Assembly (NCBI GenBank): GCA_905221605.1
Contig: CAJNDS010002627.1
Span: 62,001-126,000 of the forward strand
Source of the DNA: Symbiodinium natans
Taxonomy: Eukaryota; Sar; Dinophyceae; Suessiales; Symbiodiniaceae
Direction of reading: 5' to 3'
Length of the DNA stretch: 64,000 nt
Position 1 is the first letter of the stretch, and each line of letters begins with the position of its first letter. Below are positions 1-64,000 of this stretch, in pieces. The notes under the pieces were generated by a model. That model was not told the DNA's origin and searched no databases. It saw only the letters and a program-made list of their open reading frames with translations. A program made the position numbers and the translations under genes.

Positions 1-72
1 AACAACAGAGGTTTGACGTCGAGGGTCGAGGAGCTTAGCCTTCATCCGGACCACCCTCTGACATGCACAAGG

Positions 73-156
73 GCTAAACCCTAAACCCTAAACCCTAAAC
101 CCTAAACCCTAAACCCTAAACCCTAAACCCTAAACCCTAAACCCTAAACCCTAAAC
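73..156. repeat. Telomere-like array, CCCTAAA on plus strand
   Basis: About 12 nearly perfect units. It is interstitial: non-telomeric sequence lies on both sides. Confidence 0.97.
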
Positions 157-319
157 TGTAAAGGGGGTTTGTATACAACTCGGCTCCAAGTATTTAGGAA
201 TCAGAAGCTGGAATCTGGCCAGGCCTCGAAGCTTGAGGCCCTAAGGACTTCAGGCTTTTGATTCATCAACCTTTCCCTTGCTGGCCCCCTGGAGGCCCAA
301 GAACTTGCATTATTCCGGG

Positions 320-391
320 TACCCTACACCCTAAACCCTAAACCCTAAACCCTAAACCCTAAACCCTAAAGCCGAACCCTAAACCCTAAAC
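320..391. repeat. Telomere-like array, CCCTAAA on plus strand
   Basis: About ten units with two variants (CCCTACA and an interruption AAGCCGAA). A short three-unit relative lies at 510-535. Confidence 0.93.
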
Positions 392-854
392 CTGTCACTA
401 GGGGGTCGCTGAATCGCACTGCCAAACTTTCGCACTATTCGCATCGTGGGCAACGCTATTGACTGGGGAGCAACATTACATATCAGCTCTTTTGTCGGGT
501 TTGGGGAACCTCTAAACCCTAAACCCTAAACCCGAAAAAGGCCTGAAGATCAAGATCTGCAATGTGGCTTCTTGCGGTTGGAGGGGTTTGGGGTTTTAGG
601 GCTTCTACAGCTGTCTAGCACGTTGCACCCTCAGTTTTGCGAGGGCCAGGATGGGGTTCTTCAACGTTTCCGTGAGGTTCTGGATTCTCCGGTTCCAAGT
701 ACTTGGGGCCTGTGGCTTGTAGGTTTGTTCTTGCTGAGGCCCTGAACGTTTGTGCGGCCTACAAGTGAGGCACCAATTCAAGTCCCCGGAAGTCCCCGGA
801 GACCAGAGAAAGATTCGGTGTTCTCTGTTATTGGGAACCAGAGTTTCCAGGAGG

Positions 855-929
855 ATTTAGGGCCTAGGGTTTAGGGTTGAGGGTTTAGGGTTGAGGGTTT
901 AGGGTTTAGGGTTTAGGGTTTAGGGCTTA
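855..929. repeat. Telomere-like array, TTTAGGG on plus strand, with TTGAGGG variants
   Basis: About ten units; TTGAGGG alternates with TTTAGGG in the middle. The orientation is opposite to the arrays at 73 and 320, so the arrays were not produced by one chromosome-end event. Confidence 0.93.
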
Positions 930-1096
930 TAACGGCTTAGAGATGCTTGCCGGCTGGGCTCAATGGAAACCCAAGTGCACCTTTTGGCCTTTCGTCTCCA
1001 TGTACCAATGAGGATCCCTGGTGCTTTAGAGCGCTCCGCCTTTAAACCCAGTCAACCACATCTAAGGCGATTTTTTCACCCCAAAAAATCCCCCCT

Positions 1097-1151
1097 GAAC
1101 CCGAAACCCTAAACCCTAAACCCTAAACCCTAAACCCTAAACCCTAAACCC
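1097..1151. repeat. Telomere-like array, CCCTAAA
   Basis: About seven units. A TTTAGGG-oriented array follows at 1303-1361. Confidence 0.95.
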
Positions 1152-1302
1152 ATGCAAGCGGCGTAAGCGGCGTCGGACTCGACGACATGGTCGGGAGAGG
1201 CTGTCCAAGCGTCTCAGCGTCTCTCCCGGTGGACTACTGCTCCTCCCTTGAAGCCTTGAAGCCGACATCTGCGGAGCTTGGCCATCCCGGGGCTTGAGGG
1301 GG

Positions 1303-1361
1303 GGGTTTAGGGTTTAGGGTTTAGGCTTTAGGGTTTAGGGTTTAGGGTTTTAGGCTTCAGG
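1303..1361. repeat. Telomere-like array, TTTAGGG
   Basis: About eight units, two carrying single-base changes or insertions. Smaller TTTAGGG clusters follow at 1743-1775 and, degenerate, at 2210-2310. Confidence 0.93.
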
Positions 1362-2463
1362 AGCAGGGTGCTCATCAGGGTTCAACATGTCGCACCAAAA
1401 GACAGCCTTATCTTCCCATGGAGATTTCTTGACAACGTTGTTGTTAGTCAGTAACCCTAAGCCCTAAACCCTCCAGGTCCATCTCAATGGATGATTTCGC
1501 TGCGTGTGTGGTGACCTCGCTGTGCTGTTTTTAGATGCATAATTGGCCACATTTCACCATGGTTTGGATGAAAGCTGTTCTAGAGTTTCGGGGCTAGTGG
1601 GACTTCGGATTTTGGGGGTCCACCTTTGACATTTTGGGACCCCAACTCCACTTCTGATGACCCGGCCAACGCCACCGAGACCGCAGGCTCTAACTCTAAG
1701 ACATGGACTTCCCGAGTCGGATGCTTACAGATGGTCCAAGGAGGTTTGGGGTTGGGGGTTTAGGGTTTAGGGTTCAGTCGGGTTCAAAGCTGTCGTGTGC
1801 GGAGACCAGTTGTCGCGCTCAATCTCATGCGTGCACATAACAGCAAGAAGACGTGCAGCTGATGGCAGCTGCGTGTTGAAGTTTTCAGTGTTCTATACCC
1901 GACCTACCGCCTGGCCTAGCGGTCACCATGCTTCCGACGGTGTACTTGGCGGATGCCAGTCCAGACTTGGGAGCATGTGATCTGGTGGCATTTTTTCCGG
2001 CGAAAGCTGTTTGATCATGGGATTGTAGGGTATAGGGTGGGAGCCATGTAGACTCAAGTAGAAAGATGCAGCTAAGGGTTTCTGCTCCGAATCGTCCCCG
2101 AAAGGGCAGACAAGAAATGGCATCTGGGTGAGCGGCATAACAGTTCTCGTCTCCGAAGTAGGGCGAAGCATGCGGAACCTACAGGAGACTCAAGTGTAGG
2201 GCGGTTTTTTCGGGTTTAGGGTTTAGAGATTAGGGTTTTAAGATCCCTTTCAGAGGGTTTTAGGGTGTAGGGTTTAGGGTTTTGAGATCCGGGTTTAGGG
2301 CTTAGGGTCACGAGGTCACGAGGGCTTGGCTGCAAGATTTACTCGCAGCCTGACAGCGATCCCGGGTCGAACATGATATTTCGGGCTAAGCACCTCTCGC
2401 CAGAAGGTCGGAAAGCAGAAGGTTCTACTTGTATCTGACTGTGCACGACGAGCCCTCAAAAAA

Positions 2464-2488
2464 AACACACACACACACACACACACAC
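2464..2488. repeat. (AC)n microsatellite
   Basis: Twelve AC units. Similar tracts at 10450-10471 and 33580-33600; an imperfect (CAGA)n tract at 2883-2917. Confidence 0.95.
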
Positions 2489-2590
2489 CTTACAAACCTC
2501 AAACACTGATCCCAGCCATGGTTGCGCTGGCAACCTCGCTCCCGTTCAAACCTACCACGCCCACGTGAAAGTAGACTCTGCTCAAAGAAC

Positions 2591-2702
2591 AGCAACTACT
2601 GATCGCTTAAGAACCCCAGAAGAACTAAAAATATTCTTCCTTATTAAGGGTAATATTGGGAATATGTTTTATTCATTTGGGGTTCTTAAGCAAATAGTTG
2701 GC
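2591..2702 (+). mobile_element. Short TIR element, family E (GCTTAAGAACCCC)
   Basis: GCTTAAGAACCCCA at 2605-2618 is the perfect inverted repeat of TGGGGTTCTTAAGC at 2678-2691; weaker pairing extends outwards (GCAACTA / TAGTTGGC). The core is AT-rich and about 60 bp. Confidence 0.85.
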
Positions 2703-3042
2703 AACCGTTCCCGGAGCGTACTGTACCGGCTACAAGAAGAGACCGACGACATCAACGCTCAAGACTGCCTGACCCGGAGATGAAGATTTTCTGCTTAATC
2801 GTAGCCCATGTGGCCCAGGCAACAAGTTTACCCACCCGTGCGAAGATAGACAGAGGCATACCTAGAGACACGTGCGAGTGACACAGACAGACAGACAGCC
2901 AGACAGACAGACAGACAAGCATATGGAGAAACAGCAACAGAGAAACAGAAACTGAGACAGTCGGCACATGTGGTGCTCGTTATCCCGTATACGTGCCGCA
3001 GAGAAGAACCTCGGCACTGCCACCAGTCCTTCTGAAAAATGT

Positions 3043-3116
3043 CTAGTTCTTAATTAGGGCCCGATATATACCCTTTAAGGGATGATATAGGGTACCTCAT
3101 TCTTACTAAGAACCAG
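3043..3116 (+). mobile_element. Short TIR element, family F (CCCTTTAAGGG core)
   Basis: Ends CTAGTTCTTAATTAG and CTTACTAAGAACCAG form an inverted repeat. The core ATATATACCCTTTAAGGG then GATATAGGGTACCTCATTC is shared with 60084-60216. Confidence 0.7.
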
Positions 3117-3302
3117 CCAGAAAGCCTTGCGAGGAGAACGAGCCCAGGAAATCCCGATCAACGCTGAAACCTACACCAGCACACTGGCCTGGAATCATTG
3201 CAAGTCGCACGCCCCCGTATCTGGCGAGGAGCTTGAGTCTTTCTTTAAGCGCGTCCAGCTTCGGACGTACAAGGTTTCGGAACGTGCCCAGGGATTGGTG
3301 CG

Positions 3303-3345
3303 GAAACCCTAAACCCTAAACCCTAAACCCTAAACCCTAAACCGT
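3303..3345. repeat. Telomere-like array, CCCTAAA
   Basis: Six units. Degenerate TTTAGGG-type sequence follows at 3430-3510 and a clean CCCTAAA array at 3640-3673. Confidence 0.93.
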
Positions 3346-4054
3346 TTTTTGCAGAGGTTGGTGGTCTCAGGGATAATTTGCCACGTCGAAGGCTTGCACC
3401 GGACGGCGCTTGCCTCAACTCTGGAAAGTTTAGCGTTTAGGGTTTAGGGTTTGGGGTTTAGGGTTGGGGGTATAGGGCTTCGGGTTGAGGGTATAGGGTT
3501 TTGGGTGGTGACCGTGCATTGGTCTTGGAATTCTTCGGGCCATGCTTTCAAGGACTCGCAAGAACCCCACATGCGTTTCCCCAAAATCCTGAACCGACAC
3601 ACCTGCGGCACCCTGGAGAAATGCCAAATGCTGCACGTGTAACCCTAAACCCTAAACCCTAAACCCTAAACCCGTTTACTCGGACAAAAGAATGTCAGGA
3701 CCTCAGGCCGTCGGCGAGAGCGCCTGCCAGCTGGCGGGGGCACTTCGGTTGCCATACTTAGTCGAAGTTCGGAGGGGGGCACAGGTAGAGATCCCACACC
3801 TCGAGTTTAAAGGAGGGTCTGTCCTTCAAGACTGTTCACAGGAAGGGGACTTACCTCGGTGCTTGGATCCCTCTCTCGCCTCGTGGCTCCTTCAGGAGTT
3901 CCTCGAATTTTAAGGACTCACGGGTGTTCGTCACACATACGGCCAGTAAGAAGGGCAATCGTAACGACAGCTAGAATGGCATCTGCAAGTTGCACGCATG
4001 GCGCCGGCCGCTGCTTTTTTCGTATCCCGCAACCAGTCGCACGATGCCAAGACG

Positions 4055-5848
4055 CTACCCTGGTGCCCACTGATCATCGTGAGGCCTCGGCCTTTGCGTG
4101 GGAAGGTTTACTTGAAAGTCGGGCGATTCGATGCTCCAGCTGCTCCTGGTCTTGGATGCTTTGGATTCTTTGCATTTCTTCACGTGGCCCGTGGCTTTGC
4201 CAGTCAGCTTTTCGAGTTCCTCCTCCCTGGCCTTCCTCGCTGCCTCTTCCTTTCGACGGCTCTCTTTCCGGAGAGTCAGACGTTTGCGCCACCGGCCATC
4301 CATGTAGTCCTCAGCCTCGAATTGGTGGGCCTGTTCATATGCCTGCTTCCTCTGCAAGGAAAGGGTGGGTATGTCCAGCTTCAGCCCATGATGCAGAGCC
4401 GTGATCACCGCATCATGGCTGCGAAGCATGTCTTCGTGCTCGTGGTCCGAAAGAGTGGCTGAGCGATGGCTGCGGGCGCGCTCCGCCGGCCGCAGCCGCA
4501 AGGCCAGGTCGAGCGCCGTCTCCCCAGCACGAGTCCTGACGTCCACGGAGCGACCATCCTCCAGCAGTTGCTTGACTAGGCTAAGTCGGCCCAACATCGC
4601 AGCTCTGTGTAAAGCTGTCTTTCCGTTCGAGTTCACCTGAGTGACGGCTGTGAAGCGGCTGTGGCCTAGAAGAACTGCAACAACATCTGCATGGTTCGTC
4701 TCAACCGCTGTATGCAAAGCCGTGCCCTTCACGTCCTGCCATGAGAAGTCCCTGTAGAGATGGTCATCGTCACGGTCCCTGTCAGCAGGAGAAGACCCCC
4801 AAACAGAAGCTGATGGCGTGCCCGATGCATCAGCGGCCGTAAAGGCAGCATGGTCCAGCAGCAGCTTGCAGGTGGCAGCATCCCCTGCGCCAGCGGCCAT
4901 GTGCAGCACGGTACAACCCCCACAGGCCAGGGCATTGACATCCACGAGGTCAGCTGCCAGGAACTCCTTGACCATGTCGGTTTTCTCCGAACCATGGTTG
5001 CTCCAACTGGCCACAATGTGGAAAGCCAGGTGCCCCCAATCATTTTCGTCATTCACGGCTGTGAAGCGGCTGTGGTGAAGGAGCATTTTGACAATATCAG
5101 TGTTGATCGCGTTGTACCGGAATTTGGAGAACAAAGCGGCGTGGAGAGCTGTACAATAGGGACGGCCGGTGTCTTCGGAAAAAACGTGTGCGTCGGCCTG
5201 TGTAAAGGCCGGGTCATCAAGCAGGCCCTTGCAGACGCTGGTAAGGCCAAGCAAGGTGGCATGGTGCAAAGCAGTACCGTATTCATGATAGCTCCCACCT
5301 TCCAGTGCATCGTCGTGAAGGTGCATGCCAAACACTCTGTTGCAACCAGACCACGAGCGAGACCAACCAGGCTGCCCAGAGGCAAGCACGCCGCGCGTCA
5401 GGCTGTAAATGTCGCCCGCGTCCCAGGTCAATTCATATCGATTCTTAAACAGGAATTCCACCAAAGACTCGATCCCTGGAAGACCTGGGGGCTCCTGTCG
5501 CAAAGCCAGCACGCGGCATGGTAAGCGATCTGCTAGCGCCCTGCGCTTGGCGCAGTCGAGGAGCGAGTCGAGCTGTCGAAGGTGCTTCAGCGCTCCCTCA
5601 AGCAAGCAGCCAGCATCGAGGCGCGCTTCAATTTCCTCTTGCGGTGTTTCGGTCGCTGCCTCGTGTACTTCGTGCACGCCTTCCAGCACAAGACGCAAGC
5701 ACAATGCCGAAGCCTTTGCGCGGTCCTCCAGTTCCTGCCTCAGGTCGGCCGGGCTCGAGTCACCCTGCACTTCAACGGTACCGACCAAGATGCCTGTCAT
5801 GGCCCAAGCAAACTCCACGTGACCCTTGGCCTGCAGATGGAACTCCAT
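4055..5848 (-). CDS. Ankyrin-repeat protein, 597 aa, intronless
   Basis: Probable cytosolic or nuclear protein-binding scaffold; no catalytic domain is visible. Six ankyrin-like repeats are readable, at about residues 188-220, 230-268, 270-306, 311-341, 371-402 and 406-440. Four have the TALH or TVLH helix start, and several end in HSRFTAVN or AFT-AD. Residues 1-185 are a helical region I do not recognise. The C-terminus (about 520-570) is strongly charged and helical (KESRRKEEAARKAREEELEK), probably a short coiled coil. There is no signal peptide or membrane segment. The ATG is the first in a long open frame. Six bases upstream lies a sense-oriented TTTAGGG array, so trans-splicing at a TTTAG|GG acceptor is conceivable. 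The array also creates GGGTAAGT, which resembles a 5' splice donor, so a longer spliced protein cannot be excluded. Coding status is secure; the binding partner is unknown. Confidence 0.87.
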   Translation of the reverse strand: MEFHLQAKGHVEFAWAMTGILVGTVEVQGDSSPADLRQELEDRAKASALCLRLVLEGVHEVHEAATETPQEEIEARLDAGCLLEGALKHLRQLDSLLDCAKRRALADRLPCRVLALRQEPPGLPGIESLVEFLFKNRYELTWDAGDIYSLTRGVLASGQPGWSRSWSGCNRVFGMHLHDDALEGGSYHEYGTALHHATLLGLTSVCKGLLDDPAFTQADAHVFSEDTGRPYCTALHAALFSKFRYNAINTDIVKMLLHHSRFTAVNDENDWGHLAFHIVASWSNHGSEKTDMVKEFLAADLVDVNALACGGCTVLHMAAGAGDAATCKLLLDHAAFTAADASGTPSASVWGSSPADRDRDDDHLYRDFSWQDVKGTALHTAVETNHADVVAVLLGHSRFTAVTQVNSNGKTALHRAAMLGRLSLVKQLLEDGRSVDVRTRAGETALDLALRLRPAERARSHRSATLSDHEHEDMLRSHDAVITALHHGLKLDIPTLSLQRKQAYEQAHQFEAEDYMDGRWRKRLTLRKESRRKEEAARKAREEELEKLTGKATGHVKKCKESKASKTRSSWSIESPDFQVNLPTQRPRPHDDQWAPG

Positions 5849-5853
5849 GACTT

Positions 5854-5881
5854 ACCCTAAACCCTAAACCCTAAACCCTAG
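5854..5881. repeat. Telomere-like array abutting the ankyrin gene start
   Basis: Four CCCTAAA units on plus, so TTTAGGG in the sense of the ankyrin gene. The array ends six bases before its ATG and supplies several TTTAG|GG acceptor-like sites. Confidence 0.9.
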
Positions 5882-8800
5882 AGCCCCATAGGTGGCCCAG
5901 AATCCAAAGAGGGGCGTTGAAGTCGACCGCTGTCTTGCACGCCTCCGGCGCAAGTCATGGAGTACGAAACGACCAGAGTATACGATATAGTACAGCTAGT
6001 ATGCTAGCTGCCACTGTATACCATGTCCTGGTTGCTGAGTTCATAAGCCCCCCCAAACATGTACACTTTCAGCTCAGTAGGGGATTATAGTCTAGCCCAA
6101 AAAAAACTAAAACTGCACTCATTCAGCTACCAAGATGTTAGACCGTACTATTTTGCGTACTATACTGTATAGTATACAATTATACAATTCCCCCTTTTTT
6201 TGCTTTCAACATGATGAGCTGCACATGGGACTTTGCCAAAGTAAAGGGTCCCTTGTTGGCTGCCTGAAGTTATACCGTGAAATATATCGTACACTATATA
6301 TATATATATATATATAGTATACTGTATAGTATACTGCATAGTATACTGTATAGCATACTTACTGTATAGTATACTGTATAGTATGCTGTAAAGTAGAATG
6401 TATGGTATACTGCAACGTATACTCTACAGTGGTCAGTGTAGAGTATATTTGGGGCATAAGGGTTCATCCTGAACCCGCAAAAATGTGCGAAAATGGTGCT
6501 GCACATAACTCGACAAATGGTGCCTAGTATATTCATAGTATACTCTAAACTATATTTAGTATAAGTACTTTAGACTGGCCAGACTTGTTTTTGCACCCTG
6601 CGCAATAACCCACATGTCGCGCTAGCGCTGCTTTCGTGTTCCCACCATTGAGCCTCATCGGGATTTGCTGTAATGTCCAACCCACTTTAAGCCGCATAGG
6701 GAGCACAATCTGCTTCAGTGCAACACCGAGAGCAAGATTTCCTGACATGCCACATGCTACAAGCCTCATGGAAAGCTAGGTGTTCTTTAGTCTGATAGAT
6801 GGTGTATAGTTTTATACATATCTAATGTATAGAAAATAGATTACAGAAACTGTAACCCGCTGTTGTGTAAACCCAATCTAAACCGGCTCCGGCTCTTGAA
6901 CAACAACTTCGGTCGCACGTCGCACGCAAGATGCGCAGGATCGTGCATCTCCAAACTCTATCAATCATATGCAACATACTATGAATCATATGCTGTGTAC
7001 TATATAAAATGCACTGGTGTTGACCATCATATGATATGCTGCCCTGTTGCCCAAGGTGCGTGTGAAGAGGTCTAATCTAGTACACACTATATCCTGTGCG
7101 AATACTATGGTATACATGAGCGTAGCAGTTTAGGGTTTATGGTCAGAATACAAAGGTATTCTGCGGAGACTGCAAAGGCGTGTATTGACCAGAGTTTTAC
7201 TATTCGTGCACCTCCTTCCACCCCGAGTCGCGAAGCCAGCGAGGCTTCCACGTCTTGGCTCGAGCCAAGAAGGAGCCCGCGGAAACGAACGGACAAGTCG
7301 ATGGATGCAAAGCATCAATTCCAGCTGCTGGTACGCGAGATACGAAGTACGTGCACTTCTACAGACTCTACAGGTGATATGTCTCGCGGGGGTCTACGCT
7401 GCCGTCCGCAAAAGCTCTGTAGTTGCAGAAGACCTGACCTGAACCCTTGGCTCCTAAGTGGAGATCTTCGTAGGACTCCCTTTATCCTAGGGACTTCCGG
7501 GATAGTGGGTTTCCAAGTACCCAGCCAGAATCAAGCAAGACTCTGACCCGAGGTTCTGCCATTGAGGCCTCGCTCGGCATCTGGACACTGGGCGCGAGTC
7601 TCCAGAGGCCTTGTAGAGGCTTCAGGGCCCATAGACAGCTTTCATGGAGGGCTGATGTGTTCTTGAACTGAGGGTTCAAGGGATTTAAGCATGAACATCT
7701 CAGCTACAGGCTGGGAAGTTGGGGGACTTCGGGTCTGCAGGCCTTGGGCGTTGAGCTACCGGTTCTTATTTGGGGCAATAGCTGTCTGGGAAAAGCATGC
7801 GGCTTCCGAGGCTCGCATGATGACAGTATGCAGCTCTGACATGGGCTTGGGATCCATCATGCCACCCTGTGCAGAGCTTAAAGGAAGAGGCGCGCCGCCC
7901 TCTGCTTGTTTGTCGGATCCTCCGTGTCAACCCGAAGTCGGAGTATGGGCTAACAAGCCAGCCAGCATCCCAGAGATGTGAGGGCCGAGCAAGCACAACG
8001 AGAGCAGGAACGCCGGCACACATGGGAAAAACAAGCCTGCAGGCGCAGATGGGGGGTGCTTGGTAGCATTCCTGGCAAGCAAGCTTCGAAGCCTTGGGGG
8101 TCACTGAGAGCTTGTAACATCTGATCAGCCACAGCCCGGCTGGGGGCTTATTGAGAGCCCACCATGGACCGAGCCAAGTACGGGAAAACTGCTGTATGGA
8201 ACACTCTATGCTCCCCTGGCTGCCAACTGGGAATACTGTGCGTTTTCTGCCATCTAGCCTGCAGGCCCCGTATAGCTTCGGCATTCATGGTAGCCACAGG
8301 TCCACGGGTACGAGTGTCACATCTTTAACAGCATGAGCTGCCGTAGCTCATGTAACTAATAGCAACATGCGACCCAGCAGTGTGCCCACAAGTGCCAGCC
8401 CAAGAGTACTCAAGGTCCTGCCTGGAAACTCGGGAGCACCCACTTTCCCCGGTCGCCTCATGTGCTGATTAATACTGGTACCCTGCAATCGAAACCGTCC
8501 ATGCTCACGCCTACACTTCCGCCAAAAGTAGCCACTCAACCCGGCATCTGCAAACCTGCTTCCACAAGCTCAGCCTTCGTTGGGAGCACATTGTTCTGTG
8601 CCGAAAGCCTTGCGGAGGTCTAGGAGCCTCTAGAAGTCAAAGCCCTAACAAAGGCATCTCGGCTTTATACAGGGAAGATATAGGATCTACCTGTTGAGGC
8701 TCGGGGCTTCTGGCGAGCGATGATTCAGAAGGCCTATACCCCTAAGAGACGCCGACTCGCGGACTCCCCGCTACGGTCAGACGTAAGGGTTTCGGCTACG

Positions 8801-8890
8801 TGCGAAATGACGCGACAATAGCGTATTTTGTTGTACAAACTGCTGTCTGCGCCATGAGAATGAGAAGCCCTGCCGCCGGAGACTTGTGGC
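5882..8890. other. No gene recognised; TATAC-rich then unique DNA
   Basis: 5.97-7.11 kb is AT-rich with many GTATAC and TATAGTAT words. 7.11-8.89 kb is unique sequence of mixed composition; its reading frames (largest 172 codons, minus strand, 7766-8284) lack family features and overlap in several frames. Confidence 0.55.
6290..6430. repeat. (TA)n followed by TATAGTATACTG repeats
   Basis: A (TA) tract at 6293-6316, then about ten copies of a 10-bp palindromic unit of the type GTATACTGTA. Related GTATAC words recur from 5975 to 7110. Confidence 0.92.
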
Positions 8891-9043
8891 AGAAAACCCT
8901 AAACCCTAAATCCTAAACCCTAAACCCTAACCTACAACACATACCCTGCAAGCCCTGGCACGAAGCCCTTCTGAATGGCTTATGAGGAGTACCGAGCTGG
9001 CCGTTCATGTCTGAAACTCGGTGAAGGGAACCTAGGTGAGTAG

Positions 9044-9091
9044 TGTTTAGGGTTTAGGGTTTAGGGTTTAGGGTTTAGGGTTTAGGGTTGC
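9044..9091. repeat. Telomere-like array, TTTAGGG
   Basis: Six to seven perfect units. A CCCTAAA array with TCCTAAA variants lies at 8895-8932. Confidence 0.95.
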
Positions 9092-9175
9092 AGCTCATCC
9101 CCCAAACCATTGAGCATCAAAACGTGGACCATGGTGCATCCAATGCAACCGATGCGGCTCTCCACCCTAGGCCCT

Positions 9176-9275
9176 AATATAGGGGTCGGCATAGTTGCTA
9201 ATTTCATTCCCTTAGGGTCCCTTTATCACTATACTATCATAACCCCCAAAAACCCTACTATAATTATTCAGGCCC
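9176..9275 (-). mobile_element. Short TIR element, family A (AATATAGGGG), right end lost
   Basis: The reverse complement matches the copies at 46461 and 47984: GGGCCTGAATAATTA, then AGGGTTTT, then AAAGGGACCCTAAGGGAAT, ending CGACCCCTATATT. One terminus is intact; the other runs directly into a CCCTAAA array. Confidence 0.8.
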
Positions 9276-9346
9276 TAAACCCTAAAACCCTAAAACCCTA
9301 AACCCCTAAACCCTAAACCCTTAACCCTAAACCCTAAACCCTAAAT
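9273..9346. repeat. Telomere-like array, CCCTAAA, fused to a TIR element
   Basis: About ten units, several with extra A or C. Its left edge replaces the end of the TIR element at 9176-9275, with no spacer. Confidence 0.92.
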
Positions 9347-9452
9347 ATTAAAAACCCTGATGCTGGCCTGTTGGGATCCTGTGGTGAAGGCGCTGGCTTG
9401 GCCGAGCCACGCCAGACGCCATGGGAGCGCTGGAACCTGAGAGGGAGAGAGT

Positions 9453-9608
9453 TGGTTTAGGGTTTAGGGTTTAGGGTGTAGGGTGTAGGGTTTAGGGTTT
9501 AGGGTTTAGGGTTTAGGGTTTAGGGTTTAGGGTGTAGGGTTTAGGGTTTAGGGTTTAGGGTTTAGGGTTTGGGTTTAGGGTTTAGGGTTTAGGGTCCGGG
9601 TTTAGGTT
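9453..9608. repeat. Telomere-like array, TTTAGGG, one of the longest in the window
   Basis: About 22 units, including several TGTAGGG variants that occur singly and as an adjacent pair, suggesting local unit duplication. Confidence 0.97.
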
Positions 9609-11000
9609 TGTCTTGCGCCATGGAGCACGCATCCAAGAGAAACAGCTCAAGCTCGAGCATTTGTGATCGGCATCTTGTTCTTACTGCCGTCGGCTGCGGG
9701 GGAACAACTTGGAGGTTGTAATTATTTGAAGGAAAGTCTTGGCTGAGCTTGACACAGCCAACCGTTTTCCGCATGCTAGCGAGCCTTCGCGGATCTTGGG
9801 GCTAGTGACCCGCTCTGGCACCACCACAAGAATGAAAAGTTGGTGCAAAGCTGTGCCGAGCTATGCGCAAACCGCACAGACTCAATGCAAGGAATGGCTC
9901 CCTCATGGCTTTCGTGGTCCCCCCCCCCCGGCTCTTCGCGAAAGGTGCACGCAGGTACAGCCACTGTGCACCATGACCACCAGCAAACCCTGCTGTTCCC
10001 CATTCCTACGCAAATTGAAGGGGTGAAGCTTCAAGGACACATAAGGTCAGTAGCACACGCAAGCGAAGCATCAGAGCCAGGCCATGACATCTCCAGCGCA
10101 TCGTAGACCAGTGGTTGATCTCTGGAGATGATTGAGTGGGTGCCACAGGTTGAAAAGAATGCCACGGCTGCGTTCCCGCTGATATCCTTTCTGGAGTATT
10201 AAGACAAGGATTGAAGCGTTCGAGCCATCAAACATTGGGTGCCCAGTTAAAGCATGTAATAGTGGTTCGCTTCAAGCACACATGCAGCTTCTTGGTTTAC
10301 ATCTACAGGAAAGGAGCATCTGCGGGACAGGACGCGGTAGGCTTCGCCAACTGTCCAAACAGCTCGGCACAATTTCTACAGGACTGCTTTTCAGCCCGTT
10401 TCTGCAACTAAGGCGCATGGACATATTTCCATAGGCTTCACACCTCTTCGCACACACACACACACACACACATACATATTTTTTTCACAAGACGTACATG
10501 CAACACGCCACAAAATCCCACATATTCCCCCCCCCCCCCCCCCCCCCCCCCCGAACAGTTCCCAAAGCCCCCTTGGTGGTGGGTTCAGGAGTCCTCGTGG
10601 ACATCATTTGATGGCCCAAAACCTCAAATCGATTAACTTCTGCTGCCATGATGTGGGCTTCTGTGGCAAGGGTCCCCACATGGGGTTTCCCCATTTTCAG
10701 GTCAGGGCTTCCATGCCCTTCCACTCACCGTTGGTTTGGGGCTTGAGGTCCAGGGTTTAGGGTTTAGGGTTTAGGGTTGAAAAGCTGCGCCACGCAGCTA
10801 AAGTTTCGGCCGGAACTCAGCATGAACATTCATTCTGCAGTTGTCACCCCTGATTCGAGATGTTGCTGTCGTCCAATCGCGAAACGCCGGCCAACAAGTT
10901 CCAAAGCAAGCCCTCGTAATTTCAGGCTTCCCAGGCAGTGCCTCAATTGTTTGGACAGACACGACGGGGCACGATAAGCTGATTCGCATTCAACGCGTCG
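9609..11000. other. No gene recognised
   Basis: Unique sequence with a (CA)n tract, a C26 run and one three-unit TTTAGGG cluster. Frames under 100 codons in several phases; none supported. Confidence 0.5.
10527..10552. repeat. Poly-C run of 26
   Basis: Homopolymer; length is probably uncertain in the assembly. Comparable G runs are at 56714-56739 and 60329-60350. Confidence 0.95.
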
Positions 11001-11030
11001 GCTATCTGATATGATTCGCCAGAACATAAC

Positions 11031-11088
11031 ACCCTAAACCCTAAACCCTAAATCCTAAACCCTAAACCCAAAACCCTAAACCCACCTT
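11031..11088. repeat. Telomere-like array, CCCTAAA
   Basis: About eight units with TCCTAAA and CCCAAAA variants. A three-unit TTTAGGG cluster lies at 10753-10781. Confidence 0.93.
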
Positions 11089-11217
11089 AGTATGATGATC
11101 ACCCAAGTGTGAAGCCAAAGTGTCCACGGCTCATGGGCTTGCAAGCCTCTGGCAGCACAGCTCCAAAGTGCAAGATCCCGCGGCCTACAGGTCCTAAACG
11201 GCAGGATTCAGAGTGGC

Positions 11218-11333
11218 TCTAAACCCTAAACCCTAAACCCTAAACCCTAAACCCTAAACCCTAAACCCTAAACCCTAAACCCTAAACCCTAAACCCTAAA
11301 CCCTCCCTAAACCCTAAACCCTAAACCCTAAGC
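11218..11333. repeat. Long telomere-like array, CCCTAAA
   Basis: About 16 almost perfect units with one CCCT insertion near 11303. Confidence 0.97.
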
Positions 11334-11872
11334 TTCTACCATCCCAAGCAGGCTTGACACCTTGAGTTTTGAAAGTGTGGAAGCGTGAGCTCAAGCAGTA
11401 CCCTAATGAACGACATGGCCTGTGAGGCAAATTATGTACTATTGAAGACACGAACTGCAGACTCTGGATTCTGTGTGAGAAATGGTGTCAGGGCTGTATG
11501 AGTTGTACTTAGATGTCTAGGTAATGCTCGGATTCAGAACCACACACCACCTGAACCCAGCCCTTCGCCCATGCCCTTGCGTTTTGCTTCAGCAAACTTG
11601 AAGCCACCTTTCCTTGGATAGCGTTGAAGCGCATGTGTCCGGATCCCAAACTCTGAACGTATCCAAAGTCCAAGGGTTTCGGGTTTAGGGTTTAGGGTTT
11701 AGGGTTCAAGGAACCTCTATGATTCGAACATCACAAGCTTTGGGACTCGGGGAGCTCTGGATTTGTTGGGTGGGATATATGCCGCATTGAGCAAGGTGCC
11801 CCCGTCGGGGAATGGTGACAGGCAGTTTTGGGATCGGGAAACGCCAGAAAATGGTATAAACAGTAATTATAT

Positions 11873-12025
11873 GGGGATGTCCGAAGATGGGAGTACCCTT
11901 CTTGGGGGGTCCCTTTAAGGGGATTCTATTTCTTATTTGGGGTATAAAAGGGCTACCCCCAATTTTATTTCCATTTGGGGTATAAAAGGGGTACCCACCC
12001 CCCCCCCCTATTTTGGGAAATGCCC
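11873..12025 (+). mobile_element. TIR element related to family B, internally duplicated
   Basis: Contains GTCCCTTTAAGGGGATTCTATT and two copies of ATTTGGGGTATAAAAGGG. The ends GGGGATGTCCGAAGATGGG and TTTTGGGAAATGCCC pair imperfectly. It shares its middle with the element at 56697. Confidence 0.7.
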
Positions 12026-12049
12026 AGTATGCCCATAGCAACTTCGCAA

Positions 12050-12112
12050 CCTTCCTTTCCTTCCTTCTTTCATTCCTTCTTTCCTTCCTTCTTTCCTTCC
12101 TCCTATCTCCTT
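12050..12112. repeat. CCTTTCCTTCTTT-type pyrimidine microsatellite
   Basis: Imperfect TTCC/TTCT repeats with no gene around them. Confidence 0.9.
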
Positions 12113-12333
12113 CTAGAAGGTCCAGGATTTGACTTTTGGATTCCAGTTTGATTTGTTCATTGACCCCCTGTTTGATTTCTGATCACTCTTTAAACTTTTC
12201 ATCGCTATCCTTCACATACATACTCCTAGGGAGAAAAGACGTTGCCGCTGACCAAGTCTATCCATGCACAAAACTGAGAATCCCACAGTAGTGCCGACAA
12301 CAGCTAAACGTCGACCCAGATGAGCAATATGGG

Positions 12334-12435
12334 GGGGTTCCGACATTAGGGGTACCTTATTGGGGTCCATATAATCAGGGGATCCTACTACTTGGAAGTC
12401 TGTATAATACTGGCCCCCTATTTGCGTAAACCCCC
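12334..12435 (+). mobile_element. Short TIR element, family B (GGGGGTT...TAGGGG)
   Basis: The left end GGGGGTTCCGACATTAGGGG and right end CCCCTATTTGCGTAAACCCCC form an imperfect inverted repeat of about 21 bp. The core contains GGTACCTTATTGGGGTCC and GGATCCTACTACTTGG, shared with other copies. Confidence 0.8.
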
Positions 12436-12833
12436 AAGGTGGCCCAGGTGTGCTGCCAGGCTGCAGCTGCACGGCCCTGTTGAAGTTGTCGCGGGTGACA
12501 TTCCAGTAGTCCGCTGGTCCTGTCTGAAGATTTACGGTGACTTGACGGGCCTTTCAGGGCCTTGGAGAAACCACAGGCTGACACGGGTTTAGGGTTTAGG
12601 TTTTGGGTTTAGGGTTCAACTCTCTTACGACGTGCTTTTGTACATTTTCGTGCTCATTGATTGGCACAGGAAATGATTATTTGCGGACGTTTTTTATGGC
12701 GGCTGCGCTGACAAAATACTTCACCGCAACGGCTGTGGATTAAAGCTGTTGAAGAGCAGGATCACGAGCTTCTCTATTCTGCAACGCCGCTGAGACGAAC
12801 ATATGTCAGCTCTCAATCGCAGACCGCGCAACC

Positions 12834-12893
12834 TCAAAACCATAAAACCATAAAACCCAAAACCCTAAACCCTAAACCCTAAACCCTAAACCT
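12834..12893. repeat. Telomere-like array with degenerate left half
   Basis: Begins as CATAAAA variants and becomes perfect CCCTAAA. A strongly degenerate array with CCCGAAA variants lies at 12990-13080. Short TTTAGGG clusters occur at 11678-11706, 12586-12618 and 13212-13240. Confidence 0.9.
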
Positions 12894-13616
12894 TCAATTC
12901 GCTCCACATCCCCGCCGGTCTCCTGGGCTGTCATCACGGTCAACTTGCCATGGGCGCAGCGACCTCTGAGCAGTTTTGATTCTTTAACCCTACACCCGAA
13001 CCCTAAACCCTAAACCCTTATCCCTAAGCCCGAAACCCGAAACCCTAAACCCTAAACTCGAAACCCTAAACCCTACCCCCTGCTGGGCTTTCGGTTCCGG
13101 GTGGGTTTGCCCTCGGGATTTTTGGGTTTGGGAGACCAGGCTCCCTCCGAAGAACGTTGGGCAGGGCTCACATCTCCTGCGCCAGAGCCTCTGATACTGA
13201 ACCATTTTCGGGTTTAGGGCTTAGGGTTTAGGGTTTTAGTCGTATGAATCATGAGATTCATGAAGCACACGTCATGACTTCTGATCCTCACCTTGGCTGC
13301 TACTACTGCCTTACCTCTTCTTCGTTTTCCACTTGCTCTTCTTGGCTGCTTCTTAATGAGTCATTTAGTTCGTCATCATATGTTCTTCGTCGCTGTAAGA
13401 GCCTAAGAGTGCTGGAAAGGCCTGGGAACATGGAGCGAAATACTTACCCGGCCACATTCCGGGGCTGCCAGCTTTTGCGATGAAGCTTAGGTTCGCACCT
13501 CTACATGCTCTGTTCAAAGAAGCCCTGGCAAATGTCTGTCCGCACATGAGAGCCCCCTCGTACTTTCCAAGCTCACTTGAAAAATGACCAGAAGCTTCAG
13601 ACTCCAAGTCCGCGTG

Positions 13617-13752
13617 ACCCTAAACCCTAAACCCTAAACCCTAAACCCTAAACCCTAAACCCTAAACCCTAAACCCTAAACCCTAAACCCTAAACCCTAA
13701 ACCCTAAACCCTGAACCCTGAACCCTGAACCCTGAACCCTGAACCCTGAACT
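13617..13752. repeat. Telomere-like array, CCCTAAA passing into CCCTGAA
   Basis: About 14 perfect CCCTAAA units are followed by six consecutive CCCTGAA units. The block change to one variant shows that variant units amplified locally. Confidence 0.97.
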
Positions 13753-13794
13753 GGCCACCCCCGAACATACAGTGCCCCAAGCGCGGATGTTCTT

Positions 13795-13915
13795 CGTTAT
13801 AACCATAATAATACCAACAATAATGATAATCATAATAAAAACATAAAATAAAAATATGAATAAAATTAATAATGATGATAAGAATAATCATCATCATCAT
13901 CATCATAATTAGCCT
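13795..13915. repeat. AT-rich ATAAT/ATC microsatellite block
   Basis: AATAATAATAAT-like and (CAT)n tracts (13889-13908) between a telomere-like array and the C-rich block. Confidence 0.9.
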
Positions 13916-14109
13916 TGACCTATGCTTTTGCCCAAGGCTGCTGTTCGAGGCCATGAATGGAAACACGACCATCTCTGGCTCGAACTCGACTAAGACGCTG
14001 AACTCTTCCCGAAATCCCTAAAAACCCCTATAACCATACTGAGAGTATCCACAATCCTAACAACAATACTAATAATCATAATCCGCCGACCCCAGCAACA
14101 GCGGGGCGG

Positions 14110-15780
14110 CGTCAGTGAAGACCCTCTGTTTGTTTCCCCCCCCCCTCCCCCCGACCTCCCCCCATCCCTGCCCTGACCGCAACCTCCTCCACTCCACCTC
14201 TCCGAACACTCTCTGTTTGTTCCCCCCACCCCCCCCGACCTCCCCCCATCCCTGCCCTGACCGCAACCTCTTCCACTCCACCTCTCCGTCCCCCCCACAC
14301 CCCCCGCCCCACCCCCCGCCCCCAACCCCCTACCCCCCCTACACACCCCGCCGACCTCCCCCCATCCCTGCCCTGACCGCAACCTCTTCCACTCCACCTC
14401 GCCGTCCCCCCCACCCCCCCGCCCCACCCCGCCCCCAACCCCCCTACCCCCCCTACACACCCCGCCGATTAGAAACCCCTCCCCCAACCCCTACCACCCC
14501 CCCGCCCTCACCTACCCCCACAGCCACGCCCCCCGCAGGCCTACCCCGACCCGCGACCTCCCCCCACCCCCGCGACCTCCCCCCACCCCCCACCCCCCCT
14601 GCCCTACCCCACCCGCTGCCGACCCCCCCCTCCGCCTCCCTTGCCGATGAGGCAATGATTTCAAGGCTCCAGTACCCGCCCTCCTTCCCGCCCCCTCCCC
14701 CACCCCCCCCCTACCCCTCCCCACCCCGCCTCACCCCCCCACCCCCCCACCCCCTCNNNNNNNNNNNNNNNNNNNNNNNNNNNNNNNNNNNNNNNNNNNN
14801 NNNNNNNNNNNNNNNNNNNNNNNNNNNNNNNNNNNNNNNNNNNNNNNNNNNNNNNNCACCCCCCTTCGCTTCCCTCCCCCCCTCACCCACCCTCCCGCAC
14901 TGCTCCCCTCCCTGTTTGTTCCCCGTGTTTTTTCCCGGGGCCTTCCCCCATCCCTGCCCTGACCGCAACTCTTCACTCCATTCCTCTGTCCGAGCCACGC
15001 CCCTCACATCCCGCGCAGGCCTACCCTCTAAACCCCCCACTCCCCCCGCTCTACCCCACCCGCTGCCGACCCCCCCCTCTGCCAAGACCTCCCCTCGCGG
15101 ATGAGGCAATCATTTACAGGGTCCTTCCCGCCCTTCCCGCCCTTCCCCGACCCCCCTCCCCCACCCCATCCCCCGCCCCCCTACCCTTCCCCTTCCCAAC
15201 CATTCCACTCCTCCTGCCCTGCCCCTCTCCTCTCCCTCCCCACCCGTCCTCCTCCCCCCCGTCCCTGACCTCCCACCCCACACACACCCACCTCACACGC
15301 CACTTCCCCCCACCCCCCCTCTGGCCCCGCCACCCCCCCTCCCCAGCCGCGCCCTGCCCCTCCTCAATCCCTCACCCACTGCGTTCTCCAAACCCCCCCC
15401 CTCCGCCTGTACCCCCCTCGCCGATGCCCTCTACCCAACCATTCCACTCCCTTCCCCTGCCCCTCTTCCTCAGTACCCTTCCCCTTTCCAACCCCATCCC
15501 TGCCCCTCTCCTTTCCCTCCCCCCTCCCCCACCCGCCACAACACAACCCCCCCTGCCCTACCCCACCCGCTGCCGACCCGCTGCCCACCCCCCCCTCGCA
15601 TACCCCCGCCTTCGCCCACCCTCTGCCCCCCACTCCCCCCCTCCCCAGCCCCGACCCCCCCAACACCCCACCACCCCCCCAAATACCATCCCCTCGCCCC
15701 CCGCCCACACCCGGGCATACCACACCCCTCCCCACACCCCTTCCCGCCCCCCCCACCATCCACCCTTCCCACCACTGTTT
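14110..15780. repeat. C-rich (plus strand) compound minisatellite
   Basis: Almost pure pyrimidine with occasional short ordered modules. A module containing CATCCCTGCCCTGACCGCAA followed by CTCTTCCACTCCACCTC recurs near 14165, 14245, 14365 and 14950. A second, containing CCACCCGCTGCCGACC and GATGAGGCAAT, recurs near 14610, 15060 and 15570. The minus strand is extremely G-rich with many G runs, so G-quadruplex formation is plausible. It lies directly 3' of the transposase ORF. The long Pro-rich or Gly-rich reading frames here are composition artefacts. Confidence 0.85.
14757..14856. other. Assembly gap of 100 N
   Basis: Exactly 100 undetermined bases inside the C-rich minisatellite block. The round size suggests a placeholder, so the true length is unknown and the tandem structure on both sides may be collapsed. 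Confidence 0.99.
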
Positions 15781-15911
15781 TTACCCCCCCATTGCTTTAA
15801 GGTTCCAACACACAGTCTTCCACCCACTAATCTTTGCATCTTGCATCTTGCATCTCTCTCAAGCCCGCTCCCCTAATCCACCCTCCTCTCACCCCCACCT
15901 ACTATTCCGCC

Positions 15912-16030
15912 CTAGCGCTCACATACCCCTTTCACCACGACTTCGCCTGCAGCGACGGTGAATCGGTGTCCGGTTGTCGATGCGTCCGTCTCGCGTGGTT
16001 GATTCGACCGGCGCCTTGCACTGTGGGCAC
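15912..16030 (-). pseudogene. Frameshifted last zinc-ribbon unit at the 3' end of the transposase ORF
   Basis: Aligned with the upstream 141-bp units, the last copy lacks 11 bases near 15972, between the ribbon's basic segment and its CGH. The deletion shifts the frame, so the ORF ends in an unrelated Arg-rich tail. The original frame (RFTVAAGEVV) continues out of phase to a stop near 15912. The protein therefore probably once carried at least one more intact ribbon. The helicase and Rep regions are unaffected. Confidence 0.82.
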
Positions 16031-19000
16031 TCGTACGAATAGACTCTACCTGCCAAGGCAGCCGCCACGACTTCGCCTGCAGCAACCACGAACTGGTGTC
16101 CACATTTCCGTCGGCTGTCGATGCATCCGTCTCGCGTGGTTGATTGCACCTTTGCCTTGCACTGTGGGCACTCGTACGAATAGACTCTACCTGCCAAGGC
16201 AGCCGCCACGACTTCGCCTGCAGCAACCACGAACTGGTGTCCACATTTCCGGCGGCTGTCGACGCATCCGTCTCGCGTGGTTGATTGCACCGTTGCCTTG
16301 CACTGTGGGCACTCGTACGAATAGACTCTACCTGCCAAGGCAGCCGCCACGACTTCGCCTGCGGCAACCACGAACTGGTGTCCACATTTCCGTCGGCTGT
16401 CGATTTTTCCGTCTCGCGTGGCTGATGCGATCTTCGCTTGACACTGCGGGCACTCGTAAGAGTATTTTCTCTTGCTGCCAGCCATCGTCGGCACGAGCTG
16501 CCCTTCCAGGGCTGTCAAGCGATGTCCGCATGCGCACCGACTGTCTACACTGCCGTCTCTTACGTCCGCCGCGATGGCTGCGCGGCAGGCCGGGCAACGA
16601 TAGACGACAGGCGCGCGCTCGGAGGGCATGACCGGACGTCCTCCATCGTCACGCAAACACTCGCCCTCCGACGGAAATGGTCTCGGCGCCGCCATGTCTT
16701 TGTTGGCACTCACGCTGCGTGCTGCACTCGACTGACGCTTCTCTTCTGTTGTCCCGCCCGCCTGGGCCGCCTGGGAACCGCACTGCGCGCAGGTGCCTTG
16801 CTTTTGCCGTTTCTGGATTTCGGCTCGCACCTCTTGCAGAATCTGCTGCCTCTTCTGGCAGCGGTCAGCACTGCGCACCTTTTCCCGTCGTTCATGCAGC
16901 CTGCGGCGCGCGCGCAGGCCGATGTCCTGGCACCGTAGCTGCTGGCGGCAAACATTGCATGTCCGGTCTCGTTTTTGGCGCCAGCCATTCGGCGTGAATG
17001 CCTCCTGCTGAAACCAGTGCTGGCAAGTGCCACATTGTCGCTTTTCCAAGCACATGAGGCAGGTGCTTTGCCAGATCAGATAATTGCTGATTTTCCCGGG
17101 AAATGCCTCCGGTGCCTGCCATCGCTTGCAGCGCCTACAGCGGTACGGCGTGCCGCGCTCTCGGTACGACTTCGTGCACTCCCTGCAAATGGCTACCTCT
17201 TCCGGCTGCTTCCATTGCCCTGCTGTAAAAGCCGATTTCAACCGCTCCGTGCGACACTCGCTACAGGTCTTCACTCGCACGTACCTCTGTACGATGGCGT
17301 CCCAGTTGACGTCGTGCGTGCGCAAGTGCTGCATGAGCAGAGCTCGGAAGCTTCTGTCGCCCTGTTGGAACGGAGCTGCATCAAAGCTTCGCAGAATGAG
17401 AATGCCTTCCCGACTCGTCACCCGCGTCAAGGCAACATACGCGGCCAAGACGTTGCTGTACGCGCCATAACACAAATCTGCGATGATGCCCTCCTCCAGC
17501 GTCTGTCCTTGTGCTTGATGAGCCGTCATAGCGAAAGCTGGTATTAGGGGAAGTTGCCGTCGCCGCACGGCCAGCACCGGCGATTTTCGGCCGGCGTCCA
17601 GATGCCACGTCGCACGTTTTGGCACGATGGGATACACGCCCGTGGCCAGCCCATGAATGCGCCACTTCGCGCCCGGAAAGCGAACGTAGACCACCTCGGG
17701 CAGCTTGTTCCACACCGTGCAGGCAGGCCCTCCCGACTCAGCACCGTCGGTGGCGTGCCGCCAACCCGTCACAAAGCCTCGCCGCCCTTTGAGGAGCCCG
17801 CGCGCCCGGTTGAGATGGTCAGTTATGAGCACGGGCATGCCGTCACACAGAGGCAGCATGCCACACAGCTCGCCGCACTCTCTCTCGTGGCGCTGCAGCC
17901 AGAGTAGTTTTTGGTCGGCTAGGTCCGGTTTCTCACGCACAACGGCTGCACAGGCGCGGTCCTCGGCCACGACGTAGTGCAGGTGTCTTTTCGTCCGGCG
18001 CGCGAAGGCCTCCGCGCGGATTTTATTCGTGTGGCATTTTCGTACGTTCGTGGCGAAGATAGAGGGCGCGAGGACAAAGCGACCCAGGAACTTCGGATCG
18101 TGCGGCGAGTCTGCCACCAGTCGCCGCGAGGCGCGCTCGGTGCGACACACCTCGCACTCCTGCGCGAGGATGCTTTGCGGCTGCGCCTTCAGCGCGCCGA
18201 GGCGTTGGCACGTTGCTTGTCCGCACTCAGCTCGCCCCCGCAGCCAGCTCCCTGGCACGTGCGTTGGTTTGCCATGCAGGAAGGCATGGTTGTCCGTCGT
18301 CAGATTGCCGAAGCGGAACTCGTCCTGCAGTTCTTTCAACCACTCGTCTTTAGTGCGCTCGCATTCTTCGAGCTCCGTGCAACCCTGGAAAGCCCGATCC
18401 GGCGGTCCCCACATGAGCTCCTGCCCCTGTGCCAGGAGGGGCCGCTGCCGCGCGCCTGCGCTGCCCAGCCATTCGTGCGGCAGATCGGCGATGAAGTGTC
18501 CTTTAGGGGGCTCCAGCTGCCACAAATCCCCAACGACAAGAACGTTCAAGCCGCCAAAAGGCTTGTCGATGTTGGCTGTGTCGCGCTTGAACGGGCTTCC
18601 ATTCCGAATCACACGCCGACAGGCTTGCTCTAATTTTGCCAACAGCTCCACACTCACCATGCTTATTTCGTCTATTATAAGCCAGCGCAATTGTAGCATG
18701 CGCTGTGCTTGCTGCAGGCCTTTCGTCAGGGGCGTGGCGTCCGCGGCGCTTTGGCCCCAGCTCAGCCCGAAGGCATGGTGCAACGTGTCCCCATCGACCA
18801 TTTCGGCTGTTACCGCCTGCAGCGCCGCGAATTGGAACTGCAAGCCTTGGGTCCAGCCCAGGATGTCCTCGAAGAGCTCCTTGCGCAGCAGTTTGATCGC
18901 GTGCGTTTTGCCGGTGCCGGGCCCACCGTGCAGCACCCAACGCATGGCGTCCGACAGGCCGGCGCGCGCGCCGCTCTGCGCCTCGCCTGTCTGCATCTCT

Positions 19001-22000
19001 TCCACGACCCTGCGCGCCACCCGCTCGATGAAGGCGTGCTGCGCCGTGTTGCAGACTGCCCTCCCCTTCTCGTCGACCCGACCGCGCAACTCTGTAATCC
19101 ACTCGTTGACAGCGTGCACTGTCGCGCGGACGCCGCGCATGCGTGCTCTCGGCTCGCGCTCGGTCTCTTGCCCCGCGAGGCCAGTCTCGTCCACTGCGCC
19201 ATGCTGCGGCGCCCTCCGCGCTTCCTTCAACAAGTCACGCACGTCCAACGTATTCTCTGTGGCCAGCGCGCGTCCCGGCTTTCCTTTCTCTGTTGTTTGC
19301 TTTGTTCTCCACGTCCGCTCCAGGTCTTCGTACTCTCCGGCCGGCGCCTCCACCCCGTTTTTTTCTGTTTTGCGCGTGGTCAGGCTCGTAGCCAGATTGT
19401 CCGCAGTCACGCGCACGGCAGTCGTGTCTGCGCCGTCGTTGTCACTGTTCTCGGCGTCCGCAGCGAGAGAGCGTACGCGGTACACGGACAGGAAATTCCC
19501 AACATGCTGTTTCGTTTCCTGACACGGAAGCTCTTGTAGCCAGGCCCGAAAGGCCGTCTCCCACGCGAGGTAGCTGCCCTGCAAGTCGGCTATATGAGGC
19601 ACGTCGCGGTCCGCATGCTGGGGCATGCCCGTCCACGCCCGAAAATACACCATGCATAGTTTGGAGTTCTCCTCCTGGCATTCTTGCTGGTACCGCGGCA
19701 CCGGGCAGTGGCCGAAGGTCGGGCAGCGCGGGCGGCGGCGTCTGCGCAGCAGCCATGCCGCACGTACGCGCGCGTTCGTGGGGATGTCCTCGAAGGCCTG
19801 GGTGTCGCCGCTGGGTTCGACGCGCAGGCGCGTATCCTTGCCGGGCACGAGGCGCACGCGCTTGCCCCCCCCTGCTCGAAGCTTTGCCTCGCCGCTCTCC
19901 GTCAGCGCCACGTCCCATGCGCTACGGGGCTGCGTCTCCCACTCCTGTAAAGTGGCCGGCGATTTCGTAGGAACGACCTGCCAGTACAGCAGAAATTCGT
20001 AGGGAGAGAGATGCCAGCAAGCGCTGTTGCGAGGACGCCGCGCGTAGAACTCTGCTGGTTCGCGTTCCGCCAGCTGCCGCTGTCGCGGCACGTGCTTGCT
20101 GCGGCCCAGCGACATCGCCGTCACCCGCCGGCGGTGTTCCGTTTCGCCGGTCATCGCCAAGTCTGCGTAACGAAGGAAATCTCGTCCGGGAAATGTCACA
20201 TACTGCGTTGTCGTGATTCTTTCCGCGCACGCCGCGTCGCCGTCCTTGTAGTTGCAGCGCAGATTGCAGCACTCAGCCTGCCCTCGCACGATCCCCTTGC
20301 AATACGCATCCGATAGAAAGCGCGTCATGTGCCGCTTCCCCTGGTACTCCACACCGCGACCCTTTGTTTGTTCTGCTAAGCGAGCATGCCCCTTTTGGAG
20401 CTCCTTCAGTTCGGCGAAGGCCATGGGTTGCGTTTTCGCGCAGTAGTCGCAGCAGTAGCCAGTCTGGGCATCTTGCGCGCGTTGCGCTGCCGCTACAATC
20501 TCCCGAAGCTCGCGCGGCTCCGTCGGTGATTGGCAGACATCGCAGACGTACGGTAAGCGGTACGGGAGTTGCACGTCAGAGTTGCACCGACCAAATGCTA
20601 AAATGGCGGGATGCGTCCCGTTGAGGTAGCCTTCGTCACGAGGCCCCTGAAGCGTGCAAATGCAATTCTTGCGTCCGGACGCGGGCATATCGCGTGCTTG
20701 CAGACGGCATGGGCACATGACGGCTGCCTCGTCCGTTACCTCGGCTTCCCGCGGAAAACCGCTTTTGCAGTCGCGAGGGTTATCAGCTTTCAGGCAACCT
20801 GCTTGGGGCACGCGCTCGCCTGTGACGGGGTCTGGCAGGTGCACGTGATGCTGCTTTAGTACCTGTAGGCGGAACACGTCATCACGCAAATATGCTTCTG
20901 TCCACAGATCTGCCTCCTCCGCGCTGTTTTCTGCGGCCATGACACCAGTTTGGTACCGTGGCCGGCTGATAAGCCGCTGCTCCGATTTGTATTCCGGCCA
21001 CTGCTGTTCTGCTGCATGTATCGCTGCCGCAACCTCCACGGGATCTCTTTCGTACACGCACCTGCGCACGTGTGAGTTGTAGCGCAGGTAGGCTTCGCGC
21101 AGTTCCGCCGCGCGCTCGGCTGTTGCCGCGAAAATCTCGTGCAGACTGGTGTGTTGATGCAGACACTGCACGAACAACTGCATATGCCCGTGCGGCGAGC
21201 CTGCAGATTTCTGGAACTCGATGCTTATGTATGCCGTGTCGATTCTTCCGAACACGCCGCCGTTCGTTCGCGCGCTGCTACCGCGCTCGTCTTGGCACGG
21301 CGTCGGTCCGCAGCTGCAGTCTGGGCAGTACAAGCACACATTCACGCCGAACAGGTGTCGCAACAACAGTAGCATTGTGACGCGAAACCCATCCACGGTC
21401 GCGAGCGGATCCCGTGCGAGAATGCGGCGTCTTTCCTCCCAGTTCGGCACGCGCGGCTGCAGACACTCCACTGGCAAGGAGCATGTGAAGTCGGCGTCAA
21501 GCGCGGGCCACGTCCGATCTCCTGCGGCGGCCGCCGCGCCAACTTCCGACAGTCGAATCGGGTCGCTCCGGCGATGACGCGACAAGCGAATGTACAAAAG
21601 CTGATGACCTTCGTCCGGAGTTACGGTAACGAAAATTGGGGTTCCGTATCGCACTCGCAGTCCTTGAATTTCAAAGCGCATTTGTCGGCGTGCTTCTTGC
21701 GTGCCAGGAATGACACGTGCCGTGTGGTGCATGTTTGCCAGGATGCGGCGGGCCGTCGCGGACAACCCCGTCGCGTACTTGGCGAGCGTGAGGCTTCCTT
21801 TGACGGGGAGCCGCCGTCCGTCCGGCGTTGCGTACGTCCCTTGCAAGGCTCGCAGGATCTCCAGGGCAGCGCCTTCGAGCGCTGCGGCTGTCAGCTTACC
21901 CCACTCACCGGAATCCTGCAGAACTGGCGTATCGTAGGAGTAGACACTGCGCGACAAGTTCACAGCGGAACGAAATAACACATTCCACGTCGTGTAGCCG

Positions 22001-25000
22001 AATGTCCAATCTCGGACCAATTGGCTTTCAACGCGCCGGGACATTGTCCGAACCCAGTCGGCAAGCCCGATGTGTGGGGCCTCTGGCGCGCGACGCCACC
22101 GTTTGTCTCGGAACTCTCCCCAGCCTGGCGGATCAGGCATAGCTGTGCAGTACTGGAACATATACGCGAACGCGACACCGAAGTACCACGGCGCGAACTG
22201 GTTCATGGGCGTGGACCGTGATACCACATCCATCTCCGGAGCCGGTCCGTCCTCTTGCTCGCTACCCACGTCTCGCAAGTCCTCTTCGGCAATCTCCGCC
22301 AGCGCACGCACAGCCTCTAAACGCTGGGCCTCGTAGTCGATAGCTTCCAAACCCGTCCTTTCCATGACCACCGCGTTGGGGCGCTTCAGGGCCAAGTCCC
22401 GCGCTGCTTCTTGCACCGTTGCCGGCACTGCCACCGGCGCAGCAACTTTTTGTTTCTCGATCAGTTGCAGGTTGTCGTCGCACGGGAGAACGGCTACGAC
22501 TTCGGGCGGGACACCATCCTCGGGCAGCTCTCGTTCCGCTCGTAGCCGCACCTGAGCAAGGTCCAGGTGGCGGAACGCCGGATGCTCTCTCTCGCATGCT
22601 TTTTCAATCAGCATGACAACAACGCGACGCCGAACCCGGGCCTGGTGGATCAGCTTGCTAAGCTCCTCCGGCGTCAGCTCCGCATCGTTGGTCTTCAATA
22701 TCACAGACACAAATTTCTGCAGGTCCTCCCCTGTGCGCGGCAACGGGGCTCGGGCGTGTGGTGCCAGATTCACTTCGTAGCCGCGGAACTGAGCCAGCAG
22801 GCTTTCCCAGTCCAGCAAGAAAGTTGTCGCGTTTCCGCGCGCTCCTTGCCGATGTCGTTGCATGTGCACGCGCTCATCCAGCGTTCGTCGATCCCTGTAC
22901 TTCTTTTCCAGACTGAAGCAAATCAAGCTCGTCATGCACGGGCTTGCACACACTAGCTCCATCATCGTCACGTTGAATTCGTAGAGCTCGCGCGGTGCAT
23001 AGTACACGACCATGTCATTGGCAAGTGCTTCCTTGGGCAGCTCACCCTTGCTGCTTTGCTCGCGACACGAGGCACAGACGGGAACCCAGCAGCGTGCACA
23101 CGCACGGCGTTCGCTGCAGCCGGCTTTGCATTCTTTGTCTTCGGCACAGCAAATCACCTTTACGGGCCCGGCTGGAAAGTCCAACGCGCAGGTCCAGTCC
23201 CGCAAATCGCGAAGCATACCTTCGCGCCGCGGCCCTGCCTTGTCGCCGACGTACCGCTCCACGTATGTTTCGTGCCCAAACAACGACGCCGTGCACTCGG
23301 CCGTGAGCCCGAGAAACTGCATGCAGCCGCTGTCATCCTTCTCCAGCGCCCTACTGAACCATATCTGGCTATGGGCTCCGCTCACGAACGGCCGTCGTCT
23401 AGCACAAAGCATGCAGACGCGGGTTTCGGGAGGGGCCTCTTCTAACGCCCGTGCAGCTTCCCGCAGACAGCGTCGATCCAGAGTCGTGCAAGCCAGCGGC
23501 GCGTTGCGCTGACACGCCACGTCGAGCGCCGCCCGATAAGCCTCCCAGAGACTTCCGCCGCGCGCTGCCGCCGCTGACCGCAGGCACGGCGCATGCACTG
23601 CCAACACGTGCCTCTGCAGTTCCGCCTCACTGTCGCCGGTCCACTCACATGTCGCAAAGGCGCAGTGGGCCTCCGCGATCTGCGCCGCCGCGTGACTGCG
23701 CGCGTATATCTGCGCGGCCCTTGGGAGTGTAGGGTACTCCAAGAAGGAGTCCGCGAGCGCAGCTAGCGCCACGTCGGCGCGCGCGCGGGGGTCGTCCGTG
23801 GCCGCAGCGGGCCGCGTGCGCAAGATGAAATGATCCTCCTCCAAGTCGTACGGACACTCCTTCACGCGGAGTGCCTCGTCCAAGCGCACAGGCTGCTTCA
23901 CAGAGTAGCGGCGGCGCTGCGGCGCTGCCGGCGCTGCGGCGGGGCTGTCCTGCCTTTGCGACGTGGGCCTCTGCGACGGTTGCCACGTCCACTTGCTTCT
24001 GCGTCGCGGTTTCGCTTGCTGCGCACCTTTCTTCGCCGTGCCCTTCCTGTCCACGCTGCCCGTCGCTGTTTTTCTGACGGCTCCTGCGGCCGCACCGGGT
24101 CGTCGCGAGTCGTCTGTGGCCCCTACGGGCCGTGCGGGCAGGATGAAGTGATCTTCCTCCACATCACGCGCACGCTCCGCGGCTTGGGGTGGCTCGTCCA
24201 AATGCCGGAGCTGCCGAATGGAGTACCGGCGGTGCTTCGTTGTTGCCGGCGCTGTGGCAGAGCTGCCCCGCTTCGGCGACGTGGCTTTAAGCTGGAGCTG
24301 CTGGGGCCTTCGCGAGGGCTGTTCTTTGCTTGTGCCCGGCTTCCCGTGGCACTTGCTTTTCGGGGGTCTCGTCCCCTCTTTTCTGGCGCCGGCTGCAGTT
24401 GCGCGCGCGCAGCTGCCCTTGCCGCCCGTCTGCGCGAGGTGTTTTCCGCACGCACTCGTCCGCTCGCTTTTCGGCTGGTCTGCACACTTCGGGGGAATCG
24501 CTGCGCCTGCGGGCGCAGCAATCTTGCTTTGGGCCGCCACCTCCGCTGCACGTTCTCCACACGTCCTGCCCGGGCCCGCGTGGTACGTCCGTAAAAATCC
24601 ACGGAACTCTGCGGCAACTTTGCGGGCCCCCACGCGTGACGTGTCGCTGTACTGGAGCCCTGCCTGCAGGAGGGTTTGGAGTAGCGCCGCTAACTCGTCC
24701 TGCCGGTCCCACGCCGCTACCGCGCGCGTAGCATCGATGTCGTTGGCCTGGATCCCCTCGGCGCCGCGCCGGGCCAGGAAGGCATTCAATGCGGAGCGCA
24801 TCTCCGGCATCGACGGCGCCAACTGCACGCGCTGGCCAGACGCGTTCTTTCTTGCGGCTAGCCCCTGTGCGGGCGCAGGCGGCGGCGACGGCGAGCCGTC
24901 GACACCCAAAGCTTCCAAGCGCCATGCATGTGCCTCTGCTGCGGCGCCCCGTGTTGCGCCGGTTGTGTGGCTGGACGCGGCACGCGGGACACCTCGCGTT

Positions 25001-27474
25001 GTCTGCGATATTTGCGGCGGGCACGCGTCTTCTACAGCTGCCGAGACCAGAGCATCGAAATGATACCCGTTGCCGCGGTCATCCATGTGATTGTACAGGC
25101 GCACCACGGTGTCTGCTGGCTGCTTCGTGGCGCCCAAACGAAGCGGCCATGCATCGGGATTCATGTTCGCGCTGTCAAAACGTGTGTAGACAATGACATC
25201 CACCGCCAGTGTTGCAGGCCACGGCCGACCAATGATGTACTCGTACAGAAACGTCGCAGCAGGCGGCCCATGTCGATCCAGTTCCAAATACGCACGATCG
25301 TTGGCCTGACCCCGCCCGCGTTCGTCGCGGTCTTGTGGACGGAGACTCTCCTCCGGTCCGTGGACGAATTCCGCACGACACGCAGCACAGGCTTGCGCCC
25401 TGCGCGTAACGTCGTCTTGAAGGTTCCGTGGCAGTACGTCGACGCTGGCCAAAGCCACAAGTAGCGAATCCAGGAGACAATTGTTGGCCCCGTGTGCGTG
25501 CCCTTGGCGCAGCTGCCACCCCTCGCATCGTAACATCTTCAACCGCTCCTGATTGCTTTGGACCTCGACTGCAGCGTTTGTCTCTGCTAGCCTTAAGAGT
25601 CGTTGACCTAAGTGCACCATTGCGCTGTCACTCGTAGCAGCCGCGACATCGTCCCAGCCGCTCCACTCTTTCACCCAGGCTTGTTGCAGAAGGTTCGTAA
25701 CTCTTTTTGCGTCGCCGAGCACCGACAACAGCACGGCTTCTAGGAGATCCGGTACTGTTTTTTCGCTGCGATTAGCAGATGGCCCACGCGCCCCCCCAAT
25801 TCGCGGCCGCGTCGGAGCAGCAGACATGGAACAAACCTGCGCCCAAGTCGTCATGGCCGTATGTGACGTGTTGCTGGCATACTGCTGCGCCACTTGCAGT
25901 AAATATGCATAGTCGCGATCCTCCTGCGCAGTCTGATGCAACCGCGCGCAGACTCGCATGCGCGCGACGGTCTGTGCAGCTTCTAGAGCAGCTACTCGAT
26001 TCTCCACGCACCACGGACAGTAGAATTCACGAAGTTCCCGCTCTGCGCAGCGGTTGCACACCCGCCGACGACAGGTCCTGCAACGACACAAATATTGGTC
26101 TGCCACATTGAGTTGGTGTTGCTCGACGCAGACCGCATCACAGAAGAAACATCGTGCGCGGGGCAAGGTTGCGGCGTCACTGGCGGCACTTCTTGGAGCG
26201 CCGCCCCGGACGTATACACGATTTCGGGGTGTAATTTTTTGGCATGACACGCCGCAGCCACGTGACGTTGCGTCCACGACAAAGGCGCATCTGCGGAACC
26301 GTGCCTTTCTCGTGCTCGCGGCAGGACTTCGTAGTCCTGCGTTGCCATCCACGACTGGCGTTTTTTCACGCAGCGCGACCCATCGCGGCCGCAGAGCCCG
26401 TACATGTTTTTTCCCACAATACAGCACTCTGCATGCAGTATCGCACGACTTGCATTTCCCGTACGTGGAACTGCCTGGACTTGTGGTGCGGACGGCGCCA
26501 GCAGAAGTGGTTAGTTTTTTGCGTGCTGCCCTTCTGCGTCGCCGATTCTGCCCCAGACGCCGTCCGCCCTTCCACTGCGCTTGCACCAGATGCGCCTGCT
26601 TCGCGATGCGCATGTATCGTGCCTCACAAGTGCCATCTGGGCATGGCCATCTGAACCCTTGCACATACTTATGGCCCGTCGTGGCGCGGCGCTTGTTTTG
26701 GGCCCCGATGCCTGCACGTGACACCATACGCACATCCCGGTCACCGCTGCCGCCCAATGGCAGGGCGCGCCAAGTGCATGGAGCGGCCACCGGTTCCCGT
26801 TGGCATGAGCAGATAGATGCCTCAGAGCACTGCGGGATCATGCCCAACAACGGGAAGCAAAGCAGCTTGTGCACACGCGTGGCTGTTCTTGTGTCTACGA
26901 AAGCTGTCAGGCATTCCTGCAATATGCCAGCAATACTGTGAAAACCACCGTTTACCATGTGCAACCCCGTGGTGTGCACCAATGTTGTTGCCCAGGCATT
27001 GCTACGCGATATGCAACAACTAGTCTCTAAAACCGCACGGGCGTACCTCTGCCGACGACACGCCGCACAACACTGCGCACGCTCCATGCCCGGGGGGGGG
27101 GAACCTCCATGGATCTGGTCAGTGTTTGCTAAAGATGCACGCCCACACATCACGAAAGCGTCTGCCCCAGGTGTTTTTGGTAAGGAGTTGACCTGGAAAC
27201 TCCTGCCAGTTTTTAAGGAGTCCTGGCGCCTCCCGCGGCATTTAACGTCTGCCGGCAAGACGTCTGTGGTCCATTCGCCATCAACACCCCGCGGTGTCTG
27301 CGTTGCCAGTGCCATCGCCCGGTTTGCTGTGCGCGCCACCTTTGCTGGTGCATGCGCCACACGGCTCTCCACGCTGTAAATGGCATCCGCAGTATCTGGC
27401 GTTCCTGGCGCCAAGGGTCGATCCTGTAGTGGCGCCATCGCTGCGTCAAGCTTTGGTGCCTCTGCACTCCCCAT
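15919..27474 (-). CDS. Giant Helitron/Helentron-type Rep-helicase transposase, 3,851 aa single ORF
   Basis: Putative rolling-circle transposase: the HUH Rep region would nick and join single-stranded DNA and the Pif1-type helicase would unwind it. Domains by residue: Cys-rich finger about 445-510; OTU-like cysteine protease about 655-805 (GANNCLLDSLL, with histidine in GNGYHFDAL); internal duplication of a RRYS...EEDHFIL block near 1075-1120 and 1188-1228; C2H2 finger about 1265-1295; Cys cluster then DUF6570-like region about 1440-1600; Helitron_like_N about 1750-2350, with HUH motif SPHGHM near 2090 and candidate Tyr motif GYCCDYCAK near 2338; Pif1 SF1B helicase about 2845-3355 (GGPGTGKTH near 2850, WLIIDEIS near 2931, VVGDLWQLEPPKG near 2985, AHQAQGQTLEEG near 3320, ALTRVTSR near 3348); treble-clef Cys pairs about 3405-3530; zinc ribbons about 3625-3840. 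OTU plus Rep-helicase is known in Helentrons. No stop or intron interrupts 11.5 kb. Element termini were not found. Confidence 0.92.
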   Translation of the reverse strand: MGSAEAPKLDAAMAPLQDRPLAPGTPDTADAIYSVESRVAHAPAKVARTANRAMALATQTPRGVDGEWTTDVLPADVKCRGRRQDSLKTGRSFQVNSLPKTPGADAFVMCGRASLANTDQIHGGSPPPGMERAQCCAACRRQRYARAVLETSCCISRSNAWATTLVHTTGLHMVNGGFHSIAGILQECLTAFVDTRTATRVHKLLCFPLLGMIPQCSEASICSCQREPVAAPCTWRALPLGGSGDRDVRMVSRAGIGAQNKRRATTGHKYVQGFRWPCPDGTCEARYMRIAKQAHLVQAQWKGGRRLGQNRRRRRAARKKLTTSAGAVRTTSPGSSTYGKCKSCDTACRVLYCGKKHVRALRPRWVALREKTPVVDGNAGLRSPAASTRKARFRRCAFVVDATSRGCGVSCQKITPRNRVYVRGGAPRSAASDAATLPRARCFFCDAVCVEQHQLNVADQYLCRCRTCRRRVCNRCAERELREFYCPWCVENRVAALEAAQTVARMRVCARLHQTAQEDRDYAYLLQVAQQYASNTSHTAMTTWAQVCSMSAAPTRPRIGGARGPSANRSEKTVPDLLEAVLLSVLGDAKRVTNLLQQAWVKEWSGWDDVAAATSDSAMVHLGQRLLRLAETNAAVEVQSNQERLKMLRCEGWQLRQGHAHGANNCLLDSLLVALASVDVLPRNLQDDVTRRAQACAACRAEFVHGPEESLRPQDRDERGRGQANDRAYLELDRHGPPAATFLYEYIIGRPWPATLAVDVIVYTRFDSANMNPDAWPLRLGATKQPADTVVRLYNHMDDRGNGYHFDALVSAAVEDACPPQISQTTRGVPRAASSHTTGATRGAAAEAHAWRLEALGVDGSPSPPPAPAQGLAARKNASGQRVQLAPSMPEMRSALNAFLARRGAEGIQANDIDATRAVAAWDRQDELAALLQTLLQAGLQYSDTSRVGARKVAAEFRGFLRTYHAGPGRTCGERAAEVAAQSKIAAPAGAAIPPKCADQPKSERTSACGKHLAQTGGKGSCARATAAGARKEGTRPPKSKCHGKPGTSKEQPSRRPQQLQLKATSPKRGSSATAPATTKHRRYSIRQLRHLDEPPQAAERARDVEEDHFILPARPVGATDDSRRPGAAAGAVRKTATGSVDRKGTAKKGAQQAKPRRRSKWTWQPSQRPTSQRQDSPAAAPAAPQRRRYSVKQPVRLDEALRVKECPYDLEEDHFILRTRPAAATDDPRARADVALAALADSFLEYPTLPRAAQIYARSHAAAQIAEAHCAFATCEWTGDSEAELQRHVLAVHAPCLRSAAAARGGSLWEAYRAALDVACQRNAPLACTTLDRRCLREAARALEEAPPETRVCMLCARRRPFVSGAHSQIWFSRALEKDDSGCMQFLGLTAECTASLFGHETYVERYVGDKAGPRREGMLRDLRDWTCALDFPAGPVKVICCAEDKECKAGCSERRACARCWVPVCASCREQSSKGELPKEALANDMVVYYAPRELYEFNVTMMELVCASPCMTSLICFSLEKKYRDRRTLDERVHMQRHRQGARGNATTFLLDWESLLAQFRGYEVNLAPHARAPLPRTGEDLQKFVSVILKTNDAELTPEELSKLIHQARVRRRVVVMLIEKACEREHPAFRHLDLAQVRLRAERELPEDGVPPEVVAVLPCDDNLQLIEKQKVAAPVAVPATVQEAARDLALKRPNAVVMERTGLEAIDYEAQRLEAVRALAEIAEEDLRDVGSEQEDGPAPEMDVVSRSTPMNQFAPWYFGVAFAYMFQYCTAMPDPPGWGEFRDKRWRRAPEAPHIGLADWVRTMSRRVESQLVRDWTFGYTTWNVLFRSAVNLSRSVYSYDTPVLQDSGEWGKLTAAALEGAALEILRALQGTYATPDGRRLPVKGSLTLAKYATGLSATARRILANMHHTARVIPGTQEARRQMRFEIQGLRVRYGTPIFVTVTPDEGHQLLYIRLSRHRRSDPIRLSEVGAAAAAGDRTWPALDADFTCSLPVECLQPRVPNWEERRRILARDPLATVDGFRVTMLLLLRHLFGVNVCLYCPDCSCGPTPCQDERGSSARTNGGVFGRIDTAYISIEFQKSAGSPHGHMQLFVQCLHQHTSLHEIFAATAERAAELREAYLRYNSHVRRCVYERDPVEVAAAIHAAEQQWPEYKSEQRLISRPRYQTGVMAAENSAEEADLWTEAYLRDDVFRLQVLKQHHVHLPDPVTGERVPQAGCLKADNPRDCKSGFPREAEVTDEAAVMCPCRLQARDMPASGRKNCICTLQGPRDEGYLNGTHPAILAFGRCNSDVQLPYRLPYVCDVCQSPTEPRELREIVAAAQRAQDAQTGYCCDYCAKTQPMAFAELKELQKGHARLAEQTKGRGVEYQGKRHMTRFLSDAYCKGIVRGQAECCNLRCNYKDGDAACAERITTTQYVTFPGRDFLRYADLAMTGETEHRRRVTAMSLGRSKHVPRQRQLAEREPAEFYARRPRNSACWHLSPYEFLLYWQVVPTKSPATLQEWETQPRSAWDVALTESGEAKLRAGGGKRVRLVPGKDTRLRVEPSGDTQAFEDIPTNARVRAAWLLRRRRRPRCPTFGHCPVPRYQQECQEENSKLCMVYFRAWTGMPQHADRDVPHIADLQGSYLAWETAFRAWLQELPCQETKQHVGNFLSVYRVRSLAADAENSDNDGADTTAVRVTADNLATSLTTRKTEKNGVEAPAGEYEDLERTWRTKQTTEKGKPGRALATENTLDVRDLLKEARRAPQHGAVDETGLAGQETEREPRARMRGVRATVHAVNEWITELRGRVDEKGRAVCNTAQHAFIERVARRVVEEMQTGEAQSGARAGLSDAMRWVLHGGPGTGKTHAIKLLRKELFEDILGWTQGLQFQFAALQAVTAEMVDGDTLHHAFGLSWGQSAADATPLTKGLQQAQRMLQLRWLIIDEISMVSVELLAKLEQACRRVIRNGSPFKRDTANIDKPFGGLNVLVVGDLWQLEPPKGHFIADLPHEWLGSAGARQRPLLAQGQELMWGPPDRAFQGCTELEECERTKDEWLKELQDEFRFGNLTTDNHAFLHGKPTHVPGSWLRGRAECGQATCQRLGALKAQPQSILAQECEVCRTERASRRLVADSPHDPKFLGRFVLAPSIFATNVRKCHTNKIRAEAFARRTKRHLHYVVAEDRACAAVVREKPDLADQKLLWLQRHERECGELCGMLPLCDGMPVLITDHLNRARGLLKGRRGFVTGWRHATDGAESGGPACTVWNKLPEVVYVRFPGAKWRIHGLATGVYPIVPKRATWHLDAGRKSPVLAVRRRQLPLIPAFAMTAHQAQGQTLEEGIIADLCYGAYSNVLAAYVALTRVTSREGILILRSFDAAPFQQGDRSFRALLMQHLRTHDVNWDAIVQRYVRVKTCSECRTERLKSAFTAGQWKQPEEVAICRECTKSYRERGTPYRCRRCKRWQAPEAFPGKISNYLIWQSTCLMCLEKRQCGTCQHWFQQEAFTPNGWRQKRDRTCNVCRQQLRCQDIGLRARRRLHERREKVRSADRCQKRQQILQEVRAEIQKRQKQGTCAQCGSQAAQAGGTTEEKRQSSAARSVSANKDMAAPRPFPSEGECLRDDGGRPVMPSERAPVVYRCPACRAAIAADVRDGSVDSRCACGHRLTALEGQLVPTMAGSKRKYSYECPQCQAKIASATRDGKIDSRRKCGHQFVVAAGEVVAAALAGRVYSYECPQCKATVQSTTRDGCVDSRRKCGHQFVVAAGEVVAAALAGRVYSYECPQCKAKVQSTTRDGCIDSRRKCGHQFVVAAGEVVAAALAGRVYSYECPQCKAPVESTTRDGRIDNRTPIHRRCRRSRGERGM
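16031..16453 (-). repeat. 141-bp in-frame tandem repeat encoding zinc ribbons
   Basis: Three near-identical 141-bp units (starts 16031, 16172, 16313) each encode 47 residues containing CPQC, a TRDG turn and RKCGH. They sit inside the 3' end of the giant transposase ORF. A more diverged ribbon lies towards the N-terminus (16454 to about 16604) and a broken one downstream. Units 16031 and 16172 differ at only about three positions, so the array expanded or was homogenised recently. The CxxC plus C-G-H pattern suggests zinc binding. Confidence 0.93.
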
Positions 27475-27613
27475 GAGGCTCTAGAGAAACAGTACCCAAG
27501 ATCGTGGCATGTAAATGCATCCTTGATGGTGGTCATATGTGCATGTGTCTCGATTAGCTTACAAACCGCAACGACTTGCCCGACGACTTTGCACCTCCAA
27601 GCCCAAACTGTCG

Positions 27614-28300
27614 TCAGACCACCATGTACGGATTGCATTGTGACACGGAACCTGACTGCCTGAAAATGCAGAAACTAGAATTTCTTTTGCGCGCGACTAA
27701 AGAAGGAGCTCGTGCTACTCCGCTGCAAGTCGAGCAAGCGCTCTTGCCAGCTTCTCCTCCAGGACAGGTGCTGCATGTGCCACGCCTTTGCTTCATTCGC
27801 ATTCCACTTTCTCTGAGGCATGTGGCGGAGTCCTCAATCCTCGCGATCTGCTCGCGAATCACGTCGGGCCTGAAGCTTTAACATTGCAGGCAACATACTC
27901 AACTTGCAGAAATGCGCTCAGATATGCGCTCAGATATGGTCGGCGCCCCTCGTCACTTTCCTCAGCAGGTAATCCATCCTGATCAGTCATGAGTGTGAGG
28001 ACGTGTGGGGATGTACTGGGACGCGTGGGGCATGGGGTCCTCCTGCTCTTGCTAGATCTCCTCAGCCTCCGGTTCATCGAAACATATGAGTTTGCCAATC
28101 CATTTACCCGGGCGACTCGAGATGACAGGGCCTCCTTGACGTGTCCGCCCGCTCGGACCTTCGTTTCGCCGAAGCTTACTTGCAGGTTCACGGGTTTTGG
28201 GCTCTTTGGGCTTCAGGGTCCAACAAGGTGTTGAAACCCCAAGACTCCTAAAGACGCGCTGAGCCCTCGCAATAAGAATCCTTTTTGGAGCCGCTGGCAT
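27614..28300 (-). pseudogene. Broken coding remnant upstream of the transposase ORF
   Basis: Protein-like segments appear in different minus-strand frames: an N-terminal MPAAPKRILIARAQRVFRSL stretch leading to PGKWIGKLICFDEPEAEEI and a TAG stop; then VIREQIARIEDSATCLRESG; then PVLEEKLARALARLAAE and another stop. The frame changes suggest an indel-damaged gene, although unseen introns could explain some of them. It lies just upstream, in the same orientation, of the transposase ORF and could be a decayed first ORF of the same element or an older host fragment. I do not recognise the family. Confidence 0.35.
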
Positions 28301-28591
28301 CTTCTCCCCCTTTCACTTTACTGCTACTTGTTTAAGAACTCCTCCCAAAAAATAATCCAAATGCTGCTCCTTGTAAAAACAGGGGGGTTGAGGGCCTGGG
28401 GGATCTAATCCCTGAACCCCTTGAACCTTCTGCAGCCTCAATGCCCCCCCGAAACAAAAAAACAAAAAAAAAACGGGGGGTGCTCTTCAGGCAGCAACGC
28501 CGCTTTGCTCATCCTTCTAAGAGCTACACCCTACCCCGAAAGCCCAACCCCCCCCCGCCCCGATTGCACACAGAATGCTAGCGTGATGGGG

Positions 28592-28861
28592 CCCTAAACC
28601 CTAAACCTCGAAACCCTAAACCCTAAAACCATGATTTCTGAAACCCTGAACCCTAAACCCTGAACCCTAAAACCATGGTTTCCAAAACCCTTAACCCTAA
28701 ACCCTAACACCATGATAGCTAAAACCCTAACCCTAAACCCTCAAACCATGCTTTCTAAAACCCTAAACCCTAAACCCTCCAACCATGCTTTCTAGAACCC
28801 TAGACCCTAAACCCTAAAACCATGATTTCTAGAACCCCTAAACCCTTGAAACCCTAAATAC
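28592..28861. repeat. Higher-order satellite built on CCCTAAA
   Basis: Six copies of a 12-bp spacer of the type ACCATGNTTTCT (starts 28628, 28672, 28709, 28745, 28782, 28819) are separated by two to four CCCTAAA-type units. Spacing is 44, 37, 36, 37 and 37 bp. The unit is about 37 bp and has amplified as a block, unlike the simple arrays elsewhere. Confidence 0.93.
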
Positions 28862-29404
28862 CCTCCACGCACGGATCCCGGCGTGATATTGCACGAGGAC
28901 TGGAAGTCCAGCATGGACAGGCCAATTGCTCACGTTCTGATATGGAGCCCACCTCAGTGGCTTTTAGGGTTTAGGGTCTCGGATTTAGGGTTCATAGTTT
29001 AGGGTTTAGGGGTTAGGGTTAAGGGGGCTTTTGGTGATACTTGCTTTTCTGGAGTCTGCTAGAGGAGCCGGCGACCACACAAGTGAGAACTATGAGGCGC
29101 TCTGTGCTGAGGAAGCAACGCCTGGGAGTGAGGCTGTGGCGCCACAAACTTGATGCTGGCAGTTTTGCTTCATACACCAGAAGACACACGAATACTGCTG
29201 CGTGGTGGGAGAAGCAAAAAGGAGGGAGCGGGAAAGAGGGAATCAAGGATTCAAACCTTACGGTGCAAGGTTTACGTTTCAGTTCTTGGGGTTTTCAAGT
29301 TCCACGGAATTGATCATGTATTCCTACATGTGGCACTTTAGAGCTATCGACATAAGCGCTTGGCATGAGTTTCCGTGTCCCGCGCTCTTTGCACAGGTTG
29401 AAAA
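28862..29404. other. No gene recognised left of the duplicated block
   Basis: Unique sequence with one degenerate TTTAGGG array. A frame at 29041-29313 on plus (90 codons) has no recognisable motif. Confidence 0.5.
28962..29020. repeat. Degenerate telomere-like array, TTTAGGG
   Basis: About eight units with changes such as CTCGGATTTAGGG and TTAGGGG; sits just left of the duplicated block of the spliced gene. Confidence 0.85.
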
Positions 29405-30072
29405 CAAGCATGACTTCCATCCGAATAGTTGAACGTACACGGCCGGACCGCGCCCTTTTTGGACAAGTCGCGCAGGCGAGACTCGAAAGTCGCGTCCCGG
29501 TGACGCAGCCCTGTGCGCGAATGAACAAGAACCACACAGCCCCATCCCCATGTCTAGACTAACTGCCTACCTCACTCGTTATGTCCCGGAGAAGCCTTGC
29601 ACGTTCCTTCGCAAGCAACTGACTTTCTGCTCACGTGCCTCTCTGTACAGCGACTCGTGAGAGGAGGAATTCCTGCTTTAGATCCGCCAAAAACAGCACC
29701 CAACGAGCCAGTTTTTTGAGCTCCTGCTTCTGCCAATCAAAAGCAGCACCCAACTTTTGCCAGCTGTCTGGCTGAAACATCTGCCCAGACCGCTACCACG
29801 CTAAGCACCATTTTAAAAGCACTAGGTCTTGCGTTGTTGCCAACCACTGCAGTCGACTCTTGAGTTCCTGCTTCTGCAGCTCGCATGGCAACCTGTACAA
29901 ATAACAATTGGACGCAAATATAGCGGCCTGCAGCATGTAGCACCTGTACTGCAGCGAGTGGTCCCAATGTCAGCCTCTGCTGTTCATGCGCGGACGGCCG
30001 CACGCAGCTGTACATCGACCCACCCTGCTATGCTGCGCAAGACTCAGACGCACCTTGAAAGCATCTACTCTG
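29405..30072 (-). repeat. Duplicated block, copy 1
   Basis: About 400 bp (29655-30070) matches 31240-31590 at roughly 95 percent by eye; the rest to 29405 matches more loosely. On the minus strand it encodes LPCELQKQELKSRLQWLATTQ and, further on, FESRLRDLSKK. The duplication edge falls at the TAG stop of the spliced gene (AGTAGATGCTT). Confidence 0.87.
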
Positions 30073-33000
30073 AGATCTCGTTGTCGTGGTCATCATCTTC
30101 TGGACGCTTACGCAAACCGTCCGCACTCCACGTTTGCGCCGTCGCCACATAGTCGATGGCAGTTTCAGCAAATCGACGCCCTTGCAAGGGTGCAAAGGTG
30201 GACATGCAGCAATACAACATACACCAATACAAGCTAGACAAAACGCACAACTTCGCAGACGAAGCGCGCTTGCGAGCACAACCACCTGTACCCCGAAGAG
30301 CCAAGAGATCTGCTGCCAAGGAAGAGGCAGCTACGCCATTAGCCACACCCGCCCTTTGCTGCATCTTCGCTGTCTTCAACGCCTGGTCGGCTGCCTGGCA
30401 TTCACAAGACGTAGCTCTACATGCACGTCTGCAGCTACGCTCACACACCATACCAACCGATCGCTAGCCCATTCTCTCGCACACTTACTCGCCCATGTAC
30501 CGCCTCACCCGGCCTCCCGACGCTGATGCGCCTCCTGGTCGAGAACATCAACTTGCCCGAGAGGAGCTAATAGCGTAGCAATGCGATCCAAAGGTGCATT
30601 GTCCTCAAGTACAACCTGCCAAGGAGTCACTATCATAAGGCGTCAGGCCTCGTCCGTCTGGGCTAGCGCTCAAGATACAAGGTCGACGGTTTAGACTGTA
30701 AGGGTTCAGTTCTGGATTTGCGTTCTGTACGCTTGACGCCTGCAACACTCCACCGTTGGATAGCGGGACAATCTTCTTGACGTGGCGGAAAAGGTCCCCT
30801 AAGAGCGGCTGCGTTGCAGCTTTCGCGGCTGCTCGCGACGGCACCGCAGTTGTGAGCACCACTCGCACCGTAGACATGCCAAGCGCGAGCTCCGGAAGCG
30901 CCTAACCCTCACACTCAAACCCGACAAATCTGCAGTCAGCCTTTCAGAAACAGCTCACAGTCGAGTGAGAATGTGTACACTTGTTGCAAACAAGCATGAC
31001 TTCCGTCCCATGAGCTGCCTGCAGGACCACGCAATGTTTCCACAGGTCGCGCAAGCGAGGCTCGACAGCCGGTTCACCGTGACGAAGCTCTTCACGCCAA
31101 CTTACACGAAGCACACAACACCACATATAGATCAATTTCCCACCTCGCTCGCTATTTCCCGGACAAACCTTGCGCGTGCCTTCGTCAGCAACTGACTTTC
31201 TGCTCACGTGCCTCTCTGTCCAGTGACTCGTGAGAAGAGGACTTCTGCCACCAACAAAAGCAGCACCCAACTTTTGCCAGCTGTCTGGCTGAAACCTCTG
31301 CCCAAACCGACACCACACTAAGCACCATTTTAAAAGCACTAGGTCTTGCGTTGTTGCCAACCACTACAGTCGACTCTTGAGTTCCTGCTTCTGCAGCTCG
31401 CATGGCAACCTGTACAAATAACAATTGGACGCAAATATAGCGGCTTGCAGCATTTAGCACCTGTACTGCAGCGAGTGGTCCCAATGTCAGCCTCTGCTGT
31501 TCATGCGCGGACGGCCGCACGCAGCTGTACATCGACCCACCCTGCTGTGCTGCGCAGGACTCCGACGCACCTTGGAAGCATCTACTACGTGCCTCTCTGT
31601 ACGGCGACGCGTCAAAGGAGGAACTCCTGCCTTGGATCCTACAAAAGCAGCCTCCAACAATCCAATTTTGGGTTCCTGCTTCTGCAGCTAGCATGGCAGA
31701 CAGCGTCTCGCCAACTTTTGCCGAAGCGCAAAGCAACAAGTGCTTTGAACGCAATTGGCCAGCTTTCTAGATGAGCCCTCTACCAACGCAAGTACGAGAC
31801 GACGCAATGTTAGAAGCGCAGAAGACTTTGATCCTAACCACGACAGGCGAGTCTTGGGTTCCTGCTTGTGCAGCTGGCCTCAAGCCTGCGTCTTGTTTTC
31901 GCATCTAGAACGCAAAGCCGAAAACTCACAACAGGGCGAGTTCCTGCTTTGGACGCCAGAAAAGCAAGTATTAGCATTGGCGAACTCTCGGCCACCAAAT
32001 GAGAAGCAACTTTTAGGCTTCGCGTCATGACAGCCTGGCGTCCAACGGATACTCTGAACTGCCTCGGGGAGACTTTGCTCAACTCCCACTGCTGTTCAAA
32101 TCTTCTAGCACTGCGCGGCCCTCCACGGGCAGCTCGCGTAAGACGGCCAAGTGCGCCTGGATCTCCGTGTGGGGAACCACGATGCTTCGCTCGTAATGCG
32201 CGCCAGTCTCTTTGGCTGGAACGATCCTTATAGAGCACATGCACTGCAACTGCTAGTCTCCGCGTTAGCGCTCGAACTGTGGACTTGCAAAGATCCAATC
32301 ACACACTCAAGGCGTCAACATCGCGTTCCGGCTGACGCTTCTACGAACCCAGGTTTGGGATTTCGAGGGCCAAATGCAGACAACACGCTCTCCATCAGCG
32401 CGGGCCCAATACCCGGTCCAACCTGGAAGCGCCCCACCCAGTGCGTATGTGCTGCCCGTGAGGCGTAGACAAACTCTGTGCCCCTGTTCCTGCACTTGCA
32501 GACGCACATGTCCTGCCCACCCCGGCGGCGGCAGCCGGCTCAGATCGAAAGGAGCCAAATCCGTCCGGATCTCTGCAGGTGGAGATATAGTATTGGCCCA
32601 GGCACCAACTACTTGTCGAAGCTCTTGGCATCCCACAGCCACCTCCACCTAATCGTCTGACGGACACAGTGAAGCACAGACAGTTACGAGTTAAGCGCAC
32701 GCACACACAGATGACGAGCGACCACATGCTTCTTACAGGACTCCTCGCCTTGGGCACAACGCGGCCACGAAACTCCGCTGCTGTGTTGCAGCGCCACAGG
32801 ACATACTGGTGGCATAAATGAAGCGCCGCGGCCACGTTATCTGGAGATCCTGCAACGTAGAGGCCCACCATGTAAGGCGGCGCACGCTGTGCGCGCAGCC
32901 ACATTTGTGCATCCTGGCCCTGCGAGCACATAGCCAGGAACGCACACACAACACACACGAAAGGAGCAATGCTCCAGCGTGTTGCACATGAAAAGACTGC

Positions 33001-33540
33001 CGAGCAACCAATGCTTCTTCATCCCGAGGAAATCCTTCCGGAGCGCCGCAGCGCAAGAACTCGGGCCATGACTCCGAAATCTTGAAAAGTACATTCGGGC
33101 GCCCACCTGCAAGCGGTTAGAATAACTCCACTATCAGTTGGGGTTCGGAATAATCGCGTTTTCTGGGTGGAACGAAAAAGACAAAACGTTCGGTCTGGAT
33201 AAGGAAGCAGTCCCTTGCTACTGGCATGAAGCACTCAGGTCTAGTGTGACAGCAGTCGATTCATTTGAAAGAAATCCATGTCGTCGGGGTGCGATTGTGA
33301 CTAGACAAGGCCACATGCCGGACCAATACAAAGCTCCAAATCAAACAACGAGGCACTGCTGTGCTGAAGCGCAAGGAGTGCCAAGGGGCCCTCCGCATCC
33401 GGGAACAAGAGTTCTGCGCGAGTCGCATAGCTGTGCACAGTGATCAGGAAGCACGGCGCAGGGATCGGCGCAGGACGACGTTGACGCTTAACGGGCAAAA
33501 ACTTCGGCACTTCTGAACACCTTGGTTTGCGCCATCGTAC
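30065..33540 (-). CDS. Unrecognised multi-exon gene, 3' part
   Basis: Spliced gene assembled by eye. Supported exons, 5' to 3': about 33310-33540 (KPRCSEVPKFLPVKRQRR...); about 32970-33105 (VGARMYFSRFRSHG...); 32737-32919 (GQDAQMWLRAQRAPPYMVG..., with SPDNVAAALHLCHQYVLW); 32648 down to about 32310 (VEVAVGCQELRQVVGAW...); about 32095-32225 (IVPAKETGAHYERSIVVPHT...); a segment ending at 30959 (RLRDLWKHCVVLQ...); 30740-30901 (ALPELALGMSTVRVVLTTAV...); 30509-30615 (VVLEDNAPLDRIATLLAPLG...); and 30065-30428, ending KRPEDDDHDNEISE and TAG. Reading frame is kept exactly across four introns. The C-terminus is acidic. The SPDNV...A helix loosely resembles part of a KH domain, but no GxxG loop is visible, so I name no family. 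Exons between 32.1 and 31.1 kb are uncertain, and a duplicated block lies there. Confidence 0.62.
30429..30508 (-). other. Intron, 80 nt, GT-AG, phase 2
   Basis: On the minus strand the exon ends GAGGCCGG, the donor is GTGAGG and the acceptor CTGCAG. Joining gives an uninterrupted QRREAG-RACRATSCECQAAD reading across the junction. The exon after the acceptor starts with A rather than the G common in dinoflagellates. Confidence 0.65.
30616..30739 (-). other. Intron, 124 nt, GC-AG, phase 0
   Basis: The donor on the minus strand is TTGCAG|GCGTCAAG and the acceptor CCTTGGCAG|G. It joins a 162-nt (54-codon) exon to a 107-nt exon in frame (SNGGVLQ-VVLEDNAPL). GC donors are a known feature of dinoflagellate introns. 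Confidence 0.6.
30902..30958 (-). other. Intron, 57 nt, GT-AG, phase 0
   Basis: The donor is CGACT|GTGAGC and the acceptor GGGTTAG|GCG on the minus strand. It joins NKCTHSHST to ALPELALGMS in phase 0. The acceptor TTAG|G resembles one TTTAGGG unit, showing how telomere-type sequence can serve as an acceptor. Confidence 0.55.
30975..31590 (-). repeat. Duplicated block, copy 2
   Basis: Direct repeat of 29405-30072. On the minus strand the same frames appear (LPCELQKQELKSRL then a stop; WLATTQDLVLLKWCL; EPRLRDLWKHC), and the last part joins the spliced gene through the 57-nt intron. Partial further copies occur at about 31590-31730 and 31850-31965, each with the motif GTTCCTGCTT. Confidence 0.85.
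32649..32736 (-). other. Intron, 88 nt, GT-AG, phase 0
   Basis: The donor is AGTCCT|GTAAGAAG and the acceptor ACGATTAG|GTGGAG on the minus strand. It joins RVVPKARSP to VEVAVGCQELRQVV without frame change. The sequence between is low in coding character and rich in GT runs. Confidence 0.65.
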
Positions 33541-33817
33541 TAACGCCAGAACTCTTCAACCTCGCAGGCACCCACACAAACCACACACACACACACACAC
33601 ATACACGTCCACACTAGCCTGCCATACATGTTCTCAACAACGCTACATGACGAGGCTCCCTGCACTGCCCTTCGCAGCAGCCCCTGCTGACTTCACTGCA
33701 GCCTTCTCGCTCATGGCTCGATGGACACTGCCCTCTCACAGATCTTGCACGGGGCCAAAGACTCCACGAAAACCAACAACCGCAGAACTTATGTCCTCGA
33801 AGGGGCTTTCCGTTTCG

Positions 33818-33910
33818 GGTTTAGGGTTTAGGGTTTTGGGTGTTGCTGAATTTAGGGTTTCAGGGCTTACCCCTCAGGGTTTAGTTTAGGCTTCAGGTTT
33901 AAGGTTTCTT
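33818..33910. repeat. Degenerate telomere-like array, TTTAGGG
   Basis: Two good units and then increasingly diverged copies. A sentence-like duplication of TTTCAGGGCTTACCCCT occurs at about 33859 and 33926. Confidence 0.8.
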
Positions 33911-34216
33911 GCTGCATTTAAGGTTTCAGGGCTTACCCCTGAAACTGTCACTATGCTGCCCAAGGTTTCAGGGCTTTCATTCCTGTAGCATTTAGGATCA
34001 GGCATCCCCCAGGGACAAGCCTACACCAGCAACAAAACCCACCGGCACAGAAGCCGATCCCTGGGCTCTTTCCAAAAAAATATCCAAGCGATGACTTTCA
34101 CTCTATTTTTTTGGGAGGGGAGGGTTCCCGAGCGAATCGTAGCTTGGGATTCTTAGCAGACAAAGCTTGACAGAGGCTCTGCACAGTGCTGACATAAGAG
34201 GCCCTGAACAAAAAAA

Positions 34217-34324
34217 CTAAACCCCACCCAAGCCCCAAACCCCAAACCCTAAACCCTCAACCGCCAAACCCTAAACCTTAAACCCCAAACCCTAAACCCC
34301 AAACCCTAAACCCTAAACCCTACC
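34217..34324. repeat. Telomere-like array, CCCTAAA/CCCCAAA mixed
   Basis: About 14 units in which CCCTAAA alternates with CCCCAAA. Related arrays lie at 34436-34515 and 34639-34665. Confidence 0.9.
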
Positions 34325-34862
34325 TGGGACAAGTAGGAGCTCAGTACCTGCAGCTGTGCACCCAGAGTTGTCAGGCAGTTTAGGTGCTCAAGGGTTGGGA
34401 ACTTGGGGTCTGAAGGTTTTGGGAGTCGGACTTGGGCTAAACCCTTACCCCTTAACCCTAAACCCTAAACCCCCAACCCTAAACCCTAAACCATAAACCC
34501 TAAACCCTAAACTCCACAGCCGGGCCGTTGGCTAAACGAAAAGTTCACCAGGAAGACCGGAAGCCACACCGACCTGGGCTTGGGTGTCGGTTCACGGCTT
34601 AGGGAGGCACCTGCTCCTCGGGGCTGCAAAGAATCCAAACCCTAAACCCTAAGCCCTAAACCCCTCAACATTGTCATTACCTACGGAGGGCTCCGAGGCA
34701 ATGAGCTGGCAGGGCTTAGCTCTTGTATAGGCTTTTTGTGCTTCGGCGAGAAGCGACAACTCTGCACAAATGGGCACTGGGGAAACCCACCAACTCGGTA
34801 CAGCCTTGGTATACAAAACGCTTGCACAAAGCAGGGTGAATCAATTGCCGCGGCCGCACTTC

Positions 34863-34978
34863 TTAGGGTTTAGGGTTTAAGGTTCCGGGTTTAGGGTTTA
34901 GGGTTTCGAGTTTAAGGTTTAGGGTTTCGGGTCTAGGGTTTAGGGTTTAGGGTGTAGGGTTTAGGGTTTAGGGTCTAC
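34863..34978. repeat. Telomere-like array, TTTAGGG with TTTCGGG and TTTAAGG variants
   Basis: About 15 units, strongly mixed. A cleaner TTTAGGG array of about eight units follows at 35061-35121. Confidence 0.92.
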
Positions 34979-35452
34979 GGCCAGGAGACCAGGTGAGCAT
35001 CATGTCTTCGACCAGGTTCCGGCGGTACTTCTGCCACCCTGCGCCAGCGACGAGGTGCGGCTTAGGGTTTAGGGTTTAGGGTTTAGGGTTTAGGGTTTAG
35101 GGTTTAGGGTTTAGGGTTTGGAGCTTAAGGTTTGCTGTAATAGGGCGTAGATGCTGTGAAGGTTAGGATGCAGCAGAGGCTCGAATGCCTCATCAGAGAG
35201 CACAGCTCTGGCCCGATTGTGGAAGGCCATGTAATACTTTCCTCCCACCCCACGCCGTCCGAGGCGGCAAAACCACCCAAACCTATTCCTTTTAGGGTTT
35301 CGGCCTAAACTCATGACAATCGCTTACTTGTGGGGCTGAAAGATAATTCCGTGTTCCGAGATTAAGGGCCCATACTTCGGACGCTTCTAAACACAAGGCT
35401 TAGGGGTCGTGCTAGGGGCCCGTGATTCCAGCCTTAGAGATCAGAAAGCTTC

Positions 35453-35512
35453 AAACCCTAAACCCTAAACCCTAAACCCTAACCCCTAAACCCTAAACCC
35501 TAAACCCTAAGG
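35453..35512. repeat. Telomere-like array, CCCTAAA
   Basis: About eight units, one an ACCCCTAA variant. Further arrays: 35615-35665 (degenerate TTTAGGG), 35967-36012 (CCCTAAA), 36140-36280 and 36745-36800 (degenerate TTTAGGG), 37560-37625 (TTTAGGG) and 37740-37795 (CCCTAAA then CCCTGAA). Confidence 0.9.
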
Positions 35513-38136
35513 GCTCAAGGGAGCCTGAAAGTGACAGGAACACCCGGCAGAGGCCATAGCGTGAGCACCGGTCCGATACTCCTTACTTGACGCTAAGGCA
35601 GCGGTTGAGGGTTAGGTCTAGGGTTTAGGGTTTCGGGTTTAAGGGGCTTAGAGGGTTTAGGGAGCAAAACGAAACACTTCTGAGGTTTTAAGACACATTG
35701 AAAACTAAACCCACATACCGACAGATGCGGTGCTACTAGGGTTTAGGGTAGTTTAGGGACTGAAACTGCAAGAAAATCTTGCTTGTTTGTACTCGTTTCT
35801 ACATAAACCGAACCTATGGTTTCCATAGTAAGCCTTTGTTTGTTGACCAGATCTACAGTTAATCTCCTAGAATCTCAAGCTGCTTAACCCAAAAAGAAAC
35901 CGCAATGGAGACTATAGGTAAACCCTAAACCGCTGACAGTAAAACGCCGACAGACCTATCCCCCAAAGCCTAAACCCTAAACCCTAAACCCTAAACCCTA
36001 AACCCTAAACACTCCTAGGCTCAAGAGCAAAGATGCCGTAGCACTGGCTCCGATCGCGAAGCCTTCCTTGTGCCCAATCGATGGGCTCTTCATGTCCACC
36101 TCTGCATGGCTGCTCCGGAGCTTTCTAGGCGTGTGAGGTCTAGGGTCCAGGGTTTATGTCTGTAAGGGGTTTAGGGTTGAGGGTTACAGTACTTTTTCGG
36201 GTTTAGGGTTGAGGGTTTAGGGTCTGTATAGGGTCTGCGGTTGAGGGTCTAGGGTTTCGGGTTTAGGGTCTCGCCGCTAATTTGGGCGTCTTGATTTTTA
36301 CCCCATGATATACACTCGATGCGTATATATATATCTATGTATAAAAAGAGGTTGTACAAGGTTTGATGGTCAGGGAGCCAAGAGCTAGAGTCAGGAGCGG
36401 CGTCAGCGGGACGGCTAGCAAGTCAGGGGCAGGGAGGGCCGGGGCCTGGAGGAGGGCCGGGGGGGCTAGGGGCCAGGGGCGGACACAGGGTGGGCCAGGG
36501 GTCCGCCTGCTCCTGGCCTGGGGGCCTTGGCATACCACCCCCCAAAACGGTCAGCCACCTCCAGAACAAAGACCTTGAAGTTTAGGTGCTCACTTTATGA
36601 AGGGGACCAGTAGTCCCGGCATGAACCTGTTCCGGTACCGGCCCATGCTGGGGCGCTACGGACGAGGCGGGCAAGCGAACTGGGTCGACTTTCGCCATAG
36701 AGGTCGGAGGGCTCAAGCGCCGCCCCCCCTCTGTCGGGGACGGCCTAGGCCGTAAGTTTAGGGTTTAGGGTCTAGGGTTTAGGGTTGAGAGATTAGGTGT
36801 AGGGTGTCGGGCCTCCAAGACCTCACTTTGCTACCCCCACCTTCTCACAGCCCCCGAAATCCTCCGGAGATCTCAAAAAACATTATCCGAAGGGTCGCAC
36901 CCGAAGGGTCGCACCATCTGGTTCGTCAGGCTTTGAACCTTTTGAGGGTAGCTAATCTAAGACATATTCAACCCTAAACCCTAAACACGCCCCTTAAGGG
37001 GCATGGTCAAAGCTTTCCTTCTTTTCTCCTCTTATAGGTGAAGGGGTATGGGTTAGGGGTATGAGCTTAGGGTCTAAGGTTTAGGGTTTGGGGTATGGGT
37101 TTGGGGTATGTTGAAGCATGCTTAGAACTAACCTGATGTAACGGACCCATATTGAAAAAGAAGCGGCCACCATGGGGTCTGCATTCTTACACGGTCTTCT
37201 CGTCGGGTTTGGAAGACCCGAATCTTGATCACAGTATTGTGATGTTTAGGGCTTAGAGTTTAGGTGTCCCCTAATTCGACAGCTCCGTAGTATGATTGGA
37301 TGCTTCACTCCTCGTAGTGGAGTGCCGCCCTCAATGAGCTCTTTGACTTGGTAGAAGGCGGGGTAGAGCAAGAAGGTGTGGTGCCTCGGAGGAAAAAGCT
37401 TCCCCAAACAGGGCTTCCGGGTTTAGGCTTTAGGGGTTTAGGAGTTTAGGGGTTAGAGGGGTTTAGGGGTTTCGGGGATTAGGGTTCCCAGGGAAGCTAC
37501 AGGGTCCCGTAAGATGGTCCCTTACCTTCTTGAGAAAGTTCTGAGGTATGCGCCCTTGGGTTTATACTTGGGTTTAGGGTTTAGGGTTGAGGGTTTCGGG
37601 TTTAGGGTTTACGGTTTAGGGTTTTTAAGGAGTATATAAAGGGTCCCCATTTAAGGGGGGACCACGAAACTACCCCGTTCAAGAAAACAACCATCTCAGT
37701 GCAGAAAGCTACTGGCTCAAAGGCTTCAAGCTTTGGCTAAAACCCGAAACCCTACATAAACCCTAAACCCTAAACCCTAAACCCTGAACCCTGTTTGGGG
37801 ACTTTGGGGCTAAACCCTCAACGGGCCCAGTCTGTTGGTAACCGGAATCCCTTGAGGGTTTGGAACTCGACGGTTCAGGGCTTAGAGTTATTTAGGGCTT
37901 TAGGTTCTGGGTTCAGGATTCAGGGCTTATCGTTTAGGGTTTAGGGTTTAAGGTTCAAGGTTTCAGGGGTGTTGAGTCTAAGGTTCAGGGTTTAGGGTTT
38001 GAGTATCTAAGGGGACCCCGTGGCTCCCAAGACCACGCACTCAAGGAATGCACCGTACCTCAGACCTCAATCGGGATCCTAAGGGGTTTAGGGTTTAGGG
38101 TTTGTTTTTTTGACAGTGAGTCAGACTTTCCGTCCA

Positions 38137-38250
38137 CCCCTTACGAGGCGCTCACTGCGCGGGTTTCCCTGGACCTAGAGTCTAGAAATCTGAGAAACCC
38201 CTTACGAGGCGCTCACTGAGCGGGTTTCCCTGGACCTAGGGTCTAGAAAG
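38137..38250. repeat. Tandem pair, 61-bp period
   Basis: CCCCTTACGAGGCGCTCACT, GCGGGTTTCCCTGGACCTAG and GTCTAGAAA occur twice, starting at 38137 and 38198, with only two or three differences. Confidence 0.9.
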
Positions 38251-38457
38251 CCGAGAGCGCAACACAAACTGATCCAAGAAGACCTGCACTCTGACATTGA
38301 GGGTTCTCCCCCCCACACTACCAGTCCATAAGTGGGATTATAGTATCCCTATGATAATTCCCATTTGACACTGTTAGTCTACGGGGGAGCATCCCCAGTT
38401 GGAGGTCTCAAAGTTAGAGTTTAGGGCCTAGGGGGTTTCACGTGCGGTTGGGCTCTG

Positions 38458-38636
38458 CTTGGAGGTTAAGTCTGACCGTACTTAGAACTGTACATATAAC
38501 CATATTAGAGCACCTAAGGGGGGCTTATGTTATATTAAGGCACCTAAGGGGCTCATATTAAAGGGGCACCTAAGGGGCTTATAAGTGGGTTATAGGTACA
38601 GATACAATTCGTGAATAAGTACCATGAACCTCCAAG
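38458..38636 (+). mobile_element. TIR element, family C (CTTGGAGGTT), 179 bp
   Basis: Perfect 10-bp inverted ends CTTGGAGGTT and AACCTCCAAG. Inside, CACCTAAGGGG occurs three times with GCTTAT or GCTCAT flanks. No ORF of note. Confidence 0.8.
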
Positions 38637-38689
38637 TAGGACTTTCTGCAAGGCTGGCCCGCAACCCTGAGCCCCCAGATCTCCAGAAC

Positions 38690-38845
38690 CCTGAACCCAA
38701 AAACCCTAAACCCTAGACCCCAAACCACAAGCTTTAAACCCTGAACCCTAAACCCTAAAACCCTCAAACCCTCAAACCCTAAAACCCTAAAGCCCTGAAC
38801 CCTAAGACCCTAAAACCATAAAACGGTTTAGGGTTGAGGGTTGAG
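38690..38845. repeat. Degenerate CCCTAAA array switching to TTTAGGG orientation
   Basis: Many one-base variants (CCCTCAA, CCCTAAAA). At about 38824 the orientation flips to GGTTTAGGGTTGAGGG, making a short inverted repeat of telomere type between two copies of the CTTGGAGGTT element. Similar degenerate material lies at 39295-39420. Confidence 0.82.
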
Positions 38846-38874
38846 GGTTGGGGGTTTTGGGATTCTTGGAGGTT

Positions 38875-39004
38875 CGTGGCACTTCTTAACCAATTATAGC
38901 TGTACCTATAGCCCGCTTAGAAGCCCCGTCAGTGCCCTGACATGGTTCTGAGTACAGTTATACGTACAGCTATAATTGGTGCATAAGTACCATGAACCTC
39001 CAAG
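38875..39004 (+). mobile_element. TIR element, family C, 130-bp long hairpin
   Basis: Same 10-bp ends as 38458. Homology between the arms extends about 40 bp inwards (GGTTCGTGGCACTTCTTAAC against the reverse complement of GCATAAGTACCATGAACC; CAATTATAGCTGTAC in both). The two copies are only 240 bp apart, with telomere-like sequence between them. Confidence 0.86.
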
Positions 39005-39059
39005 TAAAGGGATCTAGTTTGCCTTGTCGATTTAGGGTTTGCGTTGAAGGTTGGGTCAA

Positions 39060-39173
39060 GGGCAGTTTCAGGCGGGTAGTTTCTGTTCATAGAAGCCCCT
39101 TATAAACAGTATAGGGTTTGTATAAGCCTCTTATAGGCCTCTTATAAGGGAAACTATCCACCTGAAGCTGCCC
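39060..39173. mobile_element. TIR element, 114 bp (GGGCAG ends)
   Basis: Left GGGCAGTTTCAGGCGGGTAG and right CTATCCACCTGAAGCTGCCC are inverted repeats, about 20 of 24 bases paired. The core has repeated CCTCTTATA and CCCCTTATAA. A possible TCAAG direct repeat lies near each side. Only one copy was seen. Confidence 0.68.
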
Positions 39174-39819
39174 AATCAAGTTGGGGTTTTAGGTTTTTAG
39201 GGTTTTATACTTTTGTGATGCCTTAGAGTACGCCTCTTGTGGCCTGAAAGAAGGGAACCCAAATCAAGTCCCAAAACCACAGGGTACCTGAAGCCCTAAA
39301 CCCTCAACCCCAAACCCTAAACGCCAAGTCCTAAACCCCAGCCAAACCCTAAACCCTGAACCCTAAACCCCAAACAAAAACCCTAGACCCTACACTCTAA
39401 ACCCTACAAACCCTACAGAGTCTATTCAAGGGTGCTAAGCTCAGGGGGTTTATGGCGCAGGGGTGCAGCGTCGCGAGGGCAGCCAAGACGCCAGCGCCGT
39501 GCAAAGAGGTGCTTTCAGAAACTCTCCATTTTCTCAGGCTTCGGAGCCGCCGCCCGCGGAACCCTGGGCCCTGGACCCTGAATTCTCCACCCTAAGCCCT
39601 AGAAACTTCTCTAGACAACGGCAAACTCTTTTGTAAGGACTCCAGACGAACACAAGGATCCTAGTCGAAACGACCCCGCCACCCTAATCCCCTAGCCCTG
39701 CCCCTGACACGATGACTGCTTCTCTACCCCCGCCATGTTCTGCCTCATGACGGACGCATTCCATGCTCCAGACTTCTCCTTGGCCGGGCCGCGTGCTACG
39801 TACCGCAAAGAGTGCTGTG

Positions 39820-41604
39820 CTACCTAGCACGTGAGACACCTGTCGGCGACTTGCCGCGCAAAAGTGACGTTTCGGCCGCGGCTTGTCGCAGTAGCTTGGC
39901 GAGAACATCCCTACGTAAAGAGGGCGACAACCGCACCCTGTCAACCAGCCAGCGCAGCGCAGGACCGGACAATGCTTGGAACTCCGCACGCAAATCCAGG
40001 TAGAAGACCCATTGTAGCAACTCTTGCAACCGCACCGTCTCCAGCTGGAAAACTCGGACAACGTGCTGGCGTTGAACGGATACCCAGGCTATTCCACCGA
40101 CTTCCGGCTCGCATGCTTGGGCGTGCCGGCGCTCCGTCGCCAAAAACACACGCCAGGTGCAGGACAGCATCTGAACGATATATAGATCCCATTGACCGGG
40201 AAGATCAGCCTCCAGCAGCTCGCGCATACGGCGCCAAACGTCTACCGTGCGGCAATTCACGGTAACGTCGCCTGTCGACTTGCGCTCGAGTGCACAATGG
40301 AAGGCCAGAGGCGACGGGCCGAAGAACATATACGTCTTGCGTAGATGCCAGAGGACTTGACACCGTGCGCAGTCGCACCGCCCGCTGGGCAACCGCTGCC
40401 CACGCTGGCAGAGAAGCGTCGCGATCAAATAATATAAGTCCGACAAAAGAAACTTGCCGTGGTAGCAATGATAGCATTGTGCTGGGGATACATCTTGCCG
40501 AACTGTCGGGCGACCCAGCAAATCAAGACCAAGAAAACCGACCACCACTGCTTCCATGCTACGTGCGAGCAAGTCCACGTCTACCACTCCGGTGGCTACC
40601 GTGTCCAGAAGTTGCGCCAACACTGGCCCCAAGGTGACAGCATGACAGGACCATGGCTGCAGGGCTGCCACCATGTTGTCAAAAAAACGAGAATCAGGAC
40701 AGACACTTTCCGCCACTACCCTGGGAGCCTTGTCTTGCCCGCTACGCCGAGCCGTGGAAGCATACGTGCGTCTGCGCCCATCACGTGTGGCGAAAGCAGC
40801 GCGCACTGTCGTGCGCATGCCGGCTTGTCGAACGAAGGCACTACGAAGGAATTCGGCCACTGCCACTGCATTCTCGCAACATAGTCCCGCTGCCATAATT
40901 GCGCGCAAGCCAGGTAACGTGTCGTCGTTGAATAAAAAGTGCTCCACAATGGCGGCTTCCCCTGCGTACCTGAATATGGACTCCAGCAACAGCCAGGCAG
41001 ACAGCTTCGGCGCGCTCCACTGACGATCTTTGCCAAACACGCGCTTGTACATCTGCGCCGCAAACCGTGGCCGAGCACGACTAAAGGTATCCAAGGCAGG
41101 GAAGACGCCAGCTGCCAGACCTGACGAAACCAAATGCCGATGCAACGGCAAAGCTTCGGAAAAGGCGCCTTGCAACTGCTGCCGTGTAGACTGGCTAAAA
41201 AAATCTGGACCCTGCATGCTCGCCAGCAGCAGGACAAAATACACAAACGCGTGCCAAAGCAACGGGTCCGCAAAGCCCAATGTTTCCGCCCAACGGCTTG
41301 CCATTGATCTGTAAGCAGCCGGCAGCTGTGAAGCATGCTTTCTATACTCCGGGGCTGCGAAACTCAGGCCTCTTGACATGCAGTGCCCAGACTCGACGTC
41401 ATCCTCGCTACCTGACTCCGAGCCGCTTGCAGGTGCAGTGGCTGCTTCAACAGCATCATGGACCACTGGAGCCGGAACTGCACACTCTTTGCGCGGGCGT
41501 CCGCGACCGTCGATGCCTCCACAAGCCACGCAACAGATGTCTCCAGCTGCGTTGCGCGCAGTGGTTTGCTTACGTTTGCAAGAGGTACAAGCAGAGCCGA
41601 CCAT
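39820..41604 (-). CDS. Hypothetical Cys-motif protein, 594 aa, intronless
   Basis: I do not recognise this family. The N-terminus has paired cysteines at about residues 6-9 (CTSC) and 24-28 (CCVAC), a plausible small zinc finger. An acidic SGSESGSEDD linker follows at about 60-70. The middle (about 80-330) is helix-rich and hydrophobic without clear membrane spans or a signal peptide. A second Cys cluster lies near 380-425 (CYHCYHGKF, then CDCARC). The C-terminus is helical and ends LLRGKSPTGVSRAR. A 1.8-kb uninterrupted frame with even protein-like composition makes coding likely. It could be a TE-encoded protein, since its neighbours are TIR elements and telomere-like arrays, or a retrogene. 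No catalytic motif was identified, and flanking inverted repeats were not found. The start is the first ATG after an upstream stop. Confidence 0.78.
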   Translation of the reverse strand: MVGSACTSCKRKQTTARNAAGDICCVACGGIDGRGRPRKECAVPAPVVHDAVEAATAPASGSESGSEDDVESGHCMSRGLSFAAPEYRKHASQLPAAYRSMASRWAETLGFADPLLWHAFVYFVLLLASMQGPDFFSQSTRQQLQGAFSEALPLHRHLVSSGLAAGVFPALDTFSRARPRFAAQMYKRVFGKDRQWSAPKLSAWLLLESIFRYAGEAAIVEHFLFNDDTLPGLRAIMAAGLCCENAVAVAEFLRSAFVRQAGMRTTVRAAFATRDGRRRTYASTARRSGQDKAPRVVAESVCPDSRFFDNMVAALQPWSCHAVTLGPVLAQLLDTVATGVVDVDLLARSMEAVVVGFLGLDLLGRPTVRQDVSPAQCYHCYHGKFLLSDLYYLIATLLCQRGQRLPSGRCDCARCQVLWHLRKTYMFFGPSPLAFHCALERKSTGDVTVNCRTVDVWRRMRELLEADLPGQWDLYIVQMLSCTWRVFLATERRHAQACEPEVGGIAWVSVQRQHVVRVFQLETVRLQELLQWVFYLDLRAEFQALSGPALRWLVDRVRLSPSLRRDVLAKLLRQAAAETSLLRGKSPTGVSRAR

Positions 41605-42809
41605 GTTGGGAGGTTGACTGTTGAGTTAAAGGGGTTTCGGATTGCGGGTGTACTGGTAACGACTAAGCTTGTAAGGCTTGGGATGCTCAAGGTCGTGTGG
41701 GCTTTTTCTACGATCTTGTGAAGGGCTCGTTGAGGGTTGTAGGTTTTAGAGGTCTTTGGGTTTCAGGATTTAGGGTTTAGGGTTCAGGGTTTGAAGGCCG
41801 GGCTTGTCTTTCTTTTTCCTGAGAAAGGAATGCCCTGTGTCTCTACAGCCTACAGCTTAGGAAGCCTTTGGGGAGTTGAGGCTTGCAAGGTTGGGCTACC
41901 TAATGTGTTTGCCGCCAGGTACGCGCAGTTGCCGAAGCTGTGAACGTCCGACGCTTCAAGGCTCAGGGGGTTGAGGTAGGCCCTTTGTACATGTGTGCAC
42001 TGAATTCGACTTCAAAGCTTCGGGTGTAGGGTTTAGGGCCTAGGTGTAACCGACCACGTGGATCTTTCTCTTCGGCCGAGGCCGTCGCCCTGCTTTGCCG
42101 GAGGCGCGGGCTTCGACCACATGTCGATGCCGCAATCTGCCAGAGCCTGTCAAACTTCGCGGCTTGTGCCAGGAGACCCTAAACCCTAAACCAAAAACCC
42201 TAAACTAACCCCCAGTAAGCCCAAAGCCCTGACACCAGCCACAAGCTCAAAGACCGTCAGCCAACCACTTCGAAAAACACGCCTGCAAGGACATCTGACA
42301 AAAGAGGAGGATGGCAGCACACCTGGGCCAGCGCCTGACTGGGACAATGCGCCCAATCGCGCGCCTTTCGCGCACCTTTCGCGGACCTTTCGCGCTTTCG
42401 CGCGTTGTCTCGACATGGCGTCACCCAATAGAACACTACATCACGTTCATCTCGGTCTTGCATACTTTCACACAGCTGCTTGCTGACAGGACAAACACCC
42501 TTCACAAAGTGGTCCTTCTTGAGAACCCCCACTCACGAAGCTCTGAACCTCACAAGGCAACACCTTACCAGCGTGCCTCTGCGCGTTTACCGAGGGCTTG
42601 GGAACGCACACAGACACTATTGGCTCTTCTGGGCTGATTGCTTGTGACTCCCCCACAAGCTGCAGGACTCTCTTCTTTTCTTTCTCTGCATGTCCGCATC
42701 GGCCCGGAGCCAGCATTTGTCTCCTGGCACAAGTCAAAACCGTACAAGATTTCGCTAGACCCTAACTCTACATCTCCCAGGCAGAGTGCGTTTAGGCGCG
42801 CCCTAAGCC

Positions 42810-42885
42810 CTAAACTGTAACCCTAAACCCTAAACCCTGAACCCTAAACCCTGAACCCTAAACCCTAAACCCTCAACCCTAAATC
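42810..42885. repeat. Telomere-like array, CCCTAAA and CCCTGAA
   Basis: About ten units, partly alternating CCCTAAA and CCCTGAA. Short arrays lie at 41765-41795, 42177-42210 and 42988-43030. Confidence 0.9.
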
Positions 42886-43021
42886 CGCCAGACTCCGAGT
42901 GCAGGCGTCAGGATCCCGGGGAGCGCTTGCGGAACAGCTCGGGATCAGTTGCTGCAGGTCGTCGTTCTCCAAGAACTCTTGCCATCCTCAGGGTTTAGGG
43001 TTTAGGGTTTGGGCTTTAGGG

Positions 43022-43297
43022 TTTAGGGGTTTATGTAGGGCTTCGAGGGCTGATAGGGTTCATAAAGGGCTTAAGGGCTTATGGACGCTTATAGAGTTTA
43101 TAGGGTTCAAGGGGCTTCTGGGGTGTTTATATAGCGCTTATAGGGTTTTCAAAGGGCTTAGAGGGTTTCTAGGGTTAGGCAGGGTTTCTGGGCTTTGAGG
43201 TTTATAGAATGCCTACACCCTCCCCCCTGCCCTTCGGCCCTCGGTTCTCGCTGGCCGTTCGGCCTCAGGCGAAGGGGGAGGGGGGGCCGCAGGGAAC
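43022..43297. repeat. Tandem duplication, about 310-bp unit, copy 1
   Basis: A run of GGGCTTATAGGGTT-type words, then CTTTATATAGCGCTTATAGGG-like text, then a GC-rich hairpin containing CCTTCGGCCCTCGGTTCTCG and GCTGGCCGTTCGGCCTCAGG. Copy 2 lies at 43330-43551 with the hairpin almost unchanged. Confidence 0.85.
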
Positions 43298-43329
43298 CTT
43301 TAGGGTTTAGGATTTGGTTTAGAGCTTAT

Positions 43330-43551
43330 AGGTTTATGTAGGGCTTATAAGGGTTACAGGGTTTATGTGGGGCTTATAGGGGGGTTTTTAGGGTTCAAGG
43401 GGCTTCTAGGGTTTTTATATAGCGCTTATAGGGTTTACAAAGGGTTTCTAGTCTTAGAAAGGGTTTCTGGGCTTTGTGCCTACGCCCTCCCCCCTGCCCT
43501 TCGGCCCTCGGTTCTCGCTGGCCGTTCGGCCTCAGGCGCAGGGGGAGGGAT
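43330..43551. repeat. Tandem duplication, copy 2
   Basis: Repeats copy 1, including TTTATATAGCGCTTATAGGG and the GC-rich hairpin; a partial third hairpin starts near 43795. In each full copy the hairpin is bounded by CCCTCCCCC and GGGGGAGGG, which can pair. Confidence 0.85.
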
Positions 43552-43872
43552 TGAGGATTTCAAGTGTAACGGTTTCATTAGGGTTTCGGGCTTAGGGTTT
43601 AGGGTTTAAGGTTTGGATACAACCCTCAAGTCTTTAGGGCCGAGGGTCTAGGGCTTCGGCCTTTAGGTTTAGGGTTTAAGGTTTAGGCATAAAACCCTCT
43701 CTGTTGCCCCTAAATCCTAAACCGTCAGGGTTCAGGTTAAAGGCCTTGCTTGGGGTACTTACTGAAAGGGTTTTTGGAAGCGCTGGGCCCTAAAGCCTAC
43801 GCCCTCCCCCCCCGCCCTGCGGCCCTCTGTTCCAGTCTGAAGCCACTAAAGCCTGGTCCTGAAACGCACTCC

Positions 43873-44053
43873 CCTAAACCCTAAGCCCTAAGCCCTAAGC
43901 CCTAAACCCTAAACCCTCAACCCTTTGCCTAAACCCTAAACCCTAAACCCTAAACCCTAAACCCTAAACCCTAAACCCTAAACCCTAAACCCTAAACCCT
44001 AAACCCTAAGCCCTAAGCCCTAAACCCTAACCCGAGACCCTAAACCCCAAACC
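43873..44053. repeat. Long telomere-like array, CCCTAAA with CCCTAAG variants
   Basis: About 24 units with CCCTAAG variants clustered at both ends and a core of about a dozen perfect units. Confidence 0.96.
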
Positions 44054-44563
44054 CAAGTTGCCAATGGGAAGGCTTCGCGACGGCAGGCTCCCCCGAATGA
44101 GGCTGCTGCCTTCCCTGAGCTTCTGGACTTCGAGCTGTTACACGTTGGAAGCACAGCTGGGCCAATACCTACACAGGGTGCGCCGCAGTTTTTTCGCGGG
44201 CGGGGGGGGGGCTAAGACCCGAAACCCTGCAAACCCTCCAAACCCGCTTAACCCCATGCTGGCCTGCTCGCCGGGAGCTGCCACGTTGCCCGCGGGCGAG
44301 GAAAACAAGACCCTATCTAACTGAGCCACGTCAACATGCGCAAGTTCGGATATGCCATGCTTCAGGGTTAAAGGTTGAGTGCTTGTCTCTCTTACTTGGC
44401 AATTGTGTTTTTTCCACCAAGCTGCCATGTCATGCCAGCTTGAAAGTTACCCCTCCCCGGACAGTGCCCGTGATGGGACTGAAAAGGCTGTTGGCCACGC
44501 TGCCAAAAGCACCCACTAAGCAACCCCTGTGACACAACTGCGTCTACTGGATCTTCAGGTGTT

Positions 44564-44771
44564 TAGCAGTACGAACCCCAAATAGGCTGAAACCTGCAGT
44601 GCGTTTAGGCGCGGTCCCTAAACGCACCCGCTTGAGGTTTGAGGCTTAAGGGGCAGGATATTCTAGCAGTATGAACCCCAAATAGGCTGAAACCTGCACC
44701 ACGGGTGCGTTTAGGGGCGCTCCCTAAACGCACTCGCTTGGGGTTTAAGGGTTAAGGGGCATGATATTCTA
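44564..44771. repeat. Tandem pair, about 100-bp unit with an internal palindrome
   Basis: Units 44564-44663 and 44664-44771 both read TAGCAGTA(C/T)GAACCCC, AATAGGCTGAAACCTGCA, a hairpin TGCGTTTAGG...CCTAAACGCA, and AAGGGGCA(G/T)GATATTCTA. The hairpin arm also appears alone near 42788. Confidence 0.9.
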
Positions 44772-44939
44772 TTAACCAGATTATCCCTTTCGCGGCGCCT
44801 TCCGCCGCGCTTTCGCGGGCCTTTCGCGGATACTAAAAAACAAGCAGAAATCTATATAAAATATTCGCCAGTAAAAAAAAAAGACAGGGGTTTGCGGACA
44901 ACGCCCATATACATATGTTACATATTGCATCTTGCGTGC

Positions 44940-45255
44940 CGGAACCCCCCCCCCCCTTCCCAGCCAAGTACACCGATACGCGTTTTCCCCCCCCCCCCCT
45001 CTCCAATACGCCGATACGCTAACCCCCCCCTCCCGGAAAGTACGCCGCTAAGCCGATACGCCGCTTCCCCCCCCTCCTCCCCCGGAAATTGTACGCCGTT
45101 CGCCCCCCCCCCCCCCCCCCCCAAAGCCTCTGGGAAATATGCCCATGCGCCGATAAGCCGTTCTCCTCCCCCCCCTGCCTTCCCCTCGAAATACACCAAT
45201 ACGCCGAGTCCCCCCCCCCCCCCCCCGACATACGCCGATACGCGACCCCTGCGGG
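44940..45255. repeat. Minisatellite of C runs alternating with ATACGCCGATACGC
   Basis: About five units of roughly 60 bp. Each has a C9-C20 run, then CCGGAAA or similar, then a variant of TACGCCGATACGCC. C-run lengths may be sequencing-limited. Reading frames across it are artefacts. Confidence 0.88.
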
Positions 45256-46460
45256 GGCTTCCATCAGCAAGATTCCACGAGGAACAGGCGCAGGGAATAC
45301 ACAAGCACCCCTGACACCCGAAGCCGTCCAAAGCGCAAGCCCGGACGGCCTCGTGTTCACGTGACATCCTGCCGACGGAACCCTGCAGACCCCCCTCCAC
45401 CCTGCCCCCTAGCCCTGGACCCTACACCCCGCACCGTCCGCCCAGCTGTGCTTCCCCTGTTGGGGGTCGGCGGCACTGGCGGTAGCCATCAAATAACACA
45501 AATAATGATGATAACCATACTTTAGAGTATCCAAAAAACAATTCCTCACAACGCCTATAATATGGGTGTTTACCCCCATATTCCTCAGCTGCGCGGCTTC
45601 GGCAAGGTGCCCACGGTGGAGCTGCGTCCGTCCAATGTCGGATTCTTGCTGTCCTCGAGGGGATCTTGCGGGGCTTGCAAACTTGGGGTCCGCCAGACTA
45701 AGTGGTCTTGAAAGTTCTTTTGTGTGTCTGACTCTTGCAGTCTTGCAGATTTGTTCTCGCAGTGGACAGCACCGGGCAAGGATCTAAGAGACCTTGTCCT
45801 GTTGACATGGATAAGGAACTTCTTTTGTGAAGTGGCTTCCTCGCTCCATGGAAGTTGGCGCACTTGCCGAGTGTTCGCTTGTGTACATGTGTTGCTATAC
45901 CCGGAGGGTGTTGAGTGGGATATCGACTCTAAGACTCAAAAACCTCCTTCCCTCAACTCTTTCTGGCCTCTTACCCTCGCCCAACCTTCAACGCTTGAAG
46001 CAAGGCCTCTTTCCCTAAGTGCTCGAAACCTGAGATCCCAGCTACAAACTATTCTTTCTCACAATACCTTTAGGAAAATGCTTCCTGGTACTGGTACTTA
46101 GAGGGAAGACCCTGTACAAGCCGAGCGAAACGGGCCCGGTGTAAAGAGGACGCCACATTCAATGTGAAGGCTCTTCCTTTGGTATCCGCAGTATCTTGCA
46201 AAAAACAGTGGCGCCTGCGCCTGCCTTTACCGAGCATCACAAGCCCGTTCCCTGAGACAGTTGTCACGGCCTTTGGTTTTCAGGATTCGAACCTCCGACA
46301 CCAGCGACGCCTAAGGAAGCACAAGGAAACCACTCGAAAACACTTGAAACCCCTAGCAGCCCGCAAGCCGAACTCCCAAAACATCGATTCCGGCCTTGGC
46401 ATCATGCCCTTCATTTCGTGCACTGCCCGGCCTCCTCCCACATCGGAACTTTTAAGGTCG

Positions 46461-46570
46461 AATATAGGGGCCTGAATAATTAGAATAGGGTTTTGGGAGG
46501 GGGTTATTGTAGTATGCTTACAAAGGGACCCTAAGGGAATATCATTAGTAATTCTTCCGACCCCTATATT
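46461..46570 (+). mobile_element. Short TIR element, family A, 110 bp, intact ends
   Basis: Starts AATATAGGGG and ends CCCCTATATT, a perfect 10-bp inverted repeat. Internal landmarks GAATAATTAGAATAGGGTTTT and CCTAAGGGAATA are shared with the other two copies. There is no coding capacity, so it is MITE-like. Confidence 0.86.
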
Positions 46571-47983
46571 TTCTCGCTCAGGTTTGCTCTTCAGGAGGTT
46601 GTAGTGTCCGGCGCACAGCACCCACCCACCCATGGAGACATGTTGCGACTTCTTGCGTCGGACGGCTGCACCTGGCAAATCTCTAAATGCAGAGCCCTTG
46701 ACAGGCTTGCCTACTCTAAGCTCTGACCGCTATCGGCCCCCTCTTGGCTAGTGTCCAGGCTTCACGCCCCGCGCCTTTTGGGCAAACTCTCCCATCGCTT
46801 CGCTTTCGAGAAGCTCTGCGCTGACAGGCTTCCCATGGGCCTGAAAGTGGGTGAACCGCAAGACCGCTGAAATGTGACTTTAGGTTTAGGGTTTAGGGGT
46901 TTTGGGGTTTGGGGTTTAGGGTTTAGGGTTTAGGGCTTAGGGACTCCACTGCACTCAACTTCACCCAGTCTTATCCAGGAGCGCCTTGCGACCTCTGGTG
47001 TGCATTCAACTCAAACCAAAGACCCAAAGACTCCAGAGGCGCCAGCGTCCTGAGCTTGAAACACAGAAGAACCTTCCCGAACTCGGAACTCGGAAACATC
47101 AAGATTCGATACTCAAAAAGAACGGATCACAGGTGCCTAAACTGACCGTCTACATGCCCCGACATGGAAGCTGACAACCGAAGACCGGACGGAAGCTCCG
47201 ATCATCCTACCGCGGACACTCAGGCGATCCTTACAACTCCGATGGGCTCTATTCTACAAGTAAACAACAAGATAAGCAAGTCTGACCTGAGCTGCTTGGC
47301 GGAACTTTTGAACTTGAACATTTGACGGCCGCCGCGGCTTGACGCACTGGGTCTAGCCATTCAAGGATTAGGGCCACCCTTTTCAGACATGCGCAATCTA
47401 CTCTCACTGTGCACATGGTTCCAGATTCCAGTTGCAGACGCGTATGGCCCGATTCGAAACGCAAGCTTTCGCTCGAGTCGTTCACCGGCTTCTCTTTTTC
47501 ATCATGATGATCACCCTTTCTCGAACTTGAACTGGCCGCCCACGCCCATTGCCATCAACATCAAGTTCCAAGTAACCATCCCCTTGCCCAAGATCAGCAC
47601 CAGCACCAGCAGCATGAGGCATCGTGACCAGAGGTTCTGGTCGACACCATGGAAGCTTAGCACAATTGCACATGGTTCATGGTGCAGAAGAGTGTGGCCC
47701 AGGCGAGATGCAAATGGGGCCCCGACTTTCGCTGTTATCCGGTGATCACTCTCCCATTACTATGACTGTTCGGTGTCGTTGTGATCCGGTATTATCCAGT
47801 ATCATGCCGGAAAACTGTTTCAAAGCAGCTTCTTGTGGGGGCGCAAATGGGCTTAGACCTTCCATTCCCTGGCCTCTTGAGGTCATAGTTCCCAGGCCCC
47901 GGATGAGGCAGAGACTTGTGCAAAATCCGTTCCGACTCGCTCCACTTCAGGCAGCGCCTCAGGGGCTCAGGCTTTGCTGGGCG

Positions 47984-48093
47984 AATACAGGGGCCTTAAG
48001 AATTAGAATAGGGTTTTGGGGGAGTATTAGAAGCACAACGATAAAGGGCCCATATAAGGGAATACTATTTGAAATTATTCCGACCCCTATAGT
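47984..48093 (+). mobile_element. Short TIR element, family A, 110 bp
   Basis: Same length and internal order as the copy at 46461, diverged at scattered sites; termini AATACAGGGG and CCCCTATAGT. It lies about 1.5 kb from that copy in the same orientation. Confidence 0.84.
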
Positions 48094-48772
48094 ATAGGAC
48101 TTAAGCATTTTGTGTGCTCCGGCGGGCTTCGGCTTCAGTCAGTTCAGTCAGGCCGGATGCGACTTTCACAGCTGCACCGCAGCACTTTCAGCCAAAGATC
48201 AAAGAGTCAAACTTCATCCAACAGATGTTTTGCGCATGGTTACGTGTTCGGCGTGCTTGTTGCAACAGGGCTCTCGGATTTGGGCAGCATCAGGACCTCA
48301 CGGAAACACTGAGCCTCTACAGCAGGATACCGCGAGCCTGGGCTGAATTGCACCCTCTCGGATGCTCCGGCCAGAGTTCCAGTACGTCTCCGGGCCAATG
48401 ATGACAGGTCCTCAGTCGTCCCCGGTCTTCCTTTAGGTTTTCGTGTCGGAGATTGAGGTTAGGGGCTTGGGGCTCAGAGCGACCATAACTTGAAACGGTC
48501 CGGCGAGCAAACCGAACATCGGGCCATCACGCCAACCAAAATTAGGCGAACATCATCCGCATCAGCCGGCCCCTACGCGGCCGAGGACGAAAAAAACACG
48601 GGAATCAGCAGCATCGGTCGATTCCTTGCTAGACGATAAAGTACAGCCCCATAAGCGCAATCAGACAGTACCTCAAGTGCTGCCCCAGAAGCCCGAAGCA
48701 CGGTAGCCTGGCTCGGACGAACCCCGCCGCCGGGCATGGGACTCCATGGCCTTCGGCGTTTGAAGACTGAGC

Positions 48773-48870
48773 CCCTAAACCCTAAACCCTAACCCTAAAC
48801 CCTAAACCCTAAACCCTAAAGCCCTAAACCTTAAACCCTAAACCCTAAACCCTAAATCCTAAACCCTGAA
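48773..48870. repeat. Telomere-like array, CCCTAAA
   Basis: About 13 units with several one-base changes. An array of TTTAGGG orientation lies at 46880-46945. Confidence 0.93.
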
Positions 48871-48939
48871 CATGCATAGAGAGCTGAAGCTCGATGAGCG
48901 CGCCGACTGTTGCAGTGACATCCATGCAGCAAGGGCCCT

Positions 48940-48967
48940 CTATATATATATATATATATATATATAT
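48940..48967. repeat. (TA)14 microsatellite
   Basis: A perfect TA tract that ends at the left terminus of the family B element at 48968. Confidence 0.96.
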
Positions 48968-49070
48968 GGAGGTTTACGTGAATAGGGGATTTCTAGAATA
49001 GACCCCCCCCCAAATAGTAGGATCCTTTGTAAAAAGCAACCCCAAAAGGGTTTTCCCTAATTTAGGAAAC
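48968..49070 (-). mobile_element. Short TIR element, family B, next to (TA)n
   Basis: Reverse-oriented copy: GGAGGTTTACGTGAATAGGGG at the left, CCCTAATTTAGGAAAC at the right, with CAAATAGTAGGATCCT in the core. It begins exactly where a (TA)14 tract (48940-48967) ends, suggesting insertion into TA. Confidence 0.8.
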
Positions 49071-52000
49071 AGATGTAGAGCCTTAAGCCAACCAAGCCTT
49101 CCAACCCATCGAAACCTCCGCCTTTAGGGCACTTCCTGGCCCAGGAGCCTTTCTGGGCAGCGCTGCACGGCGGTGTCGGCGCAGTCGCAGCCCTAAGCCT
49201 AAGCCTGAACCTGAAACCGTCCATCAGTGTTGTGCGTAATGTTGCGGTTTAGGGTGTAGGGTCTTCGGAAATTCGTCCACAGGAGATCTCACTCAGCTTC
49301 TGAACCCTGCCCTTGCAGCCTCATGAAAGGCTACGAGGTCCGAACGCCCAAATCTACGACAACAGACTACAAGCCTAAGCTCAACCCCACTATTTCTCAA
49401 CCTGCAGAAACCCCCCGAAACCCTATGGCCCTTTGCATTCAAGCTTGCGAAGGGCAACTCCTTGAGCCCGCACGGCATGATACTCTCAACACGCAGCCAG
49501 CTCTTGTGATGCCTTCCATCTGCACGTCGTGCTTATGGGATTCACGGTCTATGTTTAGGGTTTAGGGTTTAGGGTTTAGGGTTTAGCGTTTGTAAAGATT
49601 GGTGCTCGCAGCTTGTGTGAGTTTCAGGGTTTGGGCATGTGGTAACGCTGGCAACGACTACCAGCATCGGTGTGGCTTTTGGAGCTTGGAGGTCCAGGAA
49701 GTATGGGGTTTAGGGTTTAGGGTTTAGGGTTTAGGGTTTAGGGTTTAGGGTTTAGGGGTTAGGGGTTAGGGTTTAGGGTTAAGGCGCCCTTTTAAGGCAT
49801 CGAGAGCTTCTCGGGAGTATTGAGGAGGCTGCTCAGGTAACTAGTACATGCAGCCGAAGTCAAAAGTGCTCTGTCGCATCTCGGTTGATCTGTGTGATGA
49901 GGCGTGTTTTGGCGCTAAGTCAGTTTGGGACATGGATGATGCATTCCAGGCTAGGAAAGCCGGAGATCTGTATGACCCACTGCTTGCAGAAGATAGAAGG
50001 GCTCTGACCCTTCTAAATTTGAACTTTACAAGCAACAGCTGAGTAGGCCCCACATACAAATAGGGATGATTTCGAACCTCCCAGACATCAGCGCAAGCCT
50101 AGAATTTGGTGTCCATCTCTTTTTGGCTTTGCGTTGGGTTCTGGGACTGCAAGGTACGGGAAAACAGGCGCTATCAACCGGGGCAGTCGTCTTGCGCAAG
50201 GCTCGTGGTCTCTAATCCTTCGCATGAAAATGCGATCTGTCTTGTTACCCTCTCAACAATGCAACCAGTCAAAACTCTTCGAACCGTGGCATTGCAGCAC
50301 TTGGACGCGCACGGGGCACCAAGGGGTGCTGAACCGGAGCCATAGCTTTGACAGCCCACATAATGAAGTCTCTGCTTGCTTGCCAACAGCTAGACCATGA
50401 TCGTCAGTCTGCTGTCTACAGCCATTGTCGTGCTACATAAGACAATGCCACCTGCGTCCGTTCAAGCCGTTGCTGCTCCCAAGGCGTCTTGTTGGCTCTG
50501 CCGTGTTGTCCGCTCTTAAAACTGCACTCTCCAAAGCGCCGTCCCAAATGGGCTCCACAGAATCACCATGAGCTTCTTTCTCTCTGCCTCATGTCGCAAA
50601 CCCTGGCAACACAGCATGTGAACCCAGCTCGCACGAATCCTAGCTGTACATCTAAATGCCTCTTAACATCGGCCGGGTGCGAGCTTGCCATCCCGAAGAC
50701 TGCACCGGCGACAAGTAGTACAGTAATACAAGCTAAGAGGAACCTAAGTTTCAGGCGCGACGTAGGAAGGGGCTCAGCCAGCCCCGTTGGCATCCGAACC
50801 TAATCCCCATACCATGCGTGTCCAAGCCTAAAACTCCATGGAGAAGTTTACGAAACCTTGAAGGCTACAGGGCTTCCCCCACACGTGCAAAGGCTACAGG
50901 GCTTCCCTCACACGTGCAGCTGTCTGTGCTGAAGTCGCAGGACAAGTTGCTTGCATTAATGTACTAGCACAAGTAGCTACATGTGAGCACGAGTCAACCT
51001 TGTCCTGAGGAGCCTATGTCCTCGATTCCAGGGGTCGTTGAGGGGTCTTTGCGCCTTTGCATCTGTCAAGCGCAGAGCTGAGCCTCGCGAAGCCGCGGCG
51101 GCTTCTACGCGGGGATGTAGGAGATTGCGGGAGTGGGACTGTCGATGAATCAGCTGGGGACAAGAGAAGTTCCCAAGCCCGTTCTTCAGCGATACAGACT
51201 TATACGGACAGAGGTGCAGGAGGGGGCAGGCAGGTGCATGAATGGTCGCCCCAGCCCGCATGCTCCCAAAAGACCCCAAACACGACATCCGACTGAGAGC
51301 TTGGCTCTGATCTGGCTACGGTCCAGGCCCATGGCCACGGCTCGCGGTGCAGTCGGTTCCGCATGCAAATTCTTGAAGGTGAGTACTCGTTTCCGTCACT
51401 TCAAACTGTTATGGTTATGGTTGTCTGCGCTAAGCTGGTGTGTTTTTGCGTGATCTCTCTGCGAGAGAGGAGCTGCGAGAATTTGAAGATCGAAAGTCGG
51501 ATCTCCCTGACGACCATTGCACAAAAGGCCCTCCGACCCCAGGCCCAGACCCTACAAGCATTCGAGGCCTGCTCGGCCCGAATGGGGTTTAGGGGATCAA
51601 AGGGTTTAGGGTTTAGGGTTTAGAGTTTAGGGTTCAGGGTTTAGGGTTTAGGGTGGGGATTCAAACCTCCACCGCGGTGATTTGTCCGCTTTGCCACGTC
51701 GGCTACCTCTACGACAGTGAAACGGTTCGTGCGCCGCCACCACAATACCACCCTGGAACAAATAGGTTCACCCTTCTGAAGCAGTCATTCACAGCAACAA
51801 ATGTCAATAACAAACAACTTAAAATAAAAAAAACAATTGCAGTAACAAAAGAATTTAGCAAAAAACCAAAGGGATTCCTGACCAAACGGGATTTGGGCGG
51901 TTCAGGCGGTTGAGGTCCAGGGCTTCGAAGTGGGGTGGGCTCTGAGATGTGAGCGGCTCCCTCGTCCTCACTGGTTCTGGGGTTGTTAGATTTTAAACTC

Positions 52001-52279
52001 AACTCTTCTCCTCGCCCGGAACTCTTCTCCTCGCTCATCCCAGGAGTCCGCCCAACCCCAGATGCAAGCAAAAACTAAGAAAGCGTCTTTCTTTGAGCAT
52101 CCTATTTGCGTTCTTTCTTGTTAACGAGGATCAAGGTGGGGATGTTCGAAGTAAAATACTTCTTTCCTTTTACCTCTCACTCCTTTTACTTTCTGGGAGC
52201 TCAAGGGTGCGGACCTCCCTGTGCGTGCTCCCCACCTGTGTAGGGCAGTCAGCAGTGCAACTATCGAAACAGCCGGGCA
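49071..52279. other. No gene recognised
   Basis: Unique DNA with TTTAGGG arrays. A 31-bp tandem pair (AAGGCTACAGGGCTTCCC, CACACGTGC) lies near 50860-50920. A tRNA-like relic is at about 51650-51712 on minus. No supported coding region. Confidence 0.5.
49705..49790. repeat. Telomere-like array, TTTAGGG
   Basis: About 11 units, two of them TTAGGGG. A five-unit array lies at 49551-49590, and another TTTAGGG array at 51590-51655 with TTTAGAG and TTCAGGG variants. Confidence 0.94.
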
Positions 52280-52396
52280 TTCTCTCTCGCTCTCTTTCTC
52301 GCTCTCTCTCTCTCTCTGTCGTGGCGCTCTCGCTCTCTCGCTCTCTCGCTCTCTCGCTCTCTCGCTCTCTCGCTCTCTCGCTCTCTCGCTCTCTCG

Positions 52397-52438
<42 letters not shown>

Positions 52439-52470
52439 CTCTCTCTCTCTCTCCCTCTCTCTTTTCTTTC
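52280..52470. repeat. (CT)n and (GCTCTCTC)n microsatellite
   Basis: Pure pyrimidine tract. From about 52325 to 52405 the unit is GCTCTCTC; before and after it is simple CT. The Ser/Leu and Arg/Glu frames here are artefacts. Confidence 0.96.
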
Positions 52471-55400
52471 TTTCTTGGGGCTGGGGGGGTGACCCACCGC
52501 GCTCAGGCGCGCCCCTACGTTGTTGTGAAGGCCCTACGTGAAACTGCTGTGACTGCCCCCCCCCCCCTCTCCTCTCTCTTTTTCTTCTCGTTTTTCTGGG
52601 CTTGAGGAGCACCCTGAGTTCTCAGCTTCGTCGGTGTGACACAGGAAACGAAAACGCATACCCGGAGTCCCGATCAAAGAAGCTGCCAGCCTAAACACCA
52701 CACGCGTCTCCCACCGGTCGTGAAAACCACAAAAACATGCAACCCTATCTCATGTGGAGCATTTTAGCGTCCTGCTCTCAATTAGGCCTCCTTCACAGGA
52801 GTTGCGACAGCAATATGGGATCGCCTGTTCGTAACTGACTCTAACAATATAGTCAAAGGGTCAAAGCTGCAATCCAAACACTCTTTCCAGTCGTTGAGAT
52901 GCCATGGAAAGCTAGGCAAGCCATGCCCAACCAACTTAACAAATTTTTGGACAATCATATATCAAGATGTTACAACAATACAATGATACAATGACATCGG
53001 AACACAGTCATGTATTAATATGAAACATACCGCTATGCTTAAGGCTTTCGAAGGTGGCGGTGCAGCGTGAGACGACAAGTCGCTTGACGACATTGACGAC
53101 AGCCATGCAGGATGTGGCAGCCTGTGCCATACCTAGTTGTCCAGTAACCTGGGGGAATTAAAGGTTCACCTTTGGGATTATAAGGGGATTATACTACCCC
53201 AAAAAGGTTAAAGGTTAAAGGTTACCTACTCTACTACTAAGCATAGGACCAGGATGCAGGGTTGCGGGGTTGGTCGGTCTGGCCTTGAGTCTCGGGGCGA
53301 GGGTTCGGGTGGGGTCTAGAGGCAAAAATGCTGACTTGGGCAAACCTGTGTCAAAATTCATCCTTAAGCCAAATCCAACCCTAAACCGCAGATACCCAAG
53401 ACATTCCTAGACTCCGAAACCCGTGACTCCAGACTCTCTGAACCTGAAGCGCCCGAAGCGGTTCAAAAGGAGGTCCCTGAAAGCACCTGCCGCAGCGGGC
53501 TTGGGCGGGGTGCAGAATTTCGGGTTGGGAGCTCTACAGCCCGCGGCTTTGGGCTTGTGGGTTTAGAGTTCAGGGCCTTGGGCATGCTTTTTGGCAACCA
53601 TCATGTTGAGTTGCCTCGGAGGGTTCAGGGCTCTCTAAAGCCGGATCCCCCAAAGCCTCTTCATCCTTCAGAGCCTATGGCACAAGGGTCTGAGGTGTTT
53701 TAGGGTTTAGGGTTTAGGGTTTGGGGTTTAGGGTTTAGGGTTCAAAGGCATTTGAGATAGTTTCGTCATGAAGGCATGGCCTTCGAAAGGACTACGACTA
53801 CGGCAAAGGCGCATGCGGCCCTAAGCTACCGTGCAACCATTGCTGGAACAAGGAATCAATGGAGGGGGAGGGGGTTGGCAGGGGACGCGGGGGAGGGGGG
53901 GCGGGGAGCGAGTGGGTCAAAAAGGCACATCCAGAAGAGAATTCACAACCAGAACCGCCCAATTACAACTGGGCATTTCTCAGGGTCTCCAAAGAGTAGA
54001 CATACATAAGATCCTGCAAGTAACATGAATGCAATGGCAACGCCACAAAGATTCTTAAAATGCTGGTTGTGCTTTCGCCCGCCTCATATTGTACATGCTG
54101 TTTAGGCTGTGTCTTAGCTGTTTTGTGCCTTTTTGTGTTGCTCTTATTTGTCTTCTTGCATGTTTCGTTGGTTGCGTCCATGGCTGTCTTCATGTTTTCG
54201 AGGCAGCGAACACATGGAGTTAGGATATGTATCTTCGGGGGCGCTGGGACCGGACAGAAGATCCCAAACAAAAACCCTAAACCCTGAACCCAAACCCTAA
54301 ACCTTAATCCCTAAACCCCTCAACTTCCAAACAAGTCCCCAATAAACTCCAAACAAGTCCCCAATAAACTCCCCAAGCAAAAGCCCCCCCGCAACTCCCA
54401 CACTCACGAGCTGCTTGCAATTTCACCGTGTTGTGACACCTGATTGCAACTTCTCCCATCTAAGGCTTTCTGGCTGTAAATTCGCCCTTCTGGCCCTTCA
54501 TCTCAGTTGCAAGATGGCTGTTCTGGTTGTAAAGTTAGCCCGTCTGGTTGCAAGTTCCGTACTTGGGGGCGGGTGGGGAGGATGTTCCACGACTGATGCC
54601 ACCGCAAGTCTTACAAGCCTTGACAACCCGAAACTTTCCAACTCTCAGGTGCAACGAACCCTAAACCCTAAACCCTAAACCCTAAACCCTGTACAACACA
54701 ACAAAGGAATATCCAGCCGAGGCACCGTCCGGATGGCCCAACGGGCACTAACAGTCCTGGACTTTGACGGTCCTGTCCTCCAAACTGCACGATGATGGAA
54801 AGGGGTTTAGGGTTTGGGGTTTGCTTTTTGAGCAAGGCCCTAATGGAGTACGAGGCCGAAAGAAGCCCGTTGTGTGAAGCCGTCAACAGGTCCAGTGGCC
54901 TGAATGAATCCTATTTGTGCAGACCTGACATGCCTTGCTCCCAGCCCAAAGTGCATGGCATACATGCATACACCAATGCCTACATGCATCTATGCATCCA
55001 TGCATGCACGCAAACATGTGGGATCATGAGGGGGTGTCATACTGCAATACCAGTCATGTCGCACACGGCACTACATGACGGCGCATTGCGCCGTCATCTA
55101 GATACGCGAGTAAACCAGGCATGCTGTCCATCACGTTGCAATACATTGTGCGGCACTACATTCCTCACTACATTCCATGCCAAAGGCCAGGCGTGGTGTC
55201 CTTGCACTGAGCTGCATTGCCATTCTTTAGGTCTCCAAGTATACAAGTAATAGCTACATTGGGGGCTAGCGTCTGCATGACATTACCATACAGTGTGAAC
55301 CCTGCGGGATATGCCGTCGTGCGCTTGAATCCCAAAATGTGTCGACAGCAGCAGAAGACAAACATAGAGACATATAGCAGAATACTAGCAGACAACTGTG

Positions 55401-55920
55401 TGCAGAGCCGACTAGCGAAATTTCACCGCGTCTCAAACGGTCGCAGCACAGAGGCTCTAGGAAGCAGGTCCTTCTGCGCCTCACGTGCCCGATGCACCTC
55501 GCAAAGATCCCCCCCACTACGGCAACTGTGACTTCAGGGCTGGGACGCCCAATCCCATGATGTCCGTTCGAGAAATGTACAAGTACAAGGCTAAGGGGTT
55601 ATGGCCATTCTGGCCTGCATGGCTGACCTTTGACCTCTGGGCCTAACATGGCCTCGACTGCCAGTTCGTTTCTGGGGAAAGGGGGCGTCCACGAATAGCA
55701 TCGCCTCACGCCTGGCCTAGCCCGGTTGCTACCGTACTGGAGTATGCTGCCTATCAGGGGCGAGAGACGTGGGTCAGGCTTTTCCTACCGAGGTCGAGGG
55801 CCAAAAACGCCTTCCACGCACTGCTGTCTCAAGGCACTCAGATGTTGCACAGACTTGGGGGCTTAAGGACGCATTGCTGCCAGCTGCTTCTCGAGCTGAT
55901 GCCCGAAGTTACCCAGAATG
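52471..55920. other. No gene recognised
   Basis: Unique DNA, three short telomere-like arrays, and a tandem pair of AACAAGTCCCCAATAAACTCC near 54330-54375. TGCATGCATC-type words cluster at 54950-55020. Frames are short and unsupported. Confidence 0.5.
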
Positions 55921-55964
55921 GGGCTTAGGGTTTAGGGCTTATAAGGTTTAGGGTTTAGGGTTAC

Positions 55965-56020
55965 ACCCTAAACCCTAAACCCTAAACCCTAAACCCTAAA
56001 CCCTAAACCCCAAACCCTCC
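55965..56020. repeat. Inverted pair of telomere-like arrays
   Basis: A TTTAGGG stretch (55923-55963) meets a CCCTAAA array (55964-56020) almost head to head; another TTTAGGG array follows at 56130-56218. Arrays at 53698-53745 and 54657-54690 flank this region. Confidence 0.9.
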
Positions 56021-56696
56021 TAACGCCCGAACTTCTTGCGTCGAACATTCCCAGCTCCACAACGAAACGAACCTGGTCTCCGATCATTGGTGGCGGCTCC
56101 TGAGTTTCAGTTGGGAAGTCTTTCAACAAAGACTGGGTTTAGGGTTTAGGGTTTAGGGTTTAGGGTTTGGGGTTTGGGGTTTGGGGTTTAGGGTTTAGGG
56201 TTTAGGGTTTAGGGTTGAGAGAACCAAGGCTTCAGGCTTCCACCTTCCATGAGCTCGGACAATGACTAAAGCCCGCAGCCGGTTCTTGAGACATTTCAGG
56301 AAATATGCGGGGTCAAGTGCGGCTTAGGCTTTAGAAAGCTTTTCTGACACTCACCCCCCCCCCCTCACCCCCAGAATCTGCTGGTTCGGACCTCGAAGTC
56401 TTCGCAGAAATTCCACATGGCCGGGGTCTTCTTGTCGAAGAGGCCCATGGACACAAAGCGGACACGCCTGTCGAAAAGTGAAGTCGTCCCGTGGGTGTTC
56501 CCCGGCTGCCACTTATCCGGATTGGATAACCCTAAACCCTAAACCCTCCGGTCAGCATGTCGGGGGGGGTGCCGGTGGGCCGGTGGTCGGGATTCCAGTA
56601 CGCGTTTCCTCCACAGATATGCCCCCATACGAGCGCTTAACTGGCCTCCCAAACATCGTAGCGTTGCTCAAAGGGAGTCCAGAAGTGGGCGAGGTT

Positions 56697-56814
56697 TGGG
56701 GGTTTCCGAGAAAGGGGGGGGGGGGGGGGGGGGGGGGGGTTGGGGATCCCTTTAGGGGGGATTCTATTCTATTTTGGGTATAAAACGGTTAGTTACCCCT
56801 TTTGGGACATGCCC
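56697..56814 (+). mobile_element. TIR element related to family B with an internal G26 run
   Basis: Begins GGGGGTTTCCGAGAAAGGGG (a family B end), carries a run of about 26 G (56714-56739), then CCCTTTAGGGGGGATTCTATT and TTTTGGGTATAAAACGG, and ends TTTTGGGACATGCCC. It links the two B subfamilies. Confidence 0.7.
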
Positions 56815-59800
56815 AGATGGGTTGAGAGACGTGAGGTTTGCTCGGCTTCATTTTCTGGAACTGGCTTGGCTGCTTATGAGCAGCTGCTTCGAAAGAGAAC
56901 TTGCAGCTTGCTTGCTGAGCTGGTTTTTGCAGCTAAACCCAACGCAGATTCAAAACATGAAAGAGATGAGCGGCTACGGAATGGCCGCCAAATTGTTAAG
57001 TAGACGCTTTTCGTCGCGCCTGCCCTCGTGATGCGACATCATGAGCTGACGCCACTCCTGTGGAAAAACCGAAGGCTGCTCAATGTAGCACATGGAATGG
57101 AGGAGGGTAGAACTCCATCAGAACTCGACCCGATCATGAAAGAACTTCGGCACCACCTGTCTGCGGAGAAAGATTAATCAAATCAATGCAGGCATGCGGT
57201 GGCTAAGCTTCAAGAAGAGGTAGGCAACCTTCCATACCTGCACAGCCTTGCATCTCAATATGAACACTCACAGGTTAGAGGGATGGAGGGGACGTATGCT
57301 TTTCTGCATACATGTACATGTAACCATAGGCATATTCAAGAATGTTAAAAAGACGCAGGCAGGAGAGATTGATGGGTTAACAGCAGAGACAAAATGCAAT
57401 CACAAACCTACATCCTAACCTCTCTTCCAACCCCGCAACTCAGTGAGTCCCGTCCTTGAGACTGATCCGCTCGAGTGTGCAGAGTGTGCCACCTTGTACC
57501 GCGGGGTCTACAACGCTTCATCTGACTTCAAAAGGATTTATAAGTTGATGATAGTTGATGGGCGTACAATTTTCGGATGGGCCAAGTTCCCTTCTTTGCT
57601 TTACCTTCAGCGAGCTTCGAATATGCTGCGGAGGGCCTCGGACAGAGTTGCGTCAGAAAGAATGCAGCAAGAAGAGCCGGGGTCTTTGCGTATTATTTTC
57701 GGAGCTTCGAGTTAGGCTTGAGCCTGGGTGTCTAGCAGTAGCAGGCCTCAGGCGAAGACAGGCTTACTGTTACTGCATGGGTGTTTGTCGTGCACATACA
57801 TTCTGGGCTACAGCATTCTACTGAGCTAACGTGCACCCAAGAACAAGCGGCATGCGTCTTGACTGTTTATGCGTCTTTGCCGGCCTCAGACCGAACGCAA
57901 ATGACAGGGTTGGACTTTGACTGAACCGAAACACACACGCATTTGCATAACTACTGCCCGCTTGGGTTGCACAACGGTGTTGAGGCAAGAATTCGTGTGC
58001 AATGTTGTGGGTCCTACAATTGGAAAGACTCCGAACACATGAAACGGTTCTTCGTGTACGGAGCAGATTTGCCCAGAGCCAGCGGAACTCCGGCACCTTT
58101 CCAACTACCGCAATTTGTGGCTGAAAAATCTGAAAACGCCAAACTCTAACAGAAACACCTAAGCCGTCAGTCAACCCTAAATATGCCCGAAGCTTCAAAC
58201 ACTTACCGTTTTTCAGCAAAGATTTGACTGAGCAGGCTGCAAAGCTCTATGATGTAGGAGTATTCTGTCAGCCAGGTCCTCAGCAGAACACAAAGGCGTG
58301 ATGCTACTGCGAGGGCATGGCGACCCAGCCCTCAGCAAGTAGCAACAGGTTTGTGGAAAGTCTCTCAACTTGAACAGAGTGCTGCTGTGGCTCATACCAG
58401 CACCCTAGGCCCTAAACCCTAAACCCTGAAGCCAAAAGCCCAAAAACCCTAAATGACCCAAGGTCGGCTCAGTGCAATCCGCAGTCTCCAAGCATGGTAA
58501 CCGTGCTTTGAGTCAGATGCTATCCAAGATGCTAAAATAAACTGCTTATGCAAACCAAGTAAGACGGCTGAAGACCGACCTCGAAACATTTAGTGTCAGG
58601 CACGTGACACGTGAGAGAGAGGCACCAAAAGCAAGGCAAATCATACAGGTTGATTCACTGTTGCGGCAGCGAGGATCCGGGAACGCAGTCGCCCCAAGTC
58701 CCTATTCGCGAGCGTGAATGGAGACCCATCGTGATCCTCCACACCGATGAGCTTACAAAGATAAGACGGCGTTGAGCAGTGCAGCGTCGCGTCCGCAGCA
58801 GACACGCACATCCAAGAAAGTGCCAAGCTTCTTAGGCAGCACGGGGTTTTTGATTCGTACTCCCTTGTAACCCTAAACCCTCAACCCTAAACCCTAAACC
58901 CTCAACCCTAAACCCTAAACCCTAAACCCACATGCCTGGCACTACCCTTTTTTTGGGAGGTGCCCCGCTACACCGAGGTCTACGAGCTTGGCCTGCCCAA
59001 TGGCAAGCAGGTCTCCGTGAAAGTGGAGCCCAGGTCATGTTCAGGGTCTAGGGTTTAGGGTTTAGGGTTGAGGGTTTAGGGTTTGGGGTTTAGGGCTTGG
59101 GGTTTAGGGGGTTTAGGGTTTCGGGATCCGGTTCTTCTCGCAGTAATTGCACATCCCGAGCGCTGAGAATCTGATGCACACTTTCGGTTGTCGTTCCCCC
59201 GTGCGGTTATGCCCACCCGACATATTATAGTTTTGGGTTTGCTTGCTGCTTGCACGTGCTTTTGAATGTCCTGCAAGTATTTCTCGATGCCGTTTACGTC
59301 CTCTTATCCTGGTCTCAGTCAACAACGATGCTTGCATTTGAAGCTTTTGCTCGCAACTAGGGTTTGGGGTTTTTGGTTTAGGGTTTAAGGTTTAGGGAAT
59401 CAAGACGAGCTTGGGCTTTTCTGGGACATGCAAAATCGCTTCACACTTCGTCCTATACTTCGTCTTTCGCCGGAACAAGTCTTTCGCATCTGCTTCTGCA
59501 GTCGTCCATGCATTCCGTTGTTCCGGGGGTGGTTTTAGCAACGGCCCTCATACTGGTACCTGAATCAAGAAGGTCCGCAGCTTCAACAAACAAGCATTCC
59601 AAATATCAGCAAGCTAGATAAGCCAGATGATCTTCCGCACCCACCCCGCAACTTAGTACGTTTACATGTTACGCTATCCATGAACTCCCAAGAATTCCAA
59701 TTCGATGGTGCCCCTGTCGTAGGGCGCCAGGACCAACCTTCATTTCTGAAGAAGACACCCCAAAAGGGTTTAGGGTTTAGGGTTTAGGGTTTAGGGTTCT

Positions 59801-60083
59801 GCCCATCTGGGACCCCCTGCGAGAGGCCATGCACGGTCGACGGAATCTTCTGGCGTTGGCCCGTCCTGACTGGATATGAAAGTTCTATGGAAGATATCTG
59901 TATAGGGTTTAGGGTTTAGGGTTTAGGGTTTAGGGTTTAGGGTTTAGGGTTTAGGGCATGGGTACGAGTCCATGGCCTGTGATACCTGACAAGCCCCTGC
60001 CCTTTGATGTCACAGAAGAGCCAGCCAAAACGAAACACTCACATTTGGCGGGGCTCGCTGAACAGCCGGGAACGGACCGTGAT
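56815..60083. other. No secure gene; possible exons near 57.4-58.2 kb
   Basis: Frames at 57443-57715 (LYRGVYNASSDFKRIYKLM...) and 57943-58149 (FFVYGADLPRASGTPAPFQL...), both on plus, read more like protein than their surroundings, but I could not join them by splice sites or name a family. Confidence 0.35.
58868..58930. repeat. Telomere-like array, CCCTAAA/CCCTCAA
   Basis: About eight units. Nearby arrays: 58405-58455 (CCCTAAA), 59040-59130 and 59355-59400 (degenerate TTTAGGG), 59766-59798 and 59905-59956 (perfect TTTAGGG). Confidence 0.9.
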
Positions 60084-60216
60084 CTTACTTGCTGTATATT
60101 ATCCCTTAAAGGGTATATATAGGGGGATATAGAGTATTGTATGTTATCCCCTAAAGGGTATATATAGGGGGATGTAGGGTACCTCATTCCCCCATTCCCT
60201 ACTAACCGACAGTAAG
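60084..60216 (+). mobile_element. Short TIR element, family F, with internal duplication
   Basis: Bounded by CTTACT and AGTAAG. A roughly 50-bp segment (TATCCCTTAAAGGGTATATA then TAGGGGGAT) occurs twice, followed by GTAGGGTACCTCATTCC as in the copy at 3043. Confidence 0.68.
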
Positions 60217-60349
60217 TTTTATTCTTGTCAGTTCTTGGCGCCCGCACAGCTCTTCGAGGTGCGCAGCTCCGTGGCGCCGGCAGATGAAGCAGCGCATGGG
60301 CCTCTGTTGAATGTTTTTGGGGGGAAGAGGGGGGGGGGGGGGGGGGGGG

Positions 60350-60470
60350 GCGGGTTTAGGGTTTGGGGTTTGGGGTTTAGGGTTTTGGGGTTTAGGGTTT
60401 AGGGTTTAGGGCTTAGGGTTTCGGGTTATAGGGTTTAGGGTGTATAGGGGGTTTAGGGAGGTAGAGCCCT
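60350..60470. repeat. Degenerate telomere-like array, TTTAGGG, next to a G run
   Basis: Follows a run of about 22 G at 60329-60350 and decays into TTTCGGG, TATAGGG and TGTATAGGGG variants. Confidence 0.87.
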
Positions 60471-60513
60471 CAAGACCAGGTGTGACCGGCCTCAGGACTT
60501 CGCGCTGAGTGGA

Positions 60514-60615
60514 ATATCGATACTCCCCTTAGACCCTTAATGAAAATATTATTTTTAATATCCTCTTGGGTTTTATATCAACAACAACACAAAATAGTTC
60601 CTAAGGGGGATATAG
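60514..60615 (+). mobile_element. Short TIR element, family D (ATACTCCCC)
   Basis: Ends ATACTCCCCTTAG and CTAAGGGGGATAT, imperfect inverted repeats. The core is TATCCTCTTGGGTTTTATAT followed by AACAACAACACAAAATAGTTCC. Collinear with 62030. Confidence 0.82.
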
Positions 60616-61410
60616 TTTCTCCCCTGCTCTATAAGCGCTATCGGCTCGGGGTTGTCAAACCTCGGGGAAGTGAGCTGTACGGGTCTGGCAAAAAGACGTC
60701 TTTCGACACATGACTGAAGTCAAAGCTTCCTTGGAGCTCGGGTCGGAAGTTCCAAGCTCCCAGCAGCTCGCGAACTATGGAGTAGCGGCACCAGAACCTG
60801 CAGACCCGGGCTAGGAACTCGCGTTGCGCAACGGAGCACGGTGCATCATGGGGTTTCGGCGGTCCTGTGGCGAGTCTGCCCGAGCCTGGACCCTCAGAGT
60901 TAAGATCAGTATCAGTATAAGCGAAGCACGACGGTGTTTCGGCAACCTCCAAATGCTGAGGTTCAGGCTTTCCAGGAGGGACTATAGGACTGAAATAATA
61001 CACGGGATTGGGATACCCAAGAAACCCAAAATTTGTAGCAACACGCAGAACAAACACAACTTCTATAGGGCCTATTGTGTACTGTTGCCGCGCCGTGAGA
61101 ATTTTGCTCCCCAAACATCTTCCTTCAGCGCGAGCCTGTAGCTGGTCAGCATTCGAAGATCTCCTTGCACCTTTTGTTCTGTTCTTGGGCTTTACAGGGT
61201 TTAGGGTTTAGGGTTTAGGGTTTAGGGTAGGTATCGTTGGTCGTCCGTGGTTGGTCAACCTAGATGGGCATGGAGAAGGTCGCAGTGTACTGACAAACGT
61301 GTTGCACGTGTTCTCGATGAAACCATTCGACAACAAAATGGTTGACTTGCAATCCCATCACACATTGAATCAAGCTCCCATGTCATTCGATACGAAAGAG
61401 GCAAATATGA

Positions 61411-61510
61411 AGGTTTCCGAAACTAGGGGTACCTTTTCGGGGTCCTTTTCATAAGAGAATCCTACTATTTGGGGACCTATAGTGGGTCCCTAATTTCGAA
61501 AGTAAAGCCC
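61411..61510 (+). mobile_element. Short TIR element, family B
   Basis: Left GGTTTCCGAAACTAGGGGTACC, core GAATCCTACTATTTGGGG, right CCCTAATTTCGAAAGTAAAGCCC. Diverged but collinear with 12334 and 48968. Confidence 0.75.
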
Positions 61511-61612
61511 ATATGCGTTTATGCACGTTGCGCACCTTGCCATTGAGTCCGCAGTCTGATTGAGCCCAGCAGCATGTCGATGGATTCGGAGCCGTTGGCG
61601 ATGGGTCACACA

Positions 61613-61717
61613 ACTACTATTTCCTAAAGAACCCTTAGAAAAGAAGAAAAAACAATCCCTATACTGCCCTTATGGCAAAGCATAATTTCCTTTTTTGGGG
61701 GGTTCTTAAGCAACTAG
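61613..61717 (+). mobile_element. Short TIR element, family E, diverged copy
   Basis: The right arm GGGGGGTTCTTAAGCAACTAG matches family E; the left arm ACTACTATTTCCTAAAGAACCC pairs with a one-base gap. The core differs from the copy at 2591. Confidence 0.65.
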
Positions 61718-62029
61718 TAGACGAGCCCATGCTGCTATGCTCTATTCCGTGGGAGTGTGGGAAAGATTGCGGGGATGTCAGACCAGGGGCTTTGAGGACA
61801 CCAGATGAACTCGTGCCTTTCTCCACGTCCACCCATGTCGGTTCCACACATCCCAATAACCCGAACTCCAAAAAACCCACACCCCAGCCGAAGCAGCTCA
61901 GAATCGGACAACATCCAGTAGGATGAAGAGAAACGTGGTCGCAAATCCTAAGCTCGCCATGGACGCACAAGGCAGTCTACATAGATCTAGAGTTTGGGGA
62001 TGGTCTCAGCACGGACCTGGGCGCAAACC

Positions 62030-62126
62030 TATACTCCCCATAGAACCCTAATAACAAAAATATGTCTTATATCCTCTTGGATTCTATATAAACAAAAATA
62101 ACAAATAATTCCCAAGGGGGAATTAG
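62030..62126 (+). mobile_element. Short TIR element, family D
   Basis: CTATACTCCCCATAGAACCC, then TATATCCTCTTGGATTCTAT, then AAAAATAACAAATAATTCCC and AAGGGGGAATTAG. It matches the 60514 copy along its length, with scattered changes. Confidence 0.82.
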
Positions 62127-62223
62127 AAACTCTGTGAAGGCTTCAAGCACTGCCTTCCTGAGCTCCCGGGGTGTAAGTTTCTCTTCTCGGCGTGGGCTTG
62201 ATGGCAGGGAGCTGCTGAGAATT

Positions 62224-62380
62224 TTGGTTTAGGGTTTAGTGTTTGGGGTTTAGGCTTTAGGGAATTTAGGGAATTTAGGGTTTAGGGTTTAGGGAATTTA
62301 GGGTTTAGGGTTTAGGGAGTTTTGGGAATTTTGGGAACTTTGGGTTTAGGGTTTAGGGTTTAGGGTTTAGGGTTTAGGGA
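62224..62380. repeat. Telomere-like array with GGGAATT insertions
   Basis: TTTAGGG units are interspersed with GGGAATTTAGGG and GGGAATTTTGGG variants, then six perfect units. Arrays at 62818-62882 (CCCTAAA) and 62970-63020 (TTTAGGG) follow; a four-unit TTTAGGG array lies at 61197-61228. Confidence 0.92.
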
Positions 62381-63953
62381 TCCCCTCAGGGTGCGCGTTC
62401 AGACCTTGAACCCACCATTGTAGACCCTAAACCGCGGTCTGCATGGGTCACACACGGACATCCCCGCACCATTTCAGACCCTAACATACCCTAACCATTC
62501 CAGACCTTTGCATGCAGGACTGCAGGATATGTTGCGCTAACCAAGGGTCTGAAGTGGTCCTGGGCTAGGGTCTTCAATTGTAGCCCTGACCATTCCAGAC
62601 CTTGCACATGTTGCGGGCAGGGTGCCACCATTTCATACCCTCGCAAACTGAGGGTACAGTTGTTTAGGGACCATCAATCCAACATGAAACTTTTTATTCA
62701 TCCGACTTAACACAAGACTCGAAACCATCCTACTCCCAGCAGCCACACTTCAAAAGTGCTACAGCATCCAAGTCCACGGAGCCCAAGGAGTATATAGAGT
62801 CCACCGCTCGAAGGACACCATAAACCCTAAACCCTAAAACCCTAAAACCCTAAACCCTACACCCTAAACCCTAAACCCTAAAGCAAATTCCCTCGGCCCC
62901 CTTTGGCCCCCGGGCCGAAGAGCGCCATGGAGTCCCAGACCCCTCCGATGAAGACGAAAATCAGGACCTGACGGTTTAGGGGTTAGGGTTTAGGGTTTAG
63001 GGCTTAGGGTTTAGGGTTTATGTTGTCTCAACAACGCGCATCCTGCGAGACTGCTTCTAGCAGCACCTATCATCCTCAAGGAAAGACGTCCGGATGAATT
63101 CAAGGTTCCATGGCTTGTCGGGAGGCATGATCGCTCATGATCAGAGTGACAGTGTTTCCCCTGTGGTAGCTTGGTATTGCAATGCTCATACTGAGGGAAG
63201 GCACGTGAAGTTGTAAACCTTCATGCGCGACTTGCTCTGTGCGACCAAAGTGTTGCCTTCTGATGCGCATACCATCCCAGGCAGGCCTGCCCCCCCGACA
63301 AACCCATGCATTCCTGCCCCCGGTGAAGGACCGGACATGACCCCTGTTTGGGTGCTACGTCGGCCCGCTCATAGCAGTTGGCAGACCTTGCCAGAACCTA
63401 GCACGGCCACCGGTGCGTGTCAAAACCCGGACAAAGCCCACCAAAGCTTGCGCAGAGCCAAAATTCACCTCCACCCGTGCTCGAGCGTGCCACTGGCATG
63501 CGCATTGTGACTGGTCGGGTTTTGCTGGAAGTGGTTTCGTTGAATTACGCTGACCTTGCTTGCATCAAGCTGGCGAGAACCGCAGAATCTTCATTACAAC
63601 TCGAAGATGCCGAAAAATCATAAGCATAACTGACCCTGCGACCCGGAAGCATGTTCCAAGCCCCGGTCCTCGCAAACAAAACTGCGCAGATTGCATGAGC
63701 AACGGCAACTTTGCATGTTTTGACACGTCGGATTCTGTATCTCTACGCAACCGAGTACTGTATGCATGAAGGTACAACTGTTAATCCGTATACATGAACG
63801 GATGTCCGATGTGCATCCCATGGCAAATCGCCCAAAAGGTGATGGCCCTGAGCTGAAGCCATCTGAAGCCTATATAGCATGCGCAGCCCCTCTGTAGAGA
63901 AACAACACATTCCTACTAGTCTTAGCTCAACATTCCCTGGACTGTACACATGA
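62381..63953. other. No gene recognised
   Basis: Unique DNA in which CATTCCAGACC/CCATTTCAGACC phrases recur at 62410-62640. Two telomere-like arrays. Frames up to 95 codons, none supported. Confidence 0.5.
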
Positions 63954-64000
63954 GGGGGTTTCCAAAAACAGGGGTAGCTTGTTGGGGTCCTTGTGGGATC
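63954..64000 (+). mobile_element. Short TIR element, family B, cut by the window end
   Basis: GGGGGTTTCCAAAAACAGGGG then GCTTGTTGGGGTCC matches the left half of the other copies; the right half lies beyond the window. Confidence 0.7.

Follow-up and report, generated by a model that had tools for sequence, protein, structure and literature searches.

The 64-kb window, which is the whole stretch of Symbiodinium natans DNA analysed (C2315:62001-126000), contains what is very probably a giant autonomous Helitron2-type rolling-circle transposon, 31,412 bp in length. This assignment is based on the element's ends, the differing flanks of its copies, the conserved catalytic residues, constraint on the transposase core, and recent copying, as established by searches of the window's own genome (759 Mb). 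An earlier sequence-only reading had equated the element with an 11.5-kb reading frame, an extent that has to be revised to 31.4 kb (14082-45493). The main features are as follows.

14082..45493, + (LTS at left, RTS at right): complete element of 31,412 bp, with termini common to copies with differing flanks
14082..14124, +: left end, 5'-TCCGCCGACCCC.., with an 11-bp asymmetric inverted repeat (ATIR) and a hairpin
14117..15900, - (coding strand): G-rich block, 26 G4-type motifs in 1,783 nt, with a 100-N gap at 14757-14856
15919..27474, - (27474 to 15919): RepHel-OTU reading frame, 3,851 aa, one stop-free frame
23056..44639: stretch absent from three young copies, one common junction, 21.6 kb
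33146..45493, no strand assigned: transposase-free half, also at C2440 with another flank
39820..41604, -: ORF2, 594 aa, with a Cys-rich N terminus
45463..45493, +: right end, a conserved block of 31 nt with the ATIR 20 bp from the terminus

The uninterrupted frame of 3,851 codons described from the letters alone is confirmed on the minus strand, and its OTU, DUF6570, HUH-Rep, Pif1 helicase and zinc-finger parts are each backed by profile or structure comparison.

25030..25572, -: OTU-fold domain, residues ~635-815, with Cys666 and His805, from model and fold comparison
22543..23049, -: DUF6570, residues 1476-1644 (Pfam 1.2e-10)
21181..21783, -: Helitron_like_N match, residues 1898-2098, with His2095/His2097
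20443..20457, -: paired Tyr2340/Tyr2344, downstream of the Helitron_like_N match
17380..18951, -: Pif1 helicase, residues ~2842-3365 (Pfam 3.5e-13; PDB Pif1 2.1e-12)
15922..17295, -: zinc tail, residues ~3394-3851, treble-clef-like Cys pairs followed by 47-aa zinc-ribbon repeats

The frame thus fuses a Rep with an HUH motif and paired Tyr to a Pif1-type helicase, the hallmark of the Helitron superfamily, and profile and structure comparison bear out the RepHel proposed by the sequence-only reading. The DUF6570 and Pif1 parts named there hold at the Pfam values given, and the OTU part is recovered by model and fold comparison as a fold with its catalytic Cys and His, the Pfam OTU model giving no match in the frame. 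No C-terminal endonuclease (AP type) was matched in Pfam at E up to 1. The N-terminal 450 codons have weak base periodicity, a hint that they might be non-coding; a related Cys-rich stretch is kept in the homologue P0006 and, weakly, in P0004 and P0030. The final zinc-ribbon unit has an ending unlike that of the other units. The zinc fingers are probably DNA-binding, and the OTU domain would probably strip ubiquitin from the transposase itself or from proteins that work with it. Deubiquitinase activity of transposon OTU domains had not been assayed as of PMC9741609, according to the available part of that paper, which describes another protease class with deubiquitinase activity in zebrafish Helitrons and suggests protection from degradation.

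Within the window a single left end and a single right end lie 31,412 bp apart, and the RepHel gene is oriented opposite to the element's left-to-right direction. The 11-bp ATIR is located 1 bp from the left end, and its inverted copy 20 bp from the right end. The first 40 nt of the left end form a hairpin (z -3.99 vs shuffles), and the 54 nt of the right end fold no better than shuffles (z -0.22), with a stem of just 4 bp (TGGC/GCCA). A within-window comparison covering up to position 40000 recovered no terminal repeats; it missed the right end because it reached only that far, the right end lying 18 kb upstream of the gene. The element starts 5' with TC (+ strand, TCCGCCGACCCC) and terminates in ..CCATTAAA or ..CCATCAAA, not in CTRR, the right end in the window having TTTGA instead of TTTAA. 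Borders drawn from copies with different flanks place the insertion between A and T. In coding orientation, an A precedes TTTAATGG.. in each copy with a located right end, and a T follows ..GGCGGA in each with a located left end except C2306, which has A there. Among further ends fetched, A stands before TTTAA in 19 of 20 right ends (10 of which have one common flank and are not independent), and T adjoins all 20 left ends, again in coding orientation. Judged on the first 12 nt past the conserved block, these 20 right ends run on into 13 distinct sequences. The shared flank, which in coding orientation precedes 10 of the 20 fetched right ends (L031-L050) and also those of C2387, C202 and C480, ends in ..GGGGACCTCGCGCTGCCCGA; it may be the left terminus of a sister family arranged head-to-tail, as in a 316-bp unit at C480:281332/281648, or perhaps a favoured target. 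Both outer flanks of the window element contain a direct near-repeat of ~23 bp (91%; 14030-14051 and 45511-45533), and a 597-aa frame with ankyrin repeats lies outside the element (4055-5848, minus strand).

Common termini, which the sequence-only reading had looked to genome-wide copies to provide, are abundant: a right-end 26-mer has 612 matches with up to 3 mismatches, a left-end pattern has 280 exact matches, and the reversed patterns have 0 each. Pairing was assessed for 100 listed exact right-end matches and 55 left ends from the same contig range. At least 34 of the 55 listed left ends are paired with a listed right end in the right order, on the same strand and within 60 kb, compared with 3 pairings in the wrong order and 1 across opposite strands; the remaining 21 have no partner in the right order among the 100 listed. 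The 34 listed pairs measure 0.31-14.3 kb (median 3.1 kb), making the 31.4-kb element an outlier. Given these small sizes and the varied sequence inside the right ends, most family members are probably non-autonomous, and hundreds of elements with common ends have probably been moved in trans. Elsewhere in the genome, a Helitron_like_N match far stronger than that of the window element's family (G000:C586:1158-1670, 9.2e-50) probably belongs to a different Helitron group, and equal-scoring Helitron_like_N matches in 2,106-codon frames (e.g. C954, C1260, C1334, C1375 and C1421 of G000) are perhaps another recently amplified RepHel family.

A protein search of the genome located the core on nine other contigs at 83-100% identity, together with more distant loci at 34-48%, and 19-30 kb was fetched around each of the nine core-bearing loci for comparison. 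Three copies (C657, C2281 and C341) follow the window from 23055 toward the 3' side at 99.1-99.6% identity, and the match then jumps stepless to 44640-45493 at ~98%. Because all three have the same junction and differing outer flanks, 44640-45493 is identified as the other end of the element; these copies descend from one internal deletion. Core dS between the window and these three young copies is 0.0036-0.0064, so that the recently active copy postulated earlier stands, and the element has been recently mobile. The right-end block is present in eight of the nine other copies (missing in C2540) and the left end in six; C341 stops at a contig end, and C2227 and C2540 have none in the fetched part. 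C2540 is the sole other copy among the nine with the OTU region, and the 30 kb examined there contains neither end. Right ends are present in nine other copies that were examined; eight of these have lost the right-proximal part and kept the left-proximal part, a count in which three of the eight share one event and to which C2440, its left part unassembled, is the exception; eight of the nine were found via the core protein, which biases the count toward core-keeping copies.

The sequence-only reading had also pointed to dN/dS among copies, and the core is under constraint, with dN/dS of 0.078-0.112 against six old copies, values that blend selected and neutral time given the stops in two old copies. 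Values are higher for the N-terminal and OTU region (0.285, from C2540 alone) and for the tail (0.18-0.34, old copies). Tail values against young copies (0.54-0.59) were discarded, the repeat units not being alignable one to one.

The half without transposase recurs at C2440:211243-223584, which is 99.56% identical to window 33146-45494 over 12,352 bp and has the same right end and its own flank, so that this half moves too; the left side of this copy is cut by a 100-N assembly gap. ORF2 at C2440 is identical except for 1 residue and is the only other full-length match in the genome search. Fragments occur at C2341:147091-147345 (residues 1-85, 95%) and C480:494891-495251 (82/76%, with stops), both possibly remnants of other giant copies, and weakly at C247. 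ORF2 has no Pfam matches at E up to 1 and nothing below E 0.07 in a PDB search, and the genome search found no host parent gene for its capture, with only fragments beyond the window and C2440.

Among the copies compared, the full gene and the right-hand half are found together in the window alone, and the stretch 27475-33145 rests solely on the continuity of the window. Two pieces might thus be present, the right end at 45493 belonging to a neighbour, with host DNA between there and the gene. The lower, host-like GC of the interior (28.5-43.5 kb), the telomere-like arrays there, the limit of 14.3 kb on the 34 listed pairs, and the lack of a second genome match for 31900-33145 would agree with this arrangement. 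It is nevertheless unlikely, since the window has a single end of each kind, correctly ordered, 33146-45493 recurs at C2440 as one block beside a flank of its own, and the three young copies link the same 44640-45493 block to the 3' part of the gene. In a single giant element, telomere-like arrays inside the interior are carried along when it moves. Such (TTTAGGG)n arrays, in both directions, extend over much of the window (e.g. 74-156, 13617-13751 and 43872-44054), element interior included, and the interior also contains a 300-nt direct repeat (29738-30037 and 31255-31554, 97% identical).

The G-rich block adjoins the left end, where the helicase should start, and the 11.5-kb frame lacks G4-type motifs on both strands. 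The coding strand 3' of the gene is 39-63% G in all nine elements compared, eight of them besides the window element, and each block has between 15 and 97 G4-type motifs, against 0-5 outside the block in the eight others and 34 in the window element. Block length is 1.6-4.9 kb in the seven elements with both ends, approximate figures because the tail start was set by the last alignable repeat; the C341 block is cut by the contig end and that of C2227 is unbounded. G-poor stretches interrupt the blocks of C2227 and C202, and opposite-strand motifs number 3 in C2387, 9 in C2227 and 16 in C202. It may be speculated that the block plays a part in copying of the element.

A protein search returned 30 relatives from 1,966 scored candidates. 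Five carry organism hints (two 'Skav', presumably F. kawagutii, Polarella glacialis, Cladocopium goreaui, and the fungus Peniophora), and the other 25 are termed dinoflagellate-type because they cluster with the named ones in the tree. There, a single clade (support 1.0) unites 27 dinoflagellate-type proteins and excludes 25 reference proteins; the tree is rooted on one Helitron1-like protein, uses 26 of 124 reference proteins, none an identified Helitron2, and omits three of the 30 relatives, whose core piece did not exceed 1,300 aa. Of the 30 homologues, 15 have the OTU Cys motif, 4 have other residues in its place and 11 are gapped there in the alignment; the His motif occurs in 17. Zinc tails differ in repeat number (e.g. 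9 ribbon matches in P0004), and the C terminus of P0028 (Polarella glacialis) is a long tandem CxxC array after the helicase, with weak Stc1 similarity. A scan of viral and GTDB contigs found no relatives. The A1 profile search gave 5 proteins (three Peniophora, two without a name), and the P0034 search gave 524, nearly all of the 120 listed being labelled DUF6570 and none of these 120 OTU or endonuclease; no paper on DUF6570 was found in the literature. Helraiser (PDB 7lcc), a canonical Helitron, shares 15% identity over the aligned part.

The available part of PMC3627910 defines Helitron2 by a 5' T, a 5'-ATIR that lies 0-2 bp inside the terminus and pairs with downstream bases in a hairpin, and a 3'-ATIR set back 20-30 bp from the other terminus with a hairpin after it; some members have inverted RepHel genes. 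The ATIR offsets, left hairpin, 5' T and inverted RepHel, and the lack of an endonuclease, place the element in Helitron2 and not among strict Helentrons, with a weak 3' hairpin. The Helitron2 group (Chlamydomonas Helitron-2_CRe; Helitron-1_DR, with inverted RepHel) is alike in ATIR placement, left hairpin and 5' T, but the window element differs from those described in the same excerpt in its 31.4 kb, OTU within the RepHel frame, zinc-repeat tail, G-rich block and ORF2. Fusarium FoHeli elements (PMC5148889, in part) share the TC start, ATIR and left hairpin (FoHeli1/2) or inverted ORFs (FoHeli4/5), but are ~5-11 kb with other end sequences and, in the portion available, no reported OTU. Proto-Helentron-Pi (~14 kb; PMC4067079, excerpt) resembles it in a RepHel without endonuclease and A/T insertion, but has 5'TT and 3' CTAG ends, a RepHel of 1,783 aa and a separate SET ORF. 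Size alone is not new, since maize Helitrons reach 39 kb (PMC6431247, excerpt).

The Helentron label given by the sequence-only reading does not hold, the C-terminal endonuclease by which that group is defined being absent from the matches and the ends being Helitron2-like. Helentrons with OTU or VTD proteases (PMC4067079 and PMC9741609, as far as their available text goes) do combine OTU with RepHel and have S before HxH, a Helentron-type signature (PMC4067079) found before PH/LH in just 21 of 30 members of the window element's family, and canonical Helitron1 shares the 5'-TC and A|T insertion. Membership of either group is very improbable: the C-terminal endonuclease and TT target of Helentrons were not found here (no endonuclease match at E up to 1), the ATIR and left hairpin are present, and the right end is not CTRR. 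Strong core constraint and related proteins in other dinoflagellates might suggest a domesticated, immobile host gene of Helitron origin, but near-identical copies with common ends and different flanks, and the many shorter end pairs, leave this scarcely credible.

As far as the literature search reaches, the combination of an intact, giant, autonomous Helitron2 and an OTU domain in the same frame is new: among the matches listed, searches on dinoflagellate Helitrons, Helentron OTU, HLE2/HELIANO and giant Helitrons found no description at the level of titles and abstract starts. The undescribed lineage proposed earlier is plausible in this respect, although related proteins are already in databases, mostly nameless. 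In the accessible parts of two dinoflagellate papers, Helitrons occupy a single sentence (PMC9087856) or are not mentioned (PMC8045281).

Following the known Helitron mechanism, from which nick, left-to-right displacement and right-end stop are inferred, RepHel would nick the left end (TC..) using its paired Tyr and HUH motif, and the Pif1 part would displace one strand from left to right, against the gene direction. The right-end ATIR and hairpin would halt displacement, and the displaced strand would be joined into an A|T site. Loss of the right-proximal part is consistent with copying that begins at the left end and jumps prematurely to the right one. More tentatively, and with the balance somewhat against it, a dinoflagellate Helitron2 dynasty may be envisaged, in which one giant autonomous element, equipped with a deubiquitinase-like domain and, on the Pif1 entry side, a strand-biased G-quadruplex block, drives hundreds of others that keep just the 31-nt right and ~43-nt left end, their middle being almost any DNA, including telomere-like arrays, and losing right parts as if copying starts at the left and jumps early. 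An intact, recently copied element with known ends provides an annotation key, in the form of two short end patterns, for large and poorly annotated dinoflagellate genomes. It also offers a natural opportunity to learn whether the OTU domains of transposons act on ubiquitin, and a setting in which to ask whether a G-rich block shapes rolling-circle copying.
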